Of a DNA stretch of 64,000 bases, positions 1 to 64,000 are shown piece after piece. The position numbers and the translations under genes are program-made. The DNA is from an uncultured cyanobacterium (GTDB lineage Bacteria > Cyanobacteriota > Cyanobacteriia > CACIAM-69d). The notes under the pieces were generated by a model. It saw nothing but the letters and a program-made list of their open reading frames with translations, was not told the origin of the DNA and made no database searches. How positions within the stretch are numbered: position 1 is the first letter of the stretch; every line of letters starts with the position of its first letter. The stretch spans positions 1 to 64,000 of the forward strand of contig CALGDE010000142.1 in the NCBI GenBank assembly GCA_937883785.1. The letters run 5' to 3'.

Positions 1-45
1 AATTACAGATTAACCTCCGTTAGCTTTCTTACTTTTCAGACGTCC
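1..45 (-). mobile_element. End of an IS5-family element (partial, runs off the window)
   Basis: Read on the minus strand, these bases match 36 of 45 positions, without gaps, at 25057-25101, the terminal region just upstream of a broken IS5-family transposase. The outer end of the element therefore lies near 45 and its body extends leftwards out of the window. It abuts, and probably truncated, the AraC-type fragment at 46-216. The rest of the element is not visible, so whether it is intact is unknown. Confidence 0.7.
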
Positions 46-216
46 TCTAAGGATTAGATCATCCCGTAACTGGATTTTTTGGATGTAGCCCTGGCCGAGG
101 TGATCGGGACAAACCAAAATGCGATCGCTCGGATCCGCGTGAAACAATCGCGAATCATCTGGATGCCCCGGTAAAAGCCAATCATCCCAATAGTTGAGTT
201 GCAATCGCAGTACCAT
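46..216 (-). pseudogene. AraC-type regulator, N-terminal fragment cut by an IS
   Basis: The minus-strand reading frame starting at ATG 216 resembles the N-terminus of the intact AraC-type regulator at 547-1665: both share DSRL-x-H-x-D-x-SD, then GQGY and a following Gln-x-Ile pair at the same spacing. After about 57 residues the similarity stops where the IS end begins, and the frame continues only into IS sequence. The DNA-binding half is missing in the window. It looks like a divergent paralogue arranged head to head with the intact gene and inactivated by insertion. The two genes would have shared the 217-546 control region. Confidence 0.7.
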
Positions 217-546
217 AACGCTGATTAGCGGCGGGGCGTTCTTACCTAATAGGAATCAATATCGTTATTTTCTCATGCTTAGAGACATAGTCTTAGTGGC
301 ACTCCGTCGAGGAAATAAGACCGTGTATCGTCAGCCTCAAATTTCAAGATCGGACTTTTTTCAAGCCATCTTTCAGTAGTCTACTTGAAGGGCGGAAACC
401 TATTTTCTAAGCTCAACCATGCACCAAGAGGTGATGAAGCGCTAGATTCTAAATTGATGACAGCTCCCAGCTTCGCCATGGCATAATTTTGCAAATAATT
501 ATCATTAAGCCAGCTGCCAAGTGTTGCAGTTGCACTCTGCTGCACT
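217..546. other. Intergenic region between the AraC fragment and the intact AraC gene
   Basis: About 330 bases between divergent regulator genes. Small open frames here have no protein-like features and I treat them as non-coding. The stretch contains an iron-box-like sequence at 491-509 and presumably the divergent promoters. Nothing else is recognisable. Confidence 0.6.
491..509 (+). promoter_or_regulatory. Candidate Fur box upstream of the AraC-type gene
   Basis: The 19 bases matching the Fur box frame contain AATAATTATCATTA and agree with the classical consensus GATAATGATAATCATTATC at about 12 of 19 positions, including most of the right half. The site is 38 bases before the start codon of the regulator. 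Position and the iron-uptake genes downstream support iron control, but the match is partial. Confidence 0.4.
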
Positions 547-1665
547 ATGGCAATCCCTTTTTTCAATCAAGACTCGGACTATTTACACCGTGGTAGCCCC
601 AATGATTCACGGCTGCTTCACTCCGACTCGTCCGATCAGATCCAAGTTTTATCCCCTCAAGTGGGGCAGGGCTACACACAAACGATTCCTTTGCAGGAAG
701 GGATGAGTCTCGTCGTTATCGATTACTCAGTGAATAGCACCTTTTTGTACAGAGCCCCCCGCCCCAGCACTCCATTTCTAGAGTTTGAATTTTGTCTAAA
801 TGGCCCAGCTGCGGGACAAAGCGCATTTGTGCCACACATTACTCTGCAAGAAAGCTTTGGTATCCGATCAGCGCATCCCCGCCAGTTGAAAGTGGAGGTC
901 CTCTTCAGTCACTCTCTGTTTGAGACTTACTCCCACTCTGTGGTCAAGCACCTTCATCCCCAGGACCAAGCAATGTTATTCAACTGGGCTAGCTGGGTGC
1001 ATCGTTTTCAGCGCGGTTATGACGCCAAATCTTCCCAAGCAGCATTCGCCCACATTCTCAGCGGAGGTATTGCTGCTACTAACCCAATATCTAGCGCGGT
1101 AGACCCATTCAATCATTTAGACTTTTATTCATTTAGCCGCTTTTGGGTGTCGATGACGTCACAGATGCGGCAGCTGGTGCATCACATTCTCAGCTGTCCC
1201 AATAGCGGGCAAATCCGGCGAACCTATCTAGAAAGTAAAGCTTTCCAACTGGTCGACTTATTTTTACAGGAACTTAACCACGCCAACGGTATTTCATATC
1301 CATTGGTGGATGGCGATCTAGATCGCATCTATCAGGCGGGTAGGATTTTAGCGCGTAACCTAAACAATCCTCCGTCCGTTGAAACATTGGCACGGCAGGT
1401 GGGATTAAACCGCTTCAAACTTAACCAGGGTTTCCATAAGGTGTATGGCACAACGCCTTTTCGATACCTCAGACACTGTCGTTTGAATCTGGCGGAGCAT
1501 CTATTGACCGACTCGGATTTGCCCATTGAAGCCGTTGCCCATAAGGTGGGATACACCAGCCGCAGCAACTTTGCCAACGCATTTCGTCAATGGCGTGGTC
1601 TTAATCCAAAAGCGCTGCAGCTTCATAGTCGAGACATAGCTCAGTCCCAAGGTTTTGCTAGCTAA
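547..1665 (+). CDS. AraC-family transcriptional regulator (PchR-like)
   Basis: This 372-residue protein has an N-terminal ligand/effector region (about 1-255) without strong motifs and a C-terminal AraC/XylS double helix-turn-helix at about 260-360. The first helix pair includes SVETLARQVGLNRFKLNQ and the second PIEAVAHKVGYTSRSNF followed by the conserved FRQWRGLNP. Such PchR-type regulators next to TonB receptors commonly sense the ferric siderophore and activate its uptake genes. It lies 300 bases upstream of a TonB-dependent receptor and siderophore-binding lipoprotein in the same direction, so it probably controls them. A truncated paralogue sits divergently at 46-216. Family call is firm; the effector is inferred. 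Confidence 0.9.
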   Translation: MAIPFFNQDSDYLHRGSPNDSRLLHSDSSDQIQVLSPQVGQGYTQTIPLQEGMSLVVIDYSVNSTFLYRAPRPSTPFLEFEFCLNGPAAGQSAFVPHITLQESFGIRSAHPRQLKVEVLFSHSLFETYSHSVVKHLHPQDQAMLFNWASWVHRFQRGYDAKSSQAAFAHILSGGIAATNPISSAVDPFNHLDFYSFSRFWVSMTSQMRQLVHHILSCPNSGQIRRTYLESKAFQLVDLFLQELNHANGISYPLVDGDLDRIYQAGRILARNLNNPPSVETLARQVGLNRFKLNQGFHKVYGTTPFRYLRHCRLNLAEHLLTDSDLPIEAVAHKVGYTSRSNFANAFRQWRGLNPKALQLHSRDIAQSQGFAS

Positions 1666-1873
1666 GGCGCAGGTATTTTTCTCCATACGAGTGTAGCCCT
1701 TCAAAATTTCCCTACAAATTTCTCAGATCTTTTCCCCACGGGGATTGGGTTTCTGACAGCGTTTTTCCGCCATCTTTAAGCGATGCAATTGGGCTGCCAT
1801 TAACGTAGTTTTATTTCCTAAAAACGTAATCGAAAAAAATGCGTTTCGGGTTCAGAATTTCTGGACCGGATGT

Positions 1874-1892
1874 TTATTCTAATCAAGAATAA
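1874..1892. promoter_or_regulatory. Perfect inverted repeat, candidate operator of the TonB receptor gene
   Basis: TTATTCT, five spacer bases, then AGAATAA: a perfect 7-base inverted repeat located about 75-93 bases before the receptor start codon. It does not match the Fur consensus well. A dyad in this position could bind the upstream AraC-type protein, a Fur/PerR-family repressor, or another dimer. Confidence 0.4.
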
Positions 1893-1966
1893 TTCGCTTC
1901 AGACTCAAGCGTAAGGCTGTTGCCGATCGCCCATAGGTTGAGGCGATCGCGTGTGTGAGGAAAACG

Positions 1967-4486
1967 ATGGAAAAGTTGCTACTGGGTTTAAATCTGCTGA
2001 CGCTGATTACCCTGACTGGTGGTCAAGGAGCTTTCGCGGCAGAAGATATTATCGAAACAGACGCTGAAACCCTAGACAGAGCCTCTTCTGCCTATGCTTC
2101 TGGGGAATTGCTTGCCCAAGGCGAACCGGTTCAAATCACTGATGTACGCCTGGAAACCGACGAAACCGGATTACAGATTATTCTCGACACGACAGGTGAA
2201 CTAGCTGTATCGAGCACCACTGTGTCAAACGATGCCTTAATTGTTGAACTCTCTAATGCGGCGCTGACCCTGTCGGAAGCATTTCAAGCGTTTGAGCCCG
2301 CCGCCGAAATTGCCCTAGTGGAAGTCACGGCATTATCCGGCGATCGCGTTCGGGTGGTTATCACTGGATCAGATGCCCCACCCACCGCAAAGATTAGTAC
2401 CGCTACCACCGAATTAACCCTAAGTGTAGTGCCTGGCATCGCCCAGGCAGACCAGGACGATGCCCCCTTAAGGCTGGGAGTGACCGGGGAACAGGAAGGT
2501 TATGTGCTTCCCAATGCCTCTACCGCCACCCGCACTGATACGCCACTGCGAGATATTCCCCAATCCATTCAGGTGATTCCTGAGTCAATTCTGGAGGCTC
2601 AGCAGGCTATTCGACTGGAAGACGCCCTCCGCAATGTGAGTGGCGTGGTTTTAGAAGAGCGAACGGCCACTGCTGAAAGATTCACTTTGCGGGGATTTCC
2701 CAGTGCTTCGGTACTGCGAGATGGGTTTCGATTAACCTTTGGATCCGAGGGGAATCCTGGCAATCAAGAACTGGCTAATCTAGAGCGCATTGAAGTGCTA
2801 AAAGGCCCCGCTTCAATTTTATTTGGCTCGCTGGAACCGGGTGGAGTCATCAATCTGGTCACGAAAAAGCCCTCAAGGGAGCCATTTTATGGGCTGAACC
2901 TGCGGGGGGGAAATCGAGAATTTTTTGAGCCCAGTTTGGATTTTTCGGGTCCCATCAGCGAAGACGGCCGCTTAACTTACCGTTTGAATGTTCTCTATCG
3001 AACCCAGGACTCGGTGCAGGACTATGACAATGACTTTGAACGATTTTTTATTGCTCCCACTCTCAAATGGCAAATTAGCGATCGCACCGACCTAACGGTT
3101 TACTTTGAATACGACGACACCAGTGGACCTCTTGAAACTGGGACGGTAGCTTTTGGGGATGGTATTGCCGACATTCCTTCTGATCGAGTACTGGGCGATC
3201 CAGACGACTTGACTGAGAGTGAAAAGATACGGGCAGGCTATGACTTTGAGCACCGCTTTAACGACAACTGGAAAATCCGTAATGCTTTCCGATTCAACCG
3301 TACGGATGTGGACACGGACGTACTGTTCCCCTCCGTCCTGGATGAGGTTACTGGGAACCTTGATCGACTATTGATCTTTGGGAATCAGGAGCAGAACCAC
3401 TATGAACTGCAAACCAACCTGGTGGGTGAATTCAACACCGGTGCTCTTAAACACACTTTGCTCGTTGGAGTCGATCTATTTCGACGCGAGAACCCCCGTC
3501 AAGACAAAATCGGCATTTCTAACCCACAACCTTTGAATATATTTGACCCAATTTACGGACCGCGTCCCGATCCTGACTCCCTTCCTTTCTTTATCAATGG
3601 AGAAAATACCACTGAAGCCCTCGGTATTTACCTCCAAGATCAAATTAGCCTATCGGACAGTTGGAAGTTCTTGCTTGGGCTGCGCTACGAGACTGTGGAA
3701 CAAACAACCTTCAGCCGTCCAACGGCGTTTAATCCAGAGGGTTCTGAGTCTATGAGCCGCAACGATGATGCCTTGAGCCCCCGGGTGGGAATTGTTTACC
3801 AACCAACAGATGAGCTGTCATTTTATGGGAGCTACAGCACTTCTTTTGTCCCCAACGGTGCTGTCACCGTTGACAATAGCTTTTTGGATCCGGAAGAGGG
3901 AAGACAGTTTGAGCTGGGGGCGAGGGCTGAATTGCTGGAGGGCAACCTGACGATTAACCTTGCGCTGTTCCACCTGACGAAACGCAATGTGGCAACGCCC
4001 GATCCTGACAACCTCAGATTCTCCGTTGCCTCTGGCGAACAGCGCAGCCAAGGGGTTGAACTGGATGTGATCGGAGAGATTTTGCCCGGCTGGAACATTG
4101 TGGCCAACTACGCTTATACCGATGCCGATATCACCGAAGACAACAGCGGCAACGAGGGCAACCGCATTTATGGGGTGCCGGAACACAACTTCAATTTATG
4201 GACCACCTATGAGATTCAGACAGGATCTTTACAAGGGCTGGAGCTGGGGCTTGGGGTTAACTATGTGGGTGAGCGCTTTGGTGATAATGCCAATACGTTT
4301 ACGCTAGATGACTACTTCCTGACCAACGCTGTCATTGCTTACAAAAAGGACAATTGGCGGGCGGCGCTCAATTTCCGCAATTTATTCGACGTGGATTATG
4401 TCGCCAATGCCCGTAACGGTCGAAGTGGTTTTGTGGCTCCGGGCGAAGAGTTTAGTGTAATTGGCTCTTTCTCAATTGAGTTTTAG
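1967..4486 (+). CDS. TonB-dependent siderophore receptor with AMIN domain
   Basis: Outer-membrane receptor that imports ferric siderophores using TonB energy. From ATG 1967 (839 residues) there is a signal peptide ending near GAFA, an AMIN-type domain at about 55-157 (common in cyanobacterial siderophore receptors), a plug domain at about 190-300 with LRDIPQSIQVIP, FTLRGF, ERIEVLKGPASILFG and PGGVINLVTKKP, and a beta-barrel ending in a C-terminal Phe. A GTG 12 bases upstream is also open, but GAGG at 1957-1960 is well spaced for the ATG. The next gene starts at its stop codon, implying co-translation. Substrate cannot be read from sequence. Confidence 0.94.
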   Translation: MEKLLLGLNLLTLITLTGGQGAFAAEDIIETDAETLDRASSAYASGELLAQGEPVQITDVRLETDETGLQIILDTTGELAVSSTTVSNDALIVELSNAALTLSEAFQAFEPAAEIALVEVTALSGDRVRVVITGSDAPPTAKISTATTELTLSVVPGIAQADQDDAPLRLGVTGEQEGYVLPNASTATRTDTPLRDIPQSIQVIPESILEAQQAIRLEDALRNVSGVVLEERTATAERFTLRGFPSASVLRDGFRLTFGSEGNPGNQELANLERIEVLKGPASILFGSLEPGGVINLVTKKPSREPFYGLNLRGGNREFFEPSLDFSGPISEDGRLTYRLNVLYRTQDSVQDYDNDFERFFIAPTLKWQISDRTDLTVYFEYDDTSGPLETGTVAFGDGIADIPSDRVLGDPDDLTESEKIRAGYDFEHRFNDNWKIRNAFRFNRTDVDTDVLFPSVLDEVTGNLDRLLIFGNQEQNHYELQTNLVGEFNTGALKHTLLVGVDLFRRENPRQDKIGISNPQPLNIFDPIYGPRPDPDSLPFFINGENTTEALGIYLQDQISLSDSWKFLLGLRYETVEQTTFSRPTAFNPEGSESMSRNDDALSPRVGIVYQPTDELSFYGSYSTSFVPNGAVTVDNSFLDPEEGRQFELGARAELLEGNLTINLALFHLTKRNVATPDPDNLRFSVASGEQRSQGVELDVIGEILPGWNIVANYAYTDADITEDNSGNEGNRIYGVPEHNFNLWTTYEIQTGSLQGLELGLGVNYVGERFGDNANTFTLDDYFLTNAVIAYKKDNWRAALNFRNLFDVDYVANARNGRSGFVAPGEEFSVIGSFSIEF

Positions 4487-5571
4487 TGATCATGTGCCCT
4501 CTTAAGCGAATTGCCCATTGGCTCGTTTTGAGTGTTGTAACTGCAGGACTGATTATTGGGTGTGGTCTCTCTGCCGGAAACCCCTCTGGTAATTCTCCAG
4601 CCCTAAAGTCCACAGCATCGTCGTCATCAAGTTGTCGATGGGTGAAACATGATGCTGGCGAAACTCAAGTTTGTGGGCAGCCTCAGAAGGTGGCTGCCCT
4701 CAGCGCCTACACTCTTAATTTGCTGTTGTCGCTAGATCAACAACCGGCGGGCTATGCTGCACCGCTGAATATTTATCTGGGCAAGGTTTTTAATAACCCA
4801 GCTCAGCAGATTCCGTACTTTGGCGATCGCATCATCACCCACCCCGTCAACCTTGGTAAAAGCGCTGCCCCTTCTTTAGAAAAGCTGATTGCCCTCAAAC
4901 CAGATTTGATTGTGGCAGAGGGGAATGGAGACTATAGCCTGTTATCTCAAATCGCCCCAACGCTAATCTGTCAAACTCGTGGTCAGAAAGGTCAGTGGCA
5001 GCAAAGTTTACGATCTTTAGCCATCGCGTTAGGGAAAAGGGAAAAGGCAGAGGTTGTGATTCAGCAGCATGCAGCAAATATTGCCCGGGCTCGTGCTGAC
5101 CTGGCCGACAGCGTGGCGGCACATCCCAAGCTATTGCTGTTAGGTTCTCAGCGTTTAGATCAAGGGCTCTTTGCTTTTACCAAGGATAGTGACTTGGTGA
5201 GCCTGCTAGGGGAGGTTGGTTTTCAACTGGTTTCTCCCCCTCCCGGCAGCGTTAATCTGAACATGCCAGTTTCTGTGGAAAAACTACCCGTATTTAATGA
5301 TGCTGACAGCATTATTGTTTTGGGCTATGACACTAGTATTGATCAACACCAGAAACCCTCAAATTCTGAGTCAGCAAGTGAGTTAATGGAGAAAAGTCAG
5401 ACCCAGTCGATTCAACAGGATTGGGAAGCCAGCGAAATTGCTCAATTACTTACGGCTAGTCAAGAAGGTCGAGTGTTCTTCGCCACCATCTACAAATGGC
5501 TTGGCATTAATCCTCCGATTGGTGCAGAGTTAGTGCTGGAGCAGCTACGCCAGTTTTTTCTAAGCGAATAA
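4486..5571 (+). CDS. Fe3+-siderophore ABC transporter substrate-binding lipoprotein
   Basis: A 361-residue periplasmic binding protein of the FecB/BtuF-like iron-complex type. The N-terminus has a hydrophobic signal with lipobox IIGC (Cys 26), so it should be a lipoprotein. The body has class III binding-protein features such as a segment for ALKPDLIVAEGN and IAPTLIC. GTG 4486 overlaps the last base of the receptor stop codon; ATG 4492 is an alternative start. The tight coupling suggests that it receives the siderophore imported by the receptor. No permease or ATPase follows in the window, so these must be encoded elsewhere. Confidence 0.88.
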   Translation: MIMCPLKRIAHWLVLSVVTAGLIIGCGLSAGNPSGNSPALKSTASSSSSCRWVKHDAGETQVCGQPQKVAALSAYTLNLLLSLDQQPAGYAAPLNIYLGKVFNNPAQQIPYFGDRIITHPVNLGKSAAPSLEKLIALKPDLIVAEGNGDYSLLSQIAPTLICQTRGQKGQWQQSLRSLAIALGKREKAEVVIQQHAANIARARADLADSVAAHPKLLLLGSQRLDQGLFAFTKDSDLVSLLGEVGFQLVSPPPGSVNLNMPVSVEKLPVFNDADSIIVLGYDTSIDQHQKPSNSESASELMEKSQTQSIQQDWEASEIAQLLTASQEGRVFFATIYKWLGINPPIGAELVLEQLRQFFLSE

Positions 5572-5610
5572 GTTGCCGCCATGATAAGTGAGAAGAAAAA
5601 AGGGGGATAA

Positions 5611-5627
5611 TGATCAGTCCCTGATCA
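5611..5627 (+). terminator. Short hairpin after the iron-uptake genes
   Basis: TGATCAG, a 3-base loop, then CTGATCA, forming a perfect 7-base stem 40 bases after the binding-protein stop codon. There is no T-run behind it, so it may be an RNA end-stabilising hairpin rather than an intrinsic terminator. Confidence 0.3.
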
Positions 5628-5787
5628 AGATCGTGCGTAAATATGCTGTCATTTAGCAGCTTCTTCCATAGGGGAATGCTGCAACAGTTTTTTTGGGGCT
5701 GCTGTCCATGTTCCAACGTCTAGGCAGCCGGGAAAATCCAAGGGATGATGGGGACGGTCACTAAAAGCAACTTTCGGGGAAACTGCT

Positions 5788-7944
5788 ATGGGCGATCGCC
5801 ACCCACTGCCGCCATCATCGCCGTTGGTCTTACCGCCAGAGTTTCCATCGTTTTCCCTGCACCGAACCCTAGTATTAATCCCGGTGCTCAACGAAGCGGA
5901 CACCATCGGCAATGTGGTGGGGGAGTTGCAACACCGGGGGCTATCGCGCATTCGAGTGGTGGACAACGGCAGCAGTGACGGCAGCGTTGACATTGCTCGA
6001 GACGCTGGAGCGGAGGTGTTGCAGGAGCCTGTCCCTGGCTACGGTCGCGCCTGTTGGCGGGGGTTGCAGGATATGCCCGCCGATATTGAATGGATTTTGT
6101 TTTGCGATGGGGACGGCAGCGATGTGCTGGATCCGTTGGACCGGTTTTGGGAAGCAGCGGCGTCTGGGGCGGATTTTATCCTGGGCGATCGCCGAGCCAC
6201 AGCAGACGGGCGAATCCATATGACCCCGGTGCAAAATTTTGGCAATGGGCTGGCTACCACGTTAATTCGCCTGGGATGGGGGGAGCGCTATGGGGATTTG
6301 GGTCCCCTGCGGCTCATTCGGCGATCGGCGCTGGAGGAGATTGGTATGCGCGATCGCGGCTTCGGCTGGACCGTGGAAATGCAAATCCGCGCCGCCGAGC
6401 TGGGGTTAAAAATTGTGGAAATCCCCGTGGGCTACCGTCAGCGTCAGGGGGGTCGTTCCAAAATTTCCGGCACTATCCGCGGCTCGTTCCAAGCGGGCAC
6501 CATCATCCTGTCCACCGTGGGCAACCTATACGTCCGCCGCATTCGCCGCGAGGGCATTTCCCCAGTACTGCTCAGCGCCACTTTACTGATACTCGGCGCA
6601 GTCTTAGTACAACCCTATGGGGACTTCCGCTTCGTTGACCACCAAAGCAGCATGATGGTGTGGTCCACGGTGATGTTGCTGGGGTTTGCCGCATCGTGGA
6701 CTATCAAGCATATTCGCGGGCGCTGGTTTTGGGGGGTGGCGATCGCCCTGCGCCTAATCCTGCTGTTTATGTACCCCGGCAACGATATTTGGCGTTACCT
6801 CTGGGAAGGCTATATCCAAAACCTCGGCTTTAACCCCTTCGCCCTACCCCCCAACTCCCCAGAGCTAATTCCCTATCGCACGGACTGGTGGATATTAATG
6901 AACCACCTGCACGTATCCGCCATTTATCCACCTCTGACCCAGTGGGGCTTTCGCTTACTCTCAGCGATTACCCCTTCGGTGCTGCTCTTCAAAAGCACCT
7001 TTATTGCTGCTGACCTGGCGGTTTGCTGGCTCCTCAGCCGCAAATTTGGATATTTAAACACCCTCGCCTACGCCTGGAATCCGGTCATTTTATATTCCTT
7101 TGCTGGGGGAGGACACTATGACAGTTGGCTGGTGCTGGCGATGGTTGGTGCTTGGTTGGCATGGGACCGAGGTCATCACTATTGGAGCGCACTGCTGATC
7201 GGCATTGGTGGCGCAATTAAATGGATTTCCTTCCCAATTCTATTTTTTATTGCTTTCCACAAACTGACAAATAAGAGACAGATACGTAAAACAAAAGAAC
7301 TTCTAAAAAGCCCTGAGGAACACACTCAATTCAAGCAGTTACCAGGCATAGAAAATAAACGAAAGGGAGAGATAGTCTCCCTAAAAAATCTTGATTTCAA
7401 GTCAGCGTTAATAATTCTAGGCTTAGGAGTATTGCCCTTCCTTCTGACCGGCTTAAGTTTTTGCAGCGCCGAATCCTGCACCTTCCTGCCCCTCGGATCC
7501 AGCTTTATTTCTAATGGTCGCAGCGCTCAGCTTATCCCCTACTGGGTCTCTGTAATCTTCCCCAGCACCACCGCTGAAGGCACCAATAAATACTACGCAA
7601 TCCCTCTGGCGATCGCCATCCTTTTCCTTCTGAAAAAATGTAAAAAATTTGCCACTTTTGCCGAATCTTATTTATTTACCTTACTGATTTTTTCCCCAAT
7701 TATTCATATTTGGTATTTCAGTTGGATCGTTCCATTTTCCACCTTTAGTCGAAACCTAGGAATTCGGCTAATGAGCATCTCTTCATTTATGTATTTCTTG
7801 CTGCAGCTAAATACATTAACGGACAAAAATTGGACCTATAGCCCCATAGAGCGAATGCTGATGTGGGCTCCCTTTGTGGCGGGATTTTTTTGGACCAAAC
7901 TGACAGAAACTCCATCCCCTAAAGCAAACTCTATTACCCCCTAA
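5788..7944 (+). CDS. GT2 glycosyltransferase fused to a polytopic membrane domain
   Basis: A 718-residue two-part protein. Residues about 25-250 are a family 2 glycosyltransferase of the dolichol-phosphate-sugar synthase type: TLVLIPVLNEADTIGNVV, VVDNGSSDGS, FCDGDGSD (DxD-like metal site), and GYRQRQGGRSKISG. From about 265 on there are many hydrophobic segments, with YPGNDIWRYLWEGYIQNLGFNP-type loops typical of membrane mannosyl/GT-C-like transferases (GT87-like). An obvious reading is that the first half makes a lipid-linked sugar and the second transfers it across or at the membrane. The following deiminase gene starts 6 bases after its stop. Acceptor unknown; a polar Lys/Arg-rich loop lies around residues 490-535. 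Confidence 0.8.
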   Translation: MGDRHPLPPSSPLVLPPEFPSFSLHRTLVLIPVLNEADTIGNVVGELQHRGLSRIRVVDNGSSDGSVDIARDAGAEVLQEPVPGYGRACWRGLQDMPADIEWILFCDGDGSDVLDPLDRFWEAAASGADFILGDRRATADGRIHMTPVQNFGNGLATTLIRLGWGERYGDLGPLRLIRRSALEEIGMRDRGFGWTVEMQIRAAELGLKIVEIPVGYRQRQGGRSKISGTIRGSFQAGTIILSTVGNLYVRRIRREGISPVLLSATLLILGAVLVQPYGDFRFVDHQSSMMVWSTVMLLGFAASWTIKHIRGRWFWGVAIALRLILLFMYPGNDIWRYLWEGYIQNLGFNPFALPPNSPELIPYRTDWWILMNHLHVSAIYPPLTQWGFRLLSAITPSVLLFKSTFIAADLAVCWLLSRKFGYLNTLAYAWNPVILYSFAGGGHYDSWLVLAMVGAWLAWDRGHHYWSALLIGIGGAIKWISFPILFFIAFHKLTNKRQIRKTKELLKSPEEHTQFKQLPGIENKRKGEIVSLKNLDFKSALIILGLGVLPFLLTGLSFCSAESCTFLPLGSSFISNGRSAQLIPYWVSVIFPSTTAEGTNKYYAIPLAIAILFLLKKCKKFATFAESYLFTLLIFSPIIHIWYFSWIVPFSTFSRNLGIRLMSISSFMYFLLQLNTLTDKNWTYSPIERMLMWAPFVAGFFWTKLTETPSPKANSITP

Positions 7945-7950
7945 ACGCCC

Positions 7951-9114
7951 ATGAACTATCCCATTGGACGTCGTTCCATGCTCCGGTTTCTGGCGCAGGG
8001 GGCAGGCGCATTTACCATGACTCACCTGGCGGCCAGTTGCCAAAGCTCCAGCGGTCAAGCGACCAGCAACCAAAATGCCAATAGTGAGATTGCCCGCACC
8101 CTAGACACTACCCAATGGACGATGCCCGACGAAACTGCTCCCCATGCCCGCACCTGGATGGCTTTCGGTGCCAGCCGCCAAATCTGGGGATCCGACATGT
8201 TAGAAGTTGTGCAAGATAATTTGGCGCTTATCGCCCGGACGATCGCCCAATATGAGCCGGTGACCATGGTGGTGCGGCGGGAAGAAGAGGCGATCGCAGC
8301 CCAAAAGTGTGGGACCGATGTGGAGCTGGTGGTAGCCCCGCTAGATGACCTATGGATGCGCGACATTGGTCCTGTTTTCGTCCAAAAGCCCGACAGCATC
8401 CCTGGCGCAATCAACTTCAATTTCAACGGCTGGGGCAATAAGCAAACCCATCGCAAAGATGCCAAAATTGCCGACTTTGTCATCGCCCAAACCGAAGCTC
8501 AGCCCGTTCAAGCGCCTATTACCTTGGAAGGCGGCGCCATTGAGGTGGACGGCAACGGCACTGCGTTGATGACGGAAAGCTCGATTCTGAATTCCAATCG
8601 CAACCCAGGAATGACGAAACAACGCTGCGAGGAAATTCTTAAGCCTCTACTAGGACTGCGGAAAATTATTTGGCTGCCGGGTATTCGCGATCGCGACATT
8701 ACTGATGGTCATATCGACTTTTACGCCCGCTTTGTTCGCCCCGGCGTTGTCGTCGCCGCCACCGACCCCAACCCCCAATCCTTCGACCACGCCGTCACCA
8801 AAACTCACTTAAAAGTATTGGAACAAGCAACGGATGCAAACGGCAATCCCCTAGAAATTTTCACCATCGCCGCGCCTCGCGCAGTGCGCCCCACGTTCAA
8901 CAATCCAGAATTTGCTGCCGGCTATATCAACTTCTACGTCATCAACGGCGCAGTATTGATCCCCGAATTCGGCGATCCCCGCGCGGATCGTTACGCCCAA
9001 GAAACATTGCAATCCCTATTTCCACAACGGAAGATCATCGCCCTTAACATCGATGGCATTGCCGCAGGGGGCGGTGGAATCCACTGCACAACCCAACAGC
9101 AACCCCAACTTTAA
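7951..9114 (+). CDS. Agmatine deiminase / peptidylarginine-deiminase-family protein, Tat-lipoprotein type
   Basis: A 387-residue PAD_porph/agmatine deiminase family enzyme, which converts agmatine to N-carbamoylputrescine and ammonia in known members. Visible are the WMRDIGPVFV substrate/catalytic segment, the DGHIDFYARF catalytic His segment and a near C-terminal GGGGIHC with the nucleophile Cys 379. The N-terminus is unusual: RRSMLRFL twin-arginine motif, hydrophobic core and a lipobox-like LAASC (Cys 30), predicting Tat export and lipidation. An alternative reading would be peptidyl-arginine or other guanidine deimination outside the cytoplasm. It is coupled to the preceding glycosyltransferase by a 6-base gap. 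Confidence 0.87.
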   Translation: MNYPIGRRSMLRFLAQGAGAFTMTHLAASCQSSSGQATSNQNANSEIARTLDTTQWTMPDETAPHARTWMAFGASRQIWGSDMLEVVQDNLALIARTIAQYEPVTMVVRREEEAIAAQKCGTDVELVVAPLDDLWMRDIGPVFVQKPDSIPGAINFNFNGWGNKQTHRKDAKIADFVIAQTEAQPVQAPITLEGGAIEVDGNGTALMTESSILNSNRNPGMTKQRCEEILKPLLGLRKIIWLPGIRDRDITDGHIDFYARFVRPGVVVAATDPNPQSFDHAVTKTHLKVLEQATDANGNPLEIFTIAAPRAVRPTFNNPEFAAGYINFYVINGAVLIPEFGDPRADRYAQETLQSLFPQRKIIALNIDGIAAGGGGIHCTTQQQPQL

Positions 9115-9817
9115 TGCCAAAACAGTTTAGAAATAATCCCTACTTAACAACTGTCAAAGTCAGATCGCTGAACCTAAACTCATGCTACACAAGCTCTGTT
9201 TTATCGATCACAGTGCAGAGCAGATCACTAATCTTATTCAATCCTTAATCTTAGTTATTGGAACTCTAATAAACCCATCATCTTGCCCCAATAAAATACT
9301 CCTTTTGGAAGATATCTCCCTATTTCTAAGTCATCAAAAATCAATTCATAGACCTTAAAAGTGAATTTACGGGCTTTTTAGCTACTTTGGCTTCAATAAA
9401 GACTAGGGGTACTTAATCTAAATTTTATTTCATCACAACTTCAATTGGGCGATATAAGGCTTTAATAAATTGTCTCTAGATATACAAATTATGGGACCAT
9501 ACAGGATTTCTTTTGCTCAAATTGTCTCAATTTTGACTGTAAGCACGGATCTGAATCTATTACGTTTGGCTCATCTGATGTAAGAGCGCAACAGCCGGAA
9601 CTTTAACTCTTGTTTGCTGGGAACAGGATTATTATCTAAGTCCATGAGACTTGCCGCTAAAGTTCCTTGTCATAGTCCCAGCCTTAAAACCACCAGGAGC
9701 ACACATCATAGACAAGGTTACGGTTTATTGACCTTGTGTCATTATGGTAACTTTGTTTGACAAGGGCGACTTGGCTCTGCTCGATATCGCAACGTACGGT
9801 TCTTCTCAGAATTGACA
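9115..9817. other. Long AT-rich intergenic region upstream of the cyclitol synthase
   Basis: About 700 bases with no convincing coding frame and lower G+C than its neighbours. Near the downstream gene there is an inverted repeat ACAAGGT (9712-9718) and ACCTTGT (9731-9737), with a further ACAAGG copy about 20 bases on. It probably contains the promoter and long leader of the cyclitol synthase gene; no known riboswitch was recognised. Confidence 0.5.
9712..9737. promoter_or_regulatory. Inverted repeat upstream of the cyclitol synthase gene
   Basis: ACAAGGT and ACCTTGT separated by 12 bases, about 80-105 bases before the start codon. The dyad could be an operator or an RNA hairpin. No known consensus was matched. 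Confidence 0.3.
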
Positions 9818-11599
9818 ATGACAAAGACAACCTCGGCAATTAAAGCGTTCGTTGGGGCTTGCGACATCGCTCCCCTGGTCTCTCAGAATGTAGATTCTGC
9901 TTTAGAGGCTTTTCTCGGTAATGATCTAGCGCGAGATTTGTTGTTAGCGCTTATTGAAAGTCCCGCGTTTTCCAAGGAACTAGGCGAGGACTTTGCGGCG
10001 GAAAATGCAGTTAAGGGAATTTCCGCCTGTCGCAGTTTACGCAGCTGTTTAAACCTTTCCCTAGGTATGCTCTTCCAGAACCTGTCGGAGGTGCTGTTGC
10101 CCTTCGATGCCAAGGTTGGAGAAGCTTGCGCCACTTTCACTACGGCGATTAACGCCACTGAGAAGGGGAAAATTAAAACCCTGGACTACTTGAAGTCCAT
10201 CGATTCCACTGGCTTTTACGCTGGGTTGGCGGAGAAGCTGGTTAAGGAAAACCCACACGCCATCTACCCCACCTCAAATTACCGGGCTAGCCAAGGGTTT
10301 GTGGAAACCACCGACAACGATCGCCATGTGGAAGCGGTCATCAGTTCCCACACCTTCACCTCTGTGCGGTTGGTGGACAAAGTTTTGGATCCAGAGGAGA
10401 CCACCCTGCGGGACGTTTATGTTTCCTTGGGACGCTGCGTTTGCCTGGTAGACCAAAATGTGGAGCGGTTCTACGGCGAGCAGCTTGAGCATTATTTCGA
10501 TACCCACAACATCAAGCTGGAGAAGCTGGTGTACCGCGCCATGGAAGTGGACAAGGGAATTTACACCGTTGAGCGGATGTTGGGTGACTTGAAGCGCTTG
10601 GGGGTTTCGCGAAACGAGCCCGTGCTGATTGTGGGCGGCGGCGTGTTGGCGGATACGGGCGGTTTGGCTTGCGCTCTGTACCACCGCAACACTCCTTACG
10701 TGATGTTGTCCACGTCCATCGTTGCCGGTATTGATGCGGGTCCATCCCCTCGTACTTGCTGCGACGGCTTTGGCTACAAGAACCTATTTGGGGCATACCA
10801 TCCTCCCATCCTGTCTCTGACTGATCGCTTCTTCTTCACCACCTTGCATGAGGGCTGGTTGCGTCACGGCATCATTGAAATCATCAAGATGGCGGTGACC
10901 AAAGATCGGGAGCTATTTGAAAACATGGAGAAGGCGGGTCCTGAGTTGATTCGTACCCGTTTCGGCACTGCCGAGTGTGAGCCCGGCTCCGATATTGACG
11001 AGCTGTCCCAGAAGATTTTGGGTGGTGCCCTGCGCAGCTATGTGGCGGCAGAGTACGACAACCTGTACGAAACCCACCAGTGTCGCCCCCACGCTTACGG
11101 TCACACTTGGTCCCCCGGTTTTGAGATTGAAGCGGGTCTGCTCCACGGTCACGCGGTGGCGATCGGCATGGGCTTCGGCGCGTATCTCAGCTTCAAGATG
11201 GGCTGGATTTCCGACGAGGATTTCCACCGGATTTTGGGTCTGATCAGCTCCTTTGGCTTGAGCCTGTGGCACGAGATCATGGAGAACAAGGAGCTGCTGT
11301 GGGAATCTCAAATCAAGATCTTTGAGAAGCGGGGGCGCAACTTGGTGGCTCCGTTGCCTAAGGGATCCATCGGCGAATGTGGTTATTTGAACGATATCAG
11401 CCAGGAAGAGCTATTCGCGTCGATCGAAGAGTATCGCACCGTGTGTGAGGAGTATCCTCGCCAGGGTCTGGGTATCGATCCCTTGTGCAGTGATGTGGGC
11501 TTGGAAGATCCGTCTACCATTGCTCACCATCTGCCCACCACTGCTGGTGCCTTGGCAGAAGGCGCGGCTGAAGCTGAAAAGATGCTAACCGCTGGCTAA
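9818..11599 (+). CDS. C7-cyclitol synthase (sedoheptulose 7-phosphate cyclase / DHQS superfamily) with N-terminal extension
   Basis: The protein is 593 residues from ATG 9818. About residues 180-560 form a sugar phosphate cyclase related to 3-dehydroquinate synthase: NAD-binding VGGGVLADTGG, GIDAGPSPRTCCDGFGYKN in place of the DHQS GGKTGVN segment, FGAYHPP, the metal ligands Glu in HGIIEIIKM, His in YGHTWSP and His in LLHGHAV. The YGHTWSP and GECGYLND segments point to the EEVS/EVS/DDGS group, which cyclises sedoheptulose 7-phosphate to C7-cyclitols used in mycosporines, gadusol or aminocyclitols. Usual family length is about 350-430; the first 170 residues are an extra helical region with no family I know. 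No mycosporine O-methyltransferase or ATP-grasp partner is nearby, so the product is unknown. Confidence 0.85.
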   Translation: MTKTTSAIKAFVGACDIAPLVSQNVDSALEAFLGNDLARDLLLALIESPAFSKELGEDFAAENAVKGISACRSLRSCLNLSLGMLFQNLSEVLLPFDAKVGEACATFTTAINATEKGKIKTLDYLKSIDSTGFYAGLAEKLVKENPHAIYPTSNYRASQGFVETTDNDRHVEAVISSHTFTSVRLVDKVLDPEETTLRDVYVSLGRCVCLVDQNVERFYGEQLEHYFDTHNIKLEKLVYRAMEVDKGIYTVERMLGDLKRLGVSRNEPVLIVGGGVLADTGGLACALYHRNTPYVMLSTSIVAGIDAGPSPRTCCDGFGYKNLFGAYHPPILSLTDRFFFTTLHEGWLRHGIIEIIKMAVTKDRELFENMEKAGPELIRTRFGTAECEPGSDIDELSQKILGGALRSYVAAEYDNLYETHQCRPHAYGHTWSPGFEIEAGLLHGHAVAIGMGFGAYLSFKMGWISDEDFHRILGLISSFGLSLWHEIMENKELLWESQIKIFEKRGRNLVAPLPKGSIGECGYLNDISQEELFASIEEYRTVCEEYPRQGLGIDPLCSDVGLEDPSTIAHHLPTTAGALAEGAAEAEKMLTAG

Positions 11600-11693
11600 T
11601 CACTGTTGGAAATCGGGGTTAGAAAAGCGATATTTATTGGTCTTTCTAACTCCTTTCTGACCAGTAATTAAAAGACAAAGCAAACTTATTGCA

Positions 11694-11730
11694 CCCCTTT
11701 CTTATTTTTCAATGGGAAGGGGTTTTAATT
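11694..11730 (+). terminator. Rho-independent terminator after the cyclitol synthase
   Basis: CCCCTTTC and GGAAGGGG pair into an 8-base stem (one G-T) around a 13-base loop, followed by TTTTAATT. It lies about 95 bases after the stop codon, so the cyclitol synthase is probably transcribed alone. Confidence 0.6.
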
Positions 11731-11765
11731 GAGCAACAGAATTACCGTAGAAACTGAGGAAAATA

Positions 11766-12791
11766 ATGGCGAAGGAAGCGTTTGATTTTGTGATTCCGTT
11801 ATTTCAAATTCGCTGGAATACGCGGGCGGTTTTGGAAGGATTAACAACGCAATATCAACCGCGAGCCATTCACGTTATTGCTCCCGGTCCTCAGGCGCGA
11901 TCGCTTCAGGAACAGGCAAAAAATTGGGATACTGCACCGGTGTTTTGCCATGAGGAAGAATCCTTTTTTGAACCCTGCGGACTCAGTAAAGAAACCATTT
12001 GCGCAGAAATCGACTTAGGCGAATCCCTTTATACCCCAGGCTGGTTTTATCAACAGCTTCTAAAGCTAGGAGCCTATGAGGGCATTGAGAATTTAAGCGA
12101 ATGGTATGTGGTTTGGGACAGCGATTTATTGCCCGTAGATACTTGGCCGCTGATTCAAGAAACTGAGTCTGGGAATGAGCATCCCTTCGCTTTGTTACAG
12201 CATAAAAATTGGGGAAATCCGGCGATCGTGGGTAGGTGGGCAACCTGGATCGAGTCGGTGTTGGGGGTAGAGCCCGCCAGCGATGAAGTGGGTACTTTCG
12301 TGCCCCACCATATGTGGTTTAAGCAGGAGCATTTAAAATCCTTTGCAAAACAGGTTCAAACTTACTTTAAGTCCGACGATCATTGGCTATTGTTGATGAT
12401 GCGATCAGCCAATAAATTCGGCACTTTCAGTGAGTATTGGATATACGTGTCCTGGGTCGCGGCTAAAGCCCCCAGTGACTTGCAATATCATCCTTACAAC
12501 ACCTACGGAGAAACCACCGAGCGATTCTTTGATGACGGAACTGGCTGGTTTTCTGCCAGGTTACGCGAGTCTCCTGCGATGGAAGGTGAACCGATTGGGG
12601 ATAATTTTTCTCCGTCCTATGAGGTGATCGCCCAGTTCATTAAAGCGGAATATCCCCCCGATCCCCTGCCCTCTTCCCTATCCTTTGAAAGCAGTCCCCG
12701 CCACCTGAAAAAGGATCGAAAAAATATGCATATTGAAGAGTCGCGATCGCGCTGGAATCCTCGGGAAGATGTGAGGAACGGTGACAGTTGA
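11766..12791 (+). CDS. DUF6492-like protein (glycosyltransferase-like)
   Basis: A soluble 341-residue protein beginning DFVIPLFQIRW and containing WYVVWDSDLLPVDTW, where DSDLLP resembles the DxD of nucleotide-sugar transferases, followed by a HHMWF segment and an SANKFGTFSEYWIYVSW segment. This pattern agrees with DUF6492, a family placed near GT-A-fold transferases. The acceptor is unknown. It follows the cyclitol synthase after a terminator, with its own start preceded by GAGGAAA. The C-terminal 47 codons are duplicated at 14500-14640 (92% identical DNA). A role in modifying the cyclitol is possible but only inferred from position. Confidence 0.65.
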   Translation: MAKEAFDFVIPLFQIRWNTRAVLEGLTTQYQPRAIHVIAPGPQARSLQEQAKNWDTAPVFCHEEESFFEPCGLSKETICAEIDLGESLYTPGWFYQQLLKLGAYEGIENLSEWYVVWDSDLLPVDTWPLIQETESGNEHPFALLQHKNWGNPAIVGRWATWIESVLGVEPASDEVGTFVPHHMWFKQEHLKSFAKQVQTYFKSDDHWLLLMMRSANKFGTFSEYWIYVSWVAAKAPSDLQYHPYNTYGETTERFFDDGTGWFSARLRESPAMEGEPIGDNFSPSYEVIAQFIKAEYPPDPLPSSLSFESSPRHLKKDRKNMHIEESRSRWNPREDVRNGDS

Positions 12792-12872
12792 TAACTCTAT
12801 AGATAACAAGTTGCGTTCAAGGATAGGGTGATTTCCTGGAAGGGCGATCGCCCGTTCCTTACAAGGTTTTTA

Positions 12873-14279
12873 TTAAACCGGTTCAGATCGTAGGCAACTC
12901 ATAAGTTCTCCGATATTGCCTACATTTTCCAAGTTGAAAACCATGTCTACACACTGTTGCTTGCGGTCCTCAGCGATCGCTCCATCAGCCCAACTATAAA
13001 ACTGATCAATCAACTCCTGATCTGAAAATGGGTTCTGAGCAGAGCCTTTAGGATAAATTTTTTCCCTGTGGATATGACAACCATCCTTCAGGAAAATCGT
13101 CATAGTTGTTGGATAGGCACCACTCCCTAGACGGTGGAGATTGTTATCTGGATTCAACTGAACAAGCACCTTTCTCTGTAGCTCTTGCACCTTTTTATTC
13201 GAGATATACGGCTGCTCAAACTGCTGATGATTAACTTCTCCATACAGCAGCGCGCACGCTACATTGAAGGGAATACTGAACTGTGCAGACTTATAGTAAG
13301 CATCTGGCGAAACAAATTTCCTAACAAAGTTGGCACCTTTTCCTAGCTCAACTTCAATGTGCTCTATGTCATTAACTAAGTTTGGATAGGACTGCTTTAA
13401 TGACAGAATAATCTCAATTGAATTATGAAGAAATCTACACACAGAATAGGGCTTGATATAGACATCACCGATTAGAAAAGGAAACTCTTGTTGCCCACCG
13501 GGAAGATCTTTTTCTAGGAAGAGTTGTGTACCCATTGGATTAGCTGTTATGCCTGCTTGAGCGAGAAAGGCTGCTTCAACAGCTCCTCGAGCAAGGAATG
13601 CGTTACAGATATGATTTGCAGACGTATCAATATTCCTAGGTCCTGGATACACGATAGGACCGTGTTGTTCTGCAAGATAAATGGCATTAGTAAACTGTTC
13701 CAGAGGTAGCTTCAACAGCTTACTAATTGCTGCTGCAACACCGATGCCATCAGGACGGTTACGGCGATACTTGACATAAACTCGGTGGGCAACTTCGTAG
13801 CCAAAGACAATGGCAGCAAGTAGTTCTTTTCCGCTTACCTGCTTTTGCTCAGCAACAGCACATAGCGCCGGTATTAGAACGCGTCCGAAATGGGACGCTC
13901 CACGTGCTTGACCGTCATTGCTATCGTAAACCTGAGCATGAACTGCATTTAGAAATACTGCGTCGGTGAACTTAACGCCATAGCTATGCCCGAAAACGGT
14001 GCATGGTCCTGAGTTCTTTGTAATTGCTAGGGGGTCTAAAAGGGATTCATTCTCCTGTCGTTGTCGTCCTAGGAGTGAGGATGCAACTCCATTAAGCAAT
14101 AGTCTTTTTGCATCATGAATTGCTGTCTCAGGAATTGATTCGTAGGTTAGCTCTTCTGAAAAGTCATAGATTGCCCGTGCTGCTCGAATATTAGTTGCAA
14201 TAGGCGGGCTTACACCCTTTGGAGCAGGTCTAAGCTTTCTTCTGATGAATCTAATAATTTTTCTGATCAGCCGCTTCAC
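12873..14279 (-). CDS. MmgE/PrpD family protein
   Basis: A 468-residue protein of the MmgE/PrpD family, which includes 2-methylcitrate dehydratase and cis-aconitate decarboxylase. Typical features are the AIYDFSEELTYESIP start, FGHSYGVKFTDAVFLNAVHAQVYDSND (the conserved substrate loop and Asp) and ASHFGRVLIPALCAVAEQ. The length fits the family. No prpB or prpC partner is near, so it need not act on methylcitrate; dehydration or decarboxylation of another polyhydroxy acid is possible. The start is GTG, with a basic stretch RKIIRFIRRKLR at the N-terminus that is not typical. It is on the opposite strand to its upstream neighbours. Confidence 0.82.
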   Translation of the reverse strand: MKRLIRKIIRFIRRKLRPAPKGVSPPIATNIRAARAIYDFSEELTYESIPETAIHDAKRLLLNGVASSLLGRQRQENESLLDPLAITKNSGPCTVFGHSYGVKFTDAVFLNAVHAQVYDSNDGQARGASHFGRVLIPALCAVAEQKQVSGKELLAAIVFGYEVAHRVYVKYRRNRPDGIGVAAAISKLLKLPLEQFTNAIYLAEQHGPIVYPGPRNIDTSANHICNAFLARGAVEAAFLAQAGITANPMGTQLFLEKDLPGGQQEFPFLIGDVYIKPYSVCRFLHNSIEIILSLKQSYPNLVNDIEHIEVELGKGANFVRKFVSPDAYYKSAQFSIPFNVACALLYGEVNHQQFEQPYISNKKVQELQRKVLVQLNPDNNLHRLGSGAYPTTMTIFLKDGCHIHREKIYPKGSAQNPFSDQELIDQFYSWADGAIAEDRKQQCVDMVFNLENVGNIGELMSCLRSEPV

Positions 14280-14345
14280 TTGAAATCTTAAAAATATTCT
14301 TAGGATTGTGCTTTAATTTTGCCCTCAGGGCAGTCGAGCTGAGAA

Positions 14346-14498
14346 ATGGTTTTTACCGAAAACAATTATCAGGGTAAGGTTTTGCCGCTGAAAACCCAAA
14401 AACTGCCTATATTGTCTAAGGCGCATCATCAATTGCTGCATTATTTAGTCAGCGCTAATGGCAGTGTTCTGGTTCGGTTCAGGTGCTGTGGCAGATAG
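14346..14498 (+). CDS. Hypothetical 50-residue frame, possible gene remnant
   Basis: A short frame starting MVFTENNYQGKVLPLKTQ and including LSKAHHQLLHYLV, ending at TAG 14496. Residue composition is protein-like rather than random, but I recognise no family. It runs directly into the duplicated tail of the DUF6492-like gene in another frame, so it is best read as the head of a different broken gene. Confidence 0.25.
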   Translation: MVFTENNYQGKVLPLKTQKLPILSKAHHQLLHYLVSANGSVLVRFRCCGR

Positions 14499-14499
14499 C

Positions 14500-14662
14500 G
14501 ATCGCCCAATTCATCAAAGCGAAATATCCCCCCGATCCCTTGCCCTCTTCCTTATCCTTTGAAAGCAGCCCTCACCACCTGAAAAAGGATCGAAAAAATA
14601 TGCACATTGAAGAGTCGCGATCGCGCTGGAACCCTCAGGAATATTTGTTTATGGCAAGTTAG
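14500..14662 (+). pseudogene. Duplicated 3' end of the DUF6492-like gene
   Basis: Positions 14500-14640 match 12626-12766 at 130 of 141 bases without gaps, then diverge to a new ending (EYLFMAS) and stop at 14660-14662. Eight of the eleven differences are synonymous in the reading frame, so the copy appears to have been translated for some time after duplication. No upstream part of the gene is present, which makes it a remnant now. Confidence 0.7.
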
Positions 14663-14822
14663 CTTATCACCTGTACTGTGTCTTGATAAGCACTGAGTAG
14701 TAGCAGAAAGCTATAGATTTTCTATTCCCTAGAAATCCCGCCGCCCGTCGGTTCATCTCTGGGCAGCGGAATTTCAAATATTAGCGCGACTTACAAGCGG
14801 AGACTGAAAAAGTTATCTGACT

Positions 14823-15044
14823 TTAAAGACTTCCCTCCTCCAAACGTTCTAGTAGTTCATCCCAAAGCGCTTGGGTTTCGATAGGGTTAACGTGACCGAG
14901 TTCGACTTTTAACGTATGGGTTTTGACCTTGATATGGTTCTGTAATTCGATCGCAGAGCTAAGAAGGTTGACAGCAGGATCACTGGGCGTCTGCAAGGAT
15001 AAAGGCTCAGCTCCTCTGCGACACTCGATGTCGTGGTTATCCAT
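14823..15044 (-). CDS. Hypothetical small protein, possibly the frameshifted C-terminus of the upstream gene
   Basis: A 73-residue frame rich in charged and helical residues (SSAIELQNHIKVKTHTLKV, ending LWDELLERLEEG). It overlaps the 3' half of the next upstream frame by 136 bases. The upstream frame loses protein-like character there, while this one gains it, which suggests a frameshift joining the two, or translational overlap. No family recognised. Confidence 0.45.
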   Translation of the reverse strand: MDNHDIECRRGAEPLSLQTPSDPAVNLLSSAIELQNHIKVKTHTLKVELGHVNPIETQALWDELLERLEEGSL

Positions 15045-15250
15045 CGGATGCCGACTGGATCCCTTGACAATACAGCACGAAGTATAGGCTTTGCCGGGAT
15101 GCTAATAATGGCCTGCTGAAACCTTTCAAAAGGAGTTATTTGTCTACGCCTTCTCTTCTGACTCAACCAAGAAAAATAAGTCATGATCGCGGAGGCCAGT
15201 AATCCCTCTAGCAGAAAAATGAAAAAAAAATATAGTAGGACAATGACCAT
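14909..15250 (-). CDS. Hypothetical membrane protein (single N-terminal TM)
   Basis: A 113-residue frame with a strongly hydrophobic start (VIVLLYFFFIFLLEGLLASA), then a basic SQKRRRR stop-transfer and FERFQQAIISIPAKP. The last 45 residues look out of frame compared with 14823-15044. The start codon follows the preceding gene's stop by 6 bases, so the genes are probably one transcript. Function unknown. Confidence 0.5.
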   Translation of the reverse strand: MVIVLLYFFFIFLLEGLLASAIMTYFSWLSQKRRRRQITPFERFQQAIISIPAKPILRAVLSRDPVGIRWITTTSSVAEELSLYPCRRPVILLSTFLALRSNYRTISRSKPIR

Positions 15251-15256
15251 ACGATC

Positions 15257-15853
15257 TCATCTTTTTCTATTAGCAGCTTCCTTATAAATACTCATTACAC
15301 TCTCATAGTAATCAACAATAAAACTGTTGACCAGCTCCATTCTCACTGACCGTCTCAAGCTTGGATCATGGATATTTTTCTTCAGGGCTGAATAGTATTG
15401 AGCTACGGTGGCTTCAACTTCAGCTCTATCCTGAGGTCTTATTAAACCCTGTCTATACGCGTTATCGAATAGTGTGACAAAGCCTTTCGCAAGTGACTGA
15501 ATACGAGATTCAGGTTGAATTTCTCTCTCTTTCTCCTCTATTGCATCGGTGAATTCACGAACTCGGGAAACAAAAATCCGTTCCGCCTCTCTCACCTTAC
15601 TCTGAAGGGAATCAATATCTGTATCTAGTAAAAAAGAGTCTTGACTCTCAACTCGCAACTTATTTATCTCTGTTTTCCACTGATCAGCGCTACTAGAATC
15701 AATACACTGGCTAAAACAACCACGCTCAATCGTGGAGACGGCGACTAGTTGATAATTCCATAGCTGAAAGACAGCCTGCTCTTTGACATGTGCTATCTCA
15801 AGTCGATCTCTGATTTTTTTGTCAAATGGGAAAAAAACTGATTTTCCGATCAT
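15257..15853 (-). CDS. Hypothetical helical protein
   Basis: A protein of about 198 residues from ATG 15853 (a TTG six bases upstream is also open). It is predicted mainly alpha-helical, with a probable coiled coil near TDIDSLQSKVREAERIF and IEEKEREIQPESRIQSLA, and two Cys early (GCFSQC). No signal peptide or known domain is visible. It heads a minus-strand group with the small membrane protein downstream. No function proposed. Confidence 0.6.
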   Translation of the reverse strand: MIGKSVFFPFDKKIRDRLEIAHVKEQAVFQLWNYQLVAVSTIERGCFSQCIDSSSADQWKTEINKLRVESQDSFLLDTDIDSLQSKVREAERIFVSRVREFTDAIEEKEREIQPESRIQSLAKGFVTLFDNAYRQGLIRPQDRAEVEATVAQYYSALKKNIHDPSLRRSVRMELVNSFIVDYYESVMSIYKEAANRKR

Positions 15854-16109
15854 GGTCAACTAATTTTTTTCCGTATTGAGCTACACATATGCCAGGCTAG
15901 CTTACCAAGAAGTCCTTACAATCAATTTTAAGACATGGAAACAAGTATTTTCACACCCATTGATCTAATCTTCGCAAATCCTAAGAGAGTCTGCTTCGAA
16001 GCAGTAACAGAGAAATTTCACGAGCCAACCACTAATGCTCTGACATCACCTTCATTGCCGACTTGATGAGTTGTGTGAGTTCTATCCAGAAAGGAAGACT
16101 CAGCAAGCT

Positions 16110-16775
16110 TTACCAGGGTAAGACTTCACCGTTGGCATGCCAAAAAGTCCCTGTTGTCTCTATATCAAGTTCATCAACTCGAGCTAACAATCCTTGCACA
16201 GAAGTGTGGGGTGTAATGCCATTGGCATTGAAGTTCGTCATTCGAGTTTGTACTAATCCTGGGTGAAGAATTGCCACGGCAATACCTTCGGTCTTCAGAT
16301 CAACGGCTAACGATTTGCCCGCCATAGACACCGCAACTTTTGACATCCGATAACCGTAGGAACCACCGGATGTGTTGTCATCAATGGAGCCCATTCGGCT
16401 GGTCATAATAATAATCTTTGAACCAGGCTTAAGGTTAGGAATTAATGCTTGGGTGAAGCGCAAAGTGCCGATCGCATTAATCTCAAACTGCCGCCGAATA
16501 CTGTCGAAATCTAAGTTTTCTAAGCTGACGCGTTCAACAATTGCGGCATTATTAATCAACACATCAATGGCAGTGTTCTCTAGCTTTTTTGCCAGTGCGT
16601 TGACGGATTTTTCTGAAGTGATGTCCACCCCAGTTTCCACTTGAATGCCCAAGCCATCCAGTTCAGGGGAACTGTTGCGGCACACAGCGATTGCCTTATC
16701 CCCACGAGCACTAATCTGCCGACAATACTCCAAACCAATGCCGCGATTTGCCCCGGTCACCAAATAAGTCGCCAT
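16110..16775 (-). CDS. SDR-family oxidoreductase
   Basis: A 221-residue short-chain dehydrogenase/reductase, NAD(P)-dependent. The cofactor motif TGANRGIG is at residues 7-14, followed by NNAA for the beta-4 strand, the catalytic Ser in MTSRMGS and the YGYRMSK motif with Tyr and Lys (catalytic YxxxK), then HPGLVQTRM. Substrate cannot be deduced. It stands alone on the minus strand, 230 bases from the divergent DUF547 gene. Confidence 0.9.
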   Translation of the reverse strand: MATYLVTGANRGIGLEYCRQISARGDKAIAVCRNSSPELDGLGIQVETGVDITSEKSVNALAKKLENTAIDVLINNAAIVERVSLENLDFDSIRRQFEINAIGTLRFTQALIPNLKPGSKIIIMTSRMGSIDDNTSGGSYGYRMSKVAVSMAGKSLAVDLKTEGIAVAILHPGLVQTRMTNFNANGITPHTSVQGLLARVDELDIETTGTFWHANGEVLPW

Positions 16776-17009
16776 AGTTTTAGCCGCTGGATTTAACCGC
16801 TGAATTTCACTGACTCAGTTATATCGAATCGAAATCCACGATGTGCCCATCACTTCACATGCCTATCGTGCAACCGTCTCGGCGGCAGTTTCCAACAGAA
16901 AGTCCCCCTGCAAAATCGCTAGCATTTACAACAATTTCAGCTCACTGGATTAGGGCGATCGCCTTACAAAATCAGTAGGTATTGCCGTACTGAGGGCGAG
17001 TTAGAGCCT

Positions 17010-17960
17010 ATGTTTGAATCGGGAAAGTTAGTACTATCAGCGTTGTTATTTTGGAGCGTGGCTATGGCTTTCTCCGTATTTCGTAATCCCACCGGCAAAC
17101 CCTTCAAGGCGTTGCGGGCGATCGCTCTAGCCTCTGCCCTGGGCGGCTCGCTATTCTTACTGCCGGGCTGCTTTGGCAAAACTCCTGTGGAGCCGGCTTC
17201 GGGAGAGGAGCTGCTCTCTAAGTCGGGGGTCGCCCAAGGGGAAGAGTTTTCCTACGACGGTTACAACGAAGTTCTGAGCACCTACGTTAATGACGTCGGC
17301 GAGGTGGATTATCAAGGGTTGCTGGCAAACCGGGAGGGCTTGGACCGGTTTAATGCGGATTTGGCTGCTGTGTCTCGCGAAACCTATGACAGCTGGTCGG
17401 AAGCGGAGCAAATTGCCTTTTGGATTAATGCCTACAATTCCCTAACGTTGCAGGCAATTATTGATAACTATCCCGTGGAAAGTATCCGCGGAATTAACGG
17501 CGTTTGGGACAAAATTGAGTTTACGGTTTTAGGGGAGAAAATGACCCTAAATAATATTGAACACGATGTGTTGCGCGTCGATTTCAATGAGCCTCGACTG
17601 CATATGGCGATCGTTTGTGCGTCGATTGGCTGTCCTTTCCTGCGAGCTGAAGCCTTTGTGGGCGATCGCCTGGACCAGCAACTAGAAGAACAAACCCTGC
17701 AATTTGTGTCTGATTCTCGCCACTTCACCATTGACAAAGAGAACAACGAAGTGGGAGTTTCGTCGATTTTCAAATGGTTCGGCGAGGATTTTGAGAAAAC
17801 CTACGGCACCGATACGGGCTTTGAAGGTCATAACGACACGGATCGCTCCGTATTGAACTTTATTGCCCAGCACCTGGACAGTGAGAACCAATCTTACTTA
17901 AAAGACTCCAAGTATCGTTTCAAGCACTTGAGCTACGACTGGAATCTTAATTCTCAGTAA
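17010..17960 (+). CDS. DUF547 domain lipoprotein
   Basis: A 316-residue protein. An N-terminal hydrophobic segment is followed by a lipobox-like LLPGC near residue 54, so the mature protein is probably lipid-anchored. The DUF547 region follows, with VDYQGLLANREGLDRF, the conserved FWINAYNSLTLQAI, and the CASIGCPFLR motif with paired cysteines. DUF547 proteins are widespread in cyanobacteria and plants without a settled activity. It may start at a later Met (MAFSVFRN), which would shorten the signal region. No operon partner is evident. Confidence 0.85.
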   Translation: MFESGKLVLSALLFWSVAMAFSVFRNPTGKPFKALRAIALASALGGSLFLLPGCFGKTPVEPASGEELLSKSGVAQGEEFSYDGYNEVLSTYVNDVGEVDYQGLLANREGLDRFNADLAAVSRETYDSWSEAEQIAFWINAYNSLTLQAIIDNYPVESIRGINGVWDKIEFTVLGEKMTLNNIEHDVLRVDFNEPRLHMAIVCASIGCPFLRAEAFVGDRLDQQLEEQTLQFVSDSRHFTIDKENNEVGVSSIFKWFGEDFEKTYGTDTGFEGHNDTDRSVLNFIAQHLDSENQSYLKDSKYRFKHLSYDWNLNSQ

Positions 17961-18312
17961 TGCGCACAAGGGGCATTACCCTAGCCAGGCGCAGAACAGA
18001 GATCTCAATGAACGAAATTACCCTCCTACACGGGACACTTGCGACGGAGGGCAACACAGTGGTTTTCGAAGATTAATGCTTAGTAACGGTTCGTTTACTT
18101 TGTTGTTTGATCATATTGAAAACTAGCGAAATCTTGAGGCGACGATGGTGTAAAAACTGCCGTCGCCTTCGTTTATGAAAACTGTACTTAGCGCCAACCC
18201 AGTAAAATCGTCGTTCTTGATCTCTACATTTAGCGTTATATACGAGCATTTTGATTTGACGCCCTAGGCTATGATGTTGTCTCGTAATTCCAAATACTTC
18301 CTCGAGGTATCC
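17961..18312. other. Intergenic region upstream of nrdJ with a hairpin
   Basis: About 350 bases without a believable gene. A hairpin is formed by AGGCGACG (18137-18144) and CGTCGCCT (18161-18168). The B12-box of cobalamin riboswitches was looked for and not found. The nrdJ promoter is presumably here. Confidence 0.5.
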
Positions 18313-20589
18313 ATGGTTCGAGAACTTGATCGCCCCCAATATCAGGAGTTTCCGGTCGCTGCCCCAACGGCATATCCAGTGTTTTATCGCACCTACAGTC
18401 GCCGTGTGAACGGACAGCGTGAAACGTGGCAACAGGTGGGCGATCGCGTCATCAAGGGGCTGAAAAAGCTGGGCAAATTAAGCGACGAAGAGTGTAATTT
18501 GCTACGTCGCATGCACAAAAATATTCAGGCACTGCCGTCGGGGCGGTGGCTGTGGGTGGGCGGCACCGAATGGTTGGAGAAGCCGTCGAATTTTTCCGGT
18601 GCCTACAACTGCACCAGCACCAATGTGGTGGACTGGCGGGCGTTTGGGCTGATGATGGATTTGGCGATGATGGGCTGCGGCACAGGTGCGGTGCTGGAGC
18701 CAGAGCACGTGGGGCAGTTGCCGCCCATTCGCAATAGGCTGACGGTGGCGGTGGCGGGTACCCAGGGAGAGGTTCCCGCCGGGGAGCGCCAGGAAGAGAC
18801 CTCTGTGGCGATCGCTGGTAACGCGGTCACCATTACGGTGGGCGACAGTCGTCAGGGCTGGGTGAAGTCTTACCAAACGGTGCTGGAGCTATCGAGCGCG
18901 GAACAGTTCGACGCCACGGTGAATATCACCATTAATATTCGCCATATTCGTCCCACGGGCGAGGTGCTGAAAGGCTTTGGCGGCGTGGCGAATCCCATCA
19001 AAGTGCCCGACATGTACCACAAGCTGGTGCGGATTCTCAACAAGGCAGTGGGGCGACAGCTCACGTCAGTGGAGTGCTGCTTGCTAATTGACCAGGCTGC
19101 CGTGGTAGTAGTGGCAGGCAATGTGCGTCGCAGTGCCGGGATGCGCCAGTTTTCTAGCGAGGACGTGGCGGGGGCGACGGCGAAGGATAATTTGTGGCAG
19201 CAGGACGATAATGGCAACTGGCGCATTGACCCAGAGCGAGATGCCCTGCGCATGGCGAACCATACCCGCGTTTTCCATCGCAAGCCCACGTTGGAAGAGT
19301 GTACCGACGCGGTGCGCAAGCAGTTTTATTCTGGCGAGGGGGCCATCCAGTGGGCTGGGGAGGCGATCGTCCGGGCCAGTGCTGACCTTGTAACGTCGGA
19401 GCTAAAGCAGGAATTTATTGCGGCTTACGAGGCGGGCAACGGTCGAGAGTGGCTAAAAAATCAGGATCCCAGCCAAAGCGACGCCGTGTTGGATCATCGA
19501 ATGGGGCGCTACGGTTTGAACCCCTGCGGAGAAATTATTGGGGAGGATTTCCACTGCAACTTAGCGGAGATTCACCTGAACCAGCTGGATCCAAAGGACC
19601 TGCAAGCCCAAGGGGATGCGTTCCGGGCGGGCGGTTTAGCGGTGGCGTCCTTGCTCCATCACCAATTCCAGGAGGATCGCTATCGCTTCAGCCGGGAAAT
19701 TGATCCCATTGTGGGGGTGTCCTTCACCGGTTTGTTCGACTTCTTTGTGAAAGCCTTTGGGGTGGACTGGCTGAAATGGTGGGAGGCGGGACGTCCCGAC
19801 ACCGTGGTGGGGCTCACCTTTAAGCAAAAAGAGGCGGAGTTTTTGACCCGCTGGCGGAATACGGTGAATGAAACGGTGTGGGATTATTGTGATCGCCATA
19901 ACTTAACCCGCCCCAACCGCTGCACCACCGTCCAACCGGCGGGCACGAAATCCCTGCTCACGGGATCTTCTCCCGGCTGGCACCCGCCCAAAGCTGCTCG
20001 ATTTATTCGACGCATCACCTTCCGCAAAAACGATCCGGTGGCGCGGGCATGTATGGACTATGGCTACAACGTGGTGCCGTCCCAGGCAGATAAGGATGAC
20101 GCGGGCAATTTGCTGAACGATCCCTTTGATCCGCGCTGTTCCGAGTGGCTGGTGGAAATTCCGGTGTCGGTGTCCTGGGCAGATTTGCCGGGGGCAGATG
20201 ATATTGCCATTGAAAAATTCTCGGCGCTAGCTCAGTTTGATTTCTATATGCAAGTGCAAACGTGCTACACCGCCCACAATACCTCCGCCACCATTGAGCT
20301 GCGCGAGGAAGAGGTGGAGCCGTTGGCCCAGCGCATTCACCAGGCGGTACAGAATAACGAGGGCTATATGAGTGCAGCACTGCTGGCGCGTTTCGATGCG
20401 CCCTTCCCCCGGTTGCCCTTCGAAAAAATTGACCGCAGTACTTACGGTCAATTAGTGAAAGAGATGCTGGAGCGGCGCACCGTTGATAATTTCAACGTGG
20501 CGCTGGCCCGGTATGACTCTGGACAACAACAGGAAGAGGGACCAGCCGGCTGCGATTCCGATAAGTGTCTGATGCCAGAAACGAAGTAG
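18313..20589 (+). CDS. nrdJ: Adenosylcobalamin-dependent ribonucleoside-triphosphate reductase (class II)
   Basis: Reduces ribonucleoside triphosphates to deoxynucleotides with a B12 radical, independent of oxygen. The 758-residue protein resembles the monomeric Lactobacillus-type RTPR in length. Cys 100 in NCTSTNV and Cys 415 in EDFHCN fit the redox-active pair, Cys 405 in GLNPCGEI the thiyl radical site, and the C-terminal CDSDKC (747, 752) the swinging disulfide. ATG 18313 was chosen over an upstream ATG at 18271 because GAGG precedes it and the family starts near here. No intein interrupts the gene, although cyanobacterial copies often carry them. It ends in a strong hairpin region. Confidence 0.95.
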   Translation: MVRELDRPQYQEFPVAAPTAYPVFYRTYSRRVNGQRETWQQVGDRVIKGLKKLGKLSDEECNLLRRMHKNIQALPSGRWLWVGGTEWLEKPSNFSGAYNCTSTNVVDWRAFGLMMDLAMMGCGTGAVLEPEHVGQLPPIRNRLTVAVAGTQGEVPAGERQEETSVAIAGNAVTITVGDSRQGWVKSYQTVLELSSAEQFDATVNITINIRHIRPTGEVLKGFGGVANPIKVPDMYHKLVRILNKAVGRQLTSVECCLLIDQAAVVVVAGNVRRSAGMRQFSSEDVAGATAKDNLWQQDDNGNWRIDPERDALRMANHTRVFHRKPTLEECTDAVRKQFYSGEGAIQWAGEAIVRASADLVTSELKQEFIAAYEAGNGREWLKNQDPSQSDAVLDHRMGRYGLNPCGEIIGEDFHCNLAEIHLNQLDPKDLQAQGDAFRAGGLAVASLLHHQFQEDRYRFSREIDPIVGVSFTGLFDFFVKAFGVDWLKWWEAGRPDTVVGLTFKQKEAEFLTRWRNTVNETVWDYCDRHNLTRPNRCTTVQPAGTKSLLTGSSPGWHPPKAARFIRRITFRKNDPVARACMDYGYNVVPSQADKDDAGNLLNDPFDPRCSEWLVEIPVSVSWADLPGADDIAIEKFSALAQFDFYMQVQTCYTAHNTSATIELREEEVEPLAQRIHQAVQNNEGYMSAALLARFDAPFPRLPFEKIDRSTYGQLVKEMLERRTVDNFNVALARYDSGQQQEEGPAGCDSDKCLMPETK

Positions 20590-20608
20590 CGGCAAATGTA
20601 ATCAAGCT

Positions 20609-20635
20609 CAATCTCCCCTTAACAAGGGGAGATTG
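20609..20635. terminator. Perfect 12-bp hairpin after nrdJ
   Basis: CAATCTCCCCTT, loop AAC, then AAGGGGAGATTG. It lies 20 bases after the nrdJ stop codon, between convergent genes. No T-run follows, so it could be a transcript-end stabiliser or a dispersed repeat-type palindrome. Confidence 0.5.
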
Positions 20636-20708
20636 AGAGGGGATCGTTGCCCTTTACCCGTTCATAAAAATCTTTGGCTGAAAGCTTAGGCCTCAGAGGA
20701 TCCCCATC

Positions 20709-20732
20709 CCCCCTTAATCAAGGGGGCTTTTT
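20709..20732 (+). terminator. Rho-independent terminator between nrdJ and the MFS gene
   Basis: CCCCCTT, loop AATC, AAGGGGG, then CTTTTT. It would end transcription coming from nrdJ and protect the convergent MFS gene. Confidence 0.7.
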
Positions 20733-20751
20733 ATTGGGCATTTTTCTACTT

Positions 20752-22017
20752 TTAGGTGGCGGATTGGGATTCTGCTTGGGATAGCTGGGAGGTTTTGGCT
20801 CGGCGCGATCGCCCCAGTTGAAAGGTTAAAAAGGCGATCACTGCAAATACGATGCCACTGGCACCGGCGCGGCTGGAGGTGGTTTCTAGAATATCGGCGA
20901 AGGGGGTCCAGTTAAGCAAAGCCATACCCGCGGCAAAGCCACCAAAGTAGGAGCCCACTGCTAAGCCACCGCGATCGCCAGTCAATGCCAAAAACGCCAG
21001 AGGGATGGCACCGTTAAACACCACAGTCCACGCCAACATTGAAATTACGATAAAAATAATGACGGCGTTAACGGGCAGGGGCGTTTGTAAACCCGTCACC
21101 GTCAGCATTAGCATCAGCGCTCCGCCCGATACCATTTTTCGCAATCCCCATAGGCTGTTAAGGGCTCCGGCGGGGACGGCGAGGCAGGCGGCGGTAAATA
21201 GAAACGCAAAAATTGCAGGGCCGGGGGTAATGGTGGGAAACGTATCCACCAGCACCGGTCCCAAGCTGCCCACAATAAGCCTTAGCCCCCAGGCGATCGC
21301 CCCGCCTAGCAACAGCACCTGCCCGACAGTGGTCCAGGGAGTGGTTTGCACGCTGGCTTTCAGGGACGGTGGCGCTTCGGGAATGTCAATGGTGGTTAAC
21401 TTCCGCTCCGGTTTCACTAGCTGCAACACTCCAGCGCTGGCCACCAACACCAATGAACTGCCACCGAGGGCAGTGGGTGCGCCGAGGGCTAACAGAAAGG
21501 TTTGCAGGGGTTTGGCGAAGGCTCCCACCATAGCCATGGCAAATAATAACAACCCCATACTCTGAGCTAGGCGGGTTTCCAAGGCGTACTGGCGCAGCAG
21601 GGCGATCGCCGGGCTACGAAAGGCGGCCATGGCGATCGCCCAGCCAATCAGCAACACGGTCAAAATAATGCCCATCACCGGGCTACGTCCAGCGGCGATC
21701 GCTGGCACCACCAACAAAATCAACGCTGCAATGCCCACGCCCACCGCCACAAAGGAAAATCGTTTTCCTAAGGTGGCTCGATAGCGATCGCTCCAAAACC
21801 CCATCATCGGCTCCAGGGCGATCGCCAGAAAGTCCTCTCCGCGACTAACGGGAACTTCGGTGCCCGGCAGCCCCACCTGTTCAAATAACACCGGCAAATA
21901 GGCACGGTAGGCGACCCATGCAAAAGCGATCGCCCCCTGGAGAATGGCGAGGGCAATCACATTGGTCCAAAGGGTGCCTTTGGAATGGACTGAATTGGAG
22001 GGTGACAAATTTTCCAT
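20752..22017 (-). CDS. MFS transporter (SLC45/sucrose-transporter-like)
   Basis: A 421-residue inner-membrane protein with about twelve hydrophobic segments. After TM2 it has GFWSDRY, the MFS motif A variant of the glycoside/sucrose-type transporters, and the YRAYLPVLFE segment before it. Cyanobacterial relatives are annotated as SLC45-like. Substrate is not known. It follows argG by 82 bases on the same strand and could be co-transcribed with it, although the two functions do not obviously connect. Confidence 0.8.
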   Translation of the reverse strand: MENLSPSNSVHSKGTLWTNVIALAILQGAIAFAWVAYRAYLPVLFEQVGLPGTEVPVSRGEDFLAIALEPMMGFWSDRYRATLGKRFSFVAVGVGIAALILLVVPAIAAGRSPVMGIILTVLLIGWAIAMAAFRSPAIALLRQYALETRLAQSMGLLLFAMAMVGAFAKPLQTFLLALGAPTALGGSSLVLVASAGVLQLVKPERKLTTIDIPEAPPSLKASVQTTPWTTVGQVLLLGGAIAWGLRLIVGSLGPVLVDTFPTITPGPAIFAFLFTAACLAVPAGALNSLWGLRKMVSGGALMLMLTVTGLQTPLPVNAVIIFIVISMLAWTVVFNGAIPLAFLALTGDRGGLAVGSYFGGFAAGMALLNWTPFADILETTSSRAGASGIVFAVIAFLTFQLGRSRRAKTSQLSQAESQSAT

Positions 22018-22099
22018 GGGACCGATGGGGAGGGATACGCTTCTGTTTTAACAGTCCTCTCCCCGTGACACCCCTTCAGGGTTTTACCCCCGATTTTCC

Positions 22100-23305
22100 C
22101 TAACCTTTACGCAGATTTTCTGACCAAACGCGGGTGGGCAAACCCCATACGTAAATAAAGCCATCGGCAGCTTTGTGGTCAAATTTATCGTCGGAGCTAT
22201 AGGTTGCCAGCTCCTCGGAATAAATCGCCAGGTCAGACTTTCGACCCACAACCTGAGCGCTCCCCTTAAATAGCTTCACCTTGACGGTGCCGGTTACCCG
22301 CTGCTGGGTTTCCGTAATAAAGGCATCGAGAGCAGTTTTAAGGGGGCTATACCAAAGTCCGTTGTAAACCAACTCGCCATAGGTTTGTTCAACGCCACGC
22401 TTATAGCGGGTTACATCAGCGGTTAGGGTCATGCTTTCTAAATCTCGGTGGGCTTGGATGAGTACCAACAGCGCCGGCACTTCGTAAATTTCCCGAGACT
22501 TAATGCCCACAACACGGTTTTCCACCATGTCGATGCGCCCAACGCCTTGGCCGCCCACGCGCTCGTTTAGCTGGGTAATCAGCGTAATGGGATCCAAGGC
22601 TTGACCGTCTAGGCTTACGGGAACACCCTTTTCAAAGCCAATGTCCACATAGTCGGGCTCGTCGGGGGTGTCGGCGACTCCCTTGGTCATTTCAAACACT
22701 TCTTCCGGTGCTTCCGTCCAAGGATCTTCCAGGGGACCTGCTTCAATGCTGCGTCCCAATAGGTTTTTGTCGATGCTGTAGGGAGACTTTTTCTTTACCG
22801 GCGACGGAATGCCAAATTTTTCACCGTAGGCGATCGTCTCTTCCCGACTCATGCCCCATTCCCGGGCGGGGGTTAGCACTTTCAGGTCGGGGTTGAGGGC
22901 AGCGATGGATACATCAAAGCGTACCTGGTCATTTCCTTTTCCGGTACAGCCGTGGGCCACCGCATCGGCACCATATTCCGCCGCTGCATCCACCAGCATT
23001 TTGGCAATTAAGGGTCGCGCCAGCGCCGTAGAGAGGGGGTAGCGATCTTCGTACAGCAAGTTGGCTTGAATCGCCGGGAATGCGTAGTTGCGAATAAAAT
23101 CTTCGCGTCCGTCATTAACCAGGGATACCACCGCCCCCGAATCCAACGCCTTTTGCTTGATGGGTCCCAGCTCTTCCCCTTGACCCAAATCCGCTGCCAA
23201 GGTGATGACCTCTTCAACACCCCACTCTTCTTTCAGATAAGGAATACAAACGGAAGTATCAACACCTCCGGAATATGCCAGCACAACTTTTTTCGCGCGA
23301 CCCAT
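22100..23305 (-). CDS. argG: Argininosuccinate synthase
   Basis: Joins citrulline and aspartate with ATP to form argininosuccinate, the penultimate step of arginine synthesis. The 401-residue length is standard for the type I enzyme. The ATP pyrophosphatase loop [10 protein letters not shown] is at residues 9-18; [13 protein letters not shown] and the [10 protein letters not shown] segment are present. The start ATG 23305 is preceded by no other in-frame candidate. The IS at 23412 inserted about 107 bases upstream of the start, so the promoter region is close to the insertion. Confidence 0.97.
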
Positions 23306-23411
23306 GGCTTTCTTGGTTTTTGAGACGACGCTCTATATTTAAACAGACCGTTGACTTTAACAATGTTGTATTAGGGTTTGCCCATATTCTTGGCGATTTT
23401 TTGAGGGGAAT

Positions 23412-23430
23412 GGCGTTGTTGCATTGATAG
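23412..23430. repeat. Left terminal inverted repeat of the IS903-type element
   Basis: Nineteen bases, exact reverse complement of 24470-24488. Confidence 0.85.
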
Positions 23431-23483
23431 GGGTTACAGAGGGGGGATGGGCTAGGGTTTAAGTACCACCAAAAACCAGGTCC

Positions 23484-24524
23484 ATGAACTCCCCCATCCG
23501 CAACTGGTCCGAGTATAACGCTGGCTTAAAACAGCGAGGCAGTCTCACCCTGTGGCTGAACGAGGACGCTATCCATCATTGGTACGCCCCTGAGCAACCG
23601 GCTAGACGAGGGTCCAACCGAATCTACAGTGACCTGGCTATCACCACCTTTGAAACTCTTAAGAGCGTCTACGGTTTAGCAGGACGTCAAACGGAAGAGT
23701 TTCTCCAGTCTCTATTGAAGCTAATGCAGGTGGACCTATCGGTGCCCGAGCACAGCACCGTGTCCCGTCGAAAGGGAACCCTCTCAGTGCCTTTAGCGGT
23801 GAAACCTAACTCCTCATCGATTCATCTGATGGTGGACTCCACCGGGGTCAAGGTGTACGGAGAGGGAGAATGGAAAACGCGACAACATGGCATCAGTAAA
23901 CGGCGCACCTGGCGTAAGCTGCACGTGGCAGTGAATGAGTCCACCGGTGAAATTCTCTGTGCTGAGGTGACTCTTAACACCGTCCATGACAGCGAGATGC
24001 TCGAGAACTTGTTGGAAGATATCGATGATAATGCCTCGGTAGAGCAGGTGTCTGCCGACGGCGCTTACGATACCCGCCGCTGCTATGAGGTACTCCAGCA
24101 GAAGGGGGCAAAAGCAGTCATCCCACCGCGTAAGAACGCCAAAATTTGGCAGCACGGTAACTGTCATGGACCGGCTCATCCCCGTGATGAGAACCTGCGC
24201 TTTATTCGACGACACGGTCGTAAATCATGGAAGCGTCACAGAGGCTACCACCGTCGCTCCATCGCTGAAACCACTATGAGTCGCTTCAAGAGCACTTTTG
24301 GAGGTACTGTTAAGTCCCGGAACTTCGCTAATCAAGCGGCTGAGCTGCGGGTGAAATGTGCCGTGCTCAATCGCATGATTCAGATTGCCAAGCCCGTGAC
24401 GGTGTGGGAAGCAGCTTGGAGCCTAGCGTCAGCTTCAACGAGTCGCTTAACCATACAGAGTGCATTCCACTATCAATGCAACAACGCCAAGCCATTAGGA
24501 AAAAACGACAGGATAAGTACGTAG
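23484..24524 (+). CDS. IS5-family transposase (IS903 group)
   Basis: A 346-residue DDE transposase close to the IS903 type. Family features include NWSEYNAGLKQRGSLTLWL, the catalytic Asp in VDSTGVKVYGEGEWK, the second Asp in SADGAYDTRRCYE and the Glu region GYHRRSIAETTMSRFKS. The C-terminal 11 codons lie outside the right inverted repeat, so the stop codon comes from flanking DNA. In many IS the stop lies within the element, so the tail here may be an accident of the insertion site; catalysis should not need it. Confidence 0.9.
   Translation: MNSPIRNWSEYNAGLKQRGSLTLWLNEDAIHHWYAPEQPARRGSNRIYSDLAITTFETLKSVYGLAGRQTEEFLQSLLKLMQVDLSVPEHSTVSRRKGTLSVPLAVKPNSSSIHLMVDSTGVKVYGEGEWKTRQHGISKRRTWRKLHVAVNESTGEILCAEVTLNTVHDSEMLENLLEDIDDNASVEQVSADGAYDTRRCYEVLQQKGAKAVIPPRKNAKIWQHGNCHGPAHPRDENLRFIRRHGRKSWKRHRGYHRRSIAETTMSRFKSTFGGTVKSRNFANQAAELRVKCAVLNRMIQIAKPVTVWEAAWSLASASTSRLTIQSAFHYQCNNAKPLGKNDRIST
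24470..24488. repeat. Right terminal inverted repeat of the IS903-type element
   Basis: Exact reverse complement of 23412-23430. It lies inside the 3' end of the transposase frame, which runs on for 36 bases beyond it. Confidence 0.85.
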
Positions 24525-24718
24525 GACGCCAGCGACCCTTTCACAAGAAGGAGACAAAGAACAGTAATTTTAAGCTGGGTTTGTACGCTCAATTATTTTG
24601 TGATTTATCCCAAGAGCTGATGATGTTGGAGCGTCAGCTGATGGAGTTAACTCCTGGAAAGCGGCTCTTTTACTGGAGGGGCGAAATGGCTAGAAGAAAG
24701 ATACAGCATGCTTTTTAG
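24476..24718 (+). CDS. Hypothetical frame bordering the IS, possible interrupted-gene remnant
   Basis: An 80-residue frame whose ATG lies in the right inverted repeat and which continues through 230 bases of non-IS DNA. It is basic at first (RKKRQDKYVGRQ), then helical (QLFCDLSQELMMLERQLMEL) and ends GEMARRKIQHAF. It is plausibly the 3' remnant of a host or mobile gene cut by the insertion. No family recognised and no ribosome binding site seen. Confidence 0.3.
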   Translation: MQQRQAIRKKRQDKYVGRQRPFHKKETKNSNFKLGLYAQLFCDLSQELMMLERQLMELTPGKRLFYWRGEMARRKIQHAF

Positions 24719-24769
24719 TGCTCTTGTCACCCCGTCAGGAGAAACGGTCATACTCCACGGTTCGGGTCC

Positions 24770-25101
24770 ATTGTCTGAGTCGTTAATGAACTTGATGCCA
24801 GGTTCCGTCATCGCGCCACTGGGCAGAGAGTGATACACCGTCTTGTGTTTGGGATAGTACTTGAGGAGGTATCTCCAGGTTCAGCCAGTGCGAAGGACAT
24901 TATAGAATGGCATTGGCTACCTGAGGCAGGTCCACGGTGCGAGGACGACCACCAGGCTTGGCGGGAGGCAGTAGGGCTTCAAGTAAGGTCCACTGTTCGT
25001 CGGTAAGATCGCTGGGATAAATTTGAGTCATCGCTGAAGGGAGCTGTTGGTTGTTCAACTACAGGCTAAATCCCGTCAGCTTTTTTACTTTTCAGACATC
25101 C
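24770..25101 (-). pseudogene. Decayed IS5-family transposase and element end
   Basis: Minus-strand frame from ATG 25031 reads MTQIYPSDLTDEQW, LLPPAKPGGRPRTVDLPQ and VANAIL, the N-terminus of the DUF4096-type IS5 transposase. Then an extra base and an in-frame TGA break it; the sequence continues in a shifted frame as a YVLRTG-x-TWRYLLKYYPKHKTVYHSL-like stretch, and shifts again to QWRDDGTWHQV. Similarity fades near 24770. Positions 25057-25101 are its outer end, 80% identical to 1-45. The catalytic domain is absent. Confidence 0.8.
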
Positions 25102-25366
25102 ACTGAGACATCACCAAATTCCATTACCCACCCGTCATTCTGATTTCCTCTCCTAATCCTGCAACGCCCCGTCAAACACCAATACTGCTTCAACGAAGAG
25201 GCGGTTGTCTTTCGCTGTGCCTCCATATGTCCTGGACGCCCTGGGAGTAGGCCTTTCTTTCACCTTTTTCCATTAACTATTTTGTAAAGCATATCGGCGT
25301 ATAAGAGAGAACTTGGAAACAGTAGTGCTTAAAGCCTAACCTTATGCACCTAACTGAGCACACGCC
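25102..25366. other. Intergenic, nothing recognised
   Basis: Short stretch between the IS remnant and the 3' end of the kinase gene. No coding frame, repeat or obvious terminator was found. Confidence 0.4.
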
Positions 25367-27397
25367 CTACTGCCCAACGGGAAAAGCATCCGTGAAAGAC
25401 CCTGAAGGTCTTACATTCCCACCACTCCCAGATTGCCGTGGTGATGGTCTTCCTCCAGATTGAGACCTACTAGATTCATTTCGTTGCCCAGAAGTGTTTG
25501 ATAATACCGGCTGTGGAGGGGGGGTGGGGGTTAAAGCTGCCACTCGGGTATTCATGGCGCTTCTTTGCTTTTGGTATTCCTCTAAGCGCTGAGTAGCTGT
25601 GGCGGCTTGAGTGGTGTTGGCAAAGGTGGCTGTGTTGCTGATGGGGGCGATCGCCTTTTCCCAGGCTGTTGCCGCTGCTTGATACTCGGGCAGTTTTTTG
25701 GTCTGGCTCGCTTTTTCCGTTGCCTTAGTAGCAGCCTTCGCCAATTCCTCAGCTTCCTTCAGCTTCGCCGTTGCGGTATTTTCAGCTTCCATTCGCTCTT
25801 GTAGTGCGGTTACCGTTTTTTCAGCGGCTGGGATTTGCTGTTGCGCCGCTTGATAGCCTGGTTGATTAGGGGAGAGCGCCTTTAAATCCATCAATACCTT
25901 TCGCGTATTGGCGAGGGCGTCTTCCAGCTCCTGAGCTGTCTTGGCTGCTGTTAAGGTCTGATTACCCTGTTCAATTGCTTGGGTTACGTCTTCTTGGGTT
26001 TGGGCAATTTTTTGCTGTTCTGATAGCTGTTGATACAGTGATCGCGCCCGTTTCAAAGCCTCCTGAGCCTGTTCATAATCCAGCGCCAACTCCGGCAAGG
26101 ATTCCAAATCAGCGATCGCCCCGTCTAGGCTTCCCACTGCCTGACCCAGCTCCTGGGCAGAGACCAAGGAGGACTGCTGATTTTTCACCGCTTCGACATT
26201 GGTGATCGCTGCGGTGTAAGTCTCATTCCACCCTTCTTCCCCAACACACCGCTGAAACTGGCGACATAGGGGTGTGTGTGGAATTGCCACCCAACTGCCT
26301 CCTAAAAGAATGGCAGCGGCACCCGCCACAGTTCCGCCAATTAAGGTTGCCGGAAGAGATTTCTTGGGGGTACTTGGGATAGGCGATCGCTGGGCAGGAG
26401 CAGTGTCTTCAGGAGGTGCACTGGACTCTGTTTTAGGCGTCTCCCCGATGATTTCTATCCCCGTTTCTGGAGGTTTTGCTTGTCGTGGGGACGTTTCAGA
26501 ACCTCTGGGCTCGTCTATCTTTGTCTTACGGGGGGCGTTCAGTTCCAACAGAATATTGCCTGCATTGCTATAGCGATCGCGGGGCCGATCCGCCACCATA
26601 CGATCCAAAATCTGCCCCAGTTCCTCACTCACCTCACAGTGCGATCGCCAATCCCAACTCAAATCTTGCTGATTAATCAACGCCTCGGGCTCTTGATTCG
26701 TCAACAGCACCAACGCCGTTGCTCCCAAACTATAAATATCGCTAGCAGGCCCCGGCTCAATGCCCCGCATCTGCTCCGGCGACGCATACCCCATCTTCCC
26801 AATCACCGACGCCTGGGCCTGGTCACTGCCCGTTGCTAACAGAGTGGTCATCTTCTGCTTCACCGCCCCAAAATCAATCAGCACCGGCTTCCCCCCATCC
26901 GCCGGTTTGATGATGTTATCGGGCGTAATATCCCGGTGATAGATCTTTTGACGGTGCAAACTTTCCAAAAGCGGGAGTAAATAGGACAACATATCCCGCA
27001 CCTCCGCCTCGTCACAGGGCACCCCCGCCGACTGATTTTCCTTAAACCGTTGCCAGTAGGTTTGTCCTTCCACGTACTGTTGCACTAAGCACAGCCGCCC
27101 TTCCCATTCAAACGAACCGTGGAGAAAAGGCACCTGGGGATTATCAATCTTCCCCAACACCGCCGACTCCCGCTGAAACAACTCCCGCGCCTTCTCCAAC
27201 GCCCGCTCATTTTGAGATGTGGAGGGACAAAATTCCTTAAGAACCCACTGTTGTTCCCCCCCCTGCTCGTCGGAGACCAAATAGGTGCGCCCAAACCCCC
27301 CACTGCCTAACGATCGCACCACCCGATAGCGTCCGTTCACAATAATCCCCGGCTGCAAAGGCGCTCCGGTCTGGTTAATGGATACTTGACTAGTCAC
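25367..27397 (-). CDS. Membrane-anchored Ser/Thr protein kinase
   Basis: A protein of about 676 residues from GTG 27397 (a TTG 63 bases upstream is open but the extension is not protein-like). The Hanks-type kinase domain includes LGSGGFGRTYLV (P-loop), VLKEF with the ATP-binding Lys, HRDITPDNII (catalytic loop, Thr where HRDLK kinases have Lys, common in cyanobacterial kinases), DFGAVK, and YASPEQ. A Pro/Ser linker precedes one TM (LPATLIGGTVAGAAAILLGG). The C-terminal 300 residues, presumably periplasmic, are Ala/Gln/Glu-rich coiled coil after a CRQFQRCVG pair of cysteines. It lies 300 bases from the COP23-protease genes, so it may phosphorylate targets such as the FHA-ABC protein at 40004. 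Confidence 0.92.
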   Translation of the reverse strand: MTSQVSINQTGAPLQPGIIVNGRYRVVRSLGSGGFGRTYLVSDEQGGEQQWVLKEFCPSTSQNERALEKARELFQRESAVLGKIDNPQVPFLHGSFEWEGRLCLVQQYVEGQTYWQRFKENQSAGVPCDEAEVRDMLSYLLPLLESLHRQKIYHRDITPDNIIKPADGGKPVLIDFGAVKQKMTTLLATGSDQAQASVIGKMGYASPEQMRGIEPGPASDIYSLGATALVLLTNQEPEALINQQDLSWDWRSHCEVSEELGQILDRMVADRPRDRYSNAGNILLELNAPRKTKIDEPRGSETSPRQAKPPETGIEIIGETPKTESSAPPEDTAPAQRSPIPSTPKKSLPATLIGGTVAGAAAILLGGSWVAIPHTPLCRQFQRCVGEEGWNETYTAAITNVEAVKNQQSSLVSAQELGQAVGSLDGAIADLESLPELALDYEQAQEALKRARSLYQQLSEQQKIAQTQEDVTQAIEQGNQTLTAAKTAQELEDALANTRKVLMDLKALSPNQPGYQAAQQQIPAAEKTVTALQERMEAENTATAKLKEAEELAKAATKATEKASQTKKLPEYQAAATAWEKAIAPISNTATFANTTQAATATQRLEEYQKQRSAMNTRVAALTPTPPPQPVLSNTSGQRNESSRSQSGGRPSPRQSGSGGNVRPSGSFTDAFPVGQ

Positions 27398-27696
27398 AAT
27401 CCCAACCCCTAAGCAGCGAACTAAATTAGCGTATCGGCGACCGCCCCCCTGGTCTCGCAACTCTGTAACCAGGTGCTACAGGATGCAGGATCCTACATCT
27501 CAATACCAATTAGACTACCCCGTATCATCAACAATCTTCCACATCCTAACCCTAGGATTTTTGTCAAAAAGCTAACGCCCCCCTGAACTGTGCCTAAGTT
27601 AGCTCCTATGTCAGAAGATACTGCTATTCCTTGCACCCCATCACATAATTAAGTTACATATATTGTTGAATACTGAATAAATAGCACCCTGTTTCC

Positions 27697-28290
27697 ATGC
27701 GCCATCTCCTCCAAGCCCTCCTTAGTATTGTAGTGACCTTGGGACTCGGCACCACCTTAGCCATTCCCACTCAGGCGGAATCCCCCCGAAGCTTCTCTTT
27801 CGTCTGTCAGCAATCCGCTGACGGTACCTATCGCACTATTGCTGGCACCCGCACAGCAGAATTTCCCGTTTTCGTCTGGAAGAGTCAGCATTTCTCCGAT
27901 GCAGGCTGGACCCCTGATCGTCGTTGTGCCGAAGTCTCTCAACGCCTTCAGCGCCTGGTAAGTCAAGGCAAGATGAACTATTTGCGAGGTAGCTACCTCA
28001 ACAATATGCCAGTGATCTGTGCCTTTGAAAATCGCAATCAATCTATTTGTGATAACGAAAACTTGGTTTTCACGTTACAGTACACTGCCGATATGGAGCA
28101 AAGCTTGACTGAGTATGCCATTGAGCGCATTAAGCAACTACAGCCCCTGACCAATAGCTCAAGCATTATTCCTTTGCAGGAAACTCCGGAAGACGCAGCA
28201 TATTTTAATTTCGCCGGGTATTTGGAACGGTTGCATGAAGATGCGGCACCGACGCCCCCCACCAATGACGATTTCTTCGGCGACAAATAA
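27697..28290 (+). CDS. COP23 domain protein
   Basis: A 197-residue secreted protein of the COP23 family (named after the 23-kDa circadian oscillating protein of Cyanothece-type cyanobacteria; function unknown). It has a signal peptide ending TQAES, then SFVCQQSADGTYRTIA, PVFVWKSQHFSDAGWTPDRRC, LRGSYLNNMPVICAF, and NENLVFTL, the conserved order. Four or so cysteines are positioned for disulfides. The kinase diverges upstream and proteases follow in the same direction, so it is probably part of their extracytoplasmic unit. Confidence 0.88.
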   Translation: MRHLLQALLSIVVTLGLGTTLAIPTQAESPRSFSFVCQQSADGTYRTIAGTRTAEFPVFVWKSQHFSDAGWTPDRRCAEVSQRLQRLVSQGKMNYLRGSYLNNMPVICAFENRNQSICDNENLVFTLQYTADMEQSLTEYAIERIKQLQPLTNSSSIIPLQETPEDAAYFNFAGYLERLHEDAAPTPPTNDDFFGDK

Positions 28291-28446
28291 GCGAACGCTG
28301 GCTGCGAACAGCGCGTGATGGGTTGCAGGACTACCCAAGCTTGACCAGCACTGGACGACTTTTCCGATGGTGCTGGTTTTGTAGTGTGAGAATCGGCGGG
28401 GGTGAGGCAAAGCTGTGGATGACAGTGATAAGTGGTGATTGATTGT

Positions 28447-30453
28447 ATGGCAGGCATTTTGGGCGTGAAACTTGGGCGATCGCCCGCAGTCAAAGTTTTA
28501 AGTAGTCTGTTGTTATGGAGCGTGATTGATGGGGGAGGGATTGCCTCCATTGTTGTCGCCCAGAGCCGCGCGGACCAAGATCATAGCCTTGAAACAGAGC
28601 TGACGGACTCACGATTAGAAACCCTCGAACAACAGCGTCAGCGAGTGACGTCATGCTCTAAGGTGCTGGAAGCGAATGTCGGGGAAGGAGACTCGAGCCG
28701 GGAAGAAACGTGGACCGTAGCGGAGAGGCAGGGGCGGCTGGTAACAGTGAAGGTATGGGCGGGGGCGGCGGGCAATTGGGGTTCGGGGATTGTGTTGGGA
28801 TATCGATACGGGGGGTACTTGGTGCTGACTAACGACCACGTGTTGGCGTTGGGGGAAGGCTATCAGGTGGAGACGGTTGATGGGGGAGTGCATTCGGCGG
28901 CTCGGGTGATGGCGGTGGATTTTGGTACTTACGATCTGGGGCTGGTATGGTTCCCTGGGACGGAGGGGCAATATCCGGTAGCGCAATTGCGATCACCGTC
29001 AGAGGGTGATGATGCTAATGGACAGACGGAACCGTTGGTAGTGGGGCAGAGAGTGACGGCGGCGGGATTTCCGTTTGATTTCAATACGGGCACCAGTTTG
29101 ACGGCGATCGCGAAACGGGCGGGGGCGGAGGCTGCTCGACAGTGTGGTGATGGGCTTTGGACCTTGGGGGGACGAGTATCCCGCTGGCTGGAGCGATCTC
29201 TATCGCGGGGGTATCGGTTGGGCTACACCAATTGGGTAGCCAAGGGCATGAGCGGTGGTCCTCTGTTGGATGAGGCAGGCTACGTGGTGGCGGTAAATGG
29301 CCGGCAAGCCTATCCGGCGTTCGGCAAGGTCCATGTGCTGGAGGATGGCTCATCACCGGATCCCCTGGAAGATGCCACCTTAGTACGCTCAAGTTGGGGG
29401 ATCCCTATTGAAGTGCCTTTAGGGATTATGGCGCGGCAGGGCTGGTCTATTGGAGTGGACCAGTCCACGGGGGCTGACCTTGAAGACGGACTGGGAAGGG
29501 TCAAACGGCAGAGGTATTTACTACCCCTAACCCTGGCAGTACCTGGATTTAGTGGACTTTGGTCCTCAGGATGGGACATTTCCGCAAACGATGAAACGAC
29601 CTTATTAATGGCGGGGGAAGTAACGGGTGGGTCGCTATGGGAGGTATTGGGTTGGCAGCCGGAAGATACCGTGGCGAGTGCCGAAGATGAAGTGCGAGTG
29701 CAACAGGAATGGCAGCATTTACGGTCGATAGTGTCGGTGTCGGTGGGGGAGTCTCTTTTTCTGGGCGTCCTCACAGGGCGCGAACCCCTAGACACTGGCG
29801 GGTGGCGATATACAGTGTTAATTCCGTCATCAAGCTCAACTCTGAGTCCTAGGACAGAATCGCAGGACTCTGAGGAGAAATCGGTGTGGGTACGCTCGCC
29901 GGACGGGAAATTACAGCAGGGTATTGAGGTTAGATCAGAGACAGTGGTGATCGCTGTGCAATTCGATAGTCCAATCACCTACCATGGGGCATCTGGAAGG
30001 TTGCTAAACTACGAAGCATTAGCAGAATCCTCGGGGCAGGATAAATCACGATGGGCAGCTTTACCAATCCTGTGGGACGACACAGAAAGTTTTTCCAACG
30101 CTCCTCCTGTTGCCCAGTTTCTTCCTACTTTGCTAAATGCAGATTGGCAATGGCAACACAGCTCAAGCCGCTCTCTGTCTGGGGGACAAAAGACACGATT
30201 TTATGGGCAATTTATTCCTCATAGAGAGATCTTGCCATCACGCTGGTTTCCATGGGGGCTTGTGAGAATGGTACGGCATCGGGGAATTACTACTACTTTT
30301 GCCACGAATTACCTTAAGCCTGATAAGCTCTCCCGAGAACATAGTCCTTTAATAAGAGTTCCATTTCCCCTATTCCAAGATCATCAATGGTTAGGTTGGG
30401 CGGCGCCAGTGTCGGAAAATGCTGCTGCTGTTCGAGCAGAATCGTTTCCTTAG
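28447..30453 (+). CDS. Trypsin-like serine protease, exported
   Basis: A 668-residue protein from ATG 28447 (a GTG pair lies 15 bases upstream). An N-terminal hydrophobic segment ending IVVAQS is a signal sequence. The S1 protease domain (about 100-310) shows GSGIVLGYRYGGYLVLTNDHVL (catalytic His), FGTYDLGLVWF (catalytic Asp) and AKGMSGGPLLD (catalytic Ser). The remaining 350 residues have no family I recognise. The same three catalytic motifs recur in the next gene, so the pair probably arose by duplication followed by C-terminal divergence. Substrates unknown. Confidence 0.85.
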   Translation: MAGILGVKLGRSPAVKVLSSLLLWSVIDGGGIASIVVAQSRADQDHSLETELTDSRLETLEQQRQRVTSCSKVLEANVGEGDSSREETWTVAERQGRLVTVKVWAGAAGNWGSGIVLGYRYGGYLVLTNDHVLALGEGYQVETVDGGVHSAARVMAVDFGTYDLGLVWFPGTEGQYPVAQLRSPSEGDDANGQTEPLVVGQRVTAAGFPFDFNTGTSLTAIAKRAGAEAARQCGDGLWTLGGRVSRWLERSLSRGYRLGYTNWVAKGMSGGPLLDEAGYVVAVNGRQAYPAFGKVHVLEDGSSPDPLEDATLVRSSWGIPIEVPLGIMARQGWSIGVDQSTGADLEDGLGRVKRQRYLLPLTLAVPGFSGLWSSGWDISANDETTLLMAGEVTGGSLWEVLGWQPEDTVASAEDEVRVQQEWQHLRSIVSVSVGESLFLGVLTGREPLDTGGWRYTVLIPSSSSTLSPRTESQDSEEKSVWVRSPDGKLQQGIEVRSETVVIAVQFDSPITYHGASGRLLNYEALAESSGQDKSRWAALPILWDDTESFSNAPPVAQFLPTLLNADWQWQHSSSRSLSGGQKTRFYGQFIPHREILPSRWFPWGLVRMVRHRGITTTFATNYLKPDKLSREHSPLIRVPFPLFQDHQWLGWAAPVSENAAAVRAESFP

Positions 30454-30605
30454 ATTGAGGTTCAATTCCCTTGACTCTCTCACTTCTCCCCTTGACAACA
30501 TTTACTGAGGAATTGAGGGATTGAAGCTTGTCATGGGTTTCAGGGGAAACGATAATCGTTAACAATTTATACGCTACGGTGGCGATCGCAGAAATGGTAG
30601 GGCAA

Positions 30606-33251
30606 ATGAAGGGCATTAGCCCATGGTCGAATTTTATAAATCCCGCCTTGACGGGGGCAACGGCGGCCATGGTGATGGTGGTTAATCCATCTTCCGCTCA
30701 GGCATTGAGTGAGCCAGAGGTTGCAAAAATTGCCCAAGAAGTGACGGTACTGATCGCCCCTAGAAATGAAGAAAATCGTTATGGCTCTGGTATCTTGCTG
30801 GCGAAAGAAGGGGACATCTATTACGTTCTGACTGCCCATCATGTGGTGAAAGCGCCAGAGCAGTACGAAGCGCAAACCGCCGACGGGGCGATCCATGCCC
30901 TCGAACGGGGATCAATTCGTAAGCTGCCAGGGGTGGACCTAGCGATCGCCCAATTTTCCAGCAGTAGAACCTACCGTACGGTGGAGCTGGAGGAAACGAT
31001 GCCGCCTATTGGTTCTCCCATGTTCGTGGGCGGCTATCCCTTGCCTGACCGTACAGGAACTGAGGCACGGTTATTTACCTATACCGGAGGACGGGTCGCG
31101 CGAATTCGGTCGGCGGTGACTGATAGGAACCAGGGGTATTTGCTGGGGTACGACAGTTTGACGCAGCAAGGGATGAGTGGTGGTCCTGTGCTGAATCAAG
31201 ATGGAAGATTGATTGCGATTCACGGTCTATCGGAGGATCGCGGGAATGCACAACGGGACGGTCTCTTTAAGTATGGTATTCCGGTGTCGGTGTTTTTGGA
31301 TCGGGTGCCTAAGGTGTATTTCGCTCAAGGGGCAGAGTCCCTACTAGCGAGGCAGTACAACCAGGCGATCGCCGCATTTCGCCAGGCGTTGAGATTCGCC
31401 CCCAGGGACGGCAATACCCATGTGTTTTTAGCCTACGCTTATTTTGCGAAGGGGGATTTTCGGAACACTCTGGCGTCTGCTGAAGTTGCCATTAATTCTG
31501 GGGGAACGCCCGCTTTGCGGGGATACCGGGTGCGTGGTGCTGCCTACTTGATGGAAGGCAATACCCGGCGAGCTTTGGAGGATTTGGATAATGCCGTTCG
31601 GCTCGGTGGGAACGCGATTGACTACGGTTTGCGGGGTCTTGCCTATGCTCGCGCGGGCAATATCCTTAACGGTAATAGTGATGCCAATGCGGCGGTAAAA
31701 GAGGCTGCCAACAGCCCTCTCCCTTACCTCATCATTGGTGCTGTACGCGAAATCGCCAATGACTCTCTGGGGAGAGACACAGCACGACAGCGGGCGTCTG
31801 AACTACTAGCACAAGGACAAACTATCAGTCCTGACCAAACAGCGCTTGCACGGGGGCTCGGCATTGATATCCCGAGCGATGTCGTTGTTACACCACCACC
31901 ACCACCGCCACCATGCGAGAACGGCGCCCAGCGAGTGAATGGAGAATGCTCACTGCCGAATGATCCGCCGCCACAGCCTCCAACGGAAAATCTGAGTCCT
32001 TCTCCATTTGCGAATCATCCGGCCGTGGGGGCGATCGCCCGAGCTATCCAAAGCCAACAATCCCACCGTCAACGCTCTACTCGCTTTAACAGTCGTATCA
32101 CTCCGCCTGGAACCCAGGGTTATAACTTCGCGATTCGGACCAGCACCCGTGCCACTTACTATTATGGAATTCCCCGCCCCGCAAACGGCCAAGCTTCTTT
32201 CGTGGGGGCATTATTCCTGGAGGGATCGGCGGGAAATCGAGACACCGATCCACCAATGTTTTCCCTTATTTGCTCGTCCGAAAGTGGCGTGCGCCCAGCA
32301 GACCCCCGGTACACGCCGCCGGAGTCCTTACGCTGTGCCCCAAATACATTTGCTGTGCAGCTCAACGGCGAACCAGTAGGCGGGAGCACGGGGGGGAGCA
32401 CGGGCTCTGTTTCTCCGCCGAGCATGGAGCCCGTGCGCACATCACCGGCTACTCAGCCACCGGTGCGGCCTCAGCCTCCTGTGATTCGCTCTCCTCAAGG
32501 CGCGCGCGCGACCGGAAACGATCCGGCGATCACCGTTCTGCAGCAAATGATGGATGTGCAAACCCGGCATCGGGGCGACAATACCCGCTTCTTGAGGTTC
32601 CCTGGGGCTATGCAGCGACGCCCTTATAATTTACGCTTGTCCAACACCCACGAGTTTAGAATTAGGACAACTACGCGAGCAGCCTACCATTACGCTGTGC
32701 CCAGGTCAGGCAATGACCGTGGGGCCGTTGCGGCAATATTCTTGGAGGCAAACGCTCAAAACGAGGCTCGTAACCCCCAACTGCGCTGGATGATTTGCCA
32801 GGCTGACACCCCCGGTCAAGCGCGGGAAGCGGATCCCAGCTATCGTGGTGATAATGACTTCCGCTGCGGGACGGGAACTCGATTAGTGGCGTCTAATTTC
32901 GCTCAGGTCGCAACAAGTACAGGCGATCGTCCTGAGGACTTAGCCAATGCTAGCCCTATTCAATTTCCCAACGTGTGCGCCTCCTTCACTAACCTGCCCC
33001 ATCAAACCGCTGCCTTGGATCGCCTCTACCAACAAGTGCCCGAGGAAACTTGGATTGCTTTTGGTCAACAATGGCGGACCCAGATTGTTCAACGAGCCCT
33101 GCGGGAACCGGTATCCATTACTAATGCCTGTCGATTCTATAGAAACAAACCCAATGAACGGCGGGCTTTGCTGTGGCTCCAGGGGACGCTGGTGAAAGAC
33201 TATGGTCCTGCTCTTCGTGAATTTGCACAACGATGGCGACAGCAGCGTTAG
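30606..33251 (+). CDS. Trypsin-like protease fused to TPRs and two Pilin_GH-like domains
   Basis: From ATG 30606 (881 residues; an earlier TTG at 30528 is open but gives a poor signal sequence). After a signal ending SSAQA comes an S1 protease: GSGILLAKEGDIYYVLTAHHVV (His 79), PGVDLAIAQF (Asp 111), QQGMSGGPVLNQDG (Ser 191). TPR-type repeats occupy about 235-400, then a Pro-rich hinge (VTPPPPPPP). Two repeats follow, about 480-600 and 650-790, each with TRF, a YNF/FRIRTxTRAxYxY strand pair, a VGA/VAAIFLE strand, a LICSSE or MICQAD, and a late Cys: this order resembles the cyanobacterial type IV pilin G/H (Pilin_GH) domain. The fusion is, to my knowledge, unusual. Confidence 0.82.
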   Translation: MKGISPWSNFINPALTGATAAMVMVVNPSSAQALSEPEVAKIAQEVTVLIAPRNEENRYGSGILLAKEGDIYYVLTAHHVVKAPEQYEAQTADGAIHALERGSIRKLPGVDLAIAQFSSSRTYRTVELEETMPPIGSPMFVGGYPLPDRTGTEARLFTYTGGRVARIRSAVTDRNQGYLLGYDSLTQQGMSGGPVLNQDGRLIAIHGLSEDRGNAQRDGLFKYGIPVSVFLDRVPKVYFAQGAESLLARQYNQAIAAFRQALRFAPRDGNTHVFLAYAYFAKGDFRNTLASAEVAINSGGTPALRGYRVRGAAYLMEGNTRRALEDLDNAVRLGGNAIDYGLRGLAYARAGNILNGNSDANAAVKEAANSPLPYLIIGAVREIANDSLGRDTARQRASELLAQGQTISPDQTALARGLGIDIPSDVVVTPPPPPPPCENGAQRVNGECSLPNDPPPQPPTENLSPSPFANHPAVGAIARAIQSQQSHRQRSTRFNSRITPPGTQGYNFAIRTSTRATYYYGIPRPANGQASFVGALFLEGSAGNRDTDPPMFSLICSSESGVRPADPRYTPPESLRCAPNTFAVQLNGEPVGGSTGGSTGSVSPPSMEPVRTSPATQPPVRPQPPVIRSPQGARATGNDPAITVLQQMMDVQTRHRGDNTRFLRFPGAMQRRPYNLRLSNTHEFRIRTTTRAAYHYAVPRSGNDRGAVAAIFLEANAQNEARNPQLRWMICQADTPGQAREADPSYRGDNDFRCGTGTRLVASNFAQVATSTGDRPEDLANASPIQFPNVCASFTNLPHQTAALDRLYQQVPEETWIAFGQQWRTQIVQRALREPVSITNACRFYRNKPNERRALLWLQGTLVKDYGPALREFAQRWRQQR

Positions 33252-33382
33252 TGACGGGCATTCGTGATGATGGAGAATTGCCCTTTACAAAGATTAGATG
33301 TAATCAAAAGTTTGCAAGAAATGGAAAGGTAGGAGCATAATAATGCCCCCGCTCCTTTACTTCACGAGCTACAGTAACCGCC

Positions 33383-36300
33383 CTAGGTGCCCAGTAACTT
33401 AGCCTTAGCGGCTTGGAACTCCTCCTCGCTTAAAAGCCCTTCTCGCTTGAGCTCTGCCAGTTCCTTGAGCTTAGCGATGATATTCACGTCGCGATCACCC
33501 CCGACCGCTGGTGCGGGTTCTGGGGCACGGACTGGCACGGGTTCTGGAACAGGTTCGGTCTCAACTACGGGCTTTGGCGTTGAGATAAGCGTGGCGGCTG
33601 GCGCTTCGGAGGGAGTTTCCGTACTAAGTTTGTAATTACGGATCGTGTTGCGAATAACGTCTGCTTCCCGACGATAATCAGGGCTGTCTTTGCCTCCCGT
33701 TTTTGCCAACTGCGATGCGCGGATATCGAGGTAAGCCAATAATTTGGCACCGAGGGCTTGTTTCTCTTCTTGGGTTTCTGCCCCTTCCAGAATCAGGTCT
33801 ACCTGCCGTTGGATTTCAGCGCGATCGCCCTGACAAGCCCGCACTTGCAGAATTTGCACCGCCTCATCCCAGCCTGAAGCAATATCAATGCCATTGGTGC
33901 CGATTTCGTCCGTTTGGTCATAGCGGATGGTGCGCTCATCGGTTGCTTGGTTGCGATCTTCTCGCAGCACTTCCAACGCCCGCGCCAAAATCACCAACTC
34001 AAATACCCGCTTGTCTTCGGGAAATAAATCCCAAAACGGTGGCTCTTTTTGCAGATGTACGGGGATGGGCATATCGCGACTTTCCCCTTTTAGCTGAGCT
34101 CGCTTTGCCTCAATGCTTTCCCCTAGCCAATCTTGATAAGACTGTTGCAGCTCCCGCATTCCATTGACGCAGCGCAGGGAAAAACCACCGGTTTCTTGCA
34201 CGAACACCATCCGATGCCGCTCTGGGATTCCTAAGGGTTTGATATTATCTTCATTCATGCTCTCCAAGTCACGCAACACCCGCAGCATTTTTTGCGCCGC
34301 CGGATCTGCTGTTTTTGCCCCCCCCAACAGCGCCACGTTGATATTCGTCGACGGTGTGAATCCGGCGTCATCTCCTGACATAACAGCTTTTGAGAGCTCA
34401 ATCAGTGGCTGGGATTTGTTGTAGGCAATGCGGATTTGATTCTGGATTTGCTGTTCGTCGTTGTAGGTTTTGTACAGGCGATCGCACGCCGCCAACTCCG
34501 AATACATCCGCGCACTTTCCGGTGCGTTTAATACTTCCACTCGAGATCGATCGCGAATTAACTCCCGCAAATCTTCCTCCTTCACCTCCGGAATCGCCGT
34601 CATATCCCACAGACGCATCACCTCATCAGAGCGCCGAGTATCCTTCCACATGGGACTCGCTGCCTTCAAAATCTCCTCAGAGATCACGCTACATTTCGCA
34701 TCAAGCCCCACCTCCCGGCGCGACTTGCTGCTTTCCCGCGTCCCCGCCCACTGTTCCAGCAGGTCATCATAGAGGGAGTTGAGTTCCTGGCGATCAAATA
34801 ACTTGATGCCGTTCACCTCTAATGCGTCAGCACTGTCTGCCATCCGGTCCGCCTCACTGCTGAAGGCGTCGCGCATGGTTTGAACCCGCTGCATAAACTG
34901 GTTGTAGCGCCGCTCCAAATCATTCAGATGCTCTTCCAGCCGCGCCACCACTTCCAGCCCCAGCGATCGCGCCTTCCGCTGCACCAGCGCACAGAATGAT
35001 CCCTCAATGCCCAACAGCGCCGTATCCGCCATTTCCTCCATCTTCGACTGCTTCGTCAGCCCATACTTATCACGGAATTCCACCATTTCCTGCATGGATT
35101 CCTCATATTGCTGACGCCGTGCCTTTTCGTTAATTTCCCAAGGCTTTTCCTGTTCCCGGCGGAATTTTTCCGTGGCATCGCGAAATACCTGACGGGTTAC
35201 CCGCAAAAACTGGTCGGCAAACTGGGGACCCCGGCTGCGATCGCTCAAAATGGCATACAGCTCCGCCTCCAAAGCCTTCCGCCCTTCCGTAATCAACTGG
35301 TTGCGATTCTCGTACATCCGCACCAAATAATCCCCATGGGCCCGCTCATCGTTGCCCAAATCCCGCAAATGGTCCGACTGATAATCCTGTACCTTTTCCG
35401 ACAAGTAATTGTTAAACCGCAGAATCTTGCCCTTCTCCGGTCCTGTGAAACCAGCAACTCCTTGCTGAGTACATTCCAATAAATTCTCATTGGAAATCTC
35501 ATTACGAATGCCATTGAGCCACTCCGCAATCACCGCCGTATAGGGGCGATCCTTCGCCGCCAACAAACTGGACAACATCTTGCGATCCGTCAGCCCCATG
35601 CGATCCAATAAATCCCCTCGCACCAAATCCAACATATTCGGCGGCAAGGGGGCTTTCTCATTCAGCCACCATCCCGCTAAATCTGCCGACAACCGATAAG
35701 CCATTGAGGTGCGAATTTGAGCAATGGGAATTTCCACCGTGGATAATCCAAAGCTCATAAAGTTTTTGGGATAGCCTCGCCCGCCAGGATCTGCCTGAGC
35801 CCAAGCACTTTTAATGTTGTCTCGAATAGACCGTTTATGGGGCGCAAACTCTGAGGTTAGATCTAAGAAAATATGCTGGGCGATCGCCTCCCGAACCTGA
35901 TCCAATTTAAAGGAAACCTGCTCGTTTTTCGTTCCTACCAAATAGGTAAACGTAAATGGCGGCTTACGGTTAACAATCTCCGTTGAAACCCCTGCACTAA
36001 ATGCCTCTTGATAAGTGGTGCGACCATCGGAGAAATAACTTAGCTCCATCATGGCTGCATAGCCATTGGAAAGAACGCGATCACCCACATTAATCCCAGC
36101 AAAAGCATTAGGGGTAGGCACCACTGCCGTCACCGAAGCAGACCCTTCTCCTTTGGTCCAATCCTGCACCCCGTAACCCAAATCAATTAACATTCCACTA
36201 CCAGTTCCCCCCGACAGAGAACCGGTCACAAAAACGTTGATTTGGTTTCCCGACACCTTTGCCCCATAGGTGTCTTGCATGTAGGTTTCGCGACCTCGAA

Positions 36301-36730
36301 CGCCACTTAAAATTCCTTTGAACTTGTCGCGGATGGAGTGGTAGTTAACAAAATAAGCAAAACGGCCACAGGCTCGGATTTGTCCCGCCCCCGCTTCCAA
36401 AGAAGTTAGATTTTTCTGCAACTCGTTAGGAAACCACCGGTCAATCCACGGGTAGTTGTCCATATTTTCAACGATATTTTGGGCTTCTTGCCCGGTCACC
36501 CGGGCCCAATGGCGCTCGTTATCCTTAAAAACCGGTCCTGCTGCCTCAGGGTTGCTGACTTTATAGTCCTTGTCTGTGTCAATCCATAGGAAACCAAGGA
36601 TCGGGAACTTATCCAAACCGCCATAAGTTTCTACGACTAGCCGCCGTACCCGCGACAACACCTCAGCTCCCGTTCCCCCGATTCCAATCAGAATTGTCGG
36701 AACCATACTTTTCTCTTCAACTGCGGCCAT
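33383..36730 (-). CDS. Tubulin-like GTPase (Tubulin_2 type) with C-terminal SHOCT motif
   Basis: A 1115-residue protein. The N-terminal region carries ILIGIGGTGAEVL (13-25), an FtsZ/tubulin-type nucleotide-binding loop, LWIDTDKDYK, and the signature FVTGSLSGGTGSGM (167-180), equivalent to the GGGTGTG box. This is the pattern of the PF13809 tubulin-like family of bacteria, longer than FtsZ. A mostly helical body of 700 residues follows with coiled coils around 530-650. The last 35 residues (IIAKLKELAELKREGLLSEEEF) form a SHOCT motif. No signal peptide, so cytoplasmic. It precedes a membrane vWA gene and a receptor-like gene on the same strand, as the last gene of the three. Filament formation is likely but unproven. 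Confidence 0.85.
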   Translation of the reverse strand: MAAVEEKSMVPTILIGIGGTGAEVLSRVRRLVVETYGGLDKFPILGFLWIDTDKDYKVSNPEAAGPVFKDNERHWARVTGQEAQNIVENMDNYPWIDRWFPNELQKNLTSLEAGAGQIRACGRFAYFVNYHSIRDKFKGILSGVRGRETYMQDTYGAKVSGNQINVFVTGSLSGGTGSGMLIDLGYGVQDWTKGEGSASVTAVVPTPNAFAGINVGDRVLSNGYAAMMELSYFSDGRTTYQEAFSAGVSTEIVNRKPPFTFTYLVGTKNEQVSFKLDQVREAIAQHIFLDLTSEFAPHKRSIRDNIKSAWAQADPGGRGYPKNFMSFGLSTVEIPIAQIRTSMAYRLSADLAGWWLNEKAPLPPNMLDLVRGDLLDRMGLTDRKMLSSLLAAKDRPYTAVIAEWLNGIRNEISNENLLECTQQGVAGFTGPEKGKILRFNNYLSEKVQDYQSDHLRDLGNDERAHGDYLVRMYENRNQLITEGRKALEAELYAILSDRSRGPQFADQFLRVTRQVFRDATEKFRREQEKPWEINEKARRQQYEESMQEMVEFRDKYGLTKQSKMEEMADTALLGIEGSFCALVQRKARSLGLEVVARLEEHLNDLERRYNQFMQRVQTMRDAFSSEADRMADSADALEVNGIKLFDRQELNSLYDDLLEQWAGTRESSKSRREVGLDAKCSVISEEILKAASPMWKDTRRSDEVMRLWDMTAIPEVKEEDLRELIRDRSRVEVLNAPESARMYSELAACDRLYKTYNDEQQIQNQIRIAYNKSQPLIELSKAVMSGDDAGFTPSTNINVALLGGAKTADPAAQKMLRVLRDLESMNEDNIKPLGIPERHRMVFVQETGGFSLRCVNGMRELQQSYQDWLGESIEAKRAQLKGESRDMPIPVHLQKEPPFWDLFPEDKRVFELVILARALEVLREDRNQATDERTIRYDQTDEIGTNGIDIASGWDEAVQILQVRACQGDRAEIQRQVDLILEGAETQEEKQALGAKLLAYLDIRASQLAKTGGKDSPDYRREADVIRNTIRNYKLSTETPSEAPAATLISTPKPVVETEPVPEPVPVRAPEPAPAVGGDRDVNIIAKLKELAELKREGLLSEEEFQAAKAKLLGT

Positions 36731-36862
36731 GGTCGGATTTCCTCAAAGGTGATAAGTGCGACAAAAACAACAAACGTTTCGGTCTGGATATTCCGTAGGA
36801 GACTAAAAAAGCACGGGGATGACCGCCATCGACGAACCCAAATCCCCAGCGATTTTGGGTAA

Positions 36863-37891
36863 TCAGCAAGCCTTAAAGAAAGGAAGGTTCAAAAATTGAA
36901 GAATTTTCCAAACAATACCTGGAGTGGCAGCAGTCCAGAACAGGGCGTAGCCCACAGAGGTTTTGCCCGCCATGTCAAAACGCATGTCAAATAGGCGTTG
37001 CAACATTCGGTCAATGGGCAATATCAAGGCCCACATCAGAAAAACCCATGCGAGTCCCAGCCAAATCACAACCCAGTTAAGATTGCTGTTGATCTTTTGG
37101 AAAAACTCATTGGAAATTAAGTTGGACAGTTCATTGACTAGTCCGAAAGTATAGGCTCCTCCTGCATCCTGCACCGCATTTTTAAAATCGGTGAATTCTT
37201 CCCCCACCGTAATAAAGTTCAGCTTAATGCCGCTGGCCATGATCTGGGTTAATAACTCTTTATCCAACGCCGCATTGCCGTCTGTGACCACCATTAATTC
37301 CTTGCATCCTTCCTCGAATCCTTTCAACGCTTCGGAGCCTTCGCGGATAGCACGATTGATATCCGTTTCGCTAGGGGATACCTGTTGGGCAACGGAAGTG
37401 GAAGATGAAGGGTCTACCGCTTGGGCGATCGCCCCTTTAAGTTCCTCCGCGGAAGTGCTGAACCCCTCGCTCAAAGGCACCACCAATCCCCCAAATCCCA
37501 TGACTTGAACCTGGTTGGGGCTAGGCAGCTGACTATTTTTATCGATATAGCTCTTTACTGCATCAATAGCCGCCTCTGAAATGCTGCCAGGTTCGTTCAG
37601 CTGCGAATCGTAGGTGCTACTGCTTAAATCCAACGATAAGACCACCGCCACATTGTTGGGATTGCCCCACTGGAACAGGTAAAACAACAACGCTGCAATG
37701 AGACAGACAACAAAGCCAATAAACGGCTTTTGGAACAATCCATACTGATAAAATGGACGATTGGCATCACGCACAGGGGAGCACCTAACGGGAATGATTA
37801 GAATACGGGGCAAGAAAATCAATAAGCGGCGGATAAATACTGTACGTAGGGGGGCGTGGGCTGAAAAGCACCGGATCGCTTTCTCAAGCAC
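36863..37891 (-). CDS. Membrane vWA domain protein
   Basis: A 342-residue protein (start GTG 37891; a later GTG at 37774 before RDANRPFYQYG would fit the hydrophobic start better). TM1 is at about 56-75. The von Willebrand A domain spans 80-265 with a complete MIDAS: DLSSS (88-92), Thr 176 in the SETDINR segment, and Asp 204 in VVTDGNA. Two more TMs lie at about 272-292 and 313-333. The domain between TM1 and TM2 should face the periplasm, where a metal-dependent ligand binds. It is 20 bases downstream of the receptor-like gene and 130 upstream of the tubulin-like gene, which together look like an operon. Confidence 0.85.
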   Translation of the reverse strand: MLEKAIRCFSAHAPLRTVFIRRLLIFLPRILIIPVRCSPVRDANRPFYQYGLFQKPFIGFVVCLIAALLFYLFQWGNPNNVAVVLSLDLSSSTYDSQLNEPGSISEAAIDAVKSYIDKNSQLPSPNQVQVMGFGGLVVPLSEGFSTSAEELKGAIAQAVDPSSSTSVAQQVSPSETDINRAIREGSEALKGFEEGCKELMVVTDGNAALDKELLTQIMASGIKLNFITVGEEFTDFKNAVQDAGGAYTFGLVNELSNLISNEFFQKINSNLNWVVIWLGLAWVFLMWALILPIDRMLQRLFDMRFDMAGKTSVGYALFWTAATPGIVWKILQFLNLPFFKAC

Positions 37892-37911
37892 CGCTGCCCA
37901 CTGTTTCCCCT

Positions 37912-39570
37912 TTAGGGGGAGGATTGGAATAGAGGATCGAATCGATATTTAGCGCCCTCGGGAATGCCTAGGGGAGCCTGACCGTCGGACTTCACCACCC
38001 GTACCAGGGGAAGACGGTCCAGGGTATCCGACGCCGTTGCTGCACCAAAGATCGCTTCACCACCCTGCAAAGAGGTAAGAGCTGCTTGGCGGCTAGCACC
38101 GTTTTTTAGGGCAGACATAAGCCCCTTGGTGGCGTCATAGGCAATACTGGTGCGCCAGCTAATACGTCCTTTCCAGCCGGGATCGCTGCCCACCACGAAG
38201 GGCTTATCGGAGTCGGCGCTCCAGGGCACTGCCAGCACTAGCCCGTCCATAGCAGCCTCTCCCTGTAAAAGCACTCGGGAGTTGTAGAGTTCATCCGCCC
38301 CCAGCATAAGCATTGGAGTGCCTAAAGCCTGATTGGCTTGCCCAATGGCGATCGCCTCCGGCATCCGCTCCCCGCTCAACGCCAGCAAGATTATCTTGCT
38401 CCCACCAGCCTGGGCATCCGCCAAGGCTGCCGCTGGATTAAACCCAGGCTTCGCTACATCAATACCTTGTGCGAACACCGTTCCATTCCGCGAGGCATTA
38501 GCGGCTTCGTAGGCATCCTTGATTTTTTGACCGTAGGCATTGTCAGAGTTGTAAAACACCACCGTACGCTCACGGGGCAACGTCTTAGACACATACTCTG
38601 CCAAGGACTGCCCGACACCGTTGACGTACTCAGATAGGGTTTGGGTGCTTCCCGGGGGAACAAGCTTAATGGTGGACGGTCCCTGACGTTGACTATCCGT
38701 AACTTCTGTCGTCAGGGGGGTTAGGGCTGGTAGGCCTCCCTGTTTATAAATATCCAACGCGACCTGGGTTGTCGCATCCACACCGTGCCCCACCACACCG
38801 GAAACCTGTTGGGCATCCACCAAGACTTTCGCTAAGCCAGGAATCATACCGGAATTCACGGCGTCCACAATAACCACTTCCATCAACTCCTGAGAATTGG
38901 CAGGGTTTTGGTTATACTCTTCCTGGTACTGAGCCACGCCCCGTAGAATTTCCTGGGCAATTTCTGGGGCTGGGGTGACTGGTGCCACTACGGCAATGGT
39001 GATGGGTTTGCCCTGTTTACAGGCGCGGGCGTTGTTGTAATAGATGCGGCTCTCGGGGTCGTTGCGGTCTGCGTCTTTGGCATTGGTAAATTCGGCGATC
39101 GCCTTATCCCAAGCCTGTGCCTGAAGCGCCACCGTGCCGTTCGCTTTATCGGACGACACCCGATTGGTCAATAGCACTTTCTCCCCCTGGCTAATGCGCT
39201 TGGCTTGGCTAATGTCGGTTGTGGACGCTGCCACCGGCGCACACATGGGTCCCGATACTGCAGGAGTGGTGGAAACATTACCAGATGCTCCTGCACTACT
39301 GGTATTCGTGGGTTCCACGGTGACGGACTCTTCAGGACCCGGCTCCTCCGGCTGCTGAGTCATTATGAAGGCTGCAGTTCCACCCCCAAGTACTGCAAGC
39401 ACTCCCAGACCCCCCAAAATTGCTTTCATTAGTGAACTATCCTTGGTTTTCTCTCCGCCGCTATCAGAACGGGGCTTGCCACACACATCGCAGGTTGAGT
39501 ACTTATTCACATGCGGATCATGAGAGCCCGGGGGATCTCCTGTACAAGTCCATTCTTTCGATTTAGCCAT
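37912..39570 (-). CDS. Membrane-anchored periplasmic-binding-type receptor with zinc-ribbon-like head
   Basis: A 552-residue protein. Residues 1-35 include Cys 9, His 17, His 20 and CDVC (27-30), a possible zinc-binding knuckle in the cytoplasm. One TM is at about 49-70. A Pro/Ser/Thr linker and a TPR-like helical pair (LQAQAWDKAIAEFTNAKDAD) follow, then a type I periplasmic-binding domain (Peripla_BP_6/branched-chain amino acid receptor type, about 190-545) with ITIAVVAPVTP, VVGHGVDATTQVALDIY, VVFYNSDNAYGQKIKDAY and SIAYDATKG. No permease or ATPase of the branched-chain type is adjacent, so it looks like a sensor. It is the first gene of the receptor-vWA-tubulin transcript. Confidence 0.82.
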   Translation of the reverse strand: MAKSKEWTCTGDPPGSHDPHVNKYSTCDVCGKPRSDSGGEKTKDSSLMKAILGGLGVLAVLGGGTAAFIMTQQPEEPGPEESVTVEPTNTSSAGASGNVSTTPAVSGPMCAPVAASTTDISQAKRISQGEKVLLTNRVSSDKANGTVALQAQAWDKAIAEFTNAKDADRNDPESRIYYNNARACKQGKPITIAVVAPVTPAPEIAQEILRGVAQYQEEYNQNPANSQELMEVVIVDAVNSGMIPGLAKVLVDAQQVSGVVGHGVDATTQVALDIYKQGGLPALTPLTTEVTDSQRQGPSTIKLVPPGSTQTLSEYVNGVGQSLAEYVSKTLPRERTVVFYNSDNAYGQKIKDAYEAANASRNGTVFAQGIDVAKPGFNPAAALADAQAGGSKIILLALSGERMPEAIAIGQANQALGTPMLMLGADELYNSRVLLQGEAAMDGLVLAVPWSADSDKPFVVGSDPGWKGRISWRTSIAYDATKGLMSALKNGASRQAALTSLQGGEAIFGAATASDTLDRLPLVRVVKSDGQAPLGIPEGAKYRFDPLFQSSP

Positions 39571-40003
39571 AGCACTCTACTCTCACACGCACTTAAGGGA
39601 TAATCTTCAAACTGCCCCCATAAAAAGTTACTTTAATTTGTCAATATCAGGTAGCACTGTATGACAACAAACTCAGATAAAAAGAAATTCCGGATAACTC
39701 GGTAAAAAAGGAGACACTCATTGAGCCCCATATTGCATCAGGCAATGTGTCTGCTTGATACTTTTTCAGTATCCCCGATGAGGGGGAGCAAATGTCTTTA
39801 GATAGTGATTGATTGCTTTTTCCCGTCCATAGTCAGAACTTTGCCCTCTAGACAAGTTACTAGGGGTAAAGTTAGAAACTTTGTGGGGGACCATTTCCGT
39901 TAGTTTTGCCGTTCCTCCTGTTGAGGGGACATTGTTCTCTTAGATTGACTCTGAGATCTAATGCTGCTGATGTCCCGCGTTTTCAAAGTCGCTTTCGTAA
40001 CCC
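39571..40003. other. Divergent intergenic region of the receptor and FHA-ABC genes
   Basis: About 430 bases, AT-rich, holding the divergent promoters for the receptor-vWA-tubulin genes and the FHA-ABC transporter gene. No conserved operator was recognised. The divergent arrangement lets one site control both transcripts. Confidence 0.6.
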
Positions 40004-42529
40004 ATGCCTGAAACTGTTTTAGGAATTCCCGACCCTTATCTTTACGTCAAAGGTCCCAATGGTATTAGTCAGCGGTTTCCTTTGAAAAAGCCCCTTCATG
40101 CCCTGGGTCGGGATGTGGGGCAAGTGGATTTGGTGGTGGATGAGAGCTGGACTGTCATGTCCAACTACCATGCGGAGTTAATTCGGCGGGAAGATGGTAT
40201 TTACTGGATTCATGACGGCAACACTCGTACAGGAAAAACCAGTACCAATGGGTTGCTATACCAACATCGGCGTATTACTAATCGTGAAGGTCATCCCCTA
40301 GAAAACGGTCACGAAATCACCATTGGTCAGAATCCTGAAACCCAGGTGAAGCTAACTTACTTGGATCCCTCCGTTGTGGATATTTCCCAGGGCAATGTGA
40401 CTCAGCTCACTCAGAAGGGAGTGGGTTTAGATCGGGGAACGGTGGTGCTGGGACGAGAAGAGTCGGAGACGGGACGAGGGCTGTTGTTGGACTCGCCGAT
40501 GGTGTCGCGATGCCATGCGGTGGTGGAGCAATCGGGAGCGGCTTATGTATTGAGCGATCGCAGTACCAATGGCACCTTTGTGGATGGGAAGAAGGTCTCC
40601 GGTAGTGTGCCGTTGCGGGATGGGGCAATCATTAAGATTGGTCCTTTTACTTTGGTGCGGCGGGGTGATCGCCTAGATCTGCAAGATCTAGGCGATTCCA
40701 TTCGGCTAGATGCAGAGAATCTTAGATTAAACGGCAGCAATCCGGTGTGGTTTTGGGAAGGAGATAAGTATGGACGATTAGCGGGTAATCCCACCACTGC
40801 TGGGGGGCTGGGACGACTGTCCACATTCCCCCGCATCCAGGACGTGACTTTACCCATTGAGCCGGGACAGCTAATTGCCCTGGTGGGGGGCAGTGGCGCC
40901 GGTAAGTCTAGTTTGATGAAAGCGCTGTTGGGAATTGAGGCGTTGCAAGGGGGGCAGGTACGTCTGAATGGCAGCGACTTGCGGGAAAACTTTAATCAGT
41001 ATCGCCATCAAATTGGCTACGTCCCTCAGGATGATATTTTGCATGGGGATCTGACGGTCCTAGAGGCGTTATCCTACATTGCTCGGCTGCGGTTGCCTTC
41101 CGACGGGGATATTGCTCGGCGGGTGGGCAAGGTGCTGAAGGATGTGGATATGCAGCATAAGGAAGATGATCCCATCCGCACCCTTAGTGGTGGGCAGCGT
41201 AAGCGGGTGAGCATTGCGGCGGAGTTGTTGGCGGACCCGAAGCTATTTTTCCTGGATGAGCCGACATCAGGGCTAGATCCGGGATTAGATAAAAAAATGA
41301 TGCAGCTTCTGCAGGGGTTGGCGCGGGAAGGGCGCACGGTGGTGTTGGTAACTCATGCTACGGCGAACATTGATTTGTGTGATCGCGTTACATTCCTGGG
41401 AAGGGAGGGGCGTTTGTGCTATTTCGGTCCTCCTCAAGGGGTCTTCGACTTTTTCGAGGTGACCTCTGGGGATTTTGCCGACGTGTATATCCGCCTGGAG
41501 CCCGGCACCCAGGATGAAACGGAACAAGCGGTGGCGTCATGGCGCGATCAGTTTAACGCAAGTCAGTTCTACCGCAATTACGTTGTAGCGTCTTTTACTC
41601 AAGAAACCGGATTTAACAGCACAATTAAACCGAAGTCCGCGCGTGCTGCCCCGTCGGCAATGGGAGGAGCTCAGAGTAGTGAATTAGAGAAAGTACAGCG
41701 ATCGCCCTTTCGCCAATGGCAAACCCTGTGTCAGCGGTATTTAGCGTTGATTTCGCGAGACAAAGCGGCACTCGTGTACAAACTCCTTACTGCCCCGGCG
41801 GCTATTATTCTGACGTTATGGGTGATTAATGATGTGAACTGTTTGGTAGGAAGTAGTGATCCAGATCCAGCGGCATCAGGTACTGCCATCAAAATCTTGT
41901 TTATGCTCACCTGCGCCTCCCTTTGGGTAGGCACTTCCGGTTCTATTGGGGAAATTGTCAAAGAAAATGCTATTTACATCCGGGAGCGATTGGTCAATTT
42001 AGGATTATTTCCTTACCTGTGGTCAAAGTGGAGCGTCCTTGGAGGATTGGCGGTTATTCAAAGCGCCACGATGGTAATTGCCCTGCTTCTGGTCAACAGC
42101 CCTGAATCAGAACTGTTCCCTTGGCTGTTAGGTGTCTTTCTTACAACTACTTTGACTCTGGCTAGCAGCGTTAGTTTAGGGTTACTGGTCTCAACAATTT
42201 GTCGAAGTGCGGCGGCGGCTACCAGCTTTTTACCTTTGATTATGCTGCCCCAAATTATTGGAGCAGGGGTTCTGTTTAAGATGGAAGGAGTTGCGGAATA
42301 TTTCTCCTGGTTAATGGTGGGGCGCTGGTCCATTGGAGCCTATGGGATCCTGGCTGATGTAAATAGCTTGCTGCCAGAAACATTGCCTGATGGCACGGTG
42401 ACGGAGCTACCGGTAATCTACGATCCAACTTGGGAGAATTTGGGGTGGAATTGGGGGGCGCTGGTAATTCACGCTGGGATTTATGCACTGATTACGGCGA
42501 TTGTGAAAAAGCGCACCGATGTAATTTGA
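40004..42529 (+). CDS. Double-FHA ABCG-like ABC transporter
   Basis: An 841-residue cytoplasmic-to-membrane protein. Two forkhead-associated domains occupy about 15-120 and 145-220 (second: VLGREESE, MVSRCHAVVEQ, DRSTNGTFVDGKKV), so it should bind phosphothreonine partners. The ATPase domain (about 265-480) has GGSGAGKS (295-302), YVPQDD (Q-loop), LSGGQRKRVS (394-403) and LFFLDEPTSGLDP. A C-terminal ABC2-type membrane domain (about 590-841) has six or so TMs. This layout is an ABCG-type half transporter exporting an unknown substrate. It is divergent from the receptor-vWA-tubulin genes, and the kinase at 25367 is a candidate phospho-donor. Confidence 0.92.
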   Translation: MPETVLGIPDPYLYVKGPNGISQRFPLKKPLHALGRDVGQVDLVVDESWTVMSNYHAELIRREDGIYWIHDGNTRTGKTSTNGLLYQHRRITNREGHPLENGHEITIGQNPETQVKLTYLDPSVVDISQGNVTQLTQKGVGLDRGTVVLGREESETGRGLLLDSPMVSRCHAVVEQSGAAYVLSDRSTNGTFVDGKKVSGSVPLRDGAIIKIGPFTLVRRGDRLDLQDLGDSIRLDAENLRLNGSNPVWFWEGDKYGRLAGNPTTAGGLGRLSTFPRIQDVTLPIEPGQLIALVGGSGAGKSSLMKALLGIEALQGGQVRLNGSDLRENFNQYRHQIGYVPQDDILHGDLTVLEALSYIARLRLPSDGDIARRVGKVLKDVDMQHKEDDPIRTLSGGQRKRVSIAAELLADPKLFFLDEPTSGLDPGLDKKMMQLLQGLAREGRTVVLVTHATANIDLCDRVTFLGREGRLCYFGPPQGVFDFFEVTSGDFADVYIRLEPGTQDETEQAVASWRDQFNASQFYRNYVVASFTQETGFNSTIKPKSARAAPSAMGGAQSSELEKVQRSPFRQWQTLCQRYLALISRDKAALVYKLLTAPAAIILTLWVINDVNCLVGSSDPDPAASGTAIKILFMLTCASLWVGTSGSIGEIVKENAIYIRERLVNLGLFPYLWSKWSVLGGLAVIQSATMVIALLLVNSPESELFPWLLGVFLTTTLTLASSVSLGLLVSTICRSAAAATSFLPLIMLPQIIGAGVLFKMEGVAEYFSWLMVGRWSIGAYGILADVNSLLPETLPDGTVTELPVIYDPTWENLGWNWGALVIHAGIYALITAIVKKRTDVI

Positions 42530-42544
42530 ATCGTTGACCTCAAC

Positions 42545-42582
42545 GTTTGTCTTAACGACCGTTGTTTGTCTTAAAGACCGTT
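42545..42582. repeat. Tandem 19-bp direct repeat
   Basis: GTTTGTCTTAACGACCGTT at 42545-42563 is followed at once by a copy with one mismatch at 42564-42582. It lies 16 bases after the FHA-ABC stop codon, between convergent genes. Confidence 0.7.
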
Positions 42583-42758
42583 TTCAGTTAACACAGCTTC
42601 GATGTGCAAGTTGAAAAGTTCTCTTTTTCGACGAGAGAGCCGGCAGAATTTACGCAATGGCAGACTGTGGTCTTAAGCACGTTTTTGTGCCCCAACAACT
42701 CAACTCCTTAATTTTGCCCCCAAATATTTAGGGGAGGGTCTCTCTCAGAAGGATCAGC

Positions 42759-45644
42759 TTAGCCTGGCTCGTCCTCCAATTGGTAAGCGTTCCAAAAATC
42801 TGCTGGCGGACAGTCTAACGCTGCCGTTACCCGGTCAATATGGAGCGCCACACCATGATCGCGAGGGCGCAGCTGCTGGGCGGCGGCAAAGTGCACCAAA
42901 GCCCGCTGGAACTGGTGGGACTCGTAGGCACGGCGACCCATATGGTAACGCTCCAGGAATTCTTGCTGAGTGCGGGACAATCGCCTGGACTTTAATCCCA
43001 GAATTTCATAAATACGGGTGGTCTCTGTTTTTCCTTTTACTCTCACCCGGTCTAAGTCCCGGGCCCACACGCGATCGCGACAGTGGGCATAAGTGGACTC
43101 GCTCACAATCATGTCGCAGCCATATTCCTTGGTCAGACTTTCTAGGCGAGCACTGACGTTAACGGCATCGCCGATGGCGGTGTAGTCCATACGACGGCTG
43201 GATCCAATATTGCCCACCACCACTTCGCCAGAGCCAATGCCAATGCCGATGTGGATGGGGGTTTGGTTAAGGAGCTGACGGTGGCGGTTGAGCTTATTTA
43301 GGCGCGATCGCATTTCCAGGGCACAGGCCACAGCCATCCAGGCGTGGTCATCGTCCAGGGGCAGGGGCGCCCCGAATACCGCCATCAGAGCATCGCCAAT
43401 AAATTTATCTAGGGTGCCCCCATACTCAAACACCGCTTCCACCATGGTGCCAAAGTAGGCGTTCAACATGGACACCACCTCCGTTGCCCCCAGGTCCTCC
43501 GTCAAGGTGGTGTACCCACGAATATCGGAAAACAGGATAGTAACGTCCTTGCGCTCCCCCGCCAGTAGGGACTCTTCCCCGAGGGCGATCGCCTGGTCCG
43601 CCACCCCTGGATTCATATAGCGATACATGGTGGCTTTCAGGCGTTTTTCCCGACTAACGTCTTCCAGCACCACTAGCGCACCTCGCACCTCCCCTTCGGG
43701 ATTGGTCAGGGGATTAATCGCCACATTAACGGTGACGTTAACGCGATCAATATACTCAGCACCCGTCACTGGCTTGTCTGCTAAAGTGCCATCGTTGCGG
43801 AGGGGCGGCACAAAGGGAGACTTCGGATCGTTCCACAGCAAAATCTGATCGTTATGGCGATGGGCCAGTGCCGGATAGCCATAGATATCCCGCGCCACCA
43901 GGAAGTTTAATTTTTGCTCGGGAATTTGCGATCGCGTGCCATAGGACAAGCTATCTTCCAGCCGCATCTGTAGCTTCTCCAGGGGCAAAATATCCCACAC
44001 CGGTCGCCCCACCAAATGCCGCCGCCAAATGCCCTCATAGGAGCTAACGTTGTCGTGTTCTTCGGATACGGGACAGCCCAATAGTTTTAATGCCGCCACG
44101 TTAATGGTGACAATTTTCCCTTCCATATCCGTGGAAATAACCGCATTGGATAGGCTGCGTAAAATATCCCGCTGATACTGTTGCTCCAGCAGCAGGGTCT
44201 CAAAGAGGCGGGCATTTTCCAGGGCGATCGCCGCTTGGGTGTTGAACGCTTTTAGGAACGCTTCGTCGGAGGCACTAAAGCTACCCTGTTTGCGGTTAAT
44301 AAGCTGGCTAACCCCAATCAGCTTGCCCTCCGGATTTAGCACCGGCATGCACAAGACGTTGCGGGTGGGACCGGTGGGGCTGCGGTCAGTGTCAGGATCA
44401 AAGCGATCATCTTGGGCAACGTTGCTAACATTCAACGTTTCACCGGTGCGAGCCACATAGCCCACCAAACCGCGATCTCGCGAAATTGCTTTCTGGGCGA
44501 GGCGACTGCCGGTGGCGTTTGCGGTGGCACCCTCTGCGGTTTGTCCCTGGAGGAGGCGATCGCCCGACTCATCAAAGAGAAAAAAGTTGCTGTGCTCCGC
44601 CTGAATTAAATCCCGCGCCTCCTTCATTACAACCTGTAGGGTGCCGTTCAGGTCTAAGGTTTGGGACAAACAGGTCATCGCCTTCAGCAGTGCCGCCACT
44701 CCCCGTTGGTTACGGGCAACGGCATGGAAAGACTGGCAGCTCTCCAAAATAATGCCAATGGAGGCGGCAAACTCCTGGAAACGCTTTTCATCGGCAGTGG
44801 TAAATGGAATACCTCTGTTGTTCTGGCTAGATGGGGAATGGACTCCATTGCCGTGGTGCTGACTGTTGGTAGTCCCTTGCTCAATACCCTCTTTTCTGCC
44901 CTTGCCTTCGCCAACACCCTCTTTGCCAAAACCACCTTCGCCCGCGTCTTTGTCCCCCTTGCTGTCATCCACCTTATTCAGTAGCTGCACCACCGCCACC
45001 ACTTTGCCGCTGCTGCTACGCACGGGCATACACAGCAAATTTTGAGCGTCTAGCCCCCCCAAAGCATCTACAGAGGGGGCGAACTGGGGATGTTCGGTGG
45101 CGTTGTTGATGTTTTGGACGGTGCCGGTGGTGGCCGCTTGCCCCGTAATTCCCAAGTCGAGGGGCGATCGCAATTCCTGAATTGATGCCTGAATTGGGGG
45201 AGGAGACGGCACTTTGCCATTGTTGGATGCTGTCGCTTCCCGATTTGAGGACGCACCACTTGGGGCGGTATCGCCATTAGTGAAATTGCCAGGAAACCCA
45301 TTGGCAGCGGCATGACCGTGGGGATTTTTGTTGGCTTCGGTGGGGAGCTTGCTCCAAAGCTGCTGCTTATCTGGATCCACCAAAAAAATCGTAGTGTGTT
45401 CCGCGTGCAGAACTTGACCCACTTTAAAGGTGAGAGCATCCAGGATTTGCTCTAGGATTTGCTCTAGGGCGGCATTGTTGACCAGGTCAAATGCCTGGAG
45501 AGACTGTTGAAACTCCGCGGTGATAAAGTCCAACAGGCAAACGAATTCAGCAACGGGTAAGTTCTTTACCCGCTGGGTTAGGAGCCCTACCCGATCCGGT
45601 TGGGTTAGGGATGCTAGAAAACCACCAGTGCTGGAGTTCGTCAT
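42759..45644 (-). CDS. GAF-GAF-PAS class III adenylate/guanylate cyclase
   Basis: A soluble 961-residue signalling enzyme. GAF1 occupies about 25-300 but contains two long Ser/Gly/Asn-rich inserts (near residues 120-155 and 230-270). GAF2 is about 310-480 (FFLFDESGDRLL, GYVARTGETLNV, VLCMPVLNPEGKLIGV). A PAS-like region follows (VISTDMEGKIVTIN), then the catalytic domain at about 695-885: LFSDIRGYT and GDALMAVFG metal sites, LDKFIGD with Lys, and DYTAIGDAVNVSARLE with Thr, which is the adenine-selecting pair, so cAMP is the likelier product. A helical, TPR-like tail ends it. Convergent with the FHA-ABC gene; regulated ligands of the GAFs unknown. Confidence 0.92.
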   Translation of the reverse strand: MTNSSTGGFLASLTQPDRVGLLTQRVKNLPVAEFVCLLDFITAEFQQSLQAFDLVNNAALEQILEQILDALTFKVGQVLHAEHTTIFLVDPDKQQLWSKLPTEANKNPHGHAAANGFPGNFTNGDTAPSGASSNREATASNNGKVPSPPPIQASIQELRSPLDLGITGQAATTGTVQNINNATEHPQFAPSVDALGGLDAQNLLCMPVRSSSGKVVAVVQLLNKVDDSKGDKDAGEGGFGKEGVGEGKGRKEGIEQGTTNSQHHGNGVHSPSSQNNRGIPFTTADEKRFQEFAASIGIILESCQSFHAVARNQRGVAALLKAMTCLSQTLDLNGTLQVVMKEARDLIQAEHSNFFLFDESGDRLLQGQTAEGATANATGSRLAQKAISRDRGLVGYVARTGETLNVSNVAQDDRFDPDTDRSPTGPTRNVLCMPVLNPEGKLIGVSQLINRKQGSFSASDEAFLKAFNTQAAIALENARLFETLLLEQQYQRDILRSLSNAVISTDMEGKIVTINVAALKLLGCPVSEEHDNVSSYEGIWRRHLVGRPVWDILPLEKLQMRLEDSLSYGTRSQIPEQKLNFLVARDIYGYPALAHRHNDQILLWNDPKSPFVPPLRNDGTLADKPVTGAEYIDRVNVTVNVAINPLTNPEGEVRGALVVLEDVSREKRLKATMYRYMNPGVADQAIALGEESLLAGERKDVTILFSDIRGYTTLTEDLGATEVVSMLNAYFGTMVEAVFEYGGTLDKFIGDALMAVFGAPLPLDDDHAWMAVACALEMRSRLNKLNRHRQLLNQTPIHIGIGIGSGEVVVGNIGSSRRMDYTAIGDAVNVSARLESLTKEYGCDMIVSESTYAHCRDRVWARDLDRVRVKGKTETTRIYEILGLKSRRLSRTQQEFLERYHMGRRAYESHQFQRALVHFAAAQQLRPRDHGVALHIDRVTAALDCPPADFWNAYQLEDEPG

Positions 45645-46394
45645 GTACTGTTATCAACCACTAGCCCCTGGCAAATAGAGACCGGTCGACCAAACGCAAC
45701 TTAAAATTATGTTTGAAACTGACTGAGCATCGGCAAATATTGTTGATGCAGATAGGTAAGGTATGCAGGAATTGGATTAGAAGATTTGTAAGGCTGCCTA
45801 AGGCAAATCCTTGATCAACTCCAAAAGCCTGGTGCTGTGGCAGTACAGCTCATCGTGCTTCCCCTAAAAAGTAAATTTAGGAAACGTGAACTTTGCGGCG
45901 AGAGCAAGTGAAATTATTTGGGTAACACTTCTCAAAACCATGATGGGAGTTCACAGTGAGCACCCTTCACCTTTTTAGCAAGCAAAAAATCATCCAGGAA
46001 AAATTTATCCAGGAAAAGTTTCTACAGAGCTTGTCCTAAATATCGTCTTTTTGAAATCGCCTTTAAAAATGCGCAAAGTAAAAGATGGTGATCCCCACTG
46101 TTTACGCTTCGGCTAAAAAGCACTTAAAAGCAAGTGTTGGCACAACCTCTCCTTCACACGGAAGATGCAATACAATAATGCACTTTTTTTCATCGAACTG
46201 GCGTAAATCCTTGTGTAGACGTTGCCAGCTTTTAACATTGCCGGTGGGCGAAAATTCGTAAATACTACCTACGTACGCTCTTCTCAGGGGTTTTAAGGTT
46301 TCTCAACGCCCCTGACCTCACAGGCTGTTTCATCGGAAATTACTGATGTAGGTCACCGTGGGGGGGCATTGCGGGGCGTTGACAGACGAAGTGT
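45645..46394. other. 750-bp intergenic region upstream of the cyclase
   Basis: No coding frame of substance. A 15-base tandem repeat lies at 45992-46021. The minus-strand cyclase promoter should be at the left edge. A weak hairpin is formed by CAGGGG near 46288 and CCCCTG near 46308. Confidence 0.5.
45992..46021. repeat. Tandem 15-bp direct repeat
   Basis: ATCCAGGAAAAATTT followed directly by ATCCAGGAAAAGTTT (one mismatch), about 350 bases upstream of the cyclase start codon. Confidence 0.7.
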
Positions 46395-49300
46395 TTACGA
46401 GCTCGATGAGGGCTGGGGCCAGGGGACGTTGGAGGCTTTGGCGATCGCCCGAATCAGCGCCCGCGCCCCTGATCGGTTGAGGTGGCTGGGGTCAGAAAAA
46501 TAGGTCACTTGGTTAGGCCACAGGGTGGCAAAGTCCAAGTAGGTTAAATCTTGCGCCCGCATAAACCGACTAAATTTTGTTTCCCACAGCGATCGCACCG
46601 GGTCTAAGTACTGGGTTGTTAAGGGTACGTTGACAAAGACCAGCTCGCTGCGGTGTTGCTGCAAATGGCCAATCACCTTTTTCAACGCCTGGGACTGCTC
46701 GCCCTGAAGGGAAAACAGGCGGTAGTCATTGTCAAAGGCCCCAGGGACGCGGGGGTGACGCTCGTAGTAAGTCGCCGGGTCGAACTCCACCGACAGGGGC
46801 AAAAATCCACTTTCATCTACAATGCCGTCCTGTTTGCCGTTGGTGATAGCCGGGGCATTGCCCAAGCGGCGCTGGGCCCCAGCGGCCACCATATCCATGA
46901 CCGGGCTAATGTCAGGGGGCGGCGCTGGCTGGCTCCATAGGTCCACAATAGGCAGGGTTTGAAGCTGGGTTTGGGCGGCGCTTCGCAGTTGAGCACGCTG
47001 CTGGAATGCTTTGGAGCCTTGCCCAACGGTGCCCTCGAACCAGGCGTCAAAATCCGCCTCCGTAGGCAGTTTTTGTAGCCAATACCCCAGCGCCGTGGTT
47101 TGGAAAAATGGCGATATTTCCCGACTACTGACTAAGGGGGGCAGCGCTTTGCTGTGGGCATCTTCATCGGGGCTAGGGGACTCACCATTGAGGGCTCTAT
47201 TGGCGCCATTGCCTGCGCGGGTAGTGGGTACTGGCGGAGTGGGCACCTTGAGGGCTCGAACGCCGCCTAAGGTGGCGCTGGCGGCACTTGGGGGGCGATC
47301 GCCTAAATCGGGCAGGGGAAATTGATCCTGTAGCACCAGGCGATAGCCGGGAGACTGAGCGATCGCCCCGTGGGTGCCATCTCTGCGACCGCTGTTGAAC
47401 GCTCGGGCGCCGTCGGCCCAAATTACCAGCGGTGGCAGATGTCCCGGCGGCAATAAATCTACCAGCACCATGGAAATCACTTTGGCGGTGGCACCGTTGA
47501 CGCTTAGGTTGAAAATTTTCAGGGGCTGCTGCTGATTTTGTGCCCGTAGCTGGTTGAGTTTGCCAGGGTCAAAACCTCGCAGGGCTCGGGAACTGCCCAC
47601 CACCAACACATCCGGCCGACCCTGATCCAGCACAAACTGCCGATAGAGTTCCAGCTGGTGGTCAAACTGGGGGCTGTTAAAGGACGGTAGCTCTGGCAAG
47701 GGGGTGATTCCTTGGGTGGCACTGACCGCGGAAGTAACGTCCCCGTCCGCTTGGTCGCCCGCTAAACCCTGTGATGGACCATCGGGCATCCACCGTGACG
47801 CCAGCCAGCCCCCTTTAGCCAACCCCAAATCCATGGCGGCGGCGGCTAACAGTCCACAAATGCCGGCGGCAGCCACCCGTTGTAGGGACATGCCCACCAG
47901 CATATCCAGCAGTCCATCGTCGCGATCGCCCCCGCTATTCTTCCCAGACTGATCCTCTGTGGCAATGGGCGCGCACAATCCCGCCTGAATCAGCCCGTTA
48001 CGCAAAATCTCGGGAATATCCCGCCAGCGTGGAGGCGACCAGCGGGGGGGCGCTAAGGGCAGTAACGTGCTCCCGCCCTGGGCTGTTTCAGCGCCAGCGG
48101 AATTCCCTACGGGCACTAGGGCATCGGAGGGCACAAAGGGATTGTCCAGGGGCGACGGGAGCGCCCGCGATTCTGTCCGGCGCTGTTTAGAAACCTTGCC
48201 TACGGCGTGAACAGACTCCCAGTGGGACTGGTAAACGCTTTGTCCATAAACCACCACCCGGTTGATGCCTGGCAGGGGCTTGAGGGCTTTTAGAATCCCC
48301 GGCATCACCTCATCGCTGGGGGGGACATCGGGACCGTAAATCACCACCTGCAAAGTGCCGTGGTGGCGATGGTGGCGATCGCACACCACAGATCGTCCCC
48401 CTGTGGCTAGCCAGTGGTCTAAATCCTGATTCACCAACCGCTCCAGCAGATGAGCCAACGGTGGTAAATACCCTCCCATCGCTAAAGCCAGGGTGGACTC
48501 CGCCCGGCTGGCGTCAGTGGTTGCCGGTAAGTCAATCCAGTCAATCCATAGAGGGGTATCCTCGTCGCCCTCTTGGCTAATATCCACCGGAATAGGCGGT
48601 GCCGGTCGGTAAGACCCTTGGGAAGAGCTCGGGAATCCCTCCCCCTGCTGGTCCGTCTCTGGCTCTTGGGCGTAGCCGTAAATCACCAGGGAATGGATCC
48701 CTTGGGGGGCGATCGCCTGGGCAATGGGGGCCAACGTCCCCACCACTCGGCTTTGCTCCAGGGGCGGTGCTTCCTGTCCGGATTTTTCCCGACAGAACAC
48801 ATAGAGAGTATTTTCCTGCTGCTGAGCCGTCACCGGCTGATAGCTATCTCTCAATGCCTGGTTAAATAGCCGCACCAGCGCCTCAACGTCGCCCCACCGA
48901 GCCCAAGATTTAAGCTGCTCCGTCGGCGATCGCAAATTTACCCGAACGCTAACTTGGGGCAGGGACTTCGCCAGCGCCGTGCCCGGTTCAGCCTTAATCA
49001 CCCCATAGCCGTAGTCAAACCCCGTAAGGGGCAACTGCCGCATAATCCGGGTCACCGCCGGCGCAACGGTGGTTTCCAAAGCCTTAATAAAACTGGCGCT
49101 GGAGATGTCCGTACCTGAAAAATTCGAGTTTCCGCCTAGATGCTCCCCATGGCGGCATAGACAGCTAACCAACAGTCGCCGCTGTCCTGTTGTGGGGGGC
49201 ACCAGGGGCGATCGCTTTGGAGTGGCAGGGGGCAAAATTTTTGCCGCCACCCGCTGCACCGAAACGCGCTGGGGGGTTCCGTCCACGCCCGCTTCAAGAT

Positions 49301-50087
49301 GTTGAGCAAGGCCATTGGCAAGCTGGTTGGCAATATACTCTGCCCACTGACGCGAACTTTGGGCGCTGTGCCCTGGTTCCTCTGACGGAGTGTCGGGCGA
49401 TTTCGACGGCACAGGAAAGGCTAACGGCGCCAAAGAATCGTGGTTTAAGTCATTATTCGTTGAATCGCTGTAGTCTGAACCGCCGTAAAGCGTGGTAACC
49501 GACGGGTTAGGGGGTAAATCCGGTGGTGCCACAGACCCTGGACTGTCATCGGGTGTGTCAAACCGCCCTTTTAATTGTTCTGACTCTGCCTGATTTAGTG
49601 CCTGATCTAAAGTCTTGGTTTCACGTTGATTGGCTTGAGACGGGGCGACCCCTGCACCGCTAAGCCCAATACCGCCAGTGCGAGCTGCACCTGCCTCAAC
49701 ATTGCTATCAGACGCCTCCGATCCTCGCCCGTGGGCAGCATTGGCAGCGCTGAACGCTTCCACCATTTGATTCAGGCGCTTCAGGGACACCCGCCGGGTC
49801 CAGTGCGGTAGCTTTTGCCCCAGCGATCGCCCATAAAGCAACAGATAAGTCACCTTGCCGCTGTTGCCGTTTAGGGTGGCTACCCACTCAGGGTGATCCA
49901 GCGCCACCTGTCGCACGCGGGCGATCGCCTGCTTCCACGATGGACAAGGACGTCCCTCGAAAACGATATGTAAGCAATAGCCGTGAACTCGCAACTGCAC
50001 CGACAGCCCATTTCCCCCCAGCCAGCCTCGAAGCCGGTGGGACCAATCCGCCTTGCTAACGGGTTGGGATGGGGGAGAAACGGTCAC
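46395..50087 (-). CDS. Large DUF1574/SGNH-like membrane protein
   Basis: About 1230 residues from GTG 50087, chosen over an upstream TTG because ACAGGAG precedes it. The first 720 residues contain three repeats of an alpha/beta unit ending VVIYG or VIYGYA or LLLYGR, separated by Pro/Ser-rich linkers. One TM lies near 730-755. The C-terminal part carries DVLVVGSSRALRGFD and ends with DPSHLNRSGA, the block-I Ser and block-V Asp-x-x-His motifs of SGNH-type hydrolases/acyl transfer proteins, as in DUF1574. A role in extracellular polysaccharide acylation is possible (inference). It lies alone on the minus strand. Confidence 0.75.
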   Translation of the reverse strand: MTVSPPSQPVSKADWSHRLRGWLGGNGLSVQLRVHGYCLHIVFEGRPCPSWKQAIARVRQVALDHPEWVATLNGNSGKVTYLLLYGRSLGQKLPHWTRRVSLKRLNQMVEAFSAANAAHGRGSEASDSNVEAGAARTGGIGLSGAGVAPSQANQRETKTLDQALNQAESEQLKGRFDTPDDSPGSVAPPDLPPNPSVTTLYGGSDYSDSTNNDLNHDSLAPLAFPVPSKSPDTPSEEPGHSAQSSRQWAEYIANQLANGLAQHLEAGVDGTPQRVSVQRVAAKILPPATPKRSPLVPPTTGQRRLLVSCLCRHGEHLGGNSNFSGTDISSASFIKALETTVAPAVTRIMRQLPLTGFDYGYGVIKAEPGTALAKSLPQVSVRVNLRSPTEQLKSWARWGDVEALVRLFNQALRDSYQPVTAQQQENTLYVFCREKSGQEAPPLEQSRVVGTLAPIAQAIAPQGIHSLVIYGYAQEPETDQQGEGFPSSSQGSYRPAPPIPVDISQEGDEDTPLWIDWIDLPATTDASRAESTLALAMGGYLPPLAHLLERLVNQDLDHWLATGGRSVVCDRHHRHHGTLQVVIYGPDVPPSDEVMPGILKALKPLPGINRVVVYGQSVYQSHWESVHAVGKVSKQRRTESRALPSPLDNPFVPSDALVPVGNSAGAETAQGGSTLLPLAPPRWSPPRWRDIPEILRNGLIQAGLCAPIATEDQSGKNSGGDRDDGLLDMLVGMSLQRVAAAGICGLLAAAAMDLGLAKGGWLASRWMPDGPSQGLAGDQADGDVTSAVSATQGITPLPELPSFNSPQFDHQLELYRQFVLDQGRPDVLVVGSSRALRGFDPGKLNQLRAQNQQQPLKIFNLSVNGATAKVISMVLVDLLPPGHLPPLVIWADGARAFNSGRRDGTHGAIAQSPGYRLVLQDQFPLPDLGDRPPSAASATLGGVRALKVPTPPVPTTRAGNGANRALNGESPSPDEDAHSKALPPLVSSREISPFFQTTALGYWLQKLPTEADFDAWFEGTVGQGSKAFQQRAQLRSAAQTQLQTLPIVDLWSQPAPPPDISPVMDMVAAGAQRRLGNAPAITNGKQDGIVDESGFLPLSVEFDPATYYERHPRVPGAFDNDYRLFSLQGEQSQALKKVIGHLQQHRSELVFVNVPLTTQYLDPVRSLWETKFSRFMRAQDLTYLDFATLWPNQVTYFSDPSHLNRSGARALIRAIAKASNVPWPQPSSSS

Positions 50088-50132
50088 AAACGACTCCTGT
50101 AAAAATCTGCCTGCGATGCTTTTACCAGCCAA

Positions 50133-50695
50133 ATAGGCTGGCGCAGTAAAAAATTAATAGTTAGTTCATAAAGGCTAGCGCATCAGTCCCCCCAATTAGA
50201 CTTGCGTCTCGCTAGATATACCGAGGGGGCAACACATTAATGCGCAAAATCCAGGTTAATTCACTCATCATTCAACACTACTGCCCCTAATCCGAAACCC
50301 AGCGTTTACAAATTCTGGCTTTGGATGGGCTTTCTAGGGACTGTGAGTCGCGGTGGACTGTTGAAGGTGACCAGGAAAATAATCAAGCAGGATTTTTGGG
50401 TGTGTCATCCACGTAAGCGCCAGAAAACCGAAGGTGAGGAGACAACCAGAAGCGCTATGAAGCGGTGATTACACGCCCTTTCGCGGCAAAAAACATCAAG
50501 GACTAAAATCCTCATAACCAAAAGTCCTTGAGATTCATATGGTTACAGCCCCTAACCAGCCCCACTAATTTTTTAGGCGAGTATTAACGGTGAAGGGTAA
50601 GCTCGAAGGGCAAGTAACGGTCGGGCGTAAAGGATGAGATTGACGCAGACCACACTAGTGCGATCTGTAAATTCGTGAATTGAGGACTCTAGCGG
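50133..50695. other. Divergent intergenic region with a hairpin, upstream of dapA
   Basis: About 560 bases between the DUF1574 gene and dapA. It contains the hairpin at 50496-50531. No gene or known riboswitch (including the lysine type) was recognised. Confidence 0.5.
50496..50531 (+). terminator. Hairpin in the dapA upstream region
   Basis: TCAAGGACT (50496-50504) pairs with AGTCCTTGA (50523-50531) around an 18-base loop. It is 165 bases before the dapA start and has no T-run, so it may be a leader structure. Confidence 0.35.
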
Positions 50696-51580
50696 GTGAT
50701 TGACTTTGGACGGGTAATGACGGCGATGATTACGCCTTTTTCTGACAGCGGAGCCGTTGCCTACGACGTGGTGGAGAAGCTGGCAGATTATTTAGTTACC
50801 CACGGCACCGATACGGTCTTGGTGTGTGGCACCACAGGAGAGTCGCCGACCCTGACCTGGGAGGAGGAGTTTGAGCTGTTTAAGGTGGTGAAGCAAACGG
50901 TGGGGAGCCGCGGCAAAGTGATTGCTGGAACGGGATCTAACTCCACCCGTGAGGCGATCACTGCCACCCAACACGCTGCCGAGCTGGGACTAGATGGCAC
51001 TCTCCAGGTGGTGCCTTATTACAATAAGCCGCCCCAAGAAGGATTACTGGCCCATTTCCGGGCGATCGCCGCTTCTGTCTCGGACTTGCCGATCATTCTT
51101 TACAACATCCCTGGGCGCACGGGGCAAAATATGACCCCAGAAACAGTGGCTGCCCTAGCGGAAGTGCCCAATATTGTGGGGGTCAAAGCCGCTAGCGGCA
51201 GCCTGGACCAGGTGAGCCAAATGCGCCGGTTAACTCCCCCTGATTTTGACATCTACTCTGGCGACGATTCTTTGACATTGCCTATGCTATCAGTGGGGGC
51301 AAAAGGGGTTATCAGCGTGGCCAGTCATTTGGTGGGGGATGCCCTACAAGCCATGATTCAGGCGTTTGAACAGGGAAAATCTCAGGAGGCGATCGCCATT
51401 CACCAGCGACTACTGCCCCTCTTCAAAGTCCTGTTTTTAACCACAAACCCTATTCCCGTAAAAGCGGCGCTGGAGCTTAAAGGCTGGAGCGTCGGCCCCT
51501 CCCGGCTGCCCCTAACTTCCTGCCCAGAACCGATCCGCGAAAAGGTACGGGAAACTTTAGACGCCTTGGAACCCAACTAG
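50696..51580 (+). CDS. dapA: 4-hydroxy-tetrahydrodipicolinate synthase
   Basis: Condenses aspartate semialdehyde and pyruvate, the first step to lysine and diaminopimelate for peptidoglycan. At 294 residues it is normal length. Starts at GTG ([15 protein letters not shown] pattern). Catalytic features: Thr-Thr in CGTTGESPT (46-47), Tyr 136 in LYNIPGRT and the Schiff-base Lys 164 in VGVKAASG. It is followed 800 bases later by the RNase J gene; in many cyanobacteria these two are neighbours. Confidence 0.97.
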
Positions 51581-52380
51581 GGTTACACTGGCGAAGCAAG
51601 TGACGATGAAAGACAAAAGTTGTAAAATCTGTTAATACAGGTAAAAGCGTTTGGCGTTCAAGGTTTAAGTCTTTAAGAAAAAGGCGTGCAATTCGAGTGC
51701 TGCTGCAGGATTAGGCAGAAGGCGCAACAATGTGGCAAACCTGAGCGAAGTGAGCGCAAAGCAATTAGCGACTAGCGAGGAAAGGATTCCGCACCAGCAC
51801 ATTGATTGGGCGGTCACCATTAGCTAGCTGACCATAAATCGGTTAGGCAAAAACAGCTTTAAAAGATTTCCTGGTTGGGGAGCGGGCGCTCTTGATAACG
51901 TCTGGCTTCTACGTTCAGTTTTCGACTTTTACCTAATGACGTTTTTCTAGAGAGTTTTTAAGTTTGAGAGCATATTTAAACCTGTGTAGAACAAAGAGCA
52001 CGCCGCTACTTCCTGTGGGCAGTGGTATTCCAGATTTCCACAGTGGGAGGCTTGGCAACGGGTGTGAATGAGGGTGGCTTAGGCAATGGCGGATGTTAAG
52101 CCACAGTGATGGGGAAACTTGTTTCGAAGGTTTCGCCGGCGCTTTCAGGGAATGTGTGGGCTTTTCCTCGGTAGTGAAAAGAAATTCCACTCTCCACGAA
52201 TCGCTAGGAAAGAGGATGGACAAGGGTTTTTCCCGGAATACAGAAGGCTGAGTGGCTTTACGTCATATGCCTGTTAGGGCAGGTGCGTGTCTAAAGTTGA
52301 AGTTTTGTTGGGTCGCAGGGATTGTCAAGTTTCGTTTGAACGTTGTGATTGTTTAGAGAATTGAGAAAAGTAGAGAGAAA
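51581..52380. other. 800-bp intergenic region upstream of RNase J
   Basis: No convincing gene: a 96-codon minus-strand frame has no protein-like features. Around 51710-51785 short repeated GAGCG, AGCGA and CGAGG elements could fold. Long leaders are known for nuclease genes, so part may be the 5' untranslated region of RNase J. Confidence 0.5.
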
Positions 52381-54462
52381 ATGACCGGTAACCGTAGTAA
52401 AGAGAACTCCACCCCCCGTATGCGGATCTTGCCTTTGGGCGGTCTTCATGAGATTGGAAAGAATACTTGCATTTTCGAGATTGATGACGAGATTGTTCTG
52501 TTGGACGCTGGCTTAGCGTTCCCCACGGACGGTATGCACGGGGTAAATATTGTGCTGCCGGATATGACCTACCTGCGGGAAAATGCCCACAAGATTCAGG
52601 GCATGATCGTTACCCACGGGCATGAAGACCATATTGGCGGCATTGCTTTTCACCTAAAGCAGTTTGATATTCCGGTGATCTATGGACCTCGCCTGGCTAT
52701 GGCTCTGTTGTCAGACAAATTGGAAGAGGCTGGGGTGGGCGATCGCACAGAGCTGCGAACGGTGCGCCCACGGGAAATTGTTCAGCTAGGCACCAAGTTC
52801 TTTGTGGAATATATCCGCAACACCCACTCCATGGCTGACAGCTTTTCGGTGGCTCTCCATACCCCGGTGGGAACGGTGATCCATACGGGAGACTTTAAGG
52901 TGGACCATACTCCGGTAGATGGAGAACATTTCGATTTCCAGAAGTTGGCGGAACATGGTGAGAAAGGGGTTTTGTGTCTAATCAGTGACTCCACTAACTC
53001 GGAAGTTCCCGGTTTTTGCCCTTCGGAAAAGTCCGTCTATCCCAACTTAGAGCGGATTTTCTCCCAGGCAGAGGGGCGCTTGATGGTGACTACTTTTGCA
53101 TCGTCGGTGCACCGGGTGAATATGATTTTGGGCGCGGCTCAAAAATTGGGGCGGCGCGTGGCTGTGGTGGGACGTTCCATGTTGAACGTTATCGCCCACG
53201 CTCGGGAATTGGGCTACGTGCGCTGTCGCGACGACCTGTTTATTCCCATGCATGAGATGGGGAACTACCCCGACGACAAAATTTTGATTCTAACCACCGG
53301 TTCCCAAGGGGAGCCTATGGCAGCCTTGACGCGAATTTCCCGCGGTGAGCACCGTAATATCAAAATCCGCGAAGGAGATACGGTGGTCTTCTCCGCGAAC
53401 CCAATTCCCGGCAATACGATTTCGGTGGTGAACACCATTGACCGACTGATGATGTTGGGGGCAAAGGTGGTTTATGGTAAGCAGCACGGCATTCACGTGT
53501 CGGGGCATGGCTATCAGGAAGACCAGAAGATTATGTTGGGGCTGACGCGCCCGAAATTCTTCCTGCCGGTGCACGGCGAGCACCGGATGTTGGTTAAGCA
53601 TTCTAAAACTGCCCAAAGCGTTGGGGTGGAGGAAGAAAATATCATCATCATTGACAACGGCGATGTGATTGAGCTGACGCCGGATTCGATGCAGGTGGTG
53701 GATAAGGCTCCGTCCGGCATTGAGCTGGTGGATGCTTCCCGCTCAGGGGTAGTGAGTGATAGCGCTTTGAAAGAGCGTCAGCAGCTTGCCAATGACGGAA
53801 TTTTGACGGCGGCGGTGACCGTAGAAAAAGATGGCAGTTTAGCCAGCCTTCCGGCAGTTCACCTGTCCGGTGTTGTAAGCAATTTGGATTCCTCGCGCCT
53901 TCAGGCAGATGTAAAGGATTCCATTCACTACTTCCTGGAAAATCAGTTTGATCGCTATATTCGCCGCAATGGCGATGGATCGCGCGAAACGGATTGGGTG
54001 GGTTTGAAGACGGATATGGAGCGGGAGATCACTCGCTTGATGCGCCGCCAGTTCCGTGGCGATCCGAAATTGATTTTGCTGTTGCAAACGGTGGGTGTAG
54101 ATGATGTGGGAGAAGCTCCTGAGCGATCGCCCCGTACGGTGGGCGCGCCGAAGCCTCGCAAGTCAGGGCGTAAAGCGCCGTCCAAGGTGACGCCGTCCAA
54201 GGTGACGCCGTCCAAGGTGACGCCGTCCAAGGTGACTACCCCTAGCCGTGCCAGCAGTCGTTCGGATAGTGCTTCATCACCGGTGCTGCGCAATGGTGCG
54301 CCGAAGCCAGTGACTAAGCCTAGTGCCACTAAGGTTCCCGTTGGCAAGCCCACTGCTAAGCCTTCGACCACGTCTGCTAGTGCTGGCAATACGGAGAATG
54401 CCGAATCGCCTGGGGCTAAGCGTCGTCGCCGTCGCCGTCCAACTTCTCGAGTAGCTAGCTAA
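52381..54462 (+). CDS. rnj: Ribonuclease J
   Basis: A 693-residue metallo-beta-lactamase/beta-CASP nuclease with 5'-3' exo- and endonuclease activity in mRNA turnover. It has the HGHEDHIGG metal motif (residues 79-87), HTGDFKVDHTP, the beta-CASP ISDSTNSEVPG and TFASSVHR segments, TGSQGEP and the VHGEHRML segment. The first 560 residues are normal length. The C-terminal tail of about 130 residues is basic and disordered, with four PSKVT repeats (54178-54237) and an RRRRRRPTSR end, likely an RNA-binding or partner-binding tail, as seen in other cyanobacterial RNase J. Confidence 0.95.
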   Translation: MTGNRSKENSTPRMRILPLGGLHEIGKNTCIFEIDDEIVLLDAGLAFPTDGMHGVNIVLPDMTYLRENAHKIQGMIVTHGHEDHIGGIAFHLKQFDIPVIYGPRLAMALLSDKLEEAGVGDRTELRTVRPREIVQLGTKFFVEYIRNTHSMADSFSVALHTPVGTVIHTGDFKVDHTPVDGEHFDFQKLAEHGEKGVLCLISDSTNSEVPGFCPSEKSVYPNLERIFSQAEGRLMVTTFASSVHRVNMILGAAQKLGRRVAVVGRSMLNVIAHARELGYVRCRDDLFIPMHEMGNYPDDKILILTTGSQGEPMAALTRISRGEHRNIKIREGDTVVFSANPIPGNTISVVNTIDRLMMLGAKVVYGKQHGIHVSGHGYQEDQKIMLGLTRPKFFLPVHGEHRMLVKHSKTAQSVGVEEENIIIIDNGDVIELTPDSMQVVDKAPSGIELVDASRSGVVSDSALKERQQLANDGILTAAVTVEKDGSLASLPAVHLSGVVSNLDSSRLQADVKDSIHYFLENQFDRYIRRNGDGSRETDWVGLKTDMEREITRLMRRQFRGDPKLILLLQTVGVDDVGEAPERSPRTVGAPKPRKSGRKAPSKVTPSKVTPSKVTPSKVTTPSRASSRSDSASSPVLRNGAPKPVTKPSATKVPVGKPTAKPSTTSASAGNTENAESPGAKRRRRRRPTSRVAS
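54178..54237 (+). repeat. Four tandem 15-bp repeats in the RNase J tail
   Basis: CCGTCCAAGGTGACG four times in frame (the last ends CT), encoding PSKVT units. Such in-frame arrays change length easily. Confidence 0.9.
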
Positions 54463-54530
54463 AAGCTGTTTGCGGTTCTTGGGGGCAGTTTTTCCCCACT
54501 GAATGTTAGTGCTCAGATTCTTGAAAGAGC

Positions 54531-54558
54531 TAAGGGGTGCGTTTTGACGCGCCCTTTA
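54531..54558. terminator. Bidirectional hairpin between RNase J and the GerMN gene
   Basis: TAAGGGGTGCG pairs with CGCGCCCTTTA (two G-T pairs) around a short TTTTGA loop. It lies between convergent genes and could serve both. A T-rich tail (AGTCTGTTT) follows on the plus strand. Confidence 0.55.
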
Positions 54559-54575
54559 GTCTGTTTAGAGTTCCC

Positions 54576-55256
54576 TCAAAGGCGAATTTGGTTGGCGCCG
54601 TCGATAAAAGTGACGTGGTCAATCGGCCATTGAGGGTTCTGGGTTAAGGTGGCGCGGATGCTACCGAATAGGGTGAGTTGTTCGCAACTGGATAGGGCGG
54701 CAAATTTTCGTGACGCGCCAGGGCGTAGGCGTAGGGCGATCGCTGCGGTACGGGTGCGTGTATTGACCTGAAGTTGATATCCCCGCAAATCAAGGTTATC
54801 GCTGGCTACTTCCACCAGCACTCGACCGACTGCCACATCCAGAGGACGATCTCCCTGTACGGGGACGGTTTTTGGTACCAGGCGATCGCACTGCTTGTCG
54901 GGAAGATACATGGTGAGCTGCCAAGTGTCGTCAGTTATAGTGTCACTCCCATCGGACCCGAGGGGACTGGTGGGGACTTTACTGGGGACCACGATGTTTT
55001 GATTTTCTGTCTTTTGGGCTGTTGTTGTTTGAGCCACGGAGGGCAAAGGTGGGGAAGTGGGTGCGCCGATGGGCACCTGGAAAGGAGCAATCACTGCTTG
55101 GATGATTCGACTGGCAGTGGGCTTTAAATTAGCGCTGGCGGAAGTGTCAAGATTCTCTGGGCTTTGGCACCCGCTTAGAAGACCAACTCCGGTGAATCCT
55201 GCAAGTAAGACTCCCAATTGGGTTAGGGGGCTGGGTTGCCTTTTGCCTTGGTTCAT
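54576..55256 (-). CDS. GerMN-domain lipoprotein
   Basis: A 226-residue protein with a lipobox LLSGC (Cys 30), so probably lipid-anchored. The C-terminal half is a GerMN-type domain (LYLPDK-like start, RPLDVAVGRVLVEVASDN, VNTRTRTAAIALRL, and LTLFGSIRATLTQNPQWP), named from the Bacillus spore-germination protein and common in cyanobacterial envelope lipoproteins of unknown role. The start is divergent to pyrB with about 145 bases between them. Confidence 0.82.
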   Translation of the reverse strand: MNQGKRQPSPLTQLGVLLAGFTGVGLLSGCQSPENLDTSASANLKPTASRIIQAVIAPFQVPIGAPTSPPLPSVAQTTTAQKTENQNIVVPSKVPTSPLGSDGSDTITDDTWQLTMYLPDKQCDRLVPKTVPVQGDRPLDVAVGRVLVEVASDNLDLRGYQLQVNTRTRTAAIALRLRPGASRKFAALSSCEQLTLFGSIRATLTQNPQWPIDHVTFIDGANQIRL

Positions 55257-55400
55257 TTATCAAATCCCTAACGATTAATTACGGCATTTTTCGGAAACTG
55301 CCTTTAATTCATGGTTCAGAAAAGGGTGGTGGGAACCCGGAATCTGGACAGGCTTTAATGGAACAGCAGCGATTTTTTGTGGCTGTGTTTGCCCTTGGCG

Positions 55401-56450
55401 ATGTTGGAAGGAGGCAGTGTGGGAGAGTCTGTGGCGTTAGACGGTGCTTCAACGACAGAATCCGGCGGGTGGTCCCATCGCCATATTTTGTCCCTGGACC
55501 ACTTTTCGGTTCAAGACTTCGATACGGTGTTGCAAACGGCCACCAGCTTTCAAGAAGTGCTATCCCGGCGCACAAAGAAAGTGCCTGCCCTCCAAGGACA
55601 GCTAGTGACCCACTTATTTTTTGAACCGTCTACCCGCACCCGCAGCAGCTTTGAGCTGGCGGCTAAGCGCCTGTCGGCGGATGTGCTGAATTTTTCCCCG
55701 GGCACCTCGTCCCTTACTAAAGGGGAAACCATTCTGGATACGGCGAAAACCTATTTGGCGATGGGCACCAATATTATGGTGATTCGCCATAAGCAAACGG
55801 GGGTGCCCCAGGCGATCGCCGCAGAAATGGACCGGCTAAATACGGGCGTCTGTGTTCTGAATGCTGGAGATGGTCAGCATGCTCACCCCTCCCAGGCGCT
55901 GCTAGATTTATACACCCTGTGTTCCGTGGTGGATCGAGATCGTCCCAGGACGGATAATTTGCGGGGCAAAAAAATTGCCATTGTGGGGGACGTTTTGCAC
56001 TCTCGGGTGGCGCGGTCAAATTTATGGAGCTTGGTGGCGAGCGGTGCTGAGGTGCATTTGGCGGGACCGCCCACGTTGGTGCCTCAGGATTTTGGGGGAT
56101 TTTTAGGGAATAATCGCCCCATTCCCATCCACTGGACTTTGGACGATGCCTTGGTCGATGCGGATTTTGTGATGACCCTGCGGCTGCAAAAGGAGCGTAT
56201 GGGACAGTTTTTGTTGCCCAGTTTGCGGGAATATCATCGTCAGTTTGGCATTACTCGTGATCGCCTCAAGCTATGCCAACCGAGCGTTAAAATTCTGCAT
56301 CCGGGACCCACCAACCGCGGCGTAGAACTGGACTCAGATATTATGGATGACCCGGATTTAAGCCTGGTGTCCTGTCAGGTAACCAGCGGTATTGCTGTGC
56401 GTATGGCGCTGCTTTATCTGGTGGGTAGCGGTAAAGGGTTGGGAACTTAG
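55401..56450 (+). CDS. pyrB: Aspartate carbamoyltransferase catalytic chain
   Basis: Transfers a carbamoyl group to aspartate in pyrimidine synthesis. Signature [13 protein letters not shown] for carbamoyl phosphate binding, HPSQALLDL, and [11 protein letters not shown] are present. ATG 55401 gives 349 residues; GTG 55419, preceded by AAGGAGG, gives 343 and may be the real start, since residues before the [13 protein letters not shown] helix are not conserved. No pyrI-like chain is near. The holA gene starts about 47 bases downstream after a 15-base tandem repeat. Confidence 0.94.
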
Positions 56451-56486
56451 GAGTTGGGAAATTAGGGGTTAGGAAATTAGGGGTTA
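56442..56486 (+). repeat. Three tandem 15-bp repeats at the pyrB-holA junction
   Basis: GGAAATTAGGGGTTA at 56457-56471 and 56472-56486 are identical; 56442-56456 is a third copy with three or four differences that overlaps the pyrB stop codon. Confidence 0.85.
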
Positions 56487-56497
56487 CAAATGGGCCT

Positions 56498-57520
56498 ATG
56501 GCAATTTATTTCTTTTGGGGAGCGGATGATTTTGCCATGGGGCGGGCGATCGCCACACTACAATCTCAGACCCTGGACGACGCCTGGGCAAGCTTTAACT
56601 TCGATAAAATTACTGCCGCCGCTGACGATCCAGTGGGACAAGCGTTAGCCCAAGCCATGACGCCCCCCTTCGGCAGTGGGCGGCGGCTGGTGTGGCTGGT
56701 GGATACCACCTTGGGGCAGCGCTGTGCCCAAGGCACCCTGGAGACCCTGGATCAAACCCTGCCGAAAATTCCTGACAGCACCGTGCTGCTGCTCACCGCC
56801 AAAAACAAGCTCGACGGTCGCCTAAAATCCACCAAGCTGCTGCAAAAGCACGCCAAAATCCGCGAATTTTCCCCGGTGCCCTTTTGGAAAACGGACGCCC
56901 TGGTGAAAACTGCCCAGGACGCCGCCGGAGAACTGGGCATTAAGCTAGCGCCAGACGCCGCCGAAGCCCTAGCCTTAGCCGTGGGCAACCAAACCCGCCA
57001 GCTTTATAACGAGCTGGAAAAACTAAAGCTATTTACCGCTGCCTCTCCCAACGCGCCTATTCCCGCCGCCACCGTAAATGCTCTCGTCGCCACCTCCACC
57101 CAAACCAGCATTGCCCTCGCTGATTCCATTCGCCAAGGAAAAACCGCCGAAGCTCTGGGTATTGTGGGGGACTTGATCGCCCGCAACGAAGCGCCCATTC
57201 CCATCGTGGCGACGGTGGTGGGGAAGTTTCGCACCTGGCTTTGGATTAAGGCGCTTCTGGTGCAGGGGGAGCGAGATGACCGAGCGATCGCCAGAGCCGC
57301 CGACGTAAGCAACCCCAAGCGAATTTTTTATTTCAAGCGCGAGGTGCAGCCCCTTTCCCTGCCAACCCTAGAAGCTGCCGTGGGCGTTCTTTTGGATTTA
57401 GAATTCATCCTGAAGCGAGGGGGACACCCTTTGGAAACATTACAAACGAAAGTGATTGAGCTTTGTGATCTGTGCGGCAATGGTGTGGATGGCGATCGCC
57501 GTAAACCAGCCTTGGAGTAA
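56498..57520 (+). CDS. holA: DNA polymerase III subunit delta
   Basis: Clamp-loader subunit that opens the beta clamp. The 340-residue protein has the family start MAIYFFWGADDFAMGRAI, a LLTAKNKLDGRLKSTK helical segment, FSPVPFWKTDALV and a C-terminal ALLVQGERDDRAIARAADVSNPKRIFYFK region that matches delta subunits (lid and collar domains). It has no ATP motifs, as expected for delta. It follows pyrB in the same direction, a common linkage in cyanobacteria (pyrB-holA). Confidence 0.9.
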   Translation: MAIYFFWGADDFAMGRAIATLQSQTLDDAWASFNFDKITAAADDPVGQALAQAMTPPFGSGRRLVWLVDTTLGQRCAQGTLETLDQTLPKIPDSTVLLLTAKNKLDGRLKSTKLLQKHAKIREFSPVPFWKTDALVKTAQDAAGELGIKLAPDAAEALALAVGNQTRQLYNELEKLKLFTAASPNAPIPAATVNALVATSTQTSIALADSIRQGKTAEALGIVGDLIARNEAPIPIVATVVGKFRTWLWIKALLVQGERDDRAIARAADVSNPKRIFYFKREVQPLSLPTLEAAVGVLLDLEFILKRGGHPLETLQTKVIELCDLCGNGVDGDRRKPALE

Positions 57521-57722
57521 GCTCCTTCCACTGGATCTACGGGAACGATGTAATGGTGTGGAAAATGAATCGAATCTTTTTGAAATATTGTGATTTTCCC
57601 AAAGGAAGCGACAATTTATTCAGTAGAATCCTTTCTACCTTAGACGGGATTCCAGTACCCCCTTGTGCACTGTATATTTTTGGGTGTTTCTACCAAGGAA
57701 AAGCGATGGTATATCGATAAGT

Positions 57723-58256
57723 ATGGCTAAAGTATCAAAGAAAATTTGCTTAGTTGGGGATTTTGGGGTAGGCAAAACTAGCCTTATTCGTCGATTTGTA
57801 GACCGCCAGTTTGATGATCGGTATTTGTCAACGGTGGGGGTAAAAATTTCGCGGAAACTGGTGGAGTTGGATCCGTCACTGCCGGATATTGCCACTTCAG
57901 AAGTACAGCTTCTAATTTGGGATTTAGAGGGGCGAAATAAGTTTAAAGCCATTGTGCCTAGCTACCTCCAAGGGGCGCGCGGGGCGATTTTAGTGGCTGA
58001 CATTAGCCGTCCGGGCACATTGCGATCGCTGGAGGAACATTTGGATCAGTTCTGCACCATTAACCCTAAAAGTAAGGTGATGGTGGCATTAAATAAGGCT
58101 GACTTATTAAATGAAGGACTGCCCATTGATACGTCATCCTTAAAAGCAGTTGATGACCATAGCCAGGTGGTGAAACGCTATTTTACGTCCGCAAAAACCG
58201 GCGACCAAGTGGACGATTTATTTGTGCGCTTGACCTATCAAATGTTGCGCTCCTAG
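57723..58256 (+). CDS. Rab/Ras-like small GTPase
   Basis: From ATG 57723 this 177-residue protein is a single GTPase domain. G1 GDFGVGKT (12-19), G2 Thr 37, G3 WDLEGRNKF (66-74), G4 NKAD (124-127) and G5 TSAKTG (155-160) are all in order. The catalytic Gln of Ras (WDTAGQ) is replaced by Arg (WDLEGR), so intrinsic hydrolysis may be slow or need a partner. No lipid-modification Cys at the end. Upstream sequence to 57663 is open but lacks a plausible start. Partner GAP or MglA-type genes are not adjacent. Confidence 0.88.
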   Translation: MAKVSKKICLVGDFGVGKTSLIRRFVDRQFDDRYLSTVGVKISRKLVELDPSLPDIATSEVQLLIWDLEGRNKFKAIVPSYLQGARGAILVADISRPGTLRSLEEHLDQFCTINPKSKVMVALNKADLLNEGLPIDTSSLKAVDDHSQVVKRYFTSAKTGDQVDDLFVRLTYQMLRS

Positions 58257-58284
58257 GGATGTTTTTTAGGGCTGCTTTATATCA

Positions 58285-59250
58285 CTAACTCATCTCTAAC
58301 ATGCGTTGAATTGGTTTAAGGGCCGCCTGGCAAGTGTCAGGCGGCAACGTGACCTCGGGGGTGCGGTTTTTAAGGGCGAGATAAATTTTTTCTACGGTAT
58401 TAAGGCGCATGTGGGGGCATTCGTTGCAGGCGCAGTTGGTGGTGGGCGGCGCGGGAATGTAGCGTTTTTCTGGGGCAGCCTTTTGCATTTGGTGAATAAT
58501 GCCTGGCTCGGTGGCTACGATAAAGGTGTCGCGATCGCTCCCCTTGGCGTGCTTTAGCAACGCAGTGGTGGAGCCAATATAGTCGGCGTGGCGCAACACC
58601 GGCGGCTCACATTCCGGGTGAGCAAGAACGGTGGCTTGGGGATGCTGCACCTTCAGCTGTACTAGCTTTTTCTCGGAGAAAATTTCGTGCACCATACAGC
58701 TACCGTCCCACAGAATTAGATCGCGTCCGGTTTGGTCCGCCACGTAGCGTCCCAGGTTGCGGTCGGGGGCAAAGATGATGGGGCGATCGCTGGGAAGCTG
58801 ATTAACAATGGAAACGGCGTTGGAGCTGGTGCAAATCACATCGCTGAGGGCTTTGATTTCGGCGGTGCAGTTGATGTAGGACACCACCAAGGCGTTGGGA
58901 TGTTGGGCTTTGAAGGCGGCGAAACCTTCGGCGGGGCAGCTGTCGGCGAGGGAGCAGCCGGCGTCAATATCGGGCAAAAGGACCTGTTTGTGGGGGTTAA
59001 GGATTTTGGCCGTTTCCGCCATAAAGTGCACCCCGGCGAACAAAATCACGTCGGCGTCCGTTTGGGCCGCTTGCTGGGATAGCCCTAGGGAATCGCCGAG
59101 ATAGTCCGCGAGGTCTTGAATGTCCGCTTCTTGGTAATAGTGGGCCAAAATGACGGCGTTCATATCCCGCTTTAGGTCGGCGATCGCCCCAAACAGGTCG
59201 CGGGGGAGGGCGTTGGGGTCAGCGGTTCGGGGAAGGGCAGTGGCAAACAC
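58285..59250 (-). CDS. nadA: Quinolinate synthase
   Basis: Forms quinolinate from iminoaspartate and dihydroxyacetone phosphate in NAD synthesis. The 321-residue protein has the [20 protein letters not shown] start, an [11 protein letters not shown] segment, and Cys in [22 protein letters not shown] and [10 protein letters not shown], enough for the 4Fe-4S cluster. The start is GTG 59250. It diverges from the RNB nuclease gene, with 160 bases between. Confidence 0.95.
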
Positions 59251-59424
59251 GTGTGGCAGTTACCGCAAAGGGCAGATAAGGGATTAGAAGATGGGAAGGG
59301 GGTGATGGGAGGGCGGCTAAAAAGATACCCTTAAACCAAGTTTCTTTGTAGTTTGGTAATTATAGTAGTTTTCACCAAAAGTATCAGGGTTCTTTTGGGA
59401 AATATTCGGGATTGGATGTGCCCC

Positions 59425-61254
59425 ATGACTAATCGGTTTTCGGTGGAGGAGATTTTGGCGGCGCGATCGCTGGATACGACGGCGTTGCTGAGCCAGCGAC
59501 CGGCGGCGCGGGGGATCACTGTCGACGGGGAAACGTCGATGGATTTGGATGATGCCTTTTGGGTGGTGCCCCAGGACAATGGCGCGGTGGTTTACGTGTA
59601 TGTGGCGGATCCTACGGCGGCAATTGCCCAGGATTCGGTGCTGGATCAAATGGTGCGATCGCGGGTCACGTCGCGCTATTTTCCCTGGGGGGTGGAGCCG
59701 ATGTTGCCTCCGGAGCTGTCCCACGGCAGTTTGTCCCTGTTACCGGGGCAGGAGTGTCCGGCGCTGGAGTTGGCGATCGCCCTAGATTCGTCAGCGGCGG
59801 TGGGGGAAGTGCGTTGGCGGTTTGTGCGGTTTTTAAATGTGCGGCGGCTCAGTTATGGCGAGGCGGATCAGGTGCTAAATCGCCCTAATGATGAGCTGTT
59901 TGCCCAGTTGTCCTATGGGCAAATTTGGGCGAAAAAGCTATCGGCACGGCGGCAGGCTCAGGGGGCCATCGGAGCCATGGTGGTGGGGGGCGTGTATTAC
60001 GACGAAGAGGGGCGAGCCACCCCCCAGCCGTTGCGATCGCAGATGTTAATCGCCGAGCTGGCAATTTTGGCTAACGTGACGGTGGCGAATATTTTGCGAG
60101 ATTCAGGCTACCCGGCGTTATTTCGCAATCATGGGGCGCGCCAGTGGGACGGATCCACGGCGTCGCTGGTGGAAACGTTGCTGGGCGGCACTTCCGAGGA
60201 AGCGGAGGCTTTGCGCAACGAGCTATCCCACGACTTGAATAAGGCGCAGTATGGGGCAACGGCAGACGGTCATTTTGCCCTGGCCGAGTCAGCTTACTGC
60301 CACAGCACGTCTCCCCTGCGGCGGCTGGCGGATTTTGTTAACCATCGGGTGCTGCACACAATCGCCCGTAATCAACCGCCGCCGTACACCGTGGAGGAGT
60401 TGGGGGCGATCGCGCACCATATCAACAGCACTTTGGAGGAGGAAAAGGAGGAAATTGACGATGTGCATCGCCGCCAGCGCCACGGGCTATATCGCCGTCA
60501 GTTGGCTAATGGGGATCGGGTGCGATCCCTGGACGATGACGAGTTTATCAAGCTGCTGCACTTTGCCCTGAAAGAGGGGGATTTTGAGGCGGTGCGCGAT
60601 GAAACCCTGGCGCGGCTGGGGCGATTGGGGGTGGCGGAGTGGGCGGCGCTGTTGTTGTCGGAGGTGGTGCTGGAGCAGGAAGGGGCGATCGCCCAAGGGG
60701 TGTGCAATTGTCTGATTCAGTCCCCCGAGCTAGCCATTTCTACCTTAGATATTTTGAAATCCCAAAAAGGCTGGTCGGTAAATTTTGAAATCACCGGTCA
60801 GGCTCACTATTGGGTGGCGCGGGCGGTGGTAAATAACGCCGAAGAAGAATTAACCGTGGATAAACCTGCCGGACATCGGTTGAAAAAACAGGCGCGGGCC
60901 CAAGCGGCGATCGCCTGGTGGAGCGCCCATATCAACAGCGCGTTAATTCCCATTACCCAGGCTCCCGCCCTCGATGCCACGCCGCCGGACGTGACTAAAA
61001 ATCCAAAACCGCCCCAGGATTTCCCCCAGAAATCGCCGCTAATTGCAATCAATAAAAACTTTATCGGTGAGCTAAATACTTACTGTCAGCGACGGGAGTT
61101 GCCCTTGCCAACGGAACAATTTAGCCAGGCGGACAATGGGGAATTTATTTGTATTTTGGGACTTGAGGGGGTGATCGCAAAAGGACAAGGGCGCACTAAG
61201 AAACTGGCAAAACAGAAGGCCGCTTATTCTCTGCTGCAAAGTTTGCAAGCTTAA
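59425..61254 (+). CDS. RNB-domain exoribonuclease with C-terminal dsRBD
   Basis: About 609 residues from ATG 59425 (ATG 59416 is three codons earlier). An RNB (RNase II/R) catalytic domain spans roughly 30-400: VDGETSMDLDDAFWV supplies the metal-binding Asp cluster, with MVRSRVTSRYFPWG, RNHGARQW and the YCHSTSPLRRLADFVNHR signature. Typical RNase II cold-shock and S1 domains are absent or hidden. The final 70 residues (FIGELNTYCQRRELPLP, then KGQGRTKKLAKQKAAYSLLQ) form a double-stranded RNA-binding domain. The combination is not the standard bacterial layout. The next gene, a SUKH protein, is 28 bases downstream. Confidence 0.85.
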   Translation: MTNRFSVEEILAARSLDTTALLSQRPAARGITVDGETSMDLDDAFWVVPQDNGAVVYVYVADPTAAIAQDSVLDQMVRSRVTSRYFPWGVEPMLPPELSHGSLSLLPGQECPALELAIALDSSAAVGEVRWRFVRFLNVRRLSYGEADQVLNRPNDELFAQLSYGQIWAKKLSARRQAQGAIGAMVVGGVYYDEEGRATPQPLRSQMLIAELAILANVTVANILRDSGYPALFRNHGARQWDGSTASLVETLLGGTSEEAEALRNELSHDLNKAQYGATADGHFALAESAYCHSTSPLRRLADFVNHRVLHTIARNQPPPYTVEELGAIAHHINSTLEEEKEEIDDVHRRQRHGLYRRQLANGDRVRSLDDDEFIKLLHFALKEGDFEAVRDETLARLGRLGVAEWAALLLSEVVLEQEGAIAQGVCNCLIQSPELAISTLDILKSQKGWSVNFEITGQAHYWVARAVVNNAEEELTVDKPAGHRLKKQARAQAAIAWWSAHINSALIPITQAPALDATPPDVTKNPKPPQDFPQKSPLIAINKNFIGELNTYCQRRELPLPTEQFSQADNGEFICILGLEGVIAKGQGRTKKLAKQKAAYSLLQSLQA

Positions 61255-61282
61255 GTAGGCTAAATCAGGGCGATTAGGACAG

Positions 61283-61858
61283 GTGAGAAAAAAGATGGAA
61301 GGCTTTAGCCAGCAAATTTCACGACTTGGTTATGTAAAAATCGAAAATTTAATTCGGGATGACCTTCTGCCAACTAGAGAAGAAGCTGAAACTGTGCTTA
61401 TTAATTTTGAGCGCGAGATTGGCATGTCACTTCCACAGGAATGTAGAGATTTTCTCCTTGAGTATGGTGGAGGATACCTTGGAGGGGGAGACCATGACGT
61501 CATCTTCAAATGCATTCATACTCCTTCTAGCGACTTGGCAGATCATGGTAGGTGCGAAATTTTCTTCTATATTCCCAAACACGATGGGGGTGGACACGCT
61601 TACAACTTGTTTTGGAATTACAGGTGCTTTCTGGATCGAATGCCCAGAAATTTAATTCCGATTGCGGCGGATGGCGGCGGCAACATAATCTGCATATCGG
61701 CGTTGGGAAAAGACTGCGGGAAGGTCTACTACTGGGACCATGAACTAGAAGAAGAGCCCATGGAAGAAGAAGAGTGCACCTATTCCAACATTTCCTTAAT
61801 TGGAGATAACTTCTTGCATTTCTTGGACTCTCTGGAGCTAGATCGCATACCGGATTAA
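61283..61858 (+). CDS. SMI1/KNR4 (SUKH) family protein
   Basis: A 191-residue protein with the SUKH pattern: an amphipathic start, then INFEREIGMSLPQECRDFLLEYGGGYL, FFYIPKHDGG, RNLIPIAADGGGNIICISALG and YYWDHELEEEP, then SNISLIGDNFLHFLDSL. SUKH proteins often serve as immunity partners of polymorphic toxins. GTG 61283 or ATG 61295 could be the start. No toxin gene is visible next to it. Its 28-base distance to the RNB nuclease suggests cotranscription, though no functional link is known. Confidence 0.85.
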   Translation: MRKKMEGFSQQISRLGYVKIENLIRDDLLPTREEAETVLINFEREIGMSLPQECRDFLLEYGGGYLGGGDHDVIFKCIHTPSSDLADHGRCEIFFYIPKHDGGGHAYNLFWNYRCFLDRMPRNLIPIAADGGGNIICISALGKDCGKVYYWDHELEEEPMEEEECTYSNISLIGDNFLHFLDSLELDRIPD

Positions 61859-61884
61859 GTGATAATGCAGACCAGAATTTACGA

Positions 61885-62988
61885 CTAATTAGTCATCTCT
61901 TGTAAGACCGTTCTTAGCGCCGACTTGGGCACGTCACTGGTGATTTCCACCTTGCCAATTTCTTGGGGAAGAATAAATCGCACCTTACCGTCTTCTACCT
62001 TTTTATCCAGGCTTAGGACGTCAATGATCTTGTCTAAGTCCGTTAGCTTGCTGGGCAGCTTTGTGGGCAGTTGTGTTTTGGCAATAATGTCATCTTGACG
62101 GGGACAATTGGCCCCATCCCACCAGTCCAATTCCCGAGCGATCGCCCCCGCCGCCACCATGCCGATTCCCACCGCTTCCCCGTGGTTCACCTTTCCATAG
62201 CCCGTCAAACTTTCCACCGCGTGGGCGATCGTATGTCCGTAATTTAGAATTGCCCGAATCCCCGACTCTTTCTCGTCCTGGCTCACCACCTCCACCTTTG
62301 CCTGACAGGACCGGCGCAAAATCTCCGTCAACAGGGGACGCACCGCTTCAAACTCATCCAGCCGCTCTGCCCGCTCCAGCATCTCGAACAACTCCGGATC
62401 CCAAATCACGCCGTATTTAATCACCTCTGCCATACCCGCCCGCAGCTCTCGCACCGGCAGGGTTTCCAACACCTCCGGGTCGATCAGCACCAGCTTCGGC
62501 TGATAAAACGCTCCAATCAAATTCTTGCCCTGGGGATGGTTGACCCCCGTTTTTCCTCCAATGGACGCATCCACCATGGCTAGCAGCGACGTGGGCACCT
62601 GCACAAAGGAAATCCCCCGCAGCCACGTGGCCGCCGCGAAACCGGTCATATCCCCAATAACGCCGCCCCCCAGGGCCACCATGGTGGATTTTCGTTCCAG
62701 CCGATGGGCGATCGCCTCGTCATAAACCTGCTGAATCGATCCCAAATGCTTATGCTGCTCCCCCGCCGGCAAAATGCACGTTTCCACGTCATAGCCCGCC
62801 GCTGTCATAGAGGCGATCGCCCGCTCCCCATAGTGGTCAAAAATAATCGGGTTGGACACCAGCAGCACTTTTTTATTGGAAATCCCAGCGCGATCGCCCA
62901 TCAGCGCCCCCAACCGATCCAACATCCCCGCCCCAATGGTCACCTCATAGTCCGTATGGGGCAGCTTAACGGGAATCACAACACTCAT
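61885..62988 (-). CDS. aroB: 3-Dehydroquinate synthase
   Basis: Second shikimate pathway enzyme, NAD+ and metal dependent. At 367 residues it is standard length. Visible are [11 protein letters not shown], the [13 protein letters not shown] lysine segment, GMAEVIKYG with the metal Glu, [11 protein letters not shown] and [10 protein letters not shown] with the metal His. Together with the divergent cyclitol synthase at 9818 it gives a canonical and a modified member of the same superfamily in one window. It overlaps only by 26 bases with the preceding SUKH gene's 3' side, and the genes converge. Confidence 0.96.
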
Positions 62989-63127
62989 AAACGGGCTCCT
63001 GGGGGCTTAGGGGATCCTTCAAAGCCGTATTTTATCCCGAGCCCACGCCGTGTAACGGACCTTGTAGTTTCCCCCGCCCTTCCAAAAGGAAAAGATACAC
63101 TCGGCATAGTGCTAAAGGAGCTGCAAC

Positions 63128-63229
63128 ATGACCGTACCTGGCGTTATTACTTACTTCGCATTCCTTGGTGGCATGGTGGTTTTCGCCGCTGCCACCATGT
63201 TTACCCTTCGCGCCGTGAAGCTGATTTAG
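63128..63229 (+). CDS. petL: Cytochrome b6f complex subunit PetL
   Basis: A 33-residue single-TM protein reading MTVPGVITYFAFLGGM and ending FTLRAVKLI. The pattern GVxxY, one hydrophobic helix and a C-terminal (A/I)(I/V)KLI matches PetL of cyanobacterial cytochrome b6f complexes, a peripheral stabilising subunit in the thylakoid membrane. AAGGAG lies 8 bases before the ATG. The gene diverges from aroB and ends before a T-rich hairpin, so it is probably a monocistronic unit. Its small size makes it easy to miss. Confidence 0.85.
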   Translation: MTVPGVITYFAFLGGMVVFAAATMFTLRAVKLI

Positions 63230-63650
63230 GGCTTAAACCTTTTACGGTTAAGACCGTCCACAACGAGCAGTGCAAGGGTAATGCCTTGTGTTTGCGTGCT
63301 TGTTTTCACAATTGCTGTGTTCTTGTCGGTAGGAAATGAAAATTTTCCTGCCGTTTTTTATGGTCGCTTTCGCGGGTGCTCTTGCGGGCAATTCCTTCAT
63401 AGGCCTTTCTTTGTCTGCCTTGCTTGATGCATCAGCACCTGCGCCGCGGAGCTTATTTCATCAGATGCCTTGGAAAATTCCCCGCAAAAATGAGACAAAA
63501 AAATTAAAGTAATAATATAAAGCGCAGAAATCAGTGATTTTTCTTAAGATCTGCTGCTACCATTATTTCCACCCGTTTCAATCTTGGCTCACGTCGTCGG
63601 CAACAAAACCCTTGTAGTCGAAATTACGATCGCTCCTACGATACGAAACT
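63230..63650. other. Intergenic region between petL and the Hsp70-family gene
   Basis: About 420 bases with the petL terminator at 63327-63360 and, further on, an AT-rich stretch near 63500-63560 that may hold the Hsp70 promoter. No gene recognised. Confidence 0.5.
63327..63360 (+). terminator. Rho-independent terminator downstream of petL
   Basis: CGGTAGGAAA pairs with TTTCCTGCCG (one T-G) around a 7-base loop and is followed by six T. It is about 100 bases after the petL stop. Confidence 0.75.
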
Positions 63651-64000
63651 ATGACCATTTCCATTGATTTCGGGACCAGTAATACCGTTGTTGCCCGCTG
63701 GAATCCGGGGACGCAGAAACCAGAGACGTTGATTCTACCGGGGCTGTCGATGCAGCAGGTGGATAATCCGGCGGTGATCCCCAGTTTGCTTTATGTGGAA
63801 AGTGCTTCGGCGGAGAAAATTGCGGCGGGGCAGTCGGTGCGCGATCGCGGTTTGGATGGGCTAGCGGACTCTCGATTTTTTCGCGGCTTTAAACGGGGCA
63901 TTGGTACGGAAATTCAGGGTTTTTTGCCGGAGCTGGACGGTCATACGGTCAGCTTTGAACAGGTGGGGGAGTGGTTCTTGACGGCGATTGCCCGGCAGAT
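63651..64000 (+). CDS. Hsp70-family protein, N-terminal part (runs off window)
   Basis: Starts MTISIDFGTSNTVVARWNPG, the first phosphate-binding loop of Hsp70/actin-like ATPases. It then has a PAVIPSLLYVES-like block and reads through to the window end without a stop, giving 116 codons. Being shorter in the early region than DnaK, it may be one of the several Hsp70-like proteins of cyanobacteria rather than the housekeeping chaperone. No co-chaperone gene is visible. Confidence 0.85.
   Translation, partial: MTISIDFGTSNTVVARWNPGTQKPETLILPGLSMQQVDNPAVIPSLLYVESASAEKIAAGQSVRDRGLDGLADSRFFRGFKRGIGTEIQGFLPELDGHTVSFEQVGEWFLTAIARQ

Follow-up and report, generated by a model that had tools for sequence, protein, structure and literature searches.

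The closest described relatives of the locus analysed here are operons of the FtsZl1 (Tubulin_2) family, GTPases reported together with vWA proteins, kinases, a P-loop GTPase and OmpA proteins in genomes that include those of cyanobacteria (PMC2875224). A membrane remodelling role was proposed for the family (Makarova and Koonin, 2010; PMC2875224). A reviewer of that work noted periplasmic binding proteins (of the branched-chain amino acid type in Arthrospira) and a PilA-like gene, and proposed transport or signalling instead; the authors set the binding-protein link aside as sporadic (PMC2875224). Because T6-H7 elements are unrecognisable in FtsZl1 proteins (PMC2875224), polymerisation of such a GTPase is not assured. 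Other tubulin-vWA systems have been classed as conflict systems in which GAP1 and DO-GTPases take part (Kaur et al., 2020; PMC7159879). Our literature search returned only a predicted role for FtsZl1, with no demonstrated function since 2010, and no prior study of the receptor described below.

The window (the whole stretch of 64,000 nucleotides analysed, from contig CALGDE010000142.1 of an uncultured cyanobacterium) shares with the FtsZl1/vWA operons the GTPase family, a vWA partner, nearby kinases and membrane-associated partners (PMC2875224). It differs from them in having a finger-TM receptor, near-exact co-distribution, swapped sensors and a dispensable vWA domain. A sequence-only reading had proposed four of its genes as a candidate new envelope system; wholly new it is not, as FtsZl1 with vWA proteins and kinases was already described in 2010 (PMC2875224). 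What appears to be undescribed is the receptor as an obligate GTPase partner and, likewise, its exchangeable sensor, while the GTPase family and its linkage to vWA proteins and kinases were already known. With the GAP1/DO-GTPase systems (PMC7159879), the window has in common a tubulin-superfamily protein and an extracellular vWA membrane protein. Its core differs in containing a predicted ligand-binding receptor and neither of those two families: no GAP1 or DO-GTPase was found among the window proteins scanned (Pfam), and the core genes had no PADLOC match.

The GTPase and its neighbourhood in the window

Table 1. Coordinates of the core and accessory features in the window.
Feature	Position	Strand	Basis
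Accessory Ser/Thr protein kinase (TM helix; helical extracytoplasmic part)	25367..27460	-	PF00069 1.7e-28
COP23-family secreted protein, accessory	27697..28290	+	PF14218 2e-30
Trypsin-like protease, accessory	28432..30453	+	PF13365 9e-17
Trypsin-TPR protease with weak Pilin_GH match, accessory	30528..33251	+	PF13365 5e-20; Pilin_GH 9e-6, below cut-off
Tubulin_2 (FtsZl1) GTPase, 1115 aa	33383..36730	-	PF13809; predicted model vs CetZ/FtsZ
Three-TM membrane scaffold with putative periplasmic vWA domain, 303 aa, GTG start 37774	36863..37774	-	MIDAS; start by homology
Receptor, 552 aa: zinc finger, TM helix, short helical (TPR-like) stretch, predicted periplasmic type-I binding-protein domain	37912..39570	-	
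Receptor zinc-finger module (WxCxG...H...N...CxxCG), diagnostic part	39460..39558	-	finger profile A5 match, E=9e-11
Divergent intergenic region between receptor and ABC gene	39571..40003	.	no sigma-70-like match
Double-FHA ABCG-type transporter, 841 aa, facultative associate	40004..42529	+	Pfam; co-occurrence; linkage

All four open reading frames of the sequence-only reading are present with the strands and boundaries it gave them (Table 1). The minus-strand unit runs receptor, vWA protein, Tubulin_2 GTPase, and the double-FHA ABCG-type gene is divergent from it. One start was revised: the vWA protein had been begun at 37891, 20 bases from the receptor, yet its homologues begin about 47 residues ahead of the MIDAS motif, so that we place the start at the GTG and obtain gaps of 137 bases (receptor-vWA) and 132 bases (vWA-GTPase). 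The 430-base divergent region taken to be a shared control region does exist, but no sigma-70-like promoter was found in it.

The window GTPase is a member of the Tubulin_2/FtsZl1 family. Its Pfam match to PF13809 (E=6e-97) is well above cut-off, the GTP-binding loop of the superfamily is present, and a linked vWA gene with invariant MIDAS residues adjoins it. Nucleotide binding, on which the earlier proposal had been staked, is consistent with intact loops: SGGTGSG and GGTG are invariant in an alignment of 42 homologues. The protein comprises an N-terminal tubulin fold, a long helical middle and a C-terminal SHOCT region, the last with a Pfam match slightly below cut-off. Its predicted model (mean pLDDT 81) has the helical character of the family, with long helices at 501-636 and a mostly helical C-terminal part; the best solved matches are CetZ, FtsZ and tubulins, with modest scores. 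By our reading of the model, the T7 acid pair appears to be kept only in part across GTPase clades. The P-loop GTPase that often partners the FtsZl1 family was not found among the window neighbours (Pfam), a difference that leaves membership standing because this partner is frequent in the family rather than required. In most homologues (e.g., L036) a zinc ribbon replaces SHOCT at the C-terminus.

A second, distant cyanobacterial Tubulin_2 clade (GTPase-II) has the operon order vWA, GTPase, ZorA/MotA-like, ZorB/MotB-like, with PADLOC matches to ZorA1 (6e-17) and ZorB (6e-7). We observed it at loci L170, L171, L175, L177, L180, L183, L184, L207, L208, L209, L023 and L032, and such proximity of a tubulin relative to motor genes of the Zorya type merits separate study. 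Among the window proteins, ZorA/ZorB motor genes were not seen (Pfam, PADLOC).

The GTPase and the finger-TM receptor occur together across genomes

PF13809 was found in 75 of 386 cyanobacterial genomes, taken as a single draw. The window subfamily, GTPase-I, was delimited by its own profile, which 24 genomes match at 1000 bits or more, the next at about 530 and the remainder at 276 or below. Receptors were counted by a 44-residue profile of the zinc finger; whole-receptor matches below about 470 bits, which were mostly generic binding proteins without a finger, were left uncounted. The finger was present in all 24 GTPase-I genomes and in 1 of the 362 others (Fisher 3e-37), and the vWA/scaffold protein in 16 of the 24 and none of the 362 (9e-23); these tests treat genomes that are not independent, and genus-level tests were also run, giving for the finger 15/15 genera with GTPase-I against 1/128 others (2e-19). 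Six genera (g24, g46, g48, g53, g63, g71) are mixed: finger and GTPase-I are both present in some of their species and both absent from others. Computationally, then, the GTPase is paired one-to-one with a finger-TM receptor, and most genomes add the three-TM scaffold, usually with its vWA domain. We regard this GTPase-receptor(-scaffold) association as near certain, and the counts support the reviewer's binding-protein link, for cyanobacteria.

The association is also visible in gene order. A genome-contig scan yielded 80 further loci, and the receptor-vWA-GTPase order recurs in many genera. Upstream sequence of 4 kb or more is available for 70 GTPase-I loci, near-duplicates among them: in 37, receptor and vWA genes precede the GTPase on its own strand, and in 45 a receptor adjoins it on one side or the other. 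The identical four-gene order occurs in a genome of the same family (L022). Chance clustering of the four genes is ruled out by this recurrence, in L022 and in many genera, together with the co-distribution. The idea that receptor, vWA protein and GTPase evolved as a single unit, which a neighbourhood conserved nowhere else would have undermined, is therefore upheld.

The genes are kept together in genomes even where they are not neighbours. In the Thermosynechococcus-like G034, G047 and G282 (so labelled from their relative L066 in the GTPase tree) and in G315, GTPase, receptor and vWA genes are dispersed yet all retained; in G034 they lie at 1.05, 1.33 and 2.38 Mb, respectively. GTPase and receptor occur without a detectable scaffold in seven Microcystis-group genomes and in G269, where relaxing the search threshold recovered none either. 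The sole genome with a finger and no GTPase-I (G106) carries a divergent finger receptor (L178:5764-7401) and only a distant GTPase of the GTPase-II clade; this receptor is possibly a relic or a case of partner switching. One GTPase-I gene (L035) comes from a contig assigned to Candidatus Gracilibacteria; as the GTPase groups with Microcystis in the tree, the contig is probably cyanobacterial and misbinned.

These patterns bear on whether the core is a conflict or defence system akin to the tubulin-vWA-GTPase systems, in which the receptor would sense an invader and GTPase assembly would trigger the response. The patchy distribution, with presence and absence within genera, would suit such a role, as would the related tubulin-vWA associations of firmicutes and actinobacteria (PMC7159879) and the ZorA/ZorB-like neighbours of the distant GTPase-II clade. 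However, the system is mostly single copy per genome, and its genes persist even when scattered, as those of defence cassettes do not. The neighbours searched included neither a GAP1 nor a DO-GTPase family, and GTPase, vWA protein and receptor have no PADLOC match. We consider a defence function very unlikely.

Receptor and scaffold as a candidate sensing module

The N-terminal finger of the receptor has seven invariant residues (W, C, G, H, N, C, C). On its own, the window receptor had no Pfam match at 0.01; its homologues match Peripla_BP_6, up to 7e-38, and its predicted structure resembles the binding proteins LivK/LivJ (Foldseek, E about 1e-13), that is, the type-I binding-protein fold of LIV-type importers. 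We judged the topology of receptor and scaffold by the positive-inside rule rather than with a dedicated predictor, and the charges flanking the TM helix place the finger putatively in the cytoplasm and the binding domain in the periplasm. The predicted outer domain would thus share its fold with LivK/LivJ and with the Venus-flytrap domains of class C GPCRs. It differs from both in being TM-anchored to a probable cytoplasmic finger, in low identity and in having a GTPase partner in place of a permease or G protein.

This likeness raises the prospect of an ordinary transport cluster, in which the binding protein feeds the adjacent ABC transporter and the GTPase is unrelated. Apart from the LivK-like fold and the position of the ABC gene, the evidence runs the other way. 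The neighbouring ABC protein is ABCG/exporter-like and missing beside most receptors, the cognate Liv permease of a LIV-type importer is absent, the receptor begins with a zinc finger and TM anchor and not with a plain export signal, and its distribution tracks the GTPase and no transporter. An importer cluster is contradicted by these features, and we hold the transport reading to be extremely improbable.

The same finger is joined to several outer modules: Peripla_BP_6 (LivK-like), PBP_like_2 (PstS-like), Phosphonate-bd, Ppx-GppA and a weak DcrB/PsbP-like domain, and one phosphonate-type receptor additionally carries a nuclease-like domain. Ppx-GppA and coiled-coil outer modules are not classical small-molecule binders. 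In the GTPase tree (a quick tree with some long branches), the module classes are interleaved. A sister clade, GTPase-I', is about 31% identical to GTPase-I, and its GTPase gene is followed directly by a related ribbon-TM-binding-protein receptor, bearing LivK-like, PstS-like or NMT1+OmpA modules. A constant inner part with an exchanged outer part would be the signature of a sensor family.

Methyl-accepting chemotaxis proteins (MCPs) and sensor kinases are receptors that combine interchangeable periplasmic sensors with a constant cytoplasmic part. The likeness is one of analogy only, as here a small zinc finger forms the constant part and a tubulin-superfamily GTPase acts as partner. As for the ligand, most GTPase-I receptors have Asp (window D265) at what we take to be the carboxylate-binding serine site of LivJ, and the acid of the presumed amine site is retained (window D426), with LivJ numbering as we assume it. 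These pocket residues give only a hint that the ligand may be other than a plain amino acid. Tandem GTPase-I duplicates occur with two finger proteins in one locus (L179:5615-12537 and 17435-19504); the outer parts of these proteins are coiled coils weakly similar to kinase extracytoplasmic regions, which may reflect coiled-coil bias.

The vWA match of the window scaffold is sub-threshold (VWA_3, 0.013; Pfam), and its MIDAS residues D49, S51, S53 and D165 do not vary among 16 homologues. One TM helix precedes the vWA domain and two follow it, and the charge distribution suggests a periplasmic position for it. No fewer than three lineages (L055/L058/L196/L206, L074 and L186) lack the vWA domain yet retain the TM segments and PLD loop (e.g., L055:9479-9856); the membrane part therefore has the more conserved function. 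The sequence-only reading had allowed the vWA protein as ligand binder. As an essential sensor or binder the domain is weakened by these natural variants, in which it is deleted and the TM scaffold stays.

Membrane remodelling, the role proposed in 2010, would have FtsZl1, vWA and other membrane proteins bend or divide membranes, with the receptor as regulator or cargo adaptor. Family and gene context are those of the 2010 description, every partner is membrane-associated, the tubulin superfamily in general forms filaments, and some receptors carry OmpA domains. Swapping of ligand modules and loss of the vWA domain nevertheless suit sensing better than a purely mechanical role, and we therefore consider remodelling unlikely as an alternative to sensing; it could itself be the output of a sensing system.

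On balance, we lean slightly towards a cyanobacterial trans-envelope sensing system built on a Tubulin_2 (FtsZl1) GTPase. The periplasmic module of the receptor would bind a small molecule, binding would alter receptor and scaffold, and through the cytoplasmic finger and the loops of the scaffold the GTPase would be recruited to the inner membrane or switched there, so that its GTP-dependent assembly would track the outside signal. That an external ligand may signal to a filament was part of the sequence-only reading, and the swapping of sensor modules argues for it. More tentatively, and somewhat short of probable, this could be a class of transmembrane signalling in which a conserved cytoplasmic zinc finger, fitted with one or another periplasmic sensor, steers GTP-dependent assembly of a tubulin-superfamily protein via the three-TM scaffold; if so, a bacterial tubulin relative would be directly regulated by outside ligands. 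The direction of signalling and the output are what we infer, and the output is the least certain: it might pass through the neighbouring Ser/Thr kinase, the FHA-ABC exporter and secreted proteases, and possibly involve pili, taxis or envelope export. A co-distributed partner, swapped modules and a small, separately expressible finger make the dispute between remodelling and signalling or transport testable.

Accessory genes and their possible outputs

The ABC protein has two FHA domains, ABC_tran and ABC2_membrane, and its closest models are ABCG-type. Scored as present at E<=1e-150, it occurs in 21/24 GTPase-I genomes against 30/92 genomes without GTPase-I (15/53 PF13809-negative and 15/39 with other PF13809 proteins). 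In an automatic count with a lax score, it lies near the GTPase in the window and in L022, L037, L043, L049, L072 and L076; in G265 the two are about 11 kb apart on the same contig. As an obligate part it was rejected, given the 30 genomes that carry it without GTPase-I and its absence from most loci, although it is still enriched.

Many kinases are present in cyanobacteria, and kinases are frequent neighbours of GTPase loci, with one of the same family as the window kinase beside the GTPase in L079, L022 and other loci. The window kinase had been given as 25367-27397; the longest start extends it (Table 1). COP23 genes number 0 to 9 per genome and lie near the core in G000, G232, G225, G330 and G244, and kinase, COP23 and trypsin-TPR genes recur near it. 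FHA-ABC, COP23 and kinases are enriched associates outside the core. The earlier inclusion of FHA-ABC and kinase in the system thus holds for enriched neighbours and fails for obligatory components.

Some neighbours point towards a system specific to type IV pilus or taxis control. In Thermosynechococcus-like genomes, the GTPase gene has a CheA/MCP/CheW/CheY operon on one side and a Pilin_GH pilin on the other; L039 carries a pilin from that cluster close to its GTPase, and the window trypsin-TPR protein has its weak Pilin_GH match. As this amounts to one clade and weak matches, and other loci are without such neighbours, we find this specific role quite unlikely.

The order in that clade is a CheY/CheW/MCP/CheA operon, then the GTPase, then a Pilin_GH/N_methyl pilin gene (L019:6506-16736, also L020 and L066). 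Another lead on the output comes from Crocosphaera, where ferritin-like and FTR1-type iron permease genes (identified by reading only) are directly upstream of the receptor, and such genes are also beside the receptor in a Microcystis-group genome (loci L040, L041, L044, L045 and L190). Elsewhere in the window, a 772-aa open reading frame at 18271-20589 has only partial class II ribonucleotide reductase matches and may be split or interrupted.
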